From Leuctra nigra (Eukaryota; Arthropoda; Insecta; Plecoptera; Leuctridae), in the NCBI GenBank assembly GCA_934045905.1, contig OW203762.1, positions 13,734,345 through 13,798,344 on the forward strand: a stretch of 64,000 bases of DNA, read 5' to 3'. Of the stretch, positions 1-64,000 are shown one piece after another (the stretch's first letter is position 1; each line of letters starts with the position of its first letter). The position numbers were made by a program, and so were the translations under genes. The notes beneath the pieces are model-generated. The model had not been told where the DNA came from. It was given only the letters and a program-made list of their open reading frames with translations, and did not search any database.

Positions 1-1507
1 CCTCCCCCCCAATACTTAACCATCCTTGCCACCCACCCAAGTGTATTGCACTGTCCAGAGTGTCGGTACAATTCCCAGTTCCCGAAGTAATCCCAAGAGA
101 GCTCGTTTCTCTATTGACATTATGATGTGGGATCGGGAGACGTTTGTCGAATCCATCTGTCCACGGCGAAACTGAAGCGTATTCGTTATTGATCTATTGG
201 GTTTAACTCATAAACATATCTCGCACTGATCCCAAATCTCACATCTGAAAATCACTGCCTATCTACAGTGAGATTCAGAAGAAAGCGGTCGTAGTGCCCC
301 TGTGCCAGGCAGAGGCAGTGTGCCAGGCAGAGGCAGTGTGCACAGGGGCACTCCGACCGCTTTCTTCTGAATCTCACTGAACATCAAATCACTAATCAGT
401 ATCAATATACGTACACTCGAACAAATAATAACCAGAACTACCTCGAAAGAAAAGGATTGTCTGATAACGGTTTGATGGCATCATCCCATGAAGTCTGTGC
501 TAATGCATTATCTAAATCTAGTATGCGAGCTCTGATTTCATTGATAATAACAAGGATTTATTGTCAAGGAACCTGACCAAGCAGCCAATCTACAGTGCAA
601 TTGCACCGTTTTTTTATTGGTTTGAGTGTACCTTGAAGGGTTTATTTATATATTTGGAATAATTACTTCGGAATAATACTTCCATGACTTTTTCTCCTTT
701 GAAAAAGAAGAATTACGACTAACAAGCAAACCAACGCCATATTTTAGTAAACATCTGTTATGACGAGGAGCTTACAAGTTTACAACTTAGTTGAAGGAGC
801 TTGTAAGTGGCTAACCTCGTAGCTACCGCCTACGCCTAAGATTACATTCCCGTTAGAGGCTTTCAATAACATAATGGCAAGACAATATGCATCCAGGAAG
901 TGTGTGATCAATGATGGTCCATTATGCATCTAGGTAAACTGCAACTTGATGCCCCGCAAATGTCTTCCACTGACTGAAGGTTACACGACCACGAGGTGGA
1001 AGTTTGTGTAGGTTTGTGGTTGATGGAAAGGGGGGGGGGGGCTATAACAATCAATCTGTAATAATATTCCACTTGCGCTACCGATGCACTTTTGTCAAGA
1101 TCAAGGTCCATACTTAGTGCAGCAACTACAAAACAATACCTACCTACTTTCAAAGTAGTAATAAGGCCTAATCAATTTCTGAATTTAAGTAAAAAGAGTG
1201 GCAAAAAGAAGACAGTAGGCAGTCAATACCTATCTGGAACGTGACTCATTTTGAATAATAATATAATTTGCATTTATTCACGTTTATTATGTAGGTATTT
1301 GCATTTACTCGTGAATTTATCTGTGCAAGTTACATACCTAACTAGAAAACCAAGGAAAGATATTATACAATTACATGTTATTTTTTATTTTTTTTGAAGA
1401 AGGAATTTGGGATGAAGGAAATAAGGGGACGTAAAACCGAAAAATCATCATACCTACGCCACTGCTTGACCCATTCCCAAATGCTACGACCCGTCTATCA
1501 AAGTCCC
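1..1507. other. intergenic, no gene seen
   Basis: AT-rich non-coding DNA with short open frames only. It contains the hairpin at 266-379 and a G-run near 1027-1039. I see no splice-bounded coding segment and no homologue of a known protein here. Confidence 0.6.
266..379. repeat. short hairpin element with duplicated 18-mer in the loop
   Basis: Arms 266-304 and 341-379 are reverse complements over 39 bp with one mismatch (arm starts CAGTGAGATTCAGAAGAAAG). The 36-bp loop is two exact tandem copies of CCAGGCAGAGGCAGTGTG (305-322 and 323-340). This could be a tiny non-autonomous inverted-repeat element or the template of a structured RNA; the sequence does not decide. Confidence 0.85.
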
Positions 1508-1815
1508 GTGGCATATCGCCTGATCGCTGGTGGCATTTCGCCTGATTGCCGGTGGCACTTTGCCTGATTGCCCGTGGCACTTCGCCTGATCGCCGGTGGC
1601 ACTTTGCCTGATTGCCCGTGGCACTTCGCCTGATCGCTCGTGACACTTCGCCTGATCGCTGGTGGCATTTCGCCTGATCGCTGGTGGCATTTCACTGGAT
1701 CGCTGGTGGCATTTCGCCTGATCGCTGGTGGCACTTCACCTGATCGCCGGTGGCACTTTGCCTGATTGCCCGTGGCACTTCGCCTGATCGCTGGTGACAC
1801 TTCGCCTGATCGCCG
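1508..1815. repeat. 22-bp minisatellite, 14 copies
   Basis: Fourteen head-to-tail 22-bp units, consensus starting GTGGCACTTCGCCTGATCGC and ending with two more bases (YS). Units differ mainly at C/T positions. Because 22 is not a multiple of three and the unit lacks stops on the minus strand in all frames, several overlapping minus-strand open frames arise (repeats of the RSATGNQAKCH type); these are by-products of the repeat, not genes. Confidence 0.9.
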
Positions 1816-2471
1816 GTGTCAGCGAGGCGCGAATCTTCATGCCCAACGCGCACGAACAAGCGTGCTGCCCACTGACTCACAGCCACAAGGCGCAGGAGAT
1901 GCAAATCTCAGCCCCGGCCAAGTCGTCAGGCCAGATAAGCGCTCGCGGGGATGTAGGTCACTATTGGGGGGTGGGGGTGGGTTTATCACCGACATCGTCA
2001 CGTGGGCTGTAGGAAACACGTCCTAGTTTCCAAACTCACTGATGAAGTTTAATCGTGATTGGACCCGAGGAATTCGGGACGATTCATTTGGAGCAGCCAC
2101 GGCATATCGCAGGTAATCTCCACACTTTGACGCAAGGTGGCGGAAGGCGGGAGATTTCTAGTTGTACAACTCGATAAGTTTTTAACTGTTTCAAGGCATG
2201 AAAATAATTTTATCGGGGTGGAAGTCCACGGAAGAAATGGAATTTGGTCTCGAATAAGGTCAATTATTCTAGCAACCCCAGTTTCAGATAAATTTATTTA
2301 AAAAAATACCCAAGCTTCAAAATACTATCACTTTCCATCTAAGAACAACAAAAAATAAATCTTCGTGGTAAAGATACTGAGAGAAGGGCAAAAGAATTCC
2401 CATAAAATACTCCATTTCTACGTCGTATCAGTTTTTATCGTCAAGAGACCACTCAGAAGAGAAAGGGTTGA

Positions 2472-2813
2472 CTAGACCATGACTAGAAGACTAAACCATT
2501 GAGGTTGACTATCTTCAGAGTTCATTTGAAACGCATTCCACTGTCGATGTCCATCCTCTGGTCTCGTGGTCGAGAAGAGATCCTCGGATATCGTGACGTC
2601 ATGCTTGAACCGCGAGGTATCTGGCCCTCGAGAGCGCGCGGCCCACGGACACGAGGTAGGCGGCGAGCGCCATGTACGGCGCGCGTAGGAGGCGGCGATG
2701 CAGGTGGAGGCCGCCGCGGCAGCGAGGAGGCTGCTTATGGCCACGCCGAGGAGACGGTGACTCATCGTGTGCAGAGCATCACGAGGTGCGAAATGATCGA
2801 GGTTCATCACCAC
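2472..2813 (-). other. GC-rich open segment, unrecognised
   Basis: A minus-strand open frame of 113 codons in a GC-rich patch surrounded by AT-rich DNA. It contains a hydrophobic alanine-rich run (VAISSLLAAAAASTCIAAS) that would fit a membrane helix. A second minus frame in the same patch reads MALAAYLVSVGRALSRARYL and stops soon after. In this window GC-rich islands are often exons (KAT14 exons 5-11, CFAP57 exons 3-17), so this may be an exon or exon remnant of an unknown gene. I see no clear splice boundaries and no family match. Confidence 0.15.
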
Positions 2814-3538
2814 TTAGATGCTACGCCGACACGAGACAGGCGTCGAGCACTTGAGTGTTGGGATGGACAGAGTAGAACAGAGTAGAGGAAGAAAGACATC
2901 ATGTTTGACCTGCCAATACGTGGTGTAGTTGACTTGTCAATTGACAGTGCAACATATCCCATTACCGAGAAAATATACTCGGAAAACGAGTGAAAATGCT
3001 TGTTAAATATGAAAAGGGACAACAGCTAGAGACCGTAAAATGGGCCCCTAAATCAAAAACACCCGAATGGTCACACAGTACGTTAAATTTTGCGCACTCT
3101 TGCCCCACAGTCAGCCCCCCCCCCCCCCCCTTGTTGTAGACATAGTGGGGACTTTTGAAACTAATGAAAACGAACCGTTAGGACTGGAGTTGGTCGAACA
3201 TCCTTGCTGAAAAAGCTTAGCAACATTTATAACCGAGTAGGACGAGCAAGCTGGATTTCACAGCAGGGATGCGCCGATACTGCAAGCCGCCTGCACGAAT
3301 GACAGTCCAGTGCGCTGCACACCGAGCAGCGGAAGAAATTGCACAAGATTCAACCTCTTCTCCCATCACGATCGATTTGGTTATTACCAGGACCATCAAT
3401 CAACCCTTTGAACTGCTTTTAGTCGGAGAGCCGCCGCGAGTTTTCGATTTGCCTAGGACACGGCTTATCGATTGCACGCTGACAGGAGGCGCTCAAAGAT
3501 TCACGTATCGTTAATTTATGTCGCTAGCAACCGTCGTC

Positions 3539-3661
3539 ATGGGCGATATAAACACAAGACACGCGGGAGCGAGAAGTTTAGCGCAGGACCTGGGTCATGA
3601 CCTAGTTAATATTACTTCTTATCACACCTGGGACAAAATAATCCTCCGCCCAAATCAATAA
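3539..3661 (+). pseudogene. possible non-LTR endonuclease fragment
   Basis: A 40-codon frame begins MGDINTRHAGARSLAQDLG, resembling the GD(F/I)N core of LINE AP-type endonucleases (strand with catalytic Asp-Asn). It is preceded in another frame by an open stretch (3269-3514) with phrases such as VGEPPRVFDLPRTRLID, which would require a frameshift to join. If real, it is a decayed retroelement remnant with no intact ORF. The match is short and the call tentative. Confidence 0.25.
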
Positions 3662-4611
3662 CGGAGCATGTGGCTCGTGCCTCCGGACTTGCACAGGTCT
3701 TGAATTCGATCCCCGTGGCCGACCGTCTTGACTGCGTGGATATTCCGAGTCGAGGGGCATGTTCTGGGAAGGTTCCACCGACAATCCGTCCTTCCTTCAT
3801 TCTACAGAGGTGTACATTCCATTGCGTTACCGTGCGACTTTAAAACTCAAAATATGCAATAAAATACATTTTCCAAAAAAGAAGTGTTCTAAAGACTCAA
3901 ATCAGCACAATAAACTTACAATAATTTGCTTGTGGAAGGACAATTATATTCAACCCAAAAGTTGTGAACTAACTATGATATTTTGCAGACAAGCATTCCC
4001 ATGACAGGGGTTGAAGCAATGAGCCGAGTTAAGAGAAAGGACAAGGTCGCCGTTTGAAGGTTCAGTTGCATAAAGGTTAATTAATATTATAATTTAATAA
4101 TCAGCGCAGAATACGATACTGGGAGAAGAGCGGATAGCGAAGGGCGGGCGTGGCCCAGACAGGACTCTCCAAAAGGTAGTAGTATTTTAGAATCATCGCG
4201 ATTCGAAATCATTCACTCTATCAAACATTTCTAAATTATTGCGTCATGAATATACTGTGGGGCTTCCTTCCTAAAGGTCTAGAGAGACTGCAAAGGCTCA
4301 GAGTCCCACTAACTATATTATTGAAAGAAAAAAAACAATTGGGTACAGCAGTCGAGGTATACCTTTACAAAAATTGTCAAGAACTCTAAATGAAATCGAA
4401 GAGGAGGAAAATCTTTTAACCTTGCAGATGGTATAGTAACTCTCTGAATGCAATTGGCAATTTGCTTGTGATTGTCACATTTTAGGTCCGTGAACCTAAT
4501 ATAGAAAAAAGTGTATAATGGAATTCTAAAAAAATAAAAAAGTGTCTGCGTGAAGCCCAATGAATGTTGTTTGACAGCTCACACGTGACATGTGACATGA
4601 GCCTCGCTCTA

Positions 4612-6241
4612 CAGTAAGCGACAGGGCAAGTTGGACCCCAGGTATAATTTCCACCCCTACTGAACCTTCCCCCACCATGCTACCACGCGGCTGACTGCAG
4701 TCTCGGCGAACAATCAGACCTGTCAAAACAAATTGACATGGGTCGATATCCAACCACCTCATTAGTTACAAATATTATTTTAATGCGTTTTTGCTCAAAA
4801 TGATTTAGTTTTTGTCAGATTATTATACTGCCTTAAAATTGAATGTCATACCTCTTTTAAATTTAAAAAATGGTCAATATTTGACTAAACTACGGAAAAA
4901 TGTGTATCACTGCAAATACAGTTGGAAATTCGATATGTCGCCCATAATAAAGTTGCGTTTGTTTCTTTGTTTGTTTCATGAAGTTATATAAACGATCGAC
5001 CAGACAGTTAATAATTGCTAGATTGTATGACGCAACTCCAATTGCATTCATTCAATATTATTGGACAAACATTGATTCTTCAAATTAATAGTTGTGCATG
5101 AATAATTCAAATTATAGTCGCAAATTTTAACAACGAATGAAGATGAATGAATCGCCGTGTTAGTCTTTCACACCAAGTCCAGGATTCTGCTTACGCAAGT
5201 TTGCATACACTGTCAAAACTAAACGACGCTCTTGGCTTGACACTGGCTTCCCTTTCGATCGAGCACTCAAATATTTGTCGGGCGATTGGTCACGAGCTTA
5301 ATGGTCTGCCATGGCGAGTGAAAAACACCCACTGATGCAAATTATTGTCGATAATAATAATATCGTCCTCGAGTAGAATCTCAAGCCCCAAATTTAATGA
5401 CAATCAACAAGAGTCAGCTGTACTAAAAGATAAACATTGGTGATAATATTACCTAAACATCGCTATAACTATTGAGTCCGCCGTCACATCCTCATTCCTT
5501 AGCAATGATCAGATATTAGACCATCTTGCAAGATAACACTTTATTTACCCCAAAGAATCTAATAAATTAGCTGTCAAATTATTACGTTTCTTTGATGATG
5601 TATTTGAATATCATGATATTATTCAAATTGTGTATTGTAACATAAAATCATCAGACGCTGCACACAAACTGCTTGGAAACACGGCGATTCATTCATCTTC
5701 ATTCGTTGTTAAAATTTGCGACTATAATTTGAATTATTCATGCACAACTATTGATTTGAAGAATCAATGTTTGTACAATAATATTGAATGAATGCAATTA
5801 GAGTTGCGTCATACAATCTTGCAATTATTCACTGCCTTGTCGATCGTTTATATAACTTCATGAAACAAACAAACAAACAAACAAACGCAACTTTATTATG
5901 GGCTATAAACCGCGACAAATCGAATTTCCAACTGTATTTGCAGTGATACACCTTTTTCCGTAGTTTAGTCAAATATTGACCAATTTTTAAATTTAAAAGA
6001 GGTATGACATTCAATTTTAAGGCAGTATAATAATCTGACAAAAACTAAATCATTTTGAGCAAAAACGCATTAAAATAATATTTGTAACTAATGAGGTGGT
6101 TGGATATCGACCCATGTCAATTTGTTTTGACAGGTCTGATTGTTCGCCGAGACTGCAGTCAGCCGCGTGGTGGCATGGTGGGGGAAGGTTCAGCAGGGGT
6201 GGAAATTATACCTGGGGTCCAACTTGCCCTGTCGCTTACTG
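4612..6241. mobile_element. foldback element, 1.63 kb, TA target duplication
   Basis: Long inverted arms (about 4612-5165 and 5686-6241, roughly 555 bp each) flank a 520-bp spacer. Ends read CAGTAAGCGACAGGGCAAGT and its reverse complement, bounded by TA on both sides (4610-4611 and 6242-6243), fitting a Tc1/mariner-type insertion. Arms differ by small indels (one arm has an extended ACAA run near 5866-5886). No transposase frame is present, so it is non-autonomous. Confidence 0.85.
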
Positions 6242-6690
6242 TATCATCGCCTGCACCAACAGGTTCACCCTGACATCGCGGCAGAGATAACCTTGTCAAT
6301 CGCGACGCCAAATATAGCGCTCGGCCGCGGCTGTTGGGTAACCCAGTTGCCTGCCTGGTGATTCACCTCGCGTGGAAATAGTAAACATCTGTCTTAGCGT
6401 TCGGCATGGAGTTCAATGCAGGTGAACAGCAGGCGGACACTGATGGCTAAAGCTAGGATGTTTAGGACATGAAATGTCCATAAAGGCAGGCAAATAGTTG
6501 TAGGTAGGCTATCTACCTTGAAACTATTAAAAAAGGACAATAAAATCCCGAAAAATCCCAATTATCGTTAGGCTTTGTCACATTCGTTAAGATATTATTC
6601 GATTTATTGGTTTAGGAGATGAATTTGGAGCAACGTTTTATTTGGAGTAGGCAATTGATATTAAAATTAACTTAAATTATTATAATTATG

Positions 6691-7080
6691 ACGGCTGGGT
6701 AGTGAGTTCGACCTTGAAGAGTTTTTTAATCGATTTTTATCAATATCTTTTACCAATGTACCTAATTGTTAACAAAATAGGGCTATGTAGGTACGCGTAT
6801 TCAGAACTGTTCAATGAAAATAATATCATAGTTTGGAACAAGTTGTTAGTTTTATTTTGTCCAATAGATGTTTAGTGCCATAATTTTACTAATTTTGGGG
6901 TACTAAACATCTGTTGGACAAAGTAAATTTAATAAACCATTACAAGCTATGGAATTATTTTCATTGAACTGTTCTGAATACGCGTGTACATAGCCCTATT
7001 TTGTTAACAATTACATTGGTAAAAGATATTGATAAAAATCGATTAAAAACTCGTCAAGGCCACACTCACTACCACTACCA
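6691..7080. mobile_element. palindromic MITE, copy 1
   Basis: Two imperfect arms of about 190 bp fold on each other; the left begins ACGGCTGGGTAGTGAGTTCG and the right ends with the diverged complement (CTCACTACCACTACC). The centre carries GTTTAGTGCCATAATTTTAC and its complement. The same family recurs at 54581-54890. No coding capacity. Confidence 0.8.
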
Positions 7081-7669
7081 AGCACTCTTATGTGTCAAGC
7101 ACGGTGTCAAGTATCGTTGTTGGTCATCCAAGTGGAGGATAGACATTTTTGTGAAGACAACAATTTTATTTGTTTACCTACCTACTTGAAACAAATATTT
7201 GATACAGGTATTTTTTCAATAATTTAAAAAGGAATTAGCAAGAAAAGGACTGAATTCATTAAAAAAAATAAAAAAATAAAAGGCATTTTCAGGCAAAATA
7301 AAACACTCATTTATAGAGTGTCTGAACAAAAAATTAAAAAAGGATCCTAAACATCCTATATTCCTCTATTCCTATCCCTAGTGATGGCGATGTGAATGAG
7401 AGGATGAGATAACGAGTGATGAGTCTTTGTGGTCGCATGCAAATCAATATCAAGTCGATAAGCACGTAGAAGACATTAGCAAATAATATGTTAGTGGATG
7501 GGATTGGAGCCAAGTTGATTCTTTTTATGTAAAATTTCAACTTGATGATCAGAGTTATTTTCAACCGATGATATGATCTATGATGAGTCGCGCAGTGTGA
7601 CTTTTTATAATCAATATTCATTCTGGAGTAGGAGGCTCCATACTCAAGCAGGGGTACCCAGGGATACCT

Positions 7670-7810
7670 TACGATGCTCAAAATCTTGGCAAGAGCAAGA
7701 TCTTAGCAAAATCTTGTATTTTTCAGCATGGTTGCCAAGAACTAGCTGCGCATCTTGCTGCGATCTTACCAAGATCTTGTCAAGATTTTGCAGCCGAATA
7801 GCACAGAGGA
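7670..7810. repeat. cluster of AAGATCTTG palindromes
   Basis: Several copies or near copies of the palindrome CAAGATCTTG and its halves (AAATCTTG, GATCTTAG) occur in about 140 bp. A comparable cluster lies at 37490-37690, inside the 5.2-kb element, suggesting a short interspersed repeat rich in this motif. Confidence 0.5.
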
Positions 7811-10364
7811 AAAATTCGAAAACATGCAGGTAATTTACTTACCTACCTACAACTTGACTTTGTGGCGTTACCTATTGTTCCATTTAAAACTACGTTTGTT
7901 ATTGTTTAAATCCCAAGCGATTAATTCTGACCGCGATATCCGACTGTTATCAAAGGAAGGAGTGGCTTGTGAACCGACCTAGGTGTACAGCTGTGATTTA
8001 TGATGCTGGGATAGTTCCCAAGGCCATCAAATGGACGTCAACTACCTACCTAGGACGTCACGATATAAGTAGGATCTGGGCAAAACAATAATAGGTAGGT
8101 AGGTACAACTGCAATCTTTGCAGACGTGGGTAGAGCAAATCAAGGATTCAACTAGCGATTCCAGACACGAGTGTTTCTCTCTGAACACATTTTTACAGAA
8201 ATTGTCTGGAGGAAAAGCTGGGGACTTGTTTTCCGGTTAGGGGACGATTCCAGAGACAATAAACTGATTTGTAAGGGTTTGTTTCACAGTTTCTTTTAGA
8301 GAGGGCCAAATGTTGGGACGTTTGCCAGGGCCGTCGCCAATTCCAAGTTATCTTTCTCATCTTCCCCATTATCTCCCAACAACATCATCATCATCTTTCA
8401 CCTGGAGGGTCGCAAAAATACCAAAAACAAAAATAGGGTTCCTGGCACTTTCAGTTCTTTGCTGCTGTTCGTGATGAGATGCAGTGCAAAGTTCCTAATT
8501 GTCTCCACCAGCCGCAGCCCACCGCCCTCATGTCGCAATCACAAGAACAGTAATTCCATCTTCCCGACCGTGTCTGAATCACGTGGCTCTCGTGTCCCCG
8601 GCGCCATAAGACACGGCACGACACAAACTCACACCGACTCGCTGAGAATCCAGAGTCTTTCAGGTAGAGAACTGTTTCACTATCAGACCGCAAAGTTCAC
8701 ACGACTACACTCCGCGCAGAGGAGGCTCATTGCAACGAGACGCCACTCGTTGCGGCGGACAACACAGACGAACGTGCGTCTCGGATGGAAGACACCTAGC
8801 GCGTGGCGGGTGTAGAATCTAAACGGTTGGATTCACACAAGTAAACTGTTCTCTTGGAAAAAGAGTTTTACGTGCAGCGTGGTGGACTTGGATGCACGTT
8901 TAATGATGATTCATGTGAAGTAGGCAATGTGGTTCATGACACTTGCTTATTGATTATTTGGGCGCTAAGGAACGATATTCACCCACAACAATGCAACGCG
9001 AATGACATGGAAATGCTCTAAGGGTGAATATCCAGTGGTTCAGTATCACAATATCGACCTTATAGAAAATCTCAAGGTAAATGGTAAAAATGGGAATTGT
9101 TTCCCACTGGAATTGTTGACTGTATGAGTACCTTTGACTTGCCTATCGTCGTTCTATCTGTATTATGTAGTAACTGAACTAAGTTAGTGACTGGTTAGAT
9201 CTTTAGAGGTAAGTATGAGCGAATCAGTTCATGGATTAAAAATGTCCAATGTCTAAGCATGTCTAAGTCCTAGAAGAATAATCCCACCGTGACCCTACCT
9301 AACAAACAAGAGATCACAATTTCTTCAGTAATAACTACCTAATTAAATGGTAGATAAGTACATACAATGGAGATGTTCTTGAATAATGACCATGACTTAA
9401 TACTCTGTTGCTAACCCAAATTCATTGTCACGAAACGTTCTAAACTGAATGAAACGCTCCACATTTAAATGAAGCAGAGCAGACTGACAGCCCACGAGAA
9501 GTATCTTTTTTTATGGACCATTATGTTGTCACAGACGTTACACTTTCGAGGTCAGAAGCTAACCAACCAGTCTGGGTAAATGCACTGCACATGGAACCCG
9601 CGAATGAGTCATACAGTCATACTATAATTTAGGTGCATGCCCAGACTGAGCTACGAGACAGAGAATGAGATTCCAGTCACTTGTTGAAGTGTCAAGTTTC
9701 ACTTGTAGCTAGCCACTAGAATTTGAAGTGTCAAGTAGGTAGGAGTAGAAATACCTAGTACCTACCAAAATGTATGCTTACAACGAACTAGGTACAATTA
9801 GTTAGACTCAGAAGTCACTGTCATTCACAAGTTGTAGGTATTATACCTAGTAGATAAAGTACCTAACACAAGTCTACCTACAGCCTAGACTAGGTAGTTT
9901 CCAGCATTAGTAGGAGGGGTAAGTATACTTTTCTAAGATTCGCAGAGTGAGTAGGTAAAAGTTTTTTTAGACTCTTGTCAGGACTGTACAGAAATCTGTC
10001 AAAACAGTGGCTTAAGCAGATGTAGGTATACCTAGGGCTGGCTGACAGAAACGTTGTCCCCATGTTAGTGAATTTAGGTAGGAGGTAGTACCTACCTAGT
10101 AGGTGTAGGTAATACCTACCTATTAGCCTATTTAGGCCTTTGTAATATTGTCATATTTGAGTAGAATATAAGACTAGGAAATATGTAGTGCTAACACAAT
10201 ATCAGAAATACCGTTCGATGCTAATTTGCCCACGCACATCATGATGTAGCAGTGAACATTTTCCAGAAATGGCTGTTATAAGCTGTAGGCTACTCACCAT
10301 CCGTTCTTTGAATATCTACACTGGAGCCGTGGGCAATTGTGCATAGTCCTTCCTCCATCGCCGC

Positions 10365-10396
10365 TATATAAAACTCACTCGGCACTAGTATCTCAG
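10365..10396 (+). promoter_or_regulatory. TATA box plus initiator-like site
   Basis: TATATAAAA at 10365-10373 is followed 30 bp later by TCTCAGG, the spacing of an arthropod core promoter. There is no recognisable plus-strand gene directly downstream, so function is unproven. Confidence 0.2.
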
Positions 10397-10956
10397 GATA
10401 GTTTATTAATGAAAATATAATCAAACTAACACCGGTAGGTAGGTAGTAAATAGTAATCCCAACTCCCGAGAATCACAACCGCGTACGAAGCGGCAACGGC
10501 ATTGACTGGTTGAGTTTGACAGTTGGGTTAGCCAGTGGTTTGAATGCCAGCTTGTTGCGAACGGAGTCGAAATCAGCCGAAAACCTAAGCTTGAAGGATA
10601 TGCGTTGATTTTAAACAATCAAATAATAGATACATCACAGTGTTAGTACAAAGCGACCTTTTTATGACTAATAAACATATAAAGTTATGAACAAGTGTAA
10701 CAAACAAAATACCCACAAACACCTCTGAATTTGAAATGGTAAACTTAGTGCAGAATTAAACGACAGAGAGCAGCACTAGCCTGCGTGAAAATTTCTGTCC
10801 AATAGCAAGACTGCGCGGCAGATTTCAAAAGAAAAACTGTTGACAAATAGGAATGGAATGCCAGAGAGAATAAATGCTTTCGAATCAAGTAAAAATGCAA
10901 GACTAATGATAATTCCAAAAAAAAAATTAAGTAGGTAGTAGGTACCTAACTATAGG

Positions 10957-11360
10957 CAGGGACTGAAACTGGCACCGGAACCGAAAAGAACTGTTATTTT
11001 AAGGAACCGGAACCCATATTAATTTTTTAGGTGGAACCGGAATCGGAACTCAATATTAAATATTATTTGGGTTTCATAAGGGATAATTAATTTCATTGAA
11101 TTTTTACTTCATTGTCTTTCAAATCTTAAATTATTTACTACCATTTACAGTTTTTCAAATAAATGATCACCAAATCAAATTAATGTTAGACAAGCATATT
11201 ATGTTCCCAAAAGTCGGTTTAAAAAAATAATTTTAATTATTGTCTGAATTTGATGGAACCGATTGGAACCCATATAGAACCAAAATGGAACCGGAATCGT
11301 TATTTTATTTCTTCCAGAAACCGAAATCAGAACCGATATTCATTTGGGTTCCAGTCCCTG
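10957..11360. mobile_element. hAT-like MITE with GGAACCG motif array
   Basis: Termini CAGGGACTGAAAC and GTTCCAGTCCCTG are inverted repeats with one mismatch. Flanking 8-mers (actatagg, tttataag) match at 5 of 8 positions, so the target duplication is degraded. The interior repeats variants of GGAACCGGAA / GAACCGATA. No transposase frame. Confidence 0.65.
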
Positions 11361-11377
11361 TTTATAAGTATTTTAGA

Positions 11378-12471
11378 ACTAGGAAAACGCTCGGTGTAAC
11401 GCGTTGATGAGCGAGCACTGACACGCACGACATCACCAATCATAGCACGATCCATTCAATCAAAGATAACTAACTATACATTATTTATTACCAATTTTCC
11501 TTGCAACTTTTCATAAACACTCTGGATCAATTAAATAACAGATTATTGTACTGATATTTTTCCATCAATCTCTTTGGACAGATATTCAAACACTTAAAAC
11601 ATCAATAAGTCTGTAAATTCTTGACCGATTGGGCTGGAAATGTGTAAAATATGTGTTTCATAACTGTGAAACACAATCCATATCGTAAAATAATTTTTTT
11701 TAGATAAGGTATACCTATACCTATGTATATGAAATACCAACATTACATATTGACTACATTATGTATTGCAATATGATCCACTAAGAAAAGAATCTGTCTT
11801 ACATTGATATTGAGAATAGCCATCTATAAACTTTGCTTTGCTACATAGAGCAACCCAGAATGCAGTCGAATTTCTGTTTTGAAATGTCATTTCTGACAGA
11901 TATTAAAACTGTCAATAAGTGCATCTATGTTCTTGACTGGTAGGGCTGAAAATTTGTAAAAAAAGAGACAATGTTGGTCTGAACGACCATGCAAAATATG
12001 AGTTTGATTGATCAGATTAATCGAAGACCATTTGATAGGTCAAATGGTGGTGTGGTTATAGGCCGTTTTAAATTAAGTATACAAATGTCAGTAAAATCTC
12101 TATTACTCTTGAAGCTCATTACAGATTTGTAAAAAATCACTTATAATGCTGGTACACATGACCTTGCAAAATTTGGTGATGATCGGTCAAACTATTGCAG
12201 TTATATACACAGAGTTTCCTTCATCCCCATTGCCAAGCTAACTATAACTACACATCAAGTTTCCGATGCAACCAATGGAGCGAACTTGCTGAAAATCATT
12301 TTGACCATAACGAGAATAGTAATTTAAGTTGTGTGAAAAAATTGGCCTGATCCATTACTTCGTTTGGCAGGAGACGCCAAATGCACAAATAAACACACAC
12401 AAAAAAAACACAAAAAACAGAGATTCGAGCCATAAGTTTCAAGTAGAGACGCTCGCTCCGCTCGCTTAATA
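11378..12471. repeat. interspersed repeat family, copy 1
   Basis: Begins AACTAGGAAAACGCTCGGTG and ends GAGACGCTCGCTCCGCTCGC after an A-rich stretch with ACA/AAAC runs. The second copy at 17585-18403 shares start, end and inner blocks such as AGAGACAATGTTGGTCT. The A-rich tract before the tail suggests a non-autonomous retroelement or other dispersed repeat; class is uncertain. Confidence 0.65.
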
Positions 12472-12708
12472 ATAATTCTGGATTTCTTACCAGACCTAAT
12501 ACCTATGTAGGTATTCCTCAATGCTAATAATTATTTTAATATAATATTCTGATATTTTAAACTAAGTAAGTATAGGTATCTTCCTAATAAGTAATTATAG
12601 ATTAATTTATTATATTACTACATATTACAGGAACATTACATGTTACAGGTTGTTTCATAAAGGAAACACAAAAAAGAAATAGTACCTATTTTTTTTAATT
12701 TACTTTGC

Positions 12709-12714
12709 TTTATT
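12709..12714 (-). terminator. candidate polyadenylation signal
   Basis: AATAAA on the minus strand, about 230 bp downstream of the stop codon of the Rho-like gene at 12945-13529. Confidence 0.35.
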
Positions 12715-12944
12715 GATAATGGGCTTAGATACAGTTTGTGATAGATGAAAAATAATCGAATGATAAAAGGTATTAAATAAGAAACATACTGTAAAAACAT
12801 TTACCTCACAAAATTTGAAATGCCAAAAGGCCACCGAGTGAACCGCAGAGCCAATTTTGAATTTTTAACATTGATACCTATTCAAAACAAAATTTTACAG
12901 TCTACCTATGTAAAAAGAAATTTGGATTTTCAGAGTTTATATAA

Positions 12945-13529
12945 TTATAGGAGCTGACAGACTTTCTTGTTTCTTTTAGGTTTTAACGTGGTTCGTACCG
13001 CCGTGTGAAAGATTTCCTGAATCCCTTCATGCATTTTAGCCGAGCACTCCATGTAAGCAGCAGCTTTAATAGCTTTTGCCACTGCCTTCCCGTCTGCAAA
13101 CGTAACCGGTTCTCTTTTTCTAGCTGCAAGGAGTTCAATCGTCGAGACATCGCTTCTCAAATCTTTCTTGTTTCCTATGAGAATAACCGGCGTGCTTGGA
13201 CAATGATGACGAACTTCTTTTATCCACTTATAAGAAATATTCGCCAAAGATTCTGGAGCCGATATTGAGAAGCAGAGCAGAATGATGTCGGCGCTGGGAT
13301 AGAAGAGAGGACGAAGACGATCGTAATCTTCCTGACCTGCCGTGTCGGTTAACTGCAACTGGATGTTTTGATTGTCCATCGTAAACTCAGCGGCGTGATT
13401 CTCAAACACTGTTGGAATGTAATCTTCGGGAAATTTTCCATCTTTGAAGACAGTTAGAATACAAGTTTTACCGGTTTCACCATCTCCTACGATAACTAAT
13501 CGCTTCTTTATAATTTCAGAATCTCCCAT
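12945..13529 (-). CDS. Rho-family small GTPase (divergent, intronless)
   Basis: A complete 194-residue Rho GTPase: a GTP-driven membrane switch acting on the actin cytoskeleton. Visible motifs are P-loop GDGETGKT (15-22), switch I YIPTVFENH with effector Thr40, switch [10 protein letters not shown] (catalytic Gln66), NKKD (120-123), a Rho-type insert after it, and SAK (163-165). The C-terminal CAAX box is CQLL, predicting geranylgeranylation, preceded by a basic stretch (KPKRNKK). Compared with RhoA, the P-loop Ala15 equivalent is Glu, the Trp before DTAGQ is Thr, and effector Tyr42 is His. There is no intron, so it may be an old retrocopy or lineage-specific paralogue. Codons are AT-leaning, unlike the neighbouring paralogue 1.3 kb upstream on the same strand. 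The start ATG is followed directly by the typical Rho N-terminus. Confidence 0.9.
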   Translation of the reverse strand: MGDSEIIKKRLVIVGDGETGKTCILTVFKDGKFPEDYIPTVFENHAAEFTMDNQNIQLQLTDTAGQEDYDRLRPLFYPSADIILLCFSISAPESLANISYKWIKEVRHHCPSTPVILIGNKKDLRSDVSTIELLAARKREPVTFADGKAVAKAIKAAAYMECSAKMHEGIQEIFHTAVRTTLKPKRNKKVCQLL

Positions 13530-13978
13530 TACACGAGGTTAAAACTTGCGGGTGTCACTTACAATGCACGAAGTTAGAATAATGCTGATATGACAGTGTG
13601 CCAGACTACTATCTTATCTCTTATCAAATAATGTGTAAGTTCATTTAGTAAGAATAAGATACAATGAAAGGATGTGGAATACCTATATCTTGATTCTTGA
13701 TAAAGCTTACTATAGAACTAGACTTAGTTGGTGAATCATAGATGCTTGGAAATTAGTGCATAATTAGTTTCACAAGAAAATTACCTTGTAATTAGTCATA
13801 AAATTAATACGTAGTTCAGTAAAAAACAAGTGAATACTAATAGGTTAGGTAGTTTTCAGGCACTTGTTTTACTTTTCAACTTGTTTGTTTTTAACTTTAG
13901 TTAATAACATTTCAAGTGTTATCAAAAAGTTGCCCGCAATTTGTAGCAACAACAAAGATTTTTTTATTAATAATAAAT

Positions 13979-14094
13979 TTATGGCGTTTTCCACTGGCCG
14001 CACTAGGGTTGCACTGAAATGACGTCACCATACAAAACTCAATGCAAATTTCAAACTGAGTGCAGAACTAGTGCGGCCAGTGGATTACGCCATT
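13979..14094. mobile_element. small MITE with 25-bp inverted repeats
   Basis: Ends ATGGCGTTTTCCACTGGCCG and the complement (CGGCCAGTGGATTACGCCAT) flank about 65 bp. It lies between the two Rho genes. Confidence 0.7.
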
Positions 14095-14114
14095 AAATTA
14101 AAAGTGTGCTAGTG

Positions 14115-14352
14115 GGTCCCACAGCCTTCTCGACAGTCACTTCGTTCCTCCTGTTAGCGTTCTGCTGCCGAGAATGACGTCAATGGTTTTTAGCGAGGTA
14201 AAGGTTTATAATCTCTTTGCTACTCTCTTGGCAATATAACATAACAAAATGACAGTCATCTTGCAGTCATTTGTACGTACATTATATTGCCATGCTCGCC
14301 GGCAGGCAGCTAACAGGAACGAAGTTACTGTCGAGTAGGCTGTGTTTGGTCC
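14115..14352. repeat. inverted repeat element
   Basis: Left arm with CCACAGCCTTCTCGACAGTC pairs with the right arm GACTCGACAGTAACTTCG-type complement (14310-14345: ACTGTCGAGTAGGCTGTG). Arms are about 55 bp with small mismatches. Probably a second MITE directly abutting the one before. Confidence 0.6.
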
Positions 14353-14841
14353 ATATGATCAAGTGAAAAGTTTAGTCAATACTAACTTTAGTACTTATGT
14401 TTAATTTGTAAACATTACTTGATAATCTTATTACCTACAATTTGTTACGTTTGGTTTAATTTGTTTGCTTCTCACCTGTTAATACTTCTGATTACTTGAT
14501 TGGTAAGTAATCAACTATCAAGTACCTATTAGTTTTATCTAGATGTAAAAAAATTAATAACACAAATTGCAGTAGGTACACAACACATAACGAACTGAAT
14601 TTTGAAATAAAAATGTAAACTGCCCTAGTTTTCAACAACTCATGGAATATGTCACTCTCAGAGTTAGAACATTATGAAGTACATAATGTCACTTCATAGT
14701 TCTAGAACCTTCTTGTAAATGCTTAAAACAATACAAGTACACAGTCGCGCAATAAAGCCAGTTTTCTCGCAGTCCAGTGATTGCGACTCCAATCACACGC
14801 AGTAATACTAACGAGAGCACAAATTAAACACTTTCCTCAGC

Positions 14842-15441
14842 CTACAAAAGCTTGCATATATCAGTCTTGCGCTTCTTCTTCTTCAGTTGCACTTGAAGGG
14901 TAGCTGTGATCGCGGAGTTGAACACTTCCTGTACGCCGTCCTTCGTTAGAGCCGAGCACTCGATGTACGCGAAAGCGTTCATACTCTCGGCCACCAGCTT
15001 GCCATCCTCGTACGACACCATTCGCTTCTTGTTGTCGCGCAGACTCTTGATCGTCTTGGGATCGTTGCGGAGGTCCTTCTTGTTCCCGACTAAGACGACG
15101 GGAACCTTCGGACAGAAGTGTTTGACCTCGGGGATCCACCGTTCCGATATGTTGGTCAGAGAGTCGGGATCCGATACCGAGAAGCACATGAGGATGATGT
15201 CGGTGCTCGGATACGACAGCGGCCGCAGTCGGTCGTAGTCCTCCTGTCCGGCCGTGTCCCACAGCGACAGCTCCACGATCTTCCCCTCGAACTTCACCTC
15301 GCAGATGTAGTTGTCGAACACTGTGGGGATGTAGGCGGACGGGAACTTGTTCTGGCTGTAGACTATCAGGAGGCAAGTCTTCCCGCACTCGCCATCGCCG
15401 ACGATCACCAGCTTCTTCCGGATCCTCTGCGCGCTCGCCAT
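14842..15441 (-). CDS. Rho1/RhoA-like small GTPase (intronless)
   Basis: A complete 199-residue Rho GTPase, closer to canonical Rho1 than its neighbour. Motifs: P-loop GDGECGKT (15-22), switch [28 protein letters not shown] (catalytic Gln66), NKKD (120-123), Rho insert, and SAL in place of the G5 SAK (163-165). A lysine-rich tail ends in CAAX box CKLL, predicting geranylgeranylation and plasma-membrane targeting. It shares the P-loop Ala-to-Glu change with the downstream paralogue. Codons are strongly GC-rich at third positions, unlike that paralogue. The coding part has no intron; a GCAG-GTGAC sequence just upstream (about 15485) could be a 5'UTR splice acceptor. The G5 change may weaken guanine contact, so nucleotide cycling may differ from Rho1; this is inference. 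Confidence 0.92.
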
Positions 15442-16273
15442 CTTCTCGTTGCCACGGAATCAGACGAATGGACCCTGCACGTCACCTGCGACGAACAAGT
15501 CAACAACAGAGTTATAACATCCTTTAGACTCATGCACACTTGTTTAGACACCTGATATTTTCAAAACATGTAAATGATGTATAAAATTAAACATACTCCA
15601 ACAATATAATCGCATGTAGTTGAAATAATAATCCCACTTGTGAAGAATTCAACAACTTTTGATTGACGCTGATGCAATGGTGCGCAATAATTCCTAGTTT
15701 TTCTGTTCGACGATGCAACTGTAGTTAATGAAAAAGAGATGGCACACTTCTGCACAGACAGCAGCATTAACTAATACCAATAACCTGGCACCACGGTTAT
15801 CTCAATGATAATTCTTATCTCAGAGAGAGATAGCAAGACTACCAACTCCCTCTCCCTTTCCATTGGTGCTTATCCTGTCATCTTCAATTTAGGACATGGC
15901 AGATGAGATGAGCAAACATGCTCTGTAGGTATACAAAACATTAAATAGATAATAAATATGTACTCAGTGATATGTTTCACTTAAACCCTTATTTCTATAG
16001 GTACTTTTCCTATTGCAAATCATTTTATGTTAAAAATACCAAAGAAAGATACCTAATATCAAAGTAATTTATAGTCAACTTCTGATACAGTCAATATTGA
16101 TTTTATGTTTAGACAATATGACAATTATTTATGATTAAAGATTGATGAACTGGATAAAGATTTATTAAATCGCTTCCTCAAATTTCAAGTTATCAACAAT
16201 TACTATCTTTACTATATAATTAATCATTCATAAATAGTTTAGATCAGTGATTAATTTGCAAAATAATAAGTGG
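15442..16273. other. upstream region of the Rho gene, no other gene seen
   Basis: AT-rich DNA, presumably holding the promoter and 5'UTR of the gene ending at 15441. No clear core promoter motif or coding exon is seen. Confidence 0.4.
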
Positions 16274-17239
16274 CAGTGGCGTGCACTCAATGGAAGCAAG
16301 GGAAGCATTGCTTCCCCTTCCTTTTCCATTCCAACAATATTAAAATATAATAATTATATGTATAATAATTTAATCTTTTTACAAAAATATTCATCACTTA
16401 ATACTACTTATAGAATTCTTATTACGAACACAAATGTCACCACTTTCGCTCTGATTTCAAAGTAAACGCGGTTTCTAAGACAGGAGGTGGGCAAGGCGCG
16501 TGCGCACGCATACACTTGCCTCGGCTCGGCAGTCGGCCGGCTCCAAGGGATTCACTTTTCGAATTGCTTCCAATCCCTCGCTCTATATACGGGAGTTACG
16601 CATGCATTAGGTGATTTGCCTACAATCAAATATGTTAATCTGCAGCCACCTGAAAGTATTGTCAATAATAAAAACTTATTCTGCCATGATAATAACATTA
16701 TTTGCCGGTCTAAACACAAAGCATTTCTGTGTAAAATGCGTCTATTTCTGCAGGCGTATTCTAGCCAAGGGAAGCAAATCGGAGAGTTGCATCCACAGTC
16801 CGAACGCAGCCGAACTACTCCCGAGTTGACACGATTGGAACGAACATGTGATCGGTCGGTGACAGTGCTCAAGAGCGGTTGAATGTCTAAACTTGTAATA
16901 TCTACAAAATATTGCAGTTTCGGATTCTCAGTTCAGTTTACGCATTTCTACAAAGTTTTTGTATATCTGTATTTGCCCTCGTATTTGCCTTCAAAAAACT
17001 AATGATTAAAATATAAAAAATTAGTCTGAAAATCCTCCTTTGACCATTTCTTAAATTCAAGTAATCTTCCAAAAAGGTACTTTCAAAATCGTTTTTAACC
17101 ATCTAAAATTAGTCAAATTTTAAAAAATTCCCTGCGGGGCTAAGCTGGGGGGCAAGCCCCCCAGACCCCCTCCGGGTCTGGGCAAATTTCTTTCCTGGCA
17201 ATTTGCTTCCCTCACTTCAAATGTCACGGCACGCCACTG
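16274..17239. mobile_element. hAT-like non-autonomous element, 966 bp, perfect 8-bp TSD
   Basis: Termini CAGTGGCGTGC and GCACGCCACTG are perfect 11-bp inverted repeats, flanked by identical 8-mers ataagtgg (16266-16273 and 17240-17247). Subterminal sequence includes AAGCAAGGGAAGCATTGCTT on the left and a GC-rich CCCCCCAGACCCCCTCCGGG patch on the right. No intact transposase frame. The perfect duplication points to a fairly recent insertion. Confidence 0.9.
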
Positions 17240-17584
17240 ATAAGTGGGTGGACGCTCGGCTTTTGTTAGGGAAACAAATTTGCTTAGGAAAACAATGGGG
17301 GTCCCCCAACTCAATGCGGGTCCGGGGCTTAATAGTCCTGGGAAAATTTTGAATTTCAGGACCAAATTTGATGACTTTCTACGCTATTTGTACACAATTT
17401 TAAGCCAATTTTTACTTCTATGAAAAATAAGTGGGTGGACAGCGTCCACCCTGAAAAAAGAGTGAGGGGACGCGTCCGCTCCTAAATTAACCACTGGGTT
17501 CTCTTCTCTTGTGATTTGATTTTGGGTAGATATATCTAAATTTATGCATAGTAAGTACTAAGTCATATTGTGCTTCATTGCTTT

Positions 17585-18403
17585 AACTAGGAAAACGCTC
17601 AGTGTAACGCGTTGATGAGCGAGCACGGGTACGTGCAAATTCTCGAACCGGAAATGCGTCCATAACGCAAAGAAAACATACACATCCATATTTAATTGAA
17701 ATATGATCACTCAATCAATAAAAAAGTATATTATGCTTTTCATCGAAACTTGAAAATAGCATCTAAGCACCCTTGTAAATATAGCAAATTAGATTCAATT
17801 CAAGTGGCACTGGAAAACATTACTTTCGATACTTCATTACTGACAGATATAAAAAATGTCAATAAGTTCATACGTTCTTAACTGATTGGGATGAAATTTT
17901 ATAAAATAAGAGACAATGTTGGTCTTAATGATCATGCAAAATATGAGTTTAATCAGAATTATCGAAGACCGTTTTCATTTTAAGCCTATCAGGAGACATT
18001 TATTTAAATTTTAACCAATGAATGGATTTCAAATATAATTAGGGCCTGCAAACAGATAAGGGTGGGTTTACATGTGTGCAAAATTTCAGCACGATCGAAG
18101 AAAAACTCTGACCTGTATAGCCAAAATATGAATTTGATCAGAATTATGGAAGACCGTTTTATTTTTTCAGCCTCTCAGGAGATATTTATTTAAATTTTAA
18201 CCAATGAATGGATTTAAAAAAAATTTGGGTCTGCAAACAGAGAAGGTTGGTTTTACATGTGTGCAAAATTTCAGATCGATAGGTGAAGCGGTGCGACCTG
18301 TGTATCGGCTATTAACAGACAAAAACAAAAACAAAAAAAAATACAAAAAAAAAGAGGTCCGTGCCAAAAGAGCCAAAAGGAGACGCTCGCTTCGCTCGCT
18401 CAA
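17585..18403. repeat. interspersed repeat family, copy 2
   Basis: Begins AACTAGGAAAACGCTCAGTG and ends GAGACGCTCGCTTCGCTCGC, matching 11378-12471 at both ends and in the middle. Internally it repeats a module of about 150 bp (around 17,960 and 18,150) containing AATCAGAATTAT and GAAGACCGTTTT. An A-rich tract precedes the tail. Confidence 0.65.
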
Positions 18404-19417
18404 CTATACCAACTATGTACTTGGTACTAGGAACTTATTAACTAGGTACCTACCAATGCTCTTAGTTAACGCAATAAATTAGAAAAAAATAGTTTTATAG
18501 CATATTCTTCACATAAACTTAGATTACATGTAGTACTTTACTTTCTTCCTAATTGGGAAAATGAATATAATATTTTGCAAGGTTTAAAATTATACCTACC
18601 TACACACCACAGATTATGATCTCTGTACCACTAACTAATATAATAGGTACATTAATTATAACAGCCAATTACGAAAATAATATAGGTAGTACCTACAGTG
18701 AACTTGAAATCTGAAGGAAACCACAATATCTCAAAAAAATCCATAAAAATGACAATAACAGTAAAGATAAGTAAATCCTGTAGTATATTACACATGTATT
18801 ATCTAACTGTGTAGCACCTGCACTGCGGTCTGACTGGTGTTGGATTTCTTATCTGTCAGCAGAACATTGGCACACACACAGAGGAATGGAATGTGTAGTG
18901 AATCATGACTGTCTCATCAGTGGAGTGTGTATTAATTCACTTCCTTGTTGACTTGGTTAATGAGGTACAAGGTGAGGTTCAAACTACTCACATTATCATG
19001 TAGGTAGCCTACTTTGAAAAATGGAAAACTTATAAATTATAATAAAGTGTGCGAAAGCTTAAGGGTATGTCAAATTAACTGATTAGTGATTAAGGTCTTT
19101 TTGATTTAAACAAAACTTGCTAGGGTTATACGCACCTATAGAGAAAAAGGCTAGGTATACTTAGTGAAAAAGCTAATTGGTGTTTTTTCTTCTGTCCCCA
19201 AGAGTGAATTTTGAGTTTTGGAACCCAGAAAAAAATCAAAATTTTATTTGGTCCTCTGAAAAAGTGGCGAAAATTAAGTCTGCTTTAACATAGAAGAACA
19301 TTTAGGTAAATAAAGCTATTATAATGTGCTATTATATTTTGAAGATTAAATTAAATTTTAAATTTTATGCAAAGGGGTAAAAGTTCAAAATTGTGATTTT
19401 TTTACCCCCTTCTTACC
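18404..19417. other. intergenic, no gene seen
   Basis: AT-rich DNA with taggtacctac-type stretches; no ORF or splice structure I can support. Confidence 0.5.
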
Positions 19418-20882
19418 AGTGAGGGCTGCAAGCACAAAAATAGTGCAAAATGTGATAGAAATTTTTTCCTTTGGCAATTTTATAGGAAATTTTCCGCTCT
19501 TTCATAATTTCGAGATCCTCAAAAAATCGGACGGCCATTTTGGGCTCCTGGGCTGTCCAAAGTGCTAAAACATTTGTATTTCAGTGAAATTATAAAACTT
19601 TTATCAATTTATTGTTCAAGTATAATAAACAATGTGTCAGGAAGGTACGATAAAAAAAATTAAAATTCTAAGACTAACCAAAGTTGTATTTAATCAAGAA
19701 ATTAAAGATGTCGGCGGGTATGCTCTAAAATGAATGCCATTTTCATGGAATTTGTGTTTCAAGGTTGCAGTTGATTATGTAGGTTCATATTATGGACATT
19801 TAACTTAAAAATCGATGGATCACGAAATTAACCCTTTGGGGGATGAGGGGGGGGGGAGACCTAAACGTTTCGATATCTGTAAAATAAACGACAGTAGATA
19901 GGGACTAATAATTTCTTGCACACACTAATAAAACTGTGCTCTGTTCGAAAAAAATCACGAGATCCCAAAATTATGCCGCCATCTTGGATGAGACTCGTTT
20001 ATATTTCGTTATTTTGCGCACAGCAGTTGAAAAATTATGATAAATTGGCTACTTTGTTCATCCCTTGTTCACTGCAAAGGTATCAAGTCACCGCCTCCTG
20101 AACTAAAATTACATGTTAAAATCCCTATCTTGGGACGTTTTATCAACACACAAATGAAGTTTTAGGGAGAACGGTTGGAGATACAGAGAATACGTAAATT
20201 ACAAATATCTTTACTATTATTAGGGATATATTTTATGTCAAATAAACTTTTTCATATTGCATGCAAAACGTACTTAAATTTACGAAAAAAGAAAAAGAAA
20301 CACATTTTATCCAAAATGGCGACCTAATTTTGAGTTCATGTATTTTTTTTTGAAGAGAGCATTTTTTTTTAGCATGTGCAAGAAATCAATTTTTTGTAGC
20401 TAGTATGGGCTATTGTACAGATATCGAAACCTTTAGGTCTCCACCCTCCACCCCTCAAAGGGTTAATTTCGTGACCCATCGATTTTTAAGATAAAGGTCC
20501 ATAATTTGAACCTACATAAGCAATTGCAACCTTGAAACACAAATTCCCTGAAAATGGCGGTCATTTTAGAGCGTACCCGCCGACATCTTTAATTTCTTGA
20601 TTAAATACAACTTTGGTTAGGCTTAGAATTTTTATTTTTTTATCGTACCTTCCTGAAACATGGTTTATTAAACAAGAACAATAAAATTACAAAAGTTTTA
20701 TAATTTCACTAAAATACAAATTTTTTGGCACTTTGGACAGCCCTGGGGCCCAAAATAGCCGCCCGATATTTTGAGGATCTCAAAATTATGAAAGAGCGGA
20801 AAATTTCCTAAAACTGCCAAAGGAAAAATTTCTATCACATTTTGCACTATTCTGCCAATATGATGTGCTAACAGCCCTCACT
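19418..20882. mobile_element. foldback element, about 1.46 kb
   Basis: Long imperfect inverted arms (about 19418-20010 and 20290-20882) with ends AGTGAGGGCTG and CAGCCCTCACT. Matching inner blocks include TTTCGATATCTGTA and its complement, and TCATAATTT-AAATTATGA. Mismatches are frequent, so it is older than the element at 4612-6241. No coding frame; target duplication not resolved. Confidence 0.7.
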
Positions 20883-21887
20883 ACCTCCCATAAAAAGGTA
20901 TCTAAAATTCATGTAGCATTTGACTTATTGTAGCATTTGACTTATCTAGTGGAGCGGTCGCTCCACCCAGCCAAGTCTTACTGTACACTCACACTCACTC
21001 AACATACCGTAAATGCCTAATAAAATGAGGAGCAGACCAACTACTTTTACTGTAAGCAACAACATGGCATTTTCGGCCTACTGGATCATAAAATTGGAAA
21101 ATCTCACATTGTTGTGAAATATCTTAATTTTGAGCTATGGCCCACCCCACCACATATACCAAATTTGGGAACAATAGGCTGTACCATTTGCGAGCTAGAG
21201 GGCCGTGAAAACAGTGAAATTACATCACTTTCATCTTCTTCAGATGATGATGAAGATTCAGATTCAGAGGGTCAGGAAATACCGCAATCACCGCCACAAC
21301 CTAAACGGCTTAGCCGATCGATCTGAAACTTTTACCACATGTGCACTTTTGGCGTCTGAGGTGCCTTTTTATAAAACCAACCGGTAGTCGCCATTTTGAA
21401 ACCGGAAGTGACGTCATATCTCGAAAACGGCTAAACCGATCGGAATGAAACTAGCGCCAAATGATTCAGACGGTCGTCTATATGGAATATCAATAGTTAA
21501 AGTAGAGATGTACTATTACCGAAACCGGAAATGACGTCATGAAAATGAAGATCTAGATTTTAATGACCTCTTACTACAATAACTACATATTCAGAAGGCT
21601 TATAATGGTACATAACATTTATAGAAATAAATTCTAGGTGGCAGTTATTTCAGTCGCCATTTTGAAAACCGGAAGTGATACCATATCTCGAAAACGGCTG
21701 GACTGATTGGAACGAAGCTTTCGCAATTCTTCATGGAATATCACTTTAAGCTTAGGTATATTGAGCACCAAACACAATTTTTCGTATTAACCAATTCGGA
21801 AATGGCGTATTTTTTAAAAGTATTTAGTCATTGTTGCTCCGATGTGTGTTACAAGTTGTGTAAATAAACTAAAAAAATAAGTGATAT
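20883..21887. repeat. dispersed repeat with three related modules
   Basis: From about 21380 to 21760 three related modules contain 'cgccattttgaaa', 'ccggaagtgacgtca' and 'tctcgaaaacggct', spaced by 100-150 bp. Just upstream is an open stretch (21114-21326) ending in an acidic serine-rich run (SSSSDDDEDSDSEG), perhaps the tail of a degraded element-encoded protein. No functional gene is claimed. Confidence 0.4.
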
Positions 21888-22287
21888 CCCCATAAAAAAA
21901 CACTCCGTGTAAAAATACCAGCCAAGTCTCTTCAACTATAAAAAAAATTGAACAAATCTAAAAATTCAGCACTGAAAAGTAGTGATATCAAAAAATGAGC
22001 CAAGTCAAAACTTAATTTTAAAAACCAAAATATACTTGGCGCATCGTTTTTAAGGGCATTATAGGTATATTATATATATTTAGGTACATTTGATTTTTGG
22101 CATATGCTTCTATACTATATATATACACGATGCGCCAAGTATATTTTGGTTTTTAAAATTAAGTTTTGACTTGGCTCATTTTTTTGATATCACTACTTTT
22201 CAGTGCTGAATTTTTAGATTTCTTCAATTTTTTTTATAGTTGAAGAGACTTGGCTGGTATTTTTACACGGAGTGTTTTTTTATGGGG
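21888..22287. mobile_element. near-perfect 400-bp palindrome (MITE-like)
   Basis: Arms 21888-22046 and 22128-22287 are almost exact reverse complements, beginning CCCCATAAAAAAACACTCCG. The 80-bp loop is AT-rich (tatatatt). Very high arm identity suggests recent formation or gene conversion. No coding frame. Confidence 0.85.
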
Positions 22288-22849
22288 TTAGTTATTACAA
22301 GTAGTAATAACTACTACTTTTCAGATTTATGTTGCTAACTGAGGAGACTGCCCCATTAGTTTCGTTTTAGACAAATGGTTTGGGAGCCACACACACAGCA
22401 AAAAGAGTAGGTACAACATGGATGTTTTTAAAGTCATACTCATAGGTCATAATGTATGTAGGTATGTACATATACCAATGGCGAGTGTAGGGATGCTAAA
22501 TTTCCGGAAATTAAAATTAAGACAAAATTTCCGGTTCAAATCTATCGCAACCTATACAATTGACCATGCCTTTTAATTCTCAGAAATAAATGAAGGCCCA
22601 TTTGAAAAAAAAGAGACGAGGAAATACTAAGTGACAATGAAATAAAAAGAGAGAAAATTGTTATCAACCAATAGGAATTTAGCAGGCTTAGATTTTATTA
22701 GTTGATAAAGATTTTCTCACTATTTATCTCATAGTTACCTTTTTTATCAACTCACTTTTTCAGATATAGGCCTCTTGAAATAGACATACAGTCTGGATAG
22801 CGTACGTCTGAAATCTCACCAGATGGAGCCACTCGGCAGTTGTTTTGTG
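22288..22849. other. intergenic downstream of KAT14
   Basis: AT-rich; no gene. AATAAA on the minus strand at about 22693-22698 could serve KAT14, though it is 600 bp past the stop. Confidence 0.3.
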
Positions 22850-22975
22850 AGGCCGAGAAAGACTACATTGCAAGGGGAGCGCAAACTTCATTGCGAAAGA
22901 CTTCATTGCAAGGGGAGTGTGCAACTTCATTGCAAAAGACTTCATTGCGCGCTCCCCTTGCAATGTTCTCGGCCT
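22850..22975. repeat. 126-bp inverted repeat with CTTCATTGC modules
   Basis: Ends AGGCCGAGAA and TTCTCGGCCT, followed inward by CATTGCAAGGGGAGCGC and its complement. The centre repeats ACTTCATTGC four times. A compact MITE-like element 325 bp past the KAT14 stop codon. Confidence 0.7.
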
Positions 22976-23299
22976 AGCAGAATAACCGACGAGCAGCACA
23001 TTCTCTTGAGAGTTGAACACAACTGTATTCAACAAATGATGTTCTAGCAATGAAGGTACTAAATATTGAAATCAATTTTAAATATATAATTATAAACCAA
23101 AAAATGGAAATGAAATTAATAATGGAATCATATCATCTGAATTCAAAATTAAATACTACTCATCAACATAATAACTAGGATATAAGTTGGCATTATGCCT
23201 TCGATGCCTTCGATCAGACCAAGTACCTATTTTTCTCAAGGGCAGAGAAACTTGCCTGTAGTCTGGAGGAAAATTATAAATGAAGAAACATGGACTTGC

Positions 23300-26200
23300 C
23301 TATCGTGAGAGACGGAGGAAGAAGGCGTGTTTGCATTCCTGCGAGTTGATGGGCAAGTATTTGTCGTAGAAGTCCTGGATGTACTGCTCGATCTTGAAGC
23401 CGTACTTCTGGTAGAGGAGGACGGCGGGGTTGGTGACGGAGCAGTGAAGTGCTATGTCCTTGCCCATGCATGTCTGAGGAGCAACAAAAACAGTTAGTCG
23501 GTATAACAATCCCAAAGAGGTTTAGTACTGGTAGACCGGTAACCATCTTCAGAAGCTATATTCTAGGACGTGTGCAGCAAGAGAGAACATCATTTTATTT
23601 TTCACCTCAAATCGAATACCTGGACATCAGATATAATGACTAAACAATAGCAAATAGGTACATTTTGATTTTTGAATACGAAATTTGGATTGTAGTAAGA
23701 ACGTTCTTCTATAAAGATAGGTACATACGCTCTCAATACAATACTAGAATGTGTTTAGACAGCAATATGCATCATAAAAAAAAATCAGTTTGAAATATGA
23801 TATTTGATATTTCAGTTTGATTTACGCTTTGTCCTCCCCCTATAACAATAGAGGGGCAGGAACCCCCCCCCCCCCCAACATTTCTGAGAATATACAGCAA
23901 TTTCATTGGCGTTTTGTTCTGGCGCTGCACCGGGGTATAATGAGGTAGTAGTACCATACAGGCTCACTAAACACTATCATTCTTGTACGGCTTCTTGTTT
24001 TGGTTTTGAAGTTGTCTTTAGGATACCACACATTGCAGAAAATTTGTGTTGGAATTAGTACATACCTAATACCTATTGCGTCTTAATGTTTTTCATTAAG
24101 ATTATGCAATATATACATTCCTTGATACATTCTTCGAACATTAATTTGGATTAACATACTATTTGGCATATTCAGGTGTTCTATGGGTTCTTTCTCTACC
24201 AACCTGTCAAAATAGTATGTCAATATTTATTTCATATTAAGCATACAAAAGCGCTATCGGTCTCTTTAGCAAAGAGAACAGTGGTTACCTGTGTGAGATG
24301 GTAGAGCATGAAGTTGGCGATGCCCGCACGACGCCACTCCGGCCGAGTGAAGAGGAAGGAGATGTACGCCTCGTTGTGTCCCGTGTCGGGCACGAGGAAC
24401 GCAAAGCCGATGACCAGTCTCTTGTACAACGCCACGCAGCTGAAGTCCGGATATGCCAGCGTCTCACTCACTGAAGCAGCAAACAATAACCATGTTTAGG
24501 TATTTCAAAACTGAGTTCACAAGCCTTGGAGGTCAGAGGTGCTAAATTTTGATGCTCATATTAAAAAAATGCAATAACTGAGACACATAAAATGTTATGT
24601 AGAGGTGGGATATTTCCTTGACACAAGAATATTGATTACAGTTTTTTCATCAACCTCAAGGGGTCGAACAGTCACTATTTGGTATGGCCGTCTGTCCCAA
24701 TTCCCATTTTATTTTACATTTTTAGACCAAGAGTTGTTTTAAACATCTTAGAGAACATAAATGACTCTACAAACAATAAATCTGGGCTTTGGCCATGACA
24801 TGAATATTTTTGTTAAGGACTGGACGATAAACAACAATTTAAATTTTGTATACATGGCAGCCTACTTATACTTGAAGAAAACAATAAAAATTACGAAACT
24901 AATTGGTAAATGTCTTACCTCTAAAATCCAGACTTTTCCAATTGAAATACATTTGTCTGGCTAGAAATTCATATCTCAGAACATTCATACATGAAGGAAC
25001 AATTAAGGTGCAGGACAGAAAGTCACAGCACTATACAGCTCAGCAACATAGACACAATAATAGGAAGCTACGTACAGTCGATGCCGGGGTAGAAGAACTG
25101 GTTGCAGAGCCTGTTGACAGACCCGATGTGCTGCGGCCGGACGTAGCAGTAGTCGATGCAGGCTCGCTCCGGCGGCGTCCAGTCAGGCTCGGCTCGGTGT
25201 ACTCGGGCCAGCAGCTCGTCCATCACGTTCAGCCACGGCACGGCAGACGTGTCCGAGTCCTGCCAGATGTACGCAGGCAGATAGCTGCGGCACAACACAA
25301 CGTGTCATAGATAAGATAGCTGCGGCACAACACAACGCATGGTTGATGTCTTTTAGGGAATAAGATGGACTGCCAGATTTAATAATAACTCTTGATTATT
25401 TTCATGAACTGTAAAGGTGGATTCACACGGCCGTTCCAAACTTCCCAAGTTTGCCGAAGTTCCAAAAACTCCCGTGTGAACTATGAAAGTTTGGAACTCA
25501 ATCTTCGCAGTTCGAATCTTTTCATAGTTCACACGGGAGTTTTTGGAACGGCGATTTGGAACTTTGGTAAATTTGCGAAGTTTGGAACGGCCGTGTGAAT
25601 CCACCTTAAGAAATAGATATTCTTTTGAAAGTTGTAGAAATATGCTCAAGATTGACAAAACAAACACAGAGCACTTCGCACTTTGAGACCTGAAGATGGC
25701 TGGACGATTCCAGTCGAAACGTCGTCAACAAGGGCCCACTGGGCCCGCATTCCATCAAAAAGAACAAGGAGCTACTACCGCAGAAACCAGTCACATAATC
25801 AAGAACGGCTCCCAGAATTTCAAAACCTACAGAGAAGTGCCATTATTTTGAAATTATGCAGAATTGAATTAGTATTACTAGTTTATTAATCATAAAAATA
25901 TCAATGCCTAGCAATTTTTTTCATTTTTTTTTATTTATTTTAGTGGTGTCTTAGTACTTAGTAACATCACACAGATTTGCATGTAGGCTAAATAGCAAAA
26001 TATGAATGATTTTGATGTCTAAGAATAGGTAAGGATGGAAGGTGAGATGGTGACGATCATGGCCTATTAGTATGGAACCTTCCCATCATTTGTCTCTCAA
26101 CTGAAGGACGCAAGTGAAATATCAGTCAAGAAGGAGGCCGCAGGAATGGGACGTAGCATGTGTCAGTGTGTTTACTGTGTTCAGGCAAGCGGTCTCACCG

Positions 26201-29200
26201 GTGAGTGTAGGCGCTGTAGAAGTTGTTCGGATCCACCTCGCCGGTCAGCATCTTGGAGAAGCTCGACTTCAGTTTCTCCTGCGTCCACGGTCTGGCGGTA
26301 ACTCGCTGCCGACACAAGAAACATCCAATTCACACTCTAATCTGCCATATAAATTCAACACTAAAAGCTGCAATAAGCTGCCAAGCGCCAAAAATTAAAA
26401 TCTTAGGTTAACAGACAGCATCATGGGCACTTTCCCGTAACGCGCCAATTCGGCACTTTCATGAAATGGTAGGGATTTGATTACTAAATCGCCAATAAAC
26501 AGAAATTGTTGCGTACCTCAGTGTCTAAATCAAATACAAACAGCATACTTCATTACAGCACGTCTACTAATTGCAAAAACTAGATGTTTAATCACCAAAA
26601 GAAGCATGTTGACAGATAGCACTTGTTTTGATCACAGCCTTCTGACTGAGGTGTCAAGAAGACAGTGGGTATGGCAATCTCCAGACATTTTCTTTAAAAA
26701 GCGCATTCTAGGTGTTTTTATGGTCACAATGAGCACGGTATAGAACAATCATTATAAAATTTTGAAATTGGTCCTTTCCCACAAACAAATTTTTTGTGTG
26801 TATTCTTGTATAGCAACATTTTGATAATGTATTTGTCTGCATAGGGCACACCTGAAATCTGTCGAGCACTCGAACATCGCCTGGGTCTTGAACACTCCGT
26901 CCGGTGCTCAGCAGTCCGGCCGCGTCCAGGTCGAACACCGGTCTCCCGTGCGAGCGCTGGAGCCTGCGCACGCTGAGCTTGCGGTACAGGCGCCGTGCAG
27001 CGCCTGGCAGTTCCAGCGTTGCGGAGGCCCGACGAAGAGACTCCCACAGGCGCGACTCTTCGAACTCACTCATTGGAACCAAGCTGGACAGAAGCGGGGA
27101 GAAAAGTTATTATAGCTTAATAAAGTGAAAATCCAGACCTGAAAGAGTTCATCTTAAACTAACTTAGTAAAAAAAAAACACTTTTGAATTTATCTGAAAA
27201 ACAGTTTGGCTTAGGTAGTGTGATTTTCGCACCTGAAGAGGATGTTGTGGGAGAGATTACCACACCAGGGGTGGAATAACATAAGTGATAACTTTTCTTG
27301 CCACGGTGACAAGCGTCTCATCTCAACCTAGAAGGCCGTGAATAACATTGGATGAGAATCTTATGTAATTCTTATCACTTCTTATCTTATCACTTATGTA
27401 ATTCCACCCCAAATCACATTAATATTTTCACATCTTATCGTAAATTTTTAGAGCATATCAACCGTTGTTATGGACGTAAACGAAATGTACAAATCCTATT
27501 GAATTACTAACTCAAAACTGTAATAATTTAATTTTGTAGCCCTGCCGACAAGTTATTGTTGGTTTAGCGGGGCTACGTTTAAATGTATTTAATTTATATT
27601 TTATATTAATAAAAATGTATTAAAAAAAAATAAAAATAATAATTCAATTGCTAACTTAAAGAGACTAAAAAAAACGTACAGCAGTTGGACATTGCAAATT
27701 TGCAAGTATCAAGGTTGAATTTATCTCTGTTGAACAATGTTTAAGGTTGTACTTGTATGCATTGCATTTTTAAGACAATTGCCAGTATCAAGCCCATCGA
27801 CTGATTGATTTGACATTTTTTCTGAGACTGTAACCAATACTAGTATGTGGTACCTAGGTAAGTATACATATAATTTTATTGTGGTGATACTTATACTATA
27901 GAAAAATAAAAACATCAGCGAAAGCTTGAGGTTCACAATAAATGTACTATAAAAGGTCCTGGGAAGCTGAAATCAAGACCATCTGAGCTGTAATGTGAAC
28001 GTACTTGGCATTGCCTGCTGTTGGCTTGCTGTTGGCCGGACAGCGTTGCTTGGCCGTCTTAAGCCGGATGTTGAAGAGGCTTGCGGGCGGGGGAGCCGGA
28101 GCAACGTAGCTGCTCCCCTCCCCCTCGCTCCCCTCCGAGTCCTCCGACACCACAGACACCAGTTGCTCATCGAGACACTCGCTCGGCACCTCGTCCTGAA
28201 GCAGAAGGCAATGTCATAGAGGTCAACACGACAGCAAACGAGGATCAACAAGGTAGTGGGCCAAATTAGAGGTATCTACTAGGTACTAATTTCCTATATG
28301 AATTATGATTGTTCGAGATTGATTAGGGTCCTACCCAGCAAACACAAGAGTGCACGCCTTGTATCTTTTTTGTACCTTCATGCGGTGTTGTATTTGTGTT
28401 GTACAGAAGTTACTGGGCCGGCAAAATCATGTCCCGAAAATATGCACATTTTCCATCATGTACAGCGTGCACTAACCCAGTTGCGGACCAGCATCTTTCT
28501 TGCACAAAACCAACTGCCATGAAAAGATACCTCGCCGTTAACTTACTTGCACTAATCTTGCAGCCATGAAATGTACACTCCCAACACCGGGCGTGCATCG
28601 TCCGTGCGGATTGCGTGCACAAAATTTGCGTCAACGAAACGGCATCTTTCTTGCACTTGCTCTTTCGCATGTAAAACGCTAGTTCCAAAATTAGCTACGG
28701 GGATCGCTACTAGTTCATGTTGCCGTATTTAAAACAAATATTATAGTATTCAAAATCGAAAAAATTATCTAGTTTTATCAGGGTTGGGTCAGTAGAATAT
28801 TCCGCGTAGAAAATGGGTATTCTACGCGTATATTCTACCGTAGAATATGTAATGTAGAATATTGATGTAGATGACATATTCTACACGTAGAATATTATTT
28901 TTAAGAATAACATTGATAAATGGATTATAATGATCATTCTATTGATTTGTTTTCAATATAACAGTATTTTACTTTAGTACTATGAGTACCTAGTACATAA
29001 CAACTCTACCAAATTGTTGATACGAGAGGACCAACTACAATTTCTTTCTTCTAAATTTAATATTAACATAAAAACGCAAAGTGATACTCAATCATATCAT
29101 TCGGACTTTGGTAGTTGCTAGCTGTAATGCTGTATGCTGTAATCTAGATTCAATTATCCAAATTCCAAACATGATGAATATGCACACAACTTTTAAGTAG

Positions 29201-32200
29201 AAATTACGTTCCATTCTACATGGTTACAATAGTTTTGCGTGAACAACCCCATTAGAAATTATTTTGAAATGTTGTTTTAATTACAATTTTTTACAATCTT
29301 GTCAATGGCTTTTCCTGCAATATATTCAAATCATCGAGTGTTCCCTATTGTAGATATGTAGGGGAAGTGTGCTATGAATGGGCTTATTAAAATTAAGAGG
29401 TAGGATAGCTATCTAATTTGCCAAAATTAAGGTTGTGACCGTCTCATACAAGATAGAATATGAGTAGGTAGAATAAATAGCAAAAAATTTGAACTCGACC
29501 GCTCTAAAGATAAGTTAAAAATAGGGCAACTAATAAGGTAAAATAATATATTTTGGTCTATGCTAACTTTTCCAAATTTTACCACTGTCAATCCACTGGC
29601 ACTTAAAAAAAATATTCTACAATAATATTCTACATATTCTACATATTCTACGTGTTACTCTACGTGTATGTAGAAAATTAATATTCTACGCGTAATGACC
29701 CAACCCTGAGTTTTATACAAGGAGGTAGTTTGTACTGTGTGATAGAAGACATTGCAATTAGTACATGAAAGACAATTTTATGAGACATACACTGGATTCG
29801 AACTCCGGTCGTCGATTTGGCGCGCTCCCGATGTATCCACTCCTCCACGGTGACGATGGAGGTAGGAGGGTGAAATAAGACATTTGACCGGCGAGCGAGC
29901 GCGAGCGATCGTACGACACAATTCTGATACAAAACGGGTACCTACTGCTGGAGCACTCCAATACCGCGCAATTCAATTTGTTTAAAAGAATGCATTAAGT
30001 ATCATAGTATTATCAATTTACTCATCAATTTTAACATCAAATAATTTTTTTATGTTATTAATTTGTACAGTGCAAAGAAATTAATATAATAAACATAACA
30101 AATAAAATGTGTTCATAATTAAAACATCCCGTTAAAATATTGATACATGAAATTATTGCATACGTAATGAAAGTCCAATTCATACATATATAATTAATTT
30201 TATATTTAAGTAACATTGAAATACTTGATTTCTTGTGGATGACCGTATACAATATTTGTACCACGCCGGCACCATTGCGTGCACTAGTCGTGCACTTTAT
30301 ATTTAAAATGCTCATTTTGAAGACTTATTGCGAGTATTAACTGAAAAAAACACACGGACATGTATTAGGATGTGAAATAATACAACTGATATAGATTAGA
30401 ATTGATTTCGCATAGATATATTCATGTTTTCCTTATGTATATTTTCGCTTTACATTATCTAAACACATCCATAGCGTTGGGTAGGCAAGAAAGTGGAATG
30501 AATAACAGCGTTGTACAACACTGGGCCAGCAATGGTTTTGCATGTTTCCGATAGAGTTGTTTCGCAACGCAAGAAACATGCACTCCTGTTGATACCAGCC
30601 CAGCATTGTTGAGTGCACTCCTTGTGTGTATACAATAAACATGCACGTCGGTCAACACCGGCCCGGTATTGTTGCGCTTGCAGTATTTCTGTATACAAGA
30701 AACATACACGTCGGTCAACACTTGCCCGGTGTCGTTGCGCGTGTAGTTTTTCGTTATACAAGAAACATGCACGTCGGTCAACACTGGCCCGGTATTGTTG
30801 CGCGTGCAGCTTCTGGTATGAAAGAAACATACACGTCGGTAGACACTGGCCCGGCATTGTTGCGCGTGCAGCTTCTGGTATGCAAGAAACATACACGTCG
30901 GTAGACACTGGCCCGGTATTGTTGCGCGTGCAGCTTCTGGTATGAAAGAAACATACACGTCGGTAGACACTGGCCCGGTATTGTTGCGCGTGCAGCTTCT
31001 GGTATGCAAGAAACATACACGTCGGTAGACACTGGCCCGGTATTGTTGCGCGTGCAGCTTTTGGTATGCAAGAAACATACACGTCGGTAGACACTGGCCC
31101 GGTATTGTCGCGCGTGCAAATAAATTGCAGTGTTGTACGCGGGTACAGGCCCAGCATACAAAAGGTACACTCTCTGAAGGTGCAATTTATGTGTGTAGAC
31201 GAACAGATATCTTTCTTGTATCAACCGTACAACGCCCAACACTTTCCTTGCACTTGATGCGTCGGGAAGGCACAATTAATGTACAAAGCGTGCAGTGCTG
31301 TATTTGCTGGGTATAAGGTGCTTCAAATTAAGATAAAACCCAAAACTGAAACTGGTTTGATCAAATATGTCCTCAAAAATATTAAAAAATTTAATCTACC
31401 ATTCAACAACAATAATTAAATAAAGCACAAAAACACAACTGAACACAAAACAGGGAGGTGATCAGTGAGAATTAAACCCAAGCTTTCAAATATAATCAAA
31501 TAAATATGTTGATCGATATCGACAAAGAGTTGAAATTTCAGAAATAATTAACTTGGCTGCTATGCTATTCATTAATAGCAATTCGGTGACCAAAAATCTA
31601 CTCAGCTTTAAAAGATTCAACTAACAATAAAGTATAATTGGACAGTGTCAACAGTGTTGGACAAAATGTAGCAACCTTTTCTCTTTCACATACACAAATG
31701 TTTAACTGCGCATTTTCCGAGGTTGGTACAAAATAGTCTTGTGACTCGTGAGACATGAAACAAACCTCCGTCTCCAGCTTGATCGTCCCCGGCACGGTCT
31801 TCTGCGGCTCGTCGTGCTTGACCTCCAAGTCCTCGATGTCGGCGATGTCGATGTCCATGCTGTCCGACGACTGGTCTAGCTCGTCAGCGAACAGAACGCC
31901 CGACAGCGTGGCACTCGGCTCTACGTAGGCTCGCGAGAACATGTCCGACTCACTGGGCTGGGGAACACAAACATTCACTCACTTCCAGCTCCAAGCAGTT
32001 AGAAAATACATTCAATCGGTGCAGTCTTGAATAGAATCAATTTTATTCATTAATAAATCAAATCATACATTATTCATAATCATAATTAATAATTATAAAT
32101 AATTTCATGAATACTTACCGACAAAAAAGAAAATACCGCATGCTATGAATGGCTTCAAAATATACCTCAAGTCGCCCGCACCCAATCTGTGGATTGGGAT

Positions 32201-34040
32201 TTTCTTGAAAAAACGGTATTTTACGAACCCCTTAGCGAGCTCAGCCCAAGAGAATGCTCGGCATGGCAATGGGGCATGGTGCGCACACAGGTAAAATAGG
32301 GGATTACTAAGCAAAATAATCCTTTTCCAATCCACAGATCGGGTGCGGGCAACTTTAGGTCTCGGTAGTTACGCAGCCTTTGCTTTTCACTATATATTGA
32401 ATAGTTACTTGTTGGGTTCTCTCTAAACTTGATTTAAATTCATCCCCCGTATGAGAAATGTCTTGAAATTAATGCTGCATACATCTTGCATAAATTACTA
32501 GGTCTGTATACACTCAACAAAAGAAAACATTTAAAAATGGTACCTATCCGAAGGTACCATTTCCTTCGAATGCCACTTTTTATTTTATTTAACTTGTATC
32601 ACCTAGGAGGAACTGAAGATTATGTAGATCAAAGATTAAGAAGATTAAGATTTCTATTCAAGATTTAGATGTAAGAAAGTACATAATGTTTGAAAAAAAA
32701 ATGATGATGAGAAGGAAGATGAGTACCGTAGGTAAGTAAGATGATTTGTTACTTATTGTCAGCCATCTCACCAGGTCCGAGTGGTGACCGGAGTTATTGT
32801 CGAATGTATCCAGATCCTGAGATTCTCGGCTCTCATCGTCCATCGAAGAATCATCGCTCGCTGATTCAGATCTAATCGACTCGGTCGGTTTTGTTTGGGA
32901 AGATCTGTAGTCCAGTTTGTACCGGAAAACAGGTCTTTCTTTTTTATGATTAAAATCTGCAACACATTCGAGGTCAATAATAAATACCATCTCTTACTTA
33001 CTTGCATGTTGCTCACTTGAATGGAAAATCCATTGTACTTACAATCCTCTAGAATAATTACTGGGGGAACATCTTCCTGAGCCAGTTTCCACCAACCAGC
33101 CTCAATGCCAAACTTCGATCCAGCAAGGAAGAATTTGGGGCTGAAATGTGACAGCGTGCCTGAAATTGTTCCCATCCAGTTCTTCGTTGGTTTACTGAAA
33201 AGAAGACATGTGTTGTTGTAACAGTGAAAGATAGAAAATAAGTTGAAAATAATCAATCAGGACAAAATTATATTGTTCTGTATTTACCTTGGCAGTCCAT
33301 CGTCCCCTTGGATTAAATTGTCATAATTCATATCAATAAATTTAGCAATATGATATCGATAGTGGTAAAATCCCTTTTTGTTGCTTACTGTTGACACAGA
33401 GTATCTCTTTGAGAGACCATACAGAGCTATTGTAAGCAGTACTACCCTGAAATGAAACGTACACATTAAATGAAATTTGTTTAAATCGCCGTTCACGTAA
33501 GAGCAGTTTGCGAATTGCGAATTGTGGATTGTGCCCAACTATTTAAAAGTACAGAAACTGCTTGCGGCAGACCTATGATTGGTTTAATAAAAAATCCGCG
33601 ATCTGCACTATGCAACCACTCTTATGTGACCGGCTCCTGAGTTTATAAAGGGGTAGGTAGTACGAGATTAAAATTATCCAGCCGAATTGGGGCTGAACAA
33701 GCGAAGGTAGACACCATCACCTCACAATAAGTTGGCGACTTCATACCTTTGAGAATTAATGTACTTACCAATGTAACTTTGGCCTCGTAATTCGTTCGTT
33801 CTCAAAGCCACTACAATCTTCGCAAAGCAACTTAAAAAATACATCTCCAGGCAAATTTCCAGGAACTCCTCCGCTTCGAAGACATCGTAAATGAATGTCA
33901 TTTGAACATTGCTCACAAGTCAAGTATGGGTCCTCTCTTTGACAGCACGTTTGTCTGCAATATTTACACAACACAGCTAAACTATTAATATTGTCAAACA
34001 TGTTTTCTAGCGAAGAATTCTGTACGTCAAGATCAGCCAT
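23300..34040 (-). CDS. KAT14: KAT14 / CSRP2BP (ATAC2), ATAC complex acetyltransferase subunit
   Basis: Eleven exons on the minus strand: 34040-33769, 33446-33288, 33194-33043, 32956-32772, 31957-31766, 28195-28005, 27083-26852, 26305-26199, 25284-25076, 24470-24289, 23473-23300. All phases join, giving 684 residues (vertebrate KAT14 is about 780). The N-terminus has a Cys4-His-Cys3 PHD-like finger (C25, C28, C42, C45, H50, C53, C73, C76), then a winged-helix-like region (AGWWKL), an acidic middle (SDSMDIDIADIEDLE), RRLYRKLSVRRLQRSHGRPV, and a C-terminal GNAT domain (about 550-684) with YCYVRPQHI, GIDLSETLAYPDF, acetyl-CoA loop RRAGIA and LLYQKYGFK. Such phrases are diagnostic of KAT14. The protein belongs to the ATAC histone acetyltransferase complex in the nucleus. 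It shares a promoter with CFAP57. Intron 5 (3.6 kb) is swollen by transposons. Confidence 0.93.
25414..25607. mobile_element. 194-bp palindromic MITE in KAT14 intron 8
   Basis: Ends AAGGTGGATTCACACGGCCG and its complement, with further pairing inward (ACTCCCGTGTGAACTATGAA). The right flank is TTAA-like (CCTTAA) and the left TAAA, so a TTAA-type target is possible but not clean. Confidence 0.8.
27268..27410. mobile_element. 143-bp MITE in KAT14 intron 6
   Basis: Terminal inverted repeats GGGGTGGAATAACATAAGTG and TTATCACTTATGTAATTCCACCCC-type complement (first 24 bp, one mismatch). The centre is ordinary AT-rich DNA. Confidence 0.65.
28779..29708. mobile_element. hAT-like MITE, 930 bp, perfect 8-bp TSD, TATTCTAC array
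   Basis: Termini CAGGGTTGGGTCA and TGACCCAACCCTG, flanked by identical agttttat (28771-28778 and 29709-29716). Near both ends are arrays of TATTCTACGCGTAGAATA variants. Nested inside the TIR element 28334-31311, so it is the younger of the two. No transposase frame. Confidence 0.92.
29790..29855 (-). repeat. tRNA-like patch, possible SINE fragment
   Basis: On the minus strand GGAGTTCGAATCC resembles a pol III B box, and GGAGTGGATACATCGGGAGC about 30-45 bp before it resembles an A box. No complete cloverleaf can be drawn, so a SINE remnant is more likely than a tRNA gene. Confidence 0.3.
30566..31130. repeat. 62-bp minisatellite, about 9 copies
   Basis: Copies start at 30566 (degenerate), 30639, 30702, 30765, 30827, 30889, 30951, 31013 and 31075 (partial). 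The period is 62-63 bp; shared core ACACGTCGGTAGACACTGGC then CCGGTATTGTTGCGCGTGCA. Homogeneity rises toward the right end. It opens all three minus frames over 600 bp, which explains long repetitive open frames there (TDVYVSCIPEAARATIPGQC type); these are not genes. Confidence 0.9.
32171..32352. repeat. 182-bp inverted repeat in KAT14 intron 4
   Basis: GTCGCCCGCACCCAATCTGT (from 32171) pairs with the complementary GGGTGCGGGCAAC end (32325-32352); stem about 28 bp with one or two mismatches. MITE-like. Confidence 0.55.
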
Positions 34041-34419
34041 AACCCTACTACTGCTGTCAACAAAGTACAAACATGCACAGATGCACAGCCTTCTATAGTA
34101 CACGCAAAAAATACAAAGGCGGTGGAAAAGGCGGCAAATTTTTAAATTCTTCATAAATCATAATCGAATGAATAATAATGTGTAATTCGTCCAAGGAATA
34201 ATCAAGTAGAAATGCAGTACGATGGTAGAAAATTGATTTATGTAAATAATTATAAATTAACCCAGTAAATGCCATGGTGAGTTCTCCTCTCTCATAGTAA
34301 TCTTGAAACATAATATCCAAGTAATAGTTAACAACACCATGGTTACCATTAACAACAGGTTGCTAGGGAAGCCTCTCCTAGCAAGTAGTTTTAAGTTTTC
34401 ACAGTTCTTTTGAGAAATA
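34041..34419. promoter_or_regulatory. bidirectional promoter of KAT14 and CFAP57
   Basis: Only 379 bp separate the two start codons, which point away from each other. The stretch must hold both transcription starts and 5'UTRs. No TATA box is obvious. It contains X-box-like RFX sites nearer CFAP57. Confidence 0.75.
34342..34372 (+). promoter_or_regulatory. RFX X-box-like sites upstream of CFAP57
   Basis: GTTACC-ATT-AACAAC (34342-34356) fits the X-box GTNRCC-N(0-3)-RGYAAC with one mismatch. GTTGCTAGGGAAGC (34359-34372) is a second, weaker match. They lie 50-80 bp before the CFAP57 ATG, the usual position in ciliary genes. RFX control of ciliary genes is established in animals; binding here is inferred. 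Confidence 0.5.
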
Positions 34420-37400
34420 ATGTCTATACCAATTATTGAACCTTACGCATTTTATGGCTTAAAAACTGGGATTAAAGGCAATGCTACTTACATCACCGAC
34501 AGCAAAATACTCTACCCTGTCGGTGGTGTGTTGGCATTACATGATTATTCTCAACAGAAACAGCAGTACATTCCACTCCCAGACAAGCGCAATGTTTTTA
34601 ACATCATATGTGTCAGCCCTGACAAGTAAGTCGAAGAATATTAACTCTAGACAGCACAATAACTTTAAAAAAATTATATTTATTTAATGTATTTTAGAAA
34701 GTTTGCCGCAGTAAGTGAAACAGGAGAAAAACCATGCATCTCCCTCTACGATATTTCTACGCTGGAACGGATAAAAGGATTGATAATACCTTTCGATACA
34801 ATAACAGCCACAGAGTTTACCTCATTGGGTTTCACATACGACGGCAAATACATCATCGCAATAGCCGGGGATCCCGATTGGATGCTACCCTACAAACACT
34901 GGGCGGCCCGGGCTTCTGCCCATCTAGCGCCCAAGTGGGACGTCCCGGGCGGGAACTACTAGGGCATGCCCTGGGCCTGCCCAACGGAGCCCAACCGATC
35001 CGTTTTATCTGGCTGTAAAATTTCTAGGAACGTCCCGTCTTGGTCCCGCCCGGGAATGGCTAGGGACGGCCCGCGCGGGCGCTACGACTGTTTGAATTTG
35101 AGCTGCTCTAATGACTTATTTTTTTCATATTTATAACTTCATTTCTATAATAATTACATCTACATTTCACATGGATATATTGATTTAAGAATAAATATGT
35201 TTACAATTCCAAAGCAAAGTATTCATACCATTTTAAACGTTATTAGTAAAGTTTCTTTTATGAACTCGGCAGTCGGCCATCTTCGTGAATCAACTTGTTT
35301 CCATTCTCCCTTCTTCATTTCAAACGCGGCGTTTGACGTTTGTTGATATTTTACAGAGTGTCATGAGTGTGTAGTTTACGTCCTTTTGAGTGATTTTGAA
35401 TGTGATTTCAATTATTATCTGTGTCCGTGAATGCAGTGTTCACTGCTGAATAGTTTGTCTCAGTTCAAACCATTTAATGTGACACAAATCGTGAAATAAT
35501 TACAGTTTTGTTGTGCCTCTTTTGCTTGGATTTTCATCACAGAGCCATACAACCCATTAAAGGTGAGTCTTCATCACAACTACCTACATAAGTATCCAGG
35601 CATTAATCGTTGATACTTTAGTTTTGTATGCTGGGGATACTAATAAACCAATAGGTAGTGTGACCAATGTTCAGTAAACATTAACCTCACATGTAAATTT
35701 TTGAAATGTAGCAATTTATGCAAAGTAAAATTTCCAACTAGGTAGTTTAGGTATTTATAAAATAAATAAAGTAGGTAAACAGTTTGCTTGGCGTGGTAGT
35801 CTATACATATCAGTGGTAGTAGTCAGTAGGAAACCCTACCTGTAGGTACCTAGTACGTACCTCCGCCTATTTTGGGAATATTTTCACCTCTACATTAACC
35901 AATAACCATCCCACATACCTACCAAGGTACCTACTGCAGTTTTAATAATGTTACTTGTTAAAGGTGAATCTACTCTGGAAGAAAATAGGCTATTAAGATA
36001 TTGAACTCCAGAAACAAAGCGCGTATTCGTCCTGCGAGCGAACCAAGCTGTATCGTCAAACCGAGCCGAAACATTAAGAACCGAACCGAGCAGAGTGGTA
36101 AATATTTTCATTATTTTTAATTATTTAACTTTATCAAGGATTTTAGATATACATCAATTATTTTTGTTTATGTAGGTACCTTACAAGGCCAATAACAAAC
36201 ATTTTTGCTGTGATCCGAAAGTAAAAATTATGTTGCATGGAAATTACATTCTTGTCGGAGGTAGTAGATACATACATTGAATGGTGGTCCCGCTTCATTC
36301 AAATACGTAGTAAAATTTTTGAGATTGAATGTTGTCATCCAAAAAAATAAACCGCACCTTTTGAATTTCCTCCAACGCGCCGGTGGTAAGAGAGCAGCCA
36401 TTCCATGCGAATGCAGACATATTATGCCACATAATACATGATGACTGCTGAATTATTAAATGTAAATAAATCAGCATGTTTTTATATTAAATTCATGGTA
36501 TTTTCTTGCTGATTCCAAATATGTAATCAGTTTTTTTTTAAGTTTGAATAGTTATTTTGTTATCAGTAAAATTGTGGGACCGCATTTAAATTTAAATTTC
36601 GTGTCGAACCATGTAAATTACATAAAAAATTTAGAAGGCTGCACAATGATCCTAGAACTATTTTTATTTTGATGAATAAGATGCTGAACATAGCATCTTA
36701 CACCCGTACACCCGTAACACGGAATGGCTGAGAGGAAATTAATTTGAGTTGCTAACTTTCACCTTACTTTTTGTAGGTTCTACAGATTCACCGTGAACTT
36801 GCCCTGCTCTTATTCTAGAGTCGATTTAATTGCCTACCTACTTCAATTAAAAAGTAAATTTACTTCTTGGCAAATTAGCGAGAATTCTGAAGATGCACAG
36901 GACTTGGGACTTCATCGAGTTAATGGATTAAATGTTACCTACCCTACAGATGTAATGATTCAGAACTCTCTGATGGTAAGCCACATTTTAGTATTTTATA
37001 TGTGTAGTATTTCCTCTAACCTTACCTATAAATCACATTTATGCAATATAGAATGTTTCAAATTTTTATTGGGGTTTTAAATAAATAGTGTACCTAATGG
37101 TAATAATTGTACCTCAAGTGATTATTGTGGCAGGTCACACAACACAAAAGTGATTTTTGTATTATTCATTGCCAAGAAGTTTATCCTATCAATTTACAAA
37201 TTCTTCATTGAATCTATCTTTCTTTTTTTTAGGGATCACTCTGTGCCAAAAATTCAATTTTTAAAATTTTTGTAAAGACTGTTATTTGCAGCTATCTGCT
37301 ATTGCAGTTATTTACATAAATAGTTCTTGTGTAGTAGGTAGAAACTATTTGCTAGGCAGCCTCATGCTCAAAAGAAGTTGCATCCACGTAGATTGCGGAT

Positions 37401-40400
37401 GTCAGTCCTCGACACCGTAAGACCGTGTGCTAATAATTTATGGATGGAATCCAGTATCTGGCCATTAAATCGGAAAATTCTTTTGAGCATAGCATAATAA
37501 TAGTGTTAAATATTGACAAAATTAACAAGATCTTACTGATAACAAGATCTTGTAAATGTTGGACTTTCATTGGTCTGACCGAATAAAAATTTACACAAAA
37601 AATAAAAAACACTTCTAACAATACGCTGCATGATCTTGCTAAACTTTTCAAGATCTTGTATAAATCTTGTTTAGGTTAGAATCTGTACCTACAATAATAA
37701 ATAATTGCAAATATCTTGCGAACATTATTAGTACAAGGTACATTACCTAAATACTCTGCAATTTTATTTTTTCAGATGAAAGAAATACGTATTCAATAGC
37801 ATTCATTTTCTTGAAAAACTGAAGATGAAAAATTGTGCCAACATATCCGTGAGTGAAGTAAAATCCGAATTGTGTCTTGTCGATAAAGAGACAGCGTGCC
37901 AGACTCACTGCCAGGTAGTACCTACCTCAGAATGTTTTGATACTATGTGACGTGTGAAGGTTGAAGGACATTTAAAAATTTTAAGTGATGTGGTAGTATA
38001 ATCTTTTACAATAATATACGTTTATATTATATGAAACTGTTTTTTTTTTAATTTTCGTGTGTTTTCCTGCTCTTTATTATTCCTAAAATTCAATTGCAGT
38101 GAATCTCCTATGTGTAGCATTTTATTTTTTGTAATTTATCAAAACAATATAGTACCTAAGTAAGTAGGGAAGAGTACATGAAAAATTTATTATTGAAACG
38201 ATTCAATCGTCCTGTGGGAGATTATCAAAAAATAATTGCTAATTTCAAAATCCAACAACTGATTCATAAACAAAAATTATGGATCTTTTTATCCTTCTTC
38301 ATTTTTTTATGAATAAGGTAGGTAATACTTAAGTCTCTAGAAATTTTGTTCCAGTAAGTTTTTAAATATCAACGCAAATAATTACTGACATTTGTCACCC
38401 GCGAAATGTTAAAAATTAATTCATGCAAATGAAATTCAATTATAATGGGACTTTTGGCGGGAAAAACGACGTATTACAAGAATCCACTTACACTAATGTG
38501 TTACCATTGTGGATCATCTGTCAATTTTCTGTAAATTTTCCTGTTAAAAGTAATCAAACTTTGTAAATTCATTCCTTGAAAACTATTCATCCCACAGCAA
38601 AAATAAAATCACATCTGTGTTCAGCAACATAATCAACTTTCATAAAATAAGGGTCTATTATTCTGAAATCTGAATTTCACGAGACTTCCCCATTATGTGA
38701 CAGTCAAGTTGAGGATTTCAAATGATCCCAAAATATTTCCTCCAAATAAAAATGCGTTAAAAATAAAAACAGTAGGAGGTACCTTAGGTAATGTGTCAGG
38801 TCAGTGGAACAGCTTTCAAACAATAGGGAAACATGGCGAGATAAAATAACTTCCAATAACCACTGATTAACTTTATAAATTAGGTACCGGCTATTTTTTT
38901 TTTTTATTAATATTTGACCATTTAAGGTGATACTAGCGCTCGGCCGTTTTAGAAAATTTAGAGAGAAATATTGTTTCATAAGCGAGTGTAACTTTTACAG
39001 GATGTTCACATGACCACTCTGATTGCATATTAGTAGCACTTTTTCATTTTTGCATATTGCATCGTTAATTAGGCGCCGGTTATTCAACAAAACCGCGCAA
39101 AACTATGAAATTTGCGATACGATTGGAGACCAAACCCGAAAACCAATTGATCTCAAATTTTAATCATGATTAGATGAAAGACAAACTTAGGGTTATCACT
39201 TGGCACATTTTTGAAATTTAATTTTATACGGCGGCCAGGGAGACAAGAAAACAGCTAATTTTTCACCAAAAAGCCACTAATTATTACTAATCAACGAAAC
39301 AAAAAATTAAAAATGTACCAAGGGATAACCCTAAGTTTGTCTTTAATCTAATCACGATTAAAATTTAAAATAATTTGGTCTACCCGTTTCGTCTCCAATC
39401 GTATCGCAAAAAGTGTCTACAAAAAGCAGCAAAATCGCTAGCGCTTGCAGCACCTTAAATGCATTTCTAATGTGTTTGAGTAGGTACCTACTGTTCTTCT
39501 AGTTGACATAACAAATTACAACTGTTGTGAAATATTCCGTGAACTGTGAACTAATACATTGACCCTGGAAGAAAATACCTGGATTATTTTTTCGTATGGC
39601 AACGCCCACTCTCCGAAATTGTGAAAAAATCCCGTTTCTCGTGTCACTCACGTTTGCAATTAATTATGTCTTAATGAAACGTATTTTTTCCAGGTACATT
39701 CGCATTCAAAATTAGTGCCTATATGCACGTGTCTGGATCAGAGGCACGTTTTGTAGGTACTGCATTTTGAATGAGAGTGTACCTAGCAAGCTAGCACGTG
39801 ACCGTTATGGAATGTGCGTAGGGGGAGGGGGCTACAAAGCGAGCAGCTGCTCCCGCGCGGGCCGCCCGGGCGGGGGCCAGGGCCGGCCTATGCCTCCCGC
39901 GCGGGCCGCCCGGGAGGGTCCAGGGACGGCCCATACCTCCCGCGCGGGCGTCATGGGACGGCCCAGGCCGCCGCCCGGGCTTATTCCCAGTGGCAGGCCC
40001 CGGGAGTCTCACTCCATGCTAATCACCCATAAGACGGGAGGTCCCTGGGCAGGCCCGTACGCCCATCTGGGACGGCCTAGGACGCGTCCAGGGACCTCCC
40101 AGTGTTTGTAGGGTACTTTGTTACAACTTGGAGACGAGTAAGGTGGAGAGCTCGGTGAAAGCCAACAATCCGACGTATCCCGGGCCAATCTCACAGGTAA
40201 CAATGTTTGCACGCTAGTCCTTTGTTATTCTAGTTCCTTCCACTTTACCAAGTTTTATAGCTCAAATGATTTTTTTTTTTATTTTAGATTCCAAAAATCT
40301 ACATTTTGTTGCCACTCTTTCCTCCAACTGCTGCCCTGCCTGCTGCAGAAACTCGAACAATCTACCTATTTTAACAATTTCCTTATACTTTTAGAATACA

Positions 40401-43400
40401 AACATTTGAGAGGAATACATTTTTGTTAAAAAAACAAAATAACAAATTATCTTAAAAGTTTCTGAGTTAGTGATTTTCTGCAGTAAATTCTTCTCATGAC
40501 CTAGTATCAATGTGAAGTATCGCTGACGGGATTTTTGTACAGGTGTGTTGCAACCCGGCAGACAACGCCGTCGTGTGCGTCGTGGGAAATGGCCTGTTCC
40601 GCCTCCTCAACGTGTCGGAGAACGTGTGGCGCCAGTTCGGATGGCAGAAGGCAGAGATGTTCCCCGTCACATGCGCCACGTGGCTCTCCTTCGACCGCAT
40701 CATCGCCGGGACCAAGGACGGCAGGATCTTTCTCGTCGAGTCGGGCGAACTCAAGGCCATCTACAGGATCCCGCTGATGACGGAGATCGATATGAAGATC
40801 AGAGAGGAGTACGGAGTTTGTTAAAACTCGAGCGCTTAATTTTCGTAATTTGTAATTAAAGATCTCCTTATTTAGCCAATGCTATTACTCTGGTGGTTCC
40901 TGGATTGTGATTGGAGGTATTAATAAATAAATAATCAATAGAAATATGGCTTTGACATTGCACAGCTTAGTATAACAGCGGAGCGTATATTGCTCTTTAC
41001 TCATGTAAAGCTGAAGAGTGAAGAAAAATATAATAAAAAGAACAAAATCACTCTTGCAAAAAGAACAAAAAAACTTAATTACTCACTCTCATACAAATGT
41101 GCTGGTTGCATGTAATTTTTGACATTAATTAACTGCATGTTTATAAAAGAAAAAAAATGTTTGACATTTTTAATTTTTTTTCAAACAAAGCCCTTTTTTA
41201 TGCATTTAAAAAATTATTTGTATTTGTATATTTAATAGTAAATGTAGCAGCAATTGTATTTTCAATTAAAACAAAAAATCAAAATTAAATTAAAAATATT
41301 AAGAAGATAAAAATATAAGGAAGATTTCACATTTATTTTGAAAAAAATTAGCATGTTTGAATACCTGGAGAGACCGTCTGATTTCATTGCCTTATAATGT
41401 TGTTGATGGCATCAGATAGTCACAATTTGTTAACTGTGGATTAGTTCCTTCACCACATTCCTAATGTGCATCTGCATCTCAGTGCACCGCCCGTGACCGC
41501 CGACACGAGCCTCCTGAAAGTCGACCCAGACGCTCTGGCGGCTGGCCTCGAAGTCAAAGAGCTCCTGACGTTCAAGCGCGGCTTTGCGTGCGCTTGTGGC
41601 GCCGGCACCGTGCACTTGTTCGAGAAGGTCCCCAAGTCCGACCACAAGTACCGCAAGCGCAACGTGTACAAGATCCGAGGCAGCGAGTTCCTCGACGAAC
41701 CCAGCGACGAGCTCAACGTTGTCAACTGTCTGTCGATGGACGTCGGGGAGAGCAACTTGCTGGCGACTACGCAGCGGTCACAGATCTACTCTGTGCGGCT
41801 CTGGGGGCCGGACATCACACAGGTGATTTAGCTTACAATACTGACTAGGAAAACACTCTGTGGATAGGGAGGGCATATGCAAGTCCTTGTCTTGCTCTTA
41901 CACACTGCTTTATAATATGCGGTTTGAGAGTTGCTGATCAAAAACTTGGGAAGATGTAAAGACAAAGGTTTGAAAGAGATGATTAATATGCTCTGAATAA
42001 TATTTTCTTGATAAAACATATTTTTCGAATGTTTTGAAATAAGCTTCAAATGTAATTATGGGTTCTCCTTCACTGAATTTGAAAAATATGACATTGCAAA
42101 ATTTTTGCTTGTTCGGACTAATTATCAATCAGTTTGGGAGGGTGTGTTCAAAACCTCTCCAGTTAGCCAGACAAGCAGTCTATGCAAAATATCAGCTTGA
42201 TAAGTTAAACAATGAGATGTCCGTATTCTGCCGTGTTAGGGAAGAAAAGCGTTGACCATTTAATCATTCAATCATCGATATGTTGCTTTTCCTAACATAG
42301 CAGTATTAAACTCTCTAGCTCATGAAACAATAAAACCTTCACACAAATGTACAATCTCTGAAATGAGAATCATGTTTCAAGTTAAAGTGATGTTTTACGC
42401 AGCCTCTAACAGACTACTATTCTCCAACATTGACATAAACATGACACGATGACAGACGAGTGAGACCGAGTTCTCGCTGGTGGGAGAAGAGCTGCACCAC
42501 GGGCCTGTCATCGGCCTTGCCATGTGTCCGTGGAAGCCCATCTTCATCACGGCGGGCCAGCTGGACCGCAGCCTCGTCGTGTGGAACTACCAGTCCGAGT
42601 GTCAGGAGATGAGGAAGCAGTACACGGAGGACATCTTCTGTGTCGCTCTACATCCCACCGGTACGTCAACTACACTCAATAACTCCACACACAATCATAT
42701 GTTATTTATTAGAATAGATACTGACTTTCAGAACTAGTGCAACCGTTTCTTGTTTCCACTTAATTTGCTCAAATATTTTTTTATTTATGTCAACAAAAAC
42801 TCCCAAATGTGTGTCTCATTTAAAAATGAGTTCTGCACGAAAGTATGATTATTTTTATTTTTTAATGTAGTAAACATATACTATATTTGTCCCCATGGAC
42901 AATCTGCATAACATTATCATTAATGTGAAAAATAAGAAAAAATTAAAAAATTAAATATAAAGAAACATCAAAAAAATACAATATGCATGTACAGATAATA
43001 TTCTCATAAAATATTTTTGAAATAAGATTGATTTCCCAAGAATCTGAGCTATGATCAGATTTGAGGATCTGAGTAAGTACAACTACCTACAACTGCCACC
43101 AAATGTAAAAAACCAGTTACAAGAAACTTTTACGTTTGGTGGCAGATGTAGGAAATTACATTAATTCTTTTCATATCAATCAAAATATAATTATTACAAA
43201 AATGAATGATCATATTCCATCCCAATTATTAATACAAAAGTCATGAGTTGTTCTAGGTAACCCATTGAATAAATATTGAACAAATGTGCCAAAAAAACTG
43301 GGTAGTAACCATCGCATTTTTCGATTTTTGTTTTGTTTTAAATTGTTCTTGCCCAGCTTTATCCAGGGACTGTTAAGTAATTTATTCAATGTAACTAGTC

Positions 43401-46400
43401 CTTTTATAAACTGATTATGAATGTTGGACACATTTTAGGGATGAAATTGTCATGTGTAAAGTATAATGAAATTGTTGGGGACACAGTCTTCTGGCCCAGC
43501 ATTCAAATACACACACAATAATAATTGATAAACCAACAGAAGGAAAAGCACTAATCTGTTTCCCGCCACTAGGCCTGTACGTGCTGATCGGCTTCTCCGA
43601 ACAACTCCGCCTGATGATCCTGCTAATCAACGACCTCCAAACTCTCCGATCCTTCCACATCCGCGGCTGCCCGCTGTGCAGCTTCAGCACCAACGGACAT
43701 CTCTTTGCCGCCGTCAACAAGTTCAACATCGAGGTCTACTCCACCGTCTCCTACCAGCTCATGTACACGCTCCGAGGACACAACGGACAGGTACAAACCA
43801 AGACACTTCACTAGTGCATACGATTTCAAAGATGTCCATTGACGAAAAAGTTTTCAATATCACTACATATTCGTAATGACGGCCACCTGTGTTTGCAATC
43901 ACCTAGGCTCAAGCATTCATGTTTACCAGATTTCAAGGGGATTCTCATTTGACAAATGAATTAAGTGTTTAAATGTAAATTTATCTATAGAAATGGAGCC
44001 CATTTATGTACATTATATATTCCCCTCTGTCATGGGTATACAAGGGGGATTTATATTTAAAAAAGTGATTGAAATTCACAGAATTCAAAATGGTTGTGAG
44101 ATAGTCGCTTTACATTAAGAGAGTAAAGGTCACAAGGGACTAGGTAATATCAGCGGAGCATAGAGCACTGAAAACAAAACATAACCCGCAGGGCTAACAA
44201 CTTTTGGGTGGGGGGGGGGTACTTCTGGTGGGAAATGTTCCAATTTGGATCTATTTGAACGATGATTATTATTTCTACATTTCGCTAATTTCAAATATGA
44301 TTCTCTAACTTGTAAAAGTTGAGATGCAATTTATTTGCAATTTAATTGTAAACTATAGCCGTATTTACTGGCGTTAGAAATTAATGGTAGGGTGTGCCCT
44401 GTTTATTTTTCAAAAAGAAGTAATTGTTCAGCCTTGCCTTCAAACATGGTCCGGCCTGCCCTAGCGCCCTCAATTGCTTTAACGTCAGTTTGACGTCAGT
44501 AACGAGCTTGTACTCTTAGATTGGGTCGCTGCAGTGGACGCCGAGCGACAGTCGCCTGGTGTCATGCAGTCTCGAGGGCGCCATCTACGAGTGGGAGGTC
44601 ACGACTGGCGAGCGCGTTGGCGAGGTGGTCACCAAGTCGTGCGGCTACAACAACGTCGCTGTCATGGCCGACGGAAAGACATACGGCGTCGGCACAGATG
44701 GCAAGATCAAGGAAATTAATAACTCCGTGGTATGTGACAAGAATGTCCACATCTGTGACTTCTCAAGAGAGTTTAAGACGTTTTTATTATTATTTAATGT
44801 AACAGTTTTAAAGCTCCTCTTGCATACCCCAAAAGATTACAACTACCTACACTAAATGGATTCATTCTGACCATGGATTATCTTTTTTATCAAATTTGCT
44901 GATTAATTTGCTGGTATTATAATACCATTCACCAGGGAAAGACAAAACTTAGATGATACAAAAAATTTTAAACCAAAATGACAGGAATCAAATTAGGAAT
45001 GTCAAATCAGTGTTTGTACACACGCTAAACTAGTACAGTACAACTAATCAATAGATGTAATCAAGGCGAAATGAAAATGTTAATTAATATTTTCCTATCT
45101 TACAGTCTCCAAGAAATATGAACATTATCGAAATTTTACTTGATTGCCAACAGGATTTAGCCAATGCAAATCTGGCTAAAGAGCTACATGCATATATCTT
45201 TTGCAGAAGCATTCGTTTACTTAAAAAAACGTTGCCATGAATTCATACTTTCGATCTACTAAATAAGAAAGATCTAAATATTGCTAAAAACTTAAAAAGT
45301 AGAATTTCCTCAAATGTTTTAAATCAAACCTACACATCAAATATAAAGATAAACAATCATCCTAATGCAGGGCCGGTTTTAGGCAGTTTAGTGCCCTGTG
45401 CCAAGGTAACAATTGGCGCCCCCCCCCCCCCCCCTCTCCTAAACAAACTTCAGAAACGAAATTCGTCGAATCGAGGTTGCCCACGATTACAATGGGGGGT
45501 CTGGGGGGAGGGCCCCCCAGCACAATGCGGGTCCGGGGCGCATAGCCCCGGAAAAATTTTGGGCTTCTAGTTTGCATTTGGCGCCTTTTTAGCATATAAT
45601 TATACTGATTGGATTACAATAGGCAATAATAAAATGTATGCATTTTAATGAGTATAAATCTTTTGATTACTATTTGACGAATTCAACATTGTTAGCTAAA
45701 ATAGTTTGTATGTGCCCATATAATATATTCAAGTTTGAAATTACATTGGTTATTAAAACTAGGGCTTACAAGGAAGTGCTTTTCTAGTATTATATTTACT
45801 AGTGCTTTTCAATCGCGTTAATATGTATACAACAATAATAGCAATACATATTTTATATTATGGCGCCCCCTCGGCGCCCTGTGCGGGGGCACAGGTCGCA
45901 CACCCCTAAATCCGGCCCTGTCCCAATGCAGTAAGTATATGAGATGGAATCATAAATGATTGAACTGGTTGCATGTATGAAAACTTGAAAAGTGATAGAA
46001 TGGAATGTGCAGGTGATCCGAGGGATTGACTTGATCGGCCAACCACTGGACTGCATTGTGATGTCTCGCTCCGATCAAATGATGTTTGTCGCAGCGGCTA
46101 ACGGCAACTTGCTCTCCGTCAACTTCCCCATCATCGAGAAGGCGGTGTTCAAGCAGTATCTCATGCACAACAACACTGTCACCAAGGTCAGAAACAGGAG
46201 CTTGTAGGATGATCTCGAATATAGACAATGAGATTTTACTTGAAAGTGTCGTTTAATTTTCATGAACTAGGAAAATGTTCAGTATATTTTATCACCCAAT
46301 TATCATCCATTTGGGTTACATTTACATGCTGTTGATGATCTAGTTGTTGATCTACGAACTTTGAAGTGATTAAAACTCGATTATTTGCAAGTGATCATAG

Positions 46401-49400
46401 TACAGTGAGCGGTGATCAATTTTAACAACTACTTAAAAATAATCTTAAAATGTCAATAGCTCAAGTTCTTCAGCAATTTTTGAAAAAATTTGGTAGAATA
46501 TTAAAAACTGTTGATGGCCTAACTTTCATCTTGACAGGCCCACTAGGTCATAATATATTTTTCAAAACAACCGGAGGTCTCGTTATAGACCAATTGGAAT
46601 TTTATAAACAATCGTCATCACAGATGCTGATGTCGTACGACGACCGCCTGATCGTGACGACGTCTGTGGACGGCACGGTGTGCATGTGGCGTCTGACCTT
46701 TACCGACGACAAGCACGTGGTGATGGACCCGCACTTCAAGCACTCCACCGAGATCCTCATCAGCAAGCCGAGGCTGCAGGGGATGCAGGAGGAGATCAAG
46801 ACGCACATAGCAAGAATCACGGAGCTACAGACTGAGAACGATTACGAGATGCGACAGGTCAAGGTACGTTCACGATGACAGCCAGGCTCACGAGGAACTG
46901 TAGATTTAAGGTGATGAAAACAGTCCCAAAGAACTTGTTCGTATCATTACATCCTCAACAAAATGAGGAAACACTGTCTTTGAAATCAAAGAAACAGTTG
47001 TCCTAAAATCCTAGTCTTTCGGTTCTTTCAAACATAAAAATTCTTTAAAAACTGTAGTTATGATTTGTTTTCACGAAAGGCAATATTTATTTATTAAGAC
47101 ATTAAAAAATTAAATAAGTTAAATAAACTCCAAATCTTTAAGACAAATGAACTTAAGAAGGTAATAAAACATCTCCATCTCACCATCTCTTACGATTCTA
47201 GATTCGCACAGCATATTGACTCACGATTAAAGGATACTACAACCAATAAAAGGATCTTGATCACCCTCTAAACCGCCATTTTGTGATTGTGATCATCTCG
47301 TTGACGATGAACTCTGTTAAAGCGGCAGAACTGTAGTATATAAAACTACTAGTAGTATACTACTTTATATATGTAGTATATAAAGTCCTACTGGAAGAGG
47401 ACTTAATAGTTCCCAAGGGTCAATGCATTTTTTTAAATGTGAATGGAAATAAATCTGAATCTGAAATCTGTAAAATTCGTCAACACATTGAGGAATACCA
47501 ATGTGACGAATACCTCTTTTTGGACCAATACCAAAAAGAGATGGAGACCCTAAATGGCGATCCTTTCCCGTAATAAAAGTAAATTGCGTTGCCTTGTTCA
47601 GGCTCAGAACGAGCAAGAGATCCGTCGCCTGCACGACGGCTACGGCAGTACCGTGGCGGAGCTGCAGGAAACCAACCAGACGATGCTGTCCGAGCATCGA
47701 CACCAACTCAACCTGCTGCAAGCCTCGGCCGACGAAGCTGCCGAGACAAACGCTCGAGAGCTGCAGCGCGTGGAGGCGGACTTCAGCGCCAAGCTCATGG
47801 TCGAGTACGACAAGTTCAGGATGATCGAGAAGCAGATCACCGACATGAAGCCAGACTTTCACAGGTATTGCACTTTCAACGTAAACAATCAGTAGCGAGG
47901 AGTGTAGCATGAGTAAGTCTGGCTTTCCCTTTCATTATACTTTCAAGAAGCGTAACGTTCTACAAGAATTTCTACAAAACTTTGAATCCACACAAAACTA
48001 CTAGTATGTATAAGTTTTATTTCGTCTAAGAAGAAGTTGGAAATTTCCATAGAACGTTTTGAGGAATTAAGGCAGAATAGTTTCTCAGATATTGTAGATA
48101 ACATATTAGCGATATTAAAAGATTAGACTCATTGTAATTTAAATGCCAATTTGTCTAGACAACTGGAGGAGTTGGAAGCATCGAAACGAGCCGCACTTGA
48201 AGAGATGAGGTTGAGTTACGAGAGCCAACTTCAAGCCAAAGAAACGTTTATACACGAGGTAAACAGAGAACTTTCCACATTTTCAGGCACATTCATCAAC
48301 CATCAGCAATGAGCCAGCTTATAGCCTGATGTTACATTATAAGCCGTTGTCATTCTCCAGTTTTCCCCTGGAACTCTTTTAAGAGATCTCGAGACCAAAT
48401 TTCCGATCAACATCCACAAACTTTGTCATACAGGTCCATCCACAGCCACTTCATACAGTTTTTGAGTTGATATGTTTAAATAATAACAACTGTTAGGCTT
48501 ACATTATGTAGCCAATGATGGTGTTGTGTAACAGCTTCAGGAGGAGAGTCGCATGGAAGCGGAGGAGCACGAAGCGACGAAACAGCAGATCGAAGACGAC
48601 GCGGACCGCGAGATGCTCGACCTGAGCGCGGAGTACGAGAAGAAGCTGCGCAGTCAGCGCAAGCACAGCGTGCAACTGCGAGGGGAGATCGGGGTCATGC
48701 GCAAGAAGGTGGCCAGGTGAGGGCTTTTCACAACTCTACCGTATAGCAGTACAGCCAGCCACATGTTATTGCAATTCTAGCTACACCACAACGAAATTGT
48801 AATATAGGAGAGATTTGAAGTGTCTTTTTAAGTTTTAATTTATTCAACAATTTGAGTTCGTACTTGAAATGATTTATTTATTATTACAATCACTTTGTTC
48901 ATCCATAATGGATCTATGGTTTAGCTAAATTTCAAACGTATTCGGATGTTTAGTCATCTCATAACTCAAATATTTTTTCCAGTGATGTTTATGCCACACT
49001 TTTATCTCAGGATGAAAGAAGATTTTGGGGCTAGGATATGAAATACTGACAACATGAAAATCTAATTCTGAATGTGAAGAAGAGTTTTACGAAATTTCCG
49101 CGACTTTTCAAAAATGCAGTTTCATTTATTTAACTCTGAGACAGAGCGAACTGGGACCCTTCGAGGCCTTCCATCACAAAATATCAAGCCCTCCAGATAT
49201 CTCTCCAAAGCTCATTGTTGTTGCAGTACTCAGCAAGCCATCGAGGAGTACAAGCGACAAGTAATCACAGCTCAGAGTGAGCACCAGAAGGCCAAGCTGA
49301 CCATCGTCTCACTGGAGGGCGACATCGTTGACCTCAAGAGAGAGGTCACTGAGCGAGATGTCACCATCGAAGACAAGGCAAGACATATCAGAAGCAACTT

Positions 49401-51799
49401 TACATTTCACTGAGCATTAGGATAAAACATATACCTAACTAAGGCTGCGTTTCACCAAGATTCTAAACCCGGTTTAGAGGCGGTAAACCTGGTTTAGGGG
49501 CCTCTAAACCAGGTTTACCGCCTCTAACCCAGGTTTAGAATCTTGGTGAAACGCAGCCTAAGTGTAAGTGATATTTTAGAATGTGTTGTGACCACAAAGT
49601 ATTCACCGTACAAGTAAATCCATAAGTTGAATTTCACAACGTTCCCCCTATTGTATGCCCAAATTAGGTATGATTATGAACAATATTGATAGCTTTGAGT
49701 TGCAAAATTGGACAATTATTCATATTCAAAATACTGTTACGTAGGTACTATATAAATTGATAAATAATGCCTGTTTTTCTGTATTGAACAATAACAAATT
49801 TAATAATGACAGTTAAATGTTTTTTTCTACTAATTTGTGAAGAATTGTAAATTTCCAGGAAAAGCGAATCCGGGACATAAAGAAGAAGATCCATGAGCTT
49901 GAGAAATTCAAATTTGTTCTGAGCTACAAAATTACTGAGCTGCAGAACAAAATGCAGCCAAAAGACCAAGAAATTGACGAGAAGAAAAGCCAAATTAGAG
50001 GAGTAAGTCTTTGAGCTTAGAGTGCGTAACTTTGAAATAGAAGTACGGTACTAAATTAAATATCTCTTGACTGAAAAGCGTGATCACAGACTTATATTTT
50101 GTCATTTTCTGTTACAAGACAGTCGATTAATTTCGCCGAGAACTAATAGTTGACACTTGCACCTACAGATGGAGCTAGAGTTGGAGTCAACGCAGAAGAG
50201 CAATGCATCTCTGTCGCTGCAACTGCATCACTGTCGCGAGAAGTTGACGGTCACCGAGATCTCGCTGAGCAAGAAGTGTCAAGCGAGCAACGCATGGCAG
50301 CGCTCCGTGTTGGCAGACCTGGATCGTCTGACTGCACTTATTCAGGATCCTGCCAAGCTCAAAGATATACTCACTGTGAGTTTAATACAAATGTGATCAA
50401 CAAGTTGTACAACAAAATAATTTTGAATTCAAAGATCCAGTTATTTTACCAGTCTTTGCAGAAGTTTGCATGGTGTCATTGTTGACACCATCTTGATGGC
50501 ACCATTCAGAATAGCTGTGATCAGCGATTCCTTTTAGCAATATTAATAGTTTTAACTTTTAATGATTGCCTGGGCAACTGCAGGCTCCAGATAAATCTAT
50601 AATATGAAGAGGGATCACCGACTTTACAAAAATATATCGATTTGCCTCCATTTAGAAATTAAATCTGACCCATCAACAAACCAGTCTGCCCTCGGTGGAT
50701 ATTAATTTTTTTGCGTTGGTGATGTAAAAGAAAAGGAGTTTGTGCATGCTGTGAATATCCTATTCTCTTGCCACAGCATGTTATACCTGATTTGGTTTAT
50801 CAATGAAAAAATGCCCAGTTAAATATTTAAGAAATGCAAGTTAGATAGAAGATATTGATGCTCCACAGTACTACATCCGACCCATCTAACCGCATCTTCA
50901 TTTTAATTCTGTTGACACAGAGGTGCCAACAAAAGTACAGCAAAGACCAACCACCCGTCGTTGACATCGTTGCTGTGACGGACTTTGCCAAACAACGGGA
51001 ACACCTGGAGAAGACCATCGAGTCCCTGCGGAGACAAGTGGATAACCAGACGTCGGCGCACAATAAGGACAGAGAGAAACTTATACAAGAAAACATGGTA
51101 CTTCTGAAGGAGCTCAACGATATCCGAGTCAAGCTCAAGGAGGCAAACAAGAACATCAGCGAGTTCGAGTACTTTGTGGGCATGGCTCTGAAGGCGGAAG
51201 GTATTACAGTGATCGATATTTATATTTGTTGGCAATCTGCAGCTTAGTTTTTATGAAATTACATTCTAAATAAATTACAGCACCGCTGAAACGCTGATCA
51301 TCACTAATACTAAAATTATCAAACTTTTCAGGTAAAATTCAAGTGTTCACTATGTTTTCAGGAATGAATAATAATTATTAAGTAGTAATAATATATTTTT
51401 GAATATCTACTTTTTTGTATCTTGGTTTCAATGCACACAATATTTGGCAATCAAATACGGAGTTTTGAGCAGAGGCGATGTCGATAGATAACGATTTTCA
51501 ACTAAACAAAACAACCTCCTACAAACAAATACAACATATTTTCAATTTAAATCAGCTAAACCTACTCGACTATTGCAGGTAAGCCAAGATCCCGGAAAGA
51601 TATCAAGAAACACCTGTCGATGGCTTTTAAGAGCCGAGAAGAGGTCCACCAACAATACGCTCACCGCATCAGCGAAGCCGAGAGAAAGATAGAAGCGCTC
51701 AAAGACGAGACGCAGAGATTGGTGGAGAAGCTGATCCAGGAGGAGGCGCGGCATGCTGACAAGGGAGGAGTCGAGTTCACAACCCCACACAGTCCCTAG
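34420..51799 (+). CDS. CFAP57: CFAP57 (WDR65), axonemal WD40/coiled-coil protein, exon 2 split by a transposon
   Basis: Seventeen exons: 34420-34625, 34698-34887 continued at 40116-40196, 40543-40808, 41483-41822, 42456-42660, 43573-43790, 44520-44729, 46013-46186, 46624-46863, 47602-47864, 48159-48258, 48535-48716, 49227-49377, 49859-50002, 50169-50375, 50921-51200, 51579-51799. Phases close to 1225 residues (human about 1250). Residues 1-690 are WD40 repeats (FSTNGHLFAAVNKFNIEVY, LVSCSLEGAIYEWEVTTGER, LIVTTSVDGTVCMWRL); 700-1200 are coiled coil (AEYEKKLRSQRKHSVQLRGE, KKKIHELEKFKFVLSYKI, AKQREHLEKTIESLRRQV). CFAP57 helps place inner dynein arms on cilia and sperm flagella. A 5,226-bp element interrupts exon 2, so this allele should be null unless the element is spliced or excised. 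Intron 13 has a GC donor (AAG/GCAAGA at 49378). Confidence 0.93.
36777..36974 (+). other. possible exon within the 5.2-kb element
   Basis: An open segment bounded by TTTGTAG on the left and by a donor ATG/GTAAGC at 36975, reading for example FTSWQISENSEDAQDLGLHR. It could join in frame to a segment after TTTTTCAG at 37775 that stops after a few codons. No family match; a short element-borne transcript is possible. Confidence 0.15.
38936..39454. mobile_element. TTAA-flanked MITE nested in the 5.2-kb element
   Basis: Termini GGTGATACTAGCGCT and AGCGCTTGCAGCACC (11 of 15 pair) with TTAA on both sides (38932-38935 and 39455-39458). Inside, GCGATACGATTGGAGAC pairs exactly with GTCTCCAATCGTATCGC, and further blocks pair around TAGGGTTATC. 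TTAA targets are typical of piggyBac and Kolobok families. Confidence 0.75.
45368..45920. mobile_element. hAT-like MITE in CFAP57 intron 7, 553 bp
   Basis: Termini CAGGGCCGGTTTTAGG and CTAAATCCGGCCCTG with flanking 8-mers tcctaatg and tcccaatg (7 of 8 identical). Contains a C-run at 45420-45433 and a CCCCAG-rich patch. No transposase frame. Confidence 0.85.
49440..49560. mobile_element. 121-bp hairpin MITE in CFAP57 intron 13
   Basis: TAAGGCTGCGTTTCACCAAG pairs with its complement at the right end, and the pairing continues to the centre through GATTCTAAACC and GCGGTAAACCTGGTTTAG blocks, giving arms of about 57 bp with very few mismatches. It begins 62 bp after the GC splice donor. Confidence 0.85.
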
Positions 51800-54580
51800 G
51801 GTTACGTTGTATTCACGACGAGATGCCTTTACCCACAGCTGCGTGCAGTAACATCAGACCAAGAGAGTCGGAGAGTAACATACAGGTTTCTAAATCTTGG
51901 CCTGGACTCGATTCCCATACATGATTATCTTAATTAAGATTTTATGTAAAATTTCCGTGTTTTGAAGAGAGGCAAATGCTAGGAAAGTTCCTTACATTAT
52001 TTCTAGACCGCATCTTTGCCAAAATCATTTCTGACATTTCATCATATCATTTACAGGCTATTAACCCAGAAACCAGAATCACAAAAGGTTTTTTTTTCCC
52101 TATACCGGCATACCTGAAATTACCAATATGCACCATGCTATTACCGTGATAAAACTTACCCAAATTTCTTTATATAAATTGTTAGTTTCAGAAATTATAA
52201 TCCTAAAGTTTTACCACAGTATAACATTGCAATTACTAGGTAATTAATATTTTCGAACAAAGCGAGGTAATAGCGATGCAGATACTTCTTTGGGAATCTA
52301 GTCCCAGCACATGACCCAGCTGTTTGAAACCATAAAAAAATTCATAAAATGAATAGGTATCATTATTACTCAGTTAATGATATTACAGGAAAAATAAGTA
52401 ATGTACGTACTACGAATATCTCATCCAATAATAGATGAGTAGATAATAGATGAAATGTAGCCCTGCAGAAATGCCAGTCTGTATTGTAGTAATCATCCTT
52501 GTGTAAATTGAACGAATACCATATAATGATTATAGCAGGAATGCATGTCAGTACTATTCATAACTCTTTGTTGACTAACATAAACAAACAATGATTTGCA
52601 ACCAGTCGTAATGAAATGTGATAATTATTTATCACTTATCATCAGTGTGTATGTAGGTCTTTAAACATCTTTGCAAAACTATGTGTGGTAAGTGTAGATT
52701 GATGTCGATATGAACTATTGCATATCCAGCCAATTACTTTTGCCACACACTACATAATATGTAGTATCTCGAGTTAAGTATGGAATGATGCATATTAATG
52801 AGTCGTTCATCAGTTAAACAAAATGTTTTATTTAAAAACAAACATATGATTCATATCACCAGAAAAACATTTAATACGCAAAATTATCTTAAGTAAACCA
52901 AAAAAAACATACATATTCCATAAAAACATGAGACAACCATCCTCTGCGAGGTCAGTATAATAATAGACAATCACAAAGGAATGTATCGTAGAGGGAAAAG
53001 CTGCAAGGTTGCACATCAATTTGGCACTGATGAAATAATTTGCATCATTTACAAAAGTGTTACATAACTATAATTTTCTTAATTTGTTCTCCAAAGATAC
53101 CAATTCCAACCAGATACTTCTAGTTAGGTAATAGTTAAAACATTTTGTACTTCCACCAGTGCTACTCTAACTTTAGATAAAAATAATAATGATGGCGGAT
53201 AATGAATAATGGTGAAATTGTGTTCCAAATGATGGCTCGACAAAAATTACGGACACAGCTACAAAATAAAATATCATAATGAAAGTATATTTGGCATGTC
53301 TAATCCAATAACTTGAGCTTTCCGACTCAGCTCTTGGCATCTTTGACTCGAGATATTCATCGTAATCTCAAAGCCGTTTGAAATCACACGCCTTATGCGA
53401 TGGCATGGAATATGCTCTATCTCTCTCTCCCTCCCTCTCTACCACTACTGCCAATTTGCAGATTAAGTTAATTTGAGTACCTACTTCATCATTCAAATCT
53501 AGAAAGAAGAAACAAAAAAGGCAACATTTATTGGGTTAATAATGCATTTTTACAGCTTTTAAATTATCAGTGTCACCAAAATACCTCAGCCAATGGGGGT
53601 TTACAGTGGACATTTGACAACCTTACAAGTTGTAATACTCATACTTTTCCCAAGAAATGAAGCATTTTTGTGTATTCTTCTACCTTCTCTTGTTGAACTC
53701 GTCGTATGTATGGTGAATGTAATAGATTTTGGAGCAAAGTCAATTGTCAATGAATGCATGTAATACTATTAATTATGTTGTGATTATGAATTATGATTGA
53801 TCCGTGCATTTTACAAAAATTTTGTGTGTACCCAAAACACACTTTTACAGCAAGCATAGTAACTAAAACAACTGCTTCTTCTCACGTTTGGTCACAGTTT
53901 ATGGCAATCATAGACATACTGGTAGATCACCCCAATGTGAAAATTCAAATGCCAAGTTACTACTGGCTAGATTTTCTGTTTCATCAGGTTTAAGCTGACA
54001 AAAATCTTTGTGAAGAATGACAGTCAAACAACGGATGTACAAGGGTCATGTTGGCAAATGTAATAATGACGACACAGTAGTACAACAACAGGACCCCAAA
54101 AACACGGAAATACCTTGCAGGTGAACGACAAAAAGACAATGCCCCTACACCTAGATACACCTAGACAGACATAAAGGACTTATATTTTAAAACCTTGGTG
54201 ACCCAGAAAAGTTGTACCACCATCTTCTTCAAGCACTCACTGTATCACTTGTACCCTTTGATGGCAGAAATGTAGTTCCAATTAATGCCCACAAAAGCGC
54301 TACACAACCTGGCATCCTCCAAAGAATTTCAACAATTATGACTACTTCAAAACTGCTCTACCAACCATTTCAAGTCACTGCTTCATTTGTTTAAGAAGCA
54401 GTAGGTTCCTACATTATTTCCGAGCCTGCAGTAGTAAATAACCATTCAAAGAACATCTGCTATTTGTTGACGGAAAACGACGACCCATTCCAACATAAAT
54501 GCATCCGCCATAGGCACTGAGAAGTAAAAATGTAAAAAGTGCTTGAAGGATGTGGTGGTTTGTACAAAAAAAAACTTAAG
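51800..54580. other. intergenic between convergent CFAP57 and TECR
   Basis: Holds the CFAP57 3'UTR and AT-rich DNA with a CT-rich run at about 53418-53450. Open frames such as 53793-53993 lack recognisable homology. No further gene is supported. Confidence 0.5.
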
Positions 54581-54890
54581 ACGGCTGGGTAGTGAGTTTG
54601 ACCTTGAAGAGTTTTTTAATCGATTTTTATCAATATCTTTTACCAATGTAATTGTTAACAAAATAAGGCTTTGTACGAGTATTCAGAACAGTTCAATGAA
54701 AATAATTCCATAACTTAATGGTTTATTAGATTTACTTTTAGTGCCCGAAAATTAGTAAAATTATGGCACTAAACATCTGTTGGATAAAATAAAACTACTA
54801 ATAACTTATTCCAAACTATGAAATTGTTTTCATTCTGTTCTGAATACTCATACAAAGCCCTATTTTGTTAACAATTACATTGGTAAAAGA
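54581..54890. mobile_element. palindromic MITE, copy 2, right end truncated
   Basis: Same family as 6691-7080, starting ACGGCTGGGTAGTGAGTTTG, with the same central GTTAACAAAATA / TATTTTGTTAAC arms. It stops at TTGGTAAAAGA and lacks the last 60 or so bases of the right arm. Confidence 0.8.
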
Positions 54891-54962
54891 TTCACATTAC
54901 TTGCGAAGGTCCTAAACTGACAGTCCATCTGAACCAAACTATTCTACATACAAGTTAATTTT

Positions 54963-54968
54963 TATTTC
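54963..54968 (-). terminator. candidate TECR polyadenylation signal
   Basis: AATAAA on the minus strand about 275 bp past the TECR stop codon. Confidence 0.4.
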
Positions 54969-55240
54969 TAGTACATAATTTCATACAAAAATCTTATTTC
55001 TCGAATCAACTATCATCAGTCCATGTTCCACTCCATTCTTAAATGTAAATGTAGACATTGTGATTCCGTCAACTAGAAAGAGAGACCTAGGTACGTGATC
55101 TAGAAGGCCGAGGATTTGTCGAGTGTGTGAGGGATGAACTGCGCGAGTCCGTGATATTATAAAATAAGATACCTTGTTAAAAGGCGAACACACTTCTTCC
55201 GATGGTAGTTCTCAGTAAGTACGACGCTGACGGATGAACT

Positions 55241-57621
55241 CTAGAGGACAAACGGCAGGATGGCTTTGCGGCCGCGAGGGTAGTCCGAGAACTCCTTCTT
55301 GTACGCCTTGTGCTTGCCAAGAGCCCACATGGTCATCTGGTAGAGACCGGCGAATGCAAAGAGTCCGGCTGCGAAACAACAAGCGTGTCATGAGAAGTGA
55401 AAAACGCTTAAGAACCAAATGTCGAAGAGAGAGCAAAAACTGAGATCATGGAGGTCTCTCATAAGTCATACGGATCAAAGAGTTATGAGATGAACCAATG
55501 AAAAAGTAACTTTAAAAAGTCATCAGCAGCAGGGGTTTACGTTTTGATACAGATTTTGAAATGTTTGCAACTATTGAAGAAATAAAATAAGTACCTACCT
55601 ACTACTTAATTTCTCATTTCATTCAATTATGCCATGTCTACCTTCATTTTGTCTTCCCATTTCCTCTGTAAATTGACTTTGAATGCCAAGAGATCCTACA
55701 TTCCAAAATTCACATGGGCATTTCAATAATAGATAGACCAATTTAACAATTATCTTGGTGGCTCTGCTTTCTAACACAAATAGGGGTGTGCGAATATTCG
55801 AAAATTTCGAATACTTCGAAAATATTTGGTTTGAATATTCAATTTGGTATTCGAAAAAAAAGTATTCGAAATTTCGAATACTTCGAAAATTTTCGAATAG
55901 TTCATGTCTTTTAATTCAAAATAATCCCGCCATTTCTCATATGGGAGTGTTTTTCAATGCTGCCAACTGCTGCAAAGTCTAAAACTTCAACCGAAAATTG
56001 TCATGGCCGCCATTTTGATTTCGAGGGATATTATTTGTAGGTTATTGTTCCTCCAGGAAGACCTTCCTCATACTCCATTTGTTCCTGTTAATTTCATTTT
56101 TTGTGACGATTAATGACAACAATATAATCCTGGCATATTACATCATAATCAGTACATTCATTTATATGGCCTTCTTTCATTCTGGTCATATGAAAAAAGT
56201 TTGGTGTCCATTTATTTTTATTTTTTAATGATATTATGTATTTTAATGTAGGTTCCAACTATTCGATATTCGAAATATTTTTGTCAATTATTCGATATTC
56301 GTATTCGAAGTCAAAAATCACTATTCGCACACCCCTAAACACAAATAATATGCAGTTTGTTTTGATTTCCAGGTACCTACCCAAGTGACGTCCCTGTCCT
56401 ATTTATTGTTGAAACAGGGACTTGGGTACCTAGATATCAAACTGCATATGATAATATATTAGAAAACAGAGCCACCAAGATAGTTTTTAAATGTGTCTAT
56501 TCATAGTTTGCACGAGCTTCTTTTGTTTTACATCAACAATGTAAAAACTTAAACACCAAGCCTTAACTTAAACAGAGCCACCAAGGTAGTTTTTAAATGT
56601 GTCTATTCATAGTTTGCACGAGCTTCTTTTGTTTTACATCAACAATGTAAAAACTTACACCCCTAAACACAAATAATATGCAGTTTGTTTTGATTTCCAG
56701 GTACCTACCCAAGTGACGTCCCTGTCCTATTTATTGTTGAAACAGGGACTTGGGTACCTAGATATCAAACTGCATATGATAATATATTAGAAAACAGAGC
56801 CACCAAGATAGTTTTTAAATGTGTCTATTCATAGTTTGCACGAGCTTCTTTTGTTTTACATCAACAATGTAAAAACTTATATTTTCGGCCATTTTGGTGT
56901 ACAGTTGTCAAGTCAATTTAAACTAATTATTATCGGTTCTGTCGAAGATAGTTTGTAAATGAGTTGTTTTTATACCTAGATAAGAACGTAAAGTATAAAG
57001 TTGTTTTTATACCCACATTGCTGAATGTCGCCTTTTTGTACTTAAAGATGCAAATAAAGATAATTGAAATTGAAAAAAATTGAAACTTCTTTTACAGCCT
57101 ACAATTGCTCAGGTAACCATAAATACTATCAAAAAAATACTGAAAACAGATTGACAGCTGTTCTGACATGTTACACCAGATGGCCGCGCAACAATGAGAT
57201 GAAGTCACGTGCCAACTATGAATTTAGTGAATCACCTTATGAGTAAGAGTCGGTCATATTACAGCTATGATATTGAATTCTGTCAGATTTCTTAACTTTC
57301 TTTCATGGAAATGATTAGATTCATATTATAAAACTTGGACAGTAGTACGAGTCTAAAACAATGATGGCCTAAAAAAACAAAAAAAACGTAGACACATGTG
57401 GTCTAGGTCTAATTAGTGAACTTATTACCTGGTAAGCACTGCGTCATGAATGTGAAGGCGAACCAGCTTCCCGCCTCGTAGGTGTAGTTGGGACAGGAGA
57501 CGAGGTTGAAAAGGGCGGTGAAGGGGTTGGCGGTGGCGCGAGGGATACGTCGCACATGGGTGCCAGGCGGGCGCAAGTTGCGCAGAGCCACGTGGATGCT
57601 CAAGTTGCCGGTCTCACACAG
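55241..57621 (-). CDS. TECR: TECR, trans-2-enoyl-CoA reductase, last two exons (partial)
   Basis: Two minus-strand exons, 57621-57429 and 55368-55241, join in phase (P-A at the junction) to give the C-terminal 106 residues ending at a stop. They read SIHVALRNLRPPGTHVRRIP, LVSCPNYTYEAGSWFAFTFM, TQCLPAGLFAFAGLYQMTMW and KKEFSDYPRGRKAILPFVL, the typical C-terminal steroid 5-alpha-reductase-type domain of TECR. The enzyme reduces trans-2-enoyl-CoA with NADPH, the last step of very-long-chain fatty acid elongation, in the ER membrane. The acceptor of the first visible exon (GCGCAG/CTGTGTGAG) shows that upstream exons exist; none is seen up to 64,000, so the rest lies past the right edge with a LINE and hAT-like element in the intervening intron. 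Convergent with CFAP57. Confidence 0.93.
55726..56505. repeat. inverted repeat split by a hAT-like element (TECR last intron)
   Basis: AATTATCTTGGTGGCTCTGC (left, about 55726-55772) pairs with the complement AGAGCCACCAAGATAG (right, about 56459-56505). The hAT-like element 55781-56337 lies between. Adjacent inner arms ATGCAGTTTG and CAAACTGCAT also pair. An older palindromic element appears to have been split by the hAT insertion. Confidence 0.6.
55781..56337. mobile_element. hAT-like MITE, 557 bp, perfect 8-bp TSD, TTCGAA array
   Basis: Termini TAGGGGTGTGCGAATA and TATTCGCACACCCCTA are perfect 16-bp inverted repeats flanked by identical aacacaaa (55773-55780 and 56338-56345). Both ends carry dense TTCGAA/ATTCGAAT arrays. 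No transposase. Confidence 0.92.
56329..56880. repeat. tandem segmental duplication
   Basis: A segment running from the hAT 3' tip (ACACCCCTAAACACAAATAA) through CAATGTAAAAACTTA occurs at about 56330-56553 and again at 56656-56879, with a partial third copy (about 56572-56656, from ACAGAGCCACCAAGGTAG). Because the copies include the end of the hAT element, the duplication is later than that insertion. An assembly artefact is possible. Confidence 0.8.
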
Positions 57622-57886
57622 CTGCGCAACAAGGGAAGAGTCATTTGGTGCAATACAACGTACTGTCTAGAGATTATTTATTCTGCATGAAGATTCTACA
57701 AAATATCTATGCAAATACCAACTAGAACCAGGAGTGTGGGGTGACTTTCAAGATTACATTCACTAGTTTAACAAAGCACCTACCTATGTGATGCTTACTA
57801 AGATATTCCATATAGGTCTACAATACCACCTCTGCCAACAAATGCAGCACATTTTATTATTATGCCCAGCATTGAGCATGTATCAC

Positions 57887-60800
57887 ATTAAAGAACGGTC
57901 TGGCTTAAATTCTAAGTGTAGCAAATGAGGTGAGCCCTTTAAAACCGTGCGTGAGTGGGCTTTCAGTCCATCCGTGTTTTTTGACTTGCTCATCAGTCAT
58001 CATGCTTGATGCGGGGCCTTAATACAATGTGCAGCAGTTGTTGACCAGTGGTATTCACTAGACATGGCAAAATAATATCAGAGAAGCAACTATTACACAA
58101 GATGGCCGATGGCCATCTAGACTAGACTAGACACGCTAGACAGTGTGTCTAGACACACTAGACTCTACACTAGACACGCAAGATGGCCGCCCATGGTAGT
58201 TCGGTGGTAGTTGTTCTACGTATATTACTGTTTTTCTTAGTGATGAGAGTGTCGGTAATTGCTGCAAAGGTGCCAAATCGTGAGTTAAGTGTGACAACAT
58301 ATGCTGCTAAGTTACAATTGTCTTTTGACGTTGGATATTTATGCATTACGCGAACGAGTTGTTCTCTGTCGGCGATGCAGGTATGTGTTTACAACCGCTA
58401 CCCAACATCCCTGGGCTTGGGCGAGTCCAAGAAGCTGCGACGAGTGCGCGGGATGCCAGGCGCGCGAAATTCAACCTCGAAGCAGAATATTTGTGTTTCG
58501 GGACTTTTGCTGTTAGCTTTGAGTGGAGACATTGAGCTGAATCCGGGGCCTTTCTGTGCTATATGTGAGGCGCCGGGGAGAAAGAATCAGGTGATACTGA
58601 ATTGTTCGAATTGTGACGTCACAGTGCATAGAACGTGCGCAAAGCTCAAGAAAATATCCAAGTGGCTTTGCTGGGGATGTACCCTTCCGCAGTTTTCGGG
58701 ATCCTTCTTCGATACCAGCACCAGTTCACTTGATTCCTCTACCGAGCCGCGGACAAATAGGCTAGGTTCCCGGGGAAAGTTAACCTGCCTGTCTTTTAAT
58801 GCCAGGAGTCTTAAGGATAAGAAGAAACATGCTCTTATTCAATCCTGGATAGAAGCGTTGGATCCCTCAATCATATGTGTGTGCGAGACGTGGCTGACTT
58901 CCGCTATTTGTGATGTGGAAATCCTATCTGACTGCTACACTGTGTTTCGCCAGGACAGAACGCAAGGTGAATTAAAGGAGCCAAAACGTGGAGGTGGCGT
59001 CCTATTGGCTGTGAAGCCCGTTTTGCAACCAACACGTATGACCGACCTTGAGAACGCGTCTGAAATTGTGTGGGTTTCGATTACGTGTGGATCTGAGAAG
59101 ATCCTGATAGGGTCGGCGTACCGAGCGCCCGGATCTGACGAGGTGATGAATAAGGATTTACTTGACTCAATAGAGAGAGTGGAAGCTGTGCAGCATGAAT
59201 ATGCTGGCATCTATCTTTGTGGAGATTTTAATCTGGACATTGATTGGTCAACTTCGGATGGTTGTATGAGGGCGGCGAATAGGATAGCGGATACATTTTT
59301 ATCGGCATTCCTTAATCTGGTTCCACATCAAATGGTTCGTGAGGCAACTCGTATCTCTGCAACGTCACGGGCAGTACTGGATCTTGTGCTGACAAATAAT
59401 CCGTCAAAACTAATAAATCTCGAGGTCATCCCGGGCGTTAGTGACCATATGGCGATTTCTTTCCAACTTCAATGGCATCCACCCAGGCAAAAGCTAGTCC
59501 GGCGAGTTACAAGAAACTTTCGCAAAGCTGATTGGCAATTAATAAAGACTTTGTTTAATAGGAAGATGCCACAGACATGCGTGGACTCCCAGGACTTGGA
59601 GGCTAAGTGGTCATACTGGAAGAAGGTCTTCTGGGAGTGCGTAGATGAAGCTGTTCCGTGTGGAGTTGTGAGTGCAAGGAGGAGGGCACCTTGGATCAGT
59701 GGAGAAATCATTAGGGGCATACATAAAAGGGACTATCTCTACAGGAAATGGAGAAAGTCAACGCCTAATTGGGAACGTTATAGAACTGCACGAAATAAAG
59801 TGAAGAATGAAGCAAGAGCTGCTCATGAGGAATTCATTTGGAAGCTTGGTGTTGATGATGGGAAGAAGCTGTGGAGATATATCCATGGCAAGACTGGAAG
59901 CTCTGCGCCTCAACATTTCAATATAAATAGTGTTCTGGAAAATGATTCACAAAAAATTGCTGATAATTTTGCCCTTCATTTTCATGCAAATTATACCAAA
60001 GACGGGGGTGACTTTATCAATCAATCTTCACGGCATTCAGCGGGAGACATGACGGGGATATCGCTTGAGACGATTGACTTTAATTCCAGTGAGGTGGTGA
60101 GGCAGCTTAAGAGGATAAAACCGAATAGTGCTACTGGACCGGATCAGATACCGGCAAAAATTCTTCATGAGTGTGCAACTGAGCTGGCTCCATCGTTAAG
60201 TTCCTTGTTTCAAACGTCCCTAATGGTTGGGGCGATTCCAGAACAATGGAAACAGGCAAATGTTGTTCCCATATATAAAGCAGGAAATAAAAATAAAATA
60301 TCTAATTACCGTCCCATTTCGCTAACCTCCATTGTGTGCAAAGTAATGGAAAAGGTTGTGTCTACACAACTACTAGACCACTTGAAAGAATTGAAGGTTA
60401 TTAATAGCCAACAACATGGCTTTCTTCCGGGAAGGTCGTGTGTCACGATGCTTGCTGGGGCGGTCGATGAATGGCAACACATCCTGGATAAGGTGCCGGG
60501 CGCCCGGATTGATGTATTATCCTTAGACTGGGCGAAAGCCTTCGATCGCGTTCATCACGGCCGACTACTAGACAAACTGATGATGTACAACGTGTCGGGT
60601 AATTTGCTGCAATGGATGGCGAGTTTTCTTGTTGGTCGCAAGATGAGGGTACTATTCAGTGGTAGTTGTTCTGCTGAGCAGGATGTCATGTCAGGGGTAC
60701 CTCAGGGCTCGGTCCTCGGCCCCCTGCTGTTTACGACTTTTATGCTGGATTTGCCCCAATGCGTGGAATCGACTATGTGTCAGTACGCGGACGACTGCAC

Positions 60801-61864
60801 AATTTACAGACACATCAAATCTCCGGCAGATGAGCAAATCCTAAGATCGGATTTGAAGAAGATTGAACAGTGGTGTAACGTCAATGTTTTAGCACTAAAC
60901 CAACACAAGTGTCAATACATGCAGATATCCCGTGCCAAAACAACGGTTGAGTCGGCTTACCACATAAATGGCAATCGTATAGTTGGTGGTCAAACTATGT
61001 GCATCTTGGGGGTAACGGTCACTTGTCAAATGAAGTGGAATATTCATACTGAGAGGGTTAGGGTGAAAGCAGCGAAGGCTCTTGGGTTCATTTCTAGAGT
61101 TCTAAAGAGCGCAAGACCTAATGTTAAGAGGACTGTGTACTTGGGTTTGGTTAGACCTATCTTAACATACGGTTGCCCTGCGTGGCACCCTTCCAGCTTG
61201 AATAATATAAAAAAACTTGAAGCTATACAAGATAGGGCAAGTAAGTTTATTACTGGAAGGCCAGACTTATCAAAGAAGGATAGGCGCATTATGTGTTGCA
61301 TGTTATCAATTGACGACCTATTGAGGGAAATTGATGTTTTATTTTTTAAGAAAATGTTATTAAATATTATTGAAATTGATCCCTTTGTTCGTGTGACCAT
61401 AAATGCCTTATCCAGGTCGCGGCATAGTGTGAATGGGGGGTTCATTCCACCATTTGCCAGGACAACTGATTACCAGCAGGGGTTTTATTTTAGAACTGTG
61501 CAATACTTTAATTCTCTTCCTGCACATATTAGGCAGGAAGAGAGTTTTAAATCTTTTAAAACTAAAATTCGCAGTTACTTAGTTGATAGATATGTTAATG
61601 GTTAGCTATACAGTGCAATAATATGTTACTTTTATCTGATGGTTTTATTTACTGTGTATAGTTTTATTTTTAATTGACTAATTTATTGACTTTCACGTTT
61701 ATAATACGTGGTATTTATTGTGTCTATTGTGTTGTATATTGACTGTGCAAGTACATCATGACTTGTTTTGACTATAAGCCGGTAGCGAGGCACATGTGTT
61801 ACGGGGCTTGCCCTATACTCGCTACCGGTAAGTGTACCTCTGTATGTATGTACATTTTAAAATA

Positions 61865-61901
<37 letters not shown>
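57887..61901 (+). mobile_element. CR1/L2-like LINE, apparently full length
   Basis: Single-ORF non-LTR retrotransposon with 5'UTR containing CTAGAC repeats (58118-58165), a 3'UTR and a (TAA)n tail (about 61859-61901). The 9-mer atgtatcac occurs at 57878-57886 and 61902-61910 and may be the target duplication, which would fix the ends; this is tentative. It lies antisense upstream of the last TECR exons. Confidence 0.7.
58183..61605 (+). CDS. LINE ORF: hydrophobic leader, 2A-like peptide, PHD finger, endonuclease, reverse transcriptase
   Basis: Uninterrupted 1140 codons. Residues 8-28 are hydrophobic and could act as a signal peptide. LLLLALSG precedes the 2A-like DIELNPGP (116-123), where ribosome skipping would separate Gly122 from Pro123. 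A PHD finger follows at once (C125, C128, C141, C144, H149, C152, C163, C166). The AP endonuclease (about 200-425) shows N206, E235, GDFN (347-350) and SDH (420-422). The reverse transcriptase (about 645-900) shows NYRPISLTSI, catalytic D782, GVPQGSVLGPLLF and YADD (868-871). All catalytic residues are present, so the element may be active. Virus-like 2A sequences in LINEs of the CR1/L2 groups are known from several invertebrates; clade assignment here rests on motif style only. Confidence 0.93.
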   Translation: MAAHGSSVVVVLRILLFFLVMRVSVIAAKVPNRELSVTTYAAKLQLSFDVGYLCITRTSCSLSAMQVCVYNRYPTSLGLGESKKLRRVRGMPGARNSTSKQNICVSGLLLLALSGDIELNPGPFCAICEAPGRKNQVILNCSNCDVTVHRTCAKLKKISKWLCWGCTLPQFSGSFFDTSTSSLDSSTEPRTNRLGSRGKLTCLSFNARSLKDKKKHALIQSWIEALDPSIICVCETWLTSAICDVEILSDCYTVFRQDRTQGELKEPKRGGGVLLAVKPVLQPTRMTDLENASEIVWVSITCGSEKILIGSAYRAPGSDEVMNKDLLDSIERVEAVQHEYAGIYLCGDFNLDIDWSTSDGCMRAANRIADTFLSAFLNLVPHQMVREATRISATSRAVLDLVLTNNPSKLINLEVIPGVSDHMAISFQLQWHPPRQKLVRRVTRNFRKADWQLIKTLFNRKMPQTCVDSQDLEAKWSYWKKVFWECVDEAVPCGVVSARRRAPWISGEIIRGIHKRDYLYRKWRKSTPNWERYRTARNKVKNEARAAHEEFIWKLGVDDGKKLWRYIHGKTGSSAPQHFNINSVLENDSQKIADNFALHFHANYTKDGGDFINQSSRHSAGDMTGISLETIDFNSSEVVRQLKRIKPNSATGPDQIPAKILHECATELAPSLSSLFQTSLMVGAIPEQWKQANVVPIYKAGNKNKISNYRPISLTSIVCKVMEKVVSTQLLDHLKELKVINSQQHGFLPGRSCVTMLAGAVDEWQHILDKVPGARIDVLSLDWAKAFDRVHHGRLLDKLMMYNVSGNLLQWMASFLVGRKMRVLFSGSCSAEQDVMSGVPQGSVLGPLLFTTFMLDLPQCVESTMCQYADDCTIYRHIKSPADEQILRSDLKKIEQWCNVNVLALNQHKCQYMQISRAKTTVESAYHINGNRIVGGQTMCILGVTVTCQMKWNIHTERVRVKAAKALGFISRVLKSARPNVKRTVYLGLVRPILTYGCPAWHPSSLNNIKKLEAIQDRASKFITGRPDLSKKDRRIMCCMLSIDDLLREIDVLFFKKMLLNIIEIDPFVRVTINALSRSRHSVNGGFIPPFARTTDYQQGFYFRTVQYFNSLPAHIRQEESFKSFKTKIRSYLVDRYVNG

Positions 61902-61903
<2 letters not shown>
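61859..61903 (+). repeat. (TAA)n microsatellite tail of the LINE
   Basis: About 14 uninterrupted AAT/TAA triplets ending the LINE 3'UTR, serving in place of a poly(A) tail. Confidence 0.85.
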
Positions 61904-61904
<1 letters not shown>

Positions 61905-61975
61905 TATCACTTAGCTATGTAATAACAGTAAGTAGGTAGTACCTAAACTGAAAAAAGTGAAAAATAAGTTAAGTC

Positions 61976-62748
61976 CAGTGTTGGGTAAGTTCTTTTTGAA
62001 AAGGAACTAGTTCCAGTTCCAAGTTCCTTGCCGAAAAAAGGAACTAGTTCCAGTTCCTTAAATAATGAAAGGAACTATTTCTTTCCTAGTTCCTTTATAA
62101 AAGTAACTTAGTTCCTTTTAGTTCCTTTTTAAAGAAAGGTGTAATTTTAATTGGAACATTAAAAATTGCAATATGCAAATTAAAAATTAAAAATTGAAAT
62201 CTATTTTTGTATTTTATTTTTGGGGAAAAAACATTTTCCGTAAAATTGGGATTAATTTTTTGTAATTTTAAAAATCAAAGAATAAAAATCAGTGAATACT
62301 ACCTTATTAAAAATCACGAACTAAGGAACTTGAAATTACTATTAGGAATTTATTGGAAATTTGGAAAGTGTAATTGTCATCTAGGAATGGAGTTCTTTGG
62401 TCTGAAGGGTTAGCCACGCGACTACAGGTAGATAGATGTCCATTGTGTTAGGGTAGGTGACGACTGGTTTGAGTTATTTTTAGATGCCAAATAGATAGGG
62501 GGACATCTGACTTCTGGCAGAATTAAACAAATATGTGGCTTCTAGAAGAGTGCAGTTTTTTGGAGTAAAAATACAGTCAAGTTTTAAAAAAGGAACTTCG
62601 CAAAAATCGTTACAGTTCCTAAAAAAAGGAACTAAACCGTTCCATAGCTCCTCCCTAGAAAAAAGGAACTAAGACATTCCATAGTTCCTAAGAAAAGGAA
62701 CTAGTTCCTAGGAACGGAACTATTTCGTTCCGTTCCTACCCAACACTG
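61976..62748. mobile_element. hAT-like MITE, 773 bp, perfect 8-bp TSD, GGAACTAGTTCC array
   Basis: Termini CAGTGTTGGGTA and TACCCAACACTG, flanked by identical gttaagtc (61968-61975 and 62749-62756). Both subterminal regions are filled with GGAACTAGTTCC and AAAAGGAACT variants. No transposase frame. Confidence 0.92.
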
Positions 62749-62756
62749 GTTAAGTC

Positions 62757-63179
62757 ATATTCCACAATCAGAATGTTGTACCTAGGTTGTTCAAAACATC
62801 TACATGATTGATGGTGAAAAATCAAAATTATAACACACTTGGCAGAGATTCTTGGGGAACACTAGTAGGTACCAGAACAATGACAATGCAGGTACACGGA
62901 ATGCTCTGCATTTGTTAGAGTGTTTGCACTCATGAAAATCATCCTAATTCATTCATCACTAACTTAGGATGTAGTGTGATTCGAAGATCTAATAATAGTA
63001 TCATACGATGGCAGAACAAAAGTCAGGCATCAGTTACGTCATGAACTGGCGCTACATGAAATAAATTATAATATAGATAACATTAGGAATTTTTTAAAAA
63101 TATGCGGTTTTCACTAAACTTCATAGAAATAATTATTACATTACATACTGCATTACTTTACAGTATAGAGTACTAGAGT
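62757..63179. other. intronic or intergenic, no gene seen
   Basis: AT-rich with no supportable coding segment; presumably TECR intron. Confidence 0.4.
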
Positions 63180-64000
63180 GCCACGCCCACTAGGCACTTC
63201 CGGATTATTTCTGGATTTCTTCTTATGGAAAATAACATTGGGACTTACTTCGATTGCTGGTCGAAGTAACAAAACAAAACAGAGTTAACATTAACGTCAA
63301 CATTAACAAAACAGAGTTAAGAAAATCGCAATACACCACCATTAAATTCAATCTTTCATTTATAATATTATGTCAACACATCTCTTCAAATATATACCAA
63401 ATTTAAACTGTTCCAAGTTAAACAACACACTACACAGGGTATGACGTCACGAAAGTGTACACCGGTGCAAGATGTAAATTCAATGAACTGTCAGTCTACA
63501 TTTCAACAGCTCATTACATCTCGTTTTATGGTATCCTGAAATCAAAATAACTATAATATGAACTTGATTCAGTGTATAAACTCGAGGAGCACAGAAATAC
63601 TTCAGTTTTGTTTACTTTTCGTCAACAATCAAAAATTGACGTGCAAGGTCTGGCATCATTGTTGAAAATTGTTTCATTTGTTTTTCATTTTTGTAAAGTC
63701 GCAGTTGCCAGCTCGCTACCCAGGACATCGCGCTGCGCCGTGTTACAATTTATTATTGATGTAGATTGCAACGTCGCACTTTGGAGCTGTTTAATAACTT
63801 AAACAGATTAACTATGGTATATATTTGAAGAGATGTGTTGACATAATATTATAAATGAAAGATTGAATTTAATGGTGGTGCATTGCGATTATCTTAACTC
63901 TGTTTTGTTTATAAATGACCAGCAATCGAAGTAAGTCCCCATGTTATTTTCCATAAGAAGAAATCCAGAAATAATCCGGAAGTGCCTAGTGGGCGTGGCA
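63180..64000. mobile_element. foldback element running off the right edge
   Basis: The left arm from TGCCACGCCCACTAGGCACT (63180 to about 63400) pairs with about 63815-64000, which ends GGGCGTGGCA at the last base. The spacer of about 415 bp has no recognisable gene. The right terminus and flank lie at or beyond the window end. Confidence 0.8.

Follow-up and report, generated by a model that had tools for sequence, protein, structure and literature searches.

One of the two CFAP57 genes of the stonefly Leuctra nigra is interrupted in a coding exon by a transposon of a young CACTA-like family

The window, that is, the whole 64,000-nucleotide stretch of Leuctra nigra DNA that was analysed, carries on its forward strand a CFAP57 gene of chromosome 2. 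Our model of this gene comprises 17 exons, encodes 1,225 amino acids and reads to the stop codon. Exon 1 (34420..34625; 206 nt), which is supported by homology to PDB CFAP57 chains and to insect CFAP57, contains the start codon at 34420. Exon 2 is divided into a 5′ part (34698..34887; 190 nt) and a 3′ part (40116..40196; 81 nt), and is followed by exons 3 (40543..40808), 4 (41483..41822), 5 (42456..42660), 6 (43573..43790), 7 (44520..44729), 8 (46013..46186), 9 (46624..46863), 10 (47602..47864), 11 (48159..48258), 12 (48535..48716), 13 (49227..49377), 14 (49859..50002), 15 (50169..50375), 16 (50921..51200) and 17 (51579..51799, including the stop codon). The chain of exons for the coiled-coil part closed once a GC donor was allowed at exon 13 (AAG/GCAAGA), giving one GC-AG intron, while no chain was obtained with GT donors only. 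The best PDB match of the protein was the CFAP57 chain 8j07_i4 (E=1.1e-35), and its first 710 residues matched the Timema and Anabrus proteins at 48-54%. The protein was 46% identical to Anabrus CFAP57, and the relation spans its full length, with residues 2-1208 aligning with 3-1202 of protein P0002 at 46%. Apart from the element described below, the gene is intact: no stop or frameshift was found over the 1,225 codons, in line with the preliminary description, which had called the remainder of the gene clean.

The two parts of exon 2 are separated by a transposon that spans exactly 34888-40113 (5,226 bp). Its terminal inverted repeats are perfect: CCCTACAAACACTGGG at the left end (34888..34903, forward strand) equals the reverse complement of the right end (40098..40113, reverse strand) at 16 of 16 positions. 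A TA flanks the element on either side, as the left (34886..34887) and right (40114..40115) copies of a target-site duplication, and the left TA forms the last two bases of the 5′ part of exon 2. Removal of the element together with one TA yields ATG CTA / CTT TGT TAC, which reads MLLCYNLETSKVESSVKANN in frame and places the insertion point between codons 132 and 133. The restored exon 2 measures 271 nt, which fits phase 2 on entry and phase 0 on exit, and when the protein is aligned with 16 CFAP57 relatives, the rejoined residues sit gap-free in the motif GEPDWML-YYNWEKGK. The empty site GATGCTACTTTG had no match in the primary assembly with up to two mismatches allowed. The insertion of a transposon into a coding exon of CFAP57, its 16-bp perfect inverted repeats, the TA on both sides, the rejoined codons and the fit of exon 2 to its neighbours had all been proposed beforehand, and each was borne out by these data.

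Within the window, the 16-mer CCCTACAAACACTGGG with up to three mismatches occurred at two sites only, namely the two element ends, both of which were exact. This control is weak on its own, since two such loose matches were also found in 6 of 100 shuffles. Across the genome, the exact 16-mer was present 332 + 329 = 661 times, as opposed to 0 + 0 for the same pattern read backwards, which settled that it is a genuine repeated end. Counting ends, the family has ∼330 copies and, by arithmetic, makes up an estimated ∼0.3% of the genome. On chromosome 1, 40 pairs of ends were found, with spacings of 4.6-6.0 kb, and 6 further ends were unpaired.

Both extremities of the element are GC-rich subterminal repeat regions, the left one (34888..35107) with 63% and the right one (39834..40113) with 73% GC against 33% in the interior, and a tandem repeat of 43 bp (39850-39967) lies in the right one. 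The subterminal motif GGGACG[GT]CC was found three times on the left, three times on the right and never in the interior, and the tested subterminal motifs were confined to the ends. The element also carries a nested 529-bp insertion with a fold-back (38926..39454; arms 39111-39224 and 39297-39410). This insertion was present in 8 of the 39 copies compared (the window copy, L018, L029-L033 and L040) and marks the sublineage. Six-frame searches found no Pfam families in the window copy (E up to 1) or in copy L013, and an Rfam scan of the window at gathering thresholds gave no matches. An open frame with splice-like borders at 36785-36978 was considered as a hidden coding exon and was rejected on the older copies L013 and L038, where gaps occupy 24 alignment columns of the segment and 22 bases are lost on balance, a number not divisible by three.

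Several copies elsewhere in the genome are identical to the one in CFAP57. There were no differences over 5,226 bp in L018, L029, L030 and L031, none in L033 outside its own nested insert, and two in L032; a zero-mismatch sibling exists for 14 of the 39 copies compared. As four copies are identical at 5,226 of 5,226 positions and a fifth is identical outside its own insert, the CFAP57 insertion is, judged by copy identity, very recent, as had been suspected. Given this recent origin, it is probably still segregating in the population. If the mRNA keeps the element, translation would stop after 132 CFAP57 residues and 24 residues read from the element, at the in-frame stop codon at 34960..34962 on the forward strand, which is the first that an unspliced CFAP57 message meets. 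The insertion allele would then very probably be knocked out.

A second intact, full-length CFAP57 gene, encoding 1,251 amino acids, is located on chromosome 1. The two paralogs are 41% identical over their full length and 47% over the first 710 residues. The preliminary description had expected a loss of the window gene to affect sperm or sensory cilia; this prediction is weakened by the second gene, which may soften the effect of the insertion. The second gene also invites the view that the chromosome 2 copy is a redundant duplicate free of selection, so that the element landed harmlessly in a dying gene, and the GC donor in one of its introns points the same way, even though GC-donor introns can be normal. 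We regard this as unlikely, because the window gene shows no decay besides the element, and it has the shorter terminal branch (0.59 versus 0.78 for the paralog) and the higher scores against Timema, Anabrus, Cryptotermes, Schistocerca and Bacillus. With Ischnura, the scores were nearly equal (313 bits for the window gene and 310 for the paralog), with a higher identity for the paralog (40.1 versus 38.6%). That so old a pair is still so intact would argue for selection on both genes until recently.

Slightly less likely again is that the element is tolerated through splicing. The right terminal repeat holds a possible portable splice acceptor, TTTGTAG/GG, ending at 40111. In one form, the exon 1 donor (CAA/GTAAGT, strong by eye) would be joined to this acceptor, costing CFAP57 62 codons; in the other, the left end of the element would supply a weak donor, joining 34934 to 40112 and adding 17 codons. 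Either join keeps the frame and meets no stop codon through exon 4, and exonic insertions of defective Spm elements in maize are reportedly spliced via acceptors in their own ends. However, 32 of the 96 donor-acceptor pairs tried were in frame and stop-free, which equals the one in three that chance predicts, and a WD propeller short of 62 residues would be unlikely to work.

An assembly artefact, in which a repeat copy was mis-joined into the exon, is conceivable with several identical copies, yet it is highly improbable, given that the TA is common to both junctions, one codon is rejoined exactly, 45 further sites show these ends together with a 2-bp duplication, and the assembly, of a male, was built from PacBio HiFi reads of DNA sheared to an average of 12-20 kb (PMC10280035), long enough to span 5.2 kb. 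These reads are deposited as ERR8705875 and an alternate haplotype as GCA_934046545.1, whereas the Hi-C reads (ERR8702800) stem from a second animal, ipLeuNigr1 (PMC10280035).

The preliminary description had left the element unclassified. The flanking TA of the window copy could suggest an insertion of the Tc1/mariner type, and here the other copies are decisive. A 2-bp target-site duplication was present at 46 of 49 sites of the family and missing at 3, and its sequence varied: TA at 18 sites, TT at 10, AT at 9, AA at 2 and seven others once each. Moreover, 8 of the 18 TA duplications came from a list selected for TA; without these 8 sites, 38 of 41 were duplicated. The bases preceding the 661 ends were TA in 180, TT in 96 and AA in 96 cases. 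With 28 of 46 duplications departing from the TA rule, this is not a Tc1-type element, an identity that the CCC start and the GC-rich subterminal repeats also speak against and that we consider barely credible; since other copies duplicate other dinucleotides, the TA in CFAP57 is an accident of the site. Similarly, 37 of 46 duplications were not AT, contrary to the rule given for ISL2EU in PMC4482050, and this group was rejected on that ground.

Instead, the element provisionally fits the animal CACTA (TRC/EnSpm) group in its sequence features: repeats starting with CCC at both ends, a 2-bp duplication without fixed sequence, and GC-rich subterminal repeats at both ends. Transposase_21 (PF02992), which is encoded by animal CACTA elements, was absent from six-frame searches of the window copy and L013. 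This is expected for a non-autonomous element, yet it makes the assignment provisional. Since the family ends could not be linked to any transposase gene, the superfamily call is based on those ends, on the 2-bp duplication and on the subterminal repeats.

Without a transposase domain, the element must be moved in trans. The Leuctra nigra genome contains 28 matches to Transposase_21, many in open frames of 738-853 amino acids, compared with a match in 0 of 14 control genomes. None of the four such matches on chromosome 1 lay between paired family ends, and for one further match, the upstream 3 kb lacked the end sequence and any similarity to the element. A 37.6-kb span on C5 has family ends, a TT duplication and two PF02992 matches inside; just inside its left end, family sequence gives way to unrelated sequence that is LTR-like by eye, so that nested insertions are likelier than an autonomous element. 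Copy L033 (8.55 kb) was rejected as an autonomous version, as its extra 3,323 bp are another element, nested within it and bounded by inverted ends of its own; the 716-aa frame of L033 had no Transposase_21 match and only DUF5650 below the cut-off (E=0.049). The length of L034 and L035 is due to nested non-LTR retrotransposons, judging their open frames by eye.

Together, these findings make it very likely that a non-autonomous CACTA (TRC/EnSpm) element jumped into exon 2 of CFAP57 very recently, creating a null allele of one of two genes that is probably segregating. A transposase supplied from another locus would bind to both the 16-bp ends and the GC-rich subterminal repeats, and the element would be cut out of a donor copy and joined at a 2-bp staggered cut, here TA. 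The stonefly harbours a young, many-copy CACTA-like family, as its ends and identical copies demonstrate, and the CFAP57 copy is a clean case in which a member of this type has disrupted a coding exon. We put it at somewhat less than even that transposition of a CACTA-type family is going on at present in a wild insect, and that the CFAP57 copy is a natural knockout allele, still segregating, of one member of an old paralog pair. Loss of CFAP57 was reported to harm flagella and cilia in people, mice and algae (PMC7444499, PMC9977434, PMC12751231), and a naturally occurring allele that coexists with an intact paralog therefore offers a usable test of redundancy. If this reading is true, homozygous and heterozygous animals from a Welsh stream could tell whether the two axonemal CFAP57 proteins are redundant or share out sperm and sensory cilia between them. 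Annotation of this assembly may also split the gene or call it a pseudogene, although the lesion is one recent insertion.

The insertion is a genuine natural disruption of a gene, caused by an element whose kind is known. Repeats starting with CCC and a 2-bp duplication are described for animal TRC elements (SmTRC1 and those of Tribolium and Aedes, PMC1636069; Spongebob, PMC4298943), and both are common to the window family. For SmTRC1, the duplication is given for only 7 of 14 copies (PMC1636069). The Tribolium element in the same paper starts with CCCTAG, where the window element has CCCTAC, and at ∼5.2 kb it is similar in length. Unlike these animal elements, the window family lacked Transposase_21 in the two copies tested, and it has 16-bp repeats of another sequence and GC-rich subterminal repeat blocks; the word 'subterminal' was not found for repeats in the available text of the TRC paper (PMC1636069). 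Subterminal repeats are a feature of plant CACTA elements according to PMC2613891, and the window element resembles the non-autonomous members described there (En/Spm, Tgm) in having such motifs repeated at both ends, and in the occurrence of defective deletion derivatives without a working transposase; it differs from plant CACTA elements in starting with CCCTA rather than CACTA and in duplicating 2 rather than 3 bp. With the ISL2EU group of the PHIS superfamily, as characterized in PMC4482050, it shares the 2-bp duplication, but where ISL2EU duplicates AT within AATT, the window family duplicates many dinucleotides.

Removal of the 5,226-bp element at 34,888-40,113, together with one TA, left 17 CFAP57 exons (34,420-51,799) that run in phase to a stop codon and encode 1,225 residues; the intron after exon 13 carries a GC donor instead of GT (AAG|GCAAGA, 49372-49382). 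The joined exons 1-3 matched solved CFAP57 chains (E = 1.1e-35), CFAP57/WDR65 of Timema and Anabrus were the closest database sequences when the first 710 residues were searched (48-54%), and residues 3-1202 of the 1,219-residue Anabrus CFAP57 aligned with the window gene product at 46% identity. In an alignment with 16 relatives, the junction CTA|CTT was located without a gap within the motif GEPDWML-YYNWEKGK. The preliminary description had claimed that the deletion rejoins these codons and continues the CFAP57 alignment, that the rest of the gene is clean, and that a transposon sits in a coding exon of CFAP57. All of this was borne out: the finding is real and its core reading right.

When the element is retained, the frame continues for 24 codons to a stop at 34,960-34,962, giving 156 residues (132 + 24). 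Judged from the sequence, one allele of the window gene is predicted to be null if splicing does not remove the element. Such splicing could use a candidate acceptor (TTTGTAG|GG) in the element's right end, whose junction with the exon-1 donor keeps the reading frame; however, 32 of the 96 donor-acceptor pairs tried were in frame and stop-free, which is exactly the chance rate. The window corresponds to C2:13,734,345-13,798,344 of the assembly ipLeuNigr2.1, described in the genome report as one haplotype of one male sequenced with 32-fold HiFi coverage, the second haplotype being deposited separately (PMC10280035). By querying the genome (536,196,549 bases; C1, 68,080,570; C5, 39,220,573) with CFAP57 exons 1-4, a second complete CFAP57 gene was found on the minus strand of C1, within 23,405,500-23,419,529 (stretches L076, L069 and L074). 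It has 7 exons, compared with 17 in the window gene, in phase from start codon to stop and encoding 1,251 residues. The two proteins share 41% identity from end to end and 47% when only the first 710 residues are compared. In a tree of 22 proteins, which gives no date for the duplication, the end branch of the window protein was the shorter (0.59 versus 0.78). Since the C1 gene is complete, the defect of sperm or cilia that had been predicted may be partial or absent.

Several other features were observed in the window. A cysteine-rich open frame (33768-34157, minus strand), PHD-like to the eye and without a Pfam match, starts ~260 bp upstream of CFAP57 in the opposite orientation, and a 62-bp minisatellite (7.9 copies, 91% matches) occupies 30628-31118. 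Two adjoining small GTPase frames (12951-13538 and 14848-15459, minus strand), each open in one exon, matched Pfam Ras, appeared Rho-like to the eye and are perhaps retrocopies. A 1,140-residue open frame at 58183-61602 (plus strand) with reverse transcriptase and endonuclease domains represents a non-LTR retrotransposon; it has a weak PHD match below the cut-off, and GDIELNPGP in its N-terminal part resembles a 2A ribosome-skipping peptide.

The element itself has terminal inverted repeats CCCTACAAACACTGGG that match at 16/16 bp and TA on both sides, as previously described. GC-rich repeats occupy ~220 bp of its left end and ~280 bp of its right end, the GC content being 63% and 73% at these ends and 33% inside, and the motif GGGACG[GT]CC occurs three times in each end and nowhere in the interior. 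No Pfam domain was detected in six frames of the element, nor in L013, an older version of 6,011 bp, and we therefore regard the window element as non-autonomous.

Genome-wide, the 16-mer occurred 332 + 329 times, and the reversed control pattern 0 + 0 times. Among the matches listed, chromosome 1, whose part appears complete because the matches continue into chromosome 2, held 40 pairs of ends spaced by 4.6-6.0 kb, together with 6 unpaired ends. Forty stretches were fetched, representing 39 copies (L035 and L036 are one copy); 38 of these, leaving out the incomplete L034, and the window copy were compared with one another. Eight (L029-L033, L035, L037 and L047) were drawn from TA-only sites, and L029-L032 also for equal length (5,226), so that these copies overstate how common identity and TA are. 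L018, L029, L030 and L031 were identical to the window copy at 5,226/5,226 bases, in keeping with the proposed recent insertion, L032 differed at 2 positions, and L033 differed only by a nested 3,323-bp insert. L018 was fetched among the first chromosome-1 copies without selection for TA or length, and is an independent insertion because its duplication is AA. Overall, 14/39 copies had a sibling with no mismatch across an aligned length of 4.7 kb or more once nested inserts were excluded; the copy most distant from its nearest fetched sibling showed 42 mismatches and 27 gap openings over 4,683 positions. If mutations arise at 2.8e-9 per generation, as assumed here, the six identical copies give an age bound of ~34,000 generations if star-like, and adding L032 a point estimate of ~20,000; as copies were partly selected for equal length, the bound covers only this sublineage. 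The nested 3.3-kb insert in L033 (noted at 4811-6958) is a DNA element bounded by AGCCATTCCATG; its 716-residue open frame is transposase-like to the eye and has no Pfam match above the cut-off.

With the junctions of 10 further chromosome-1 copies added, a 2-bp duplication was present at 46/49 insertion sites (TA 18, TT 10, AT 9, AA 2, seven others once each) and absent at L038, L041 and L063/L064. Removal of the eight TA-picked sites left 38/41, with TA at 10. The bases preceding 661 genomic ends included TA 180 times and TT and AA 96 times each, an equality that duplication predicts. Such varied duplications rule out ISL2EU (AT at only 9/46) and Tc1/mariner (TA at only 18/46). Transposase_21 had 28 matches in the genome, many within open frames of 738-853 residues. 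One 37.6-kb span between family ends (C5:37566297-37603936; TT duplication) contains two such matches and is probably an ordinary copy filled by nested elements. No Transposase_21 match could be tied to family ends when four C1 matches were compared with the end pairs and 3 kb upstream of one other was searched, and we therefore assign the family only provisionally, from its sequence features, as CACTA-like of the animal TRC type. Animal TRC elements have repeats beginning with CCC and a 2-bp duplication (PMC1636069, PMC4298943), and the stonefly family agrees with them in both respects. Elements and insertions of this kind are already known; the analysis adds a CACTA-like family from a stonefly, young and present in many copies, and a disrupted gene, one of two for CFAP57, in which the lesion is natural and its effect testable.
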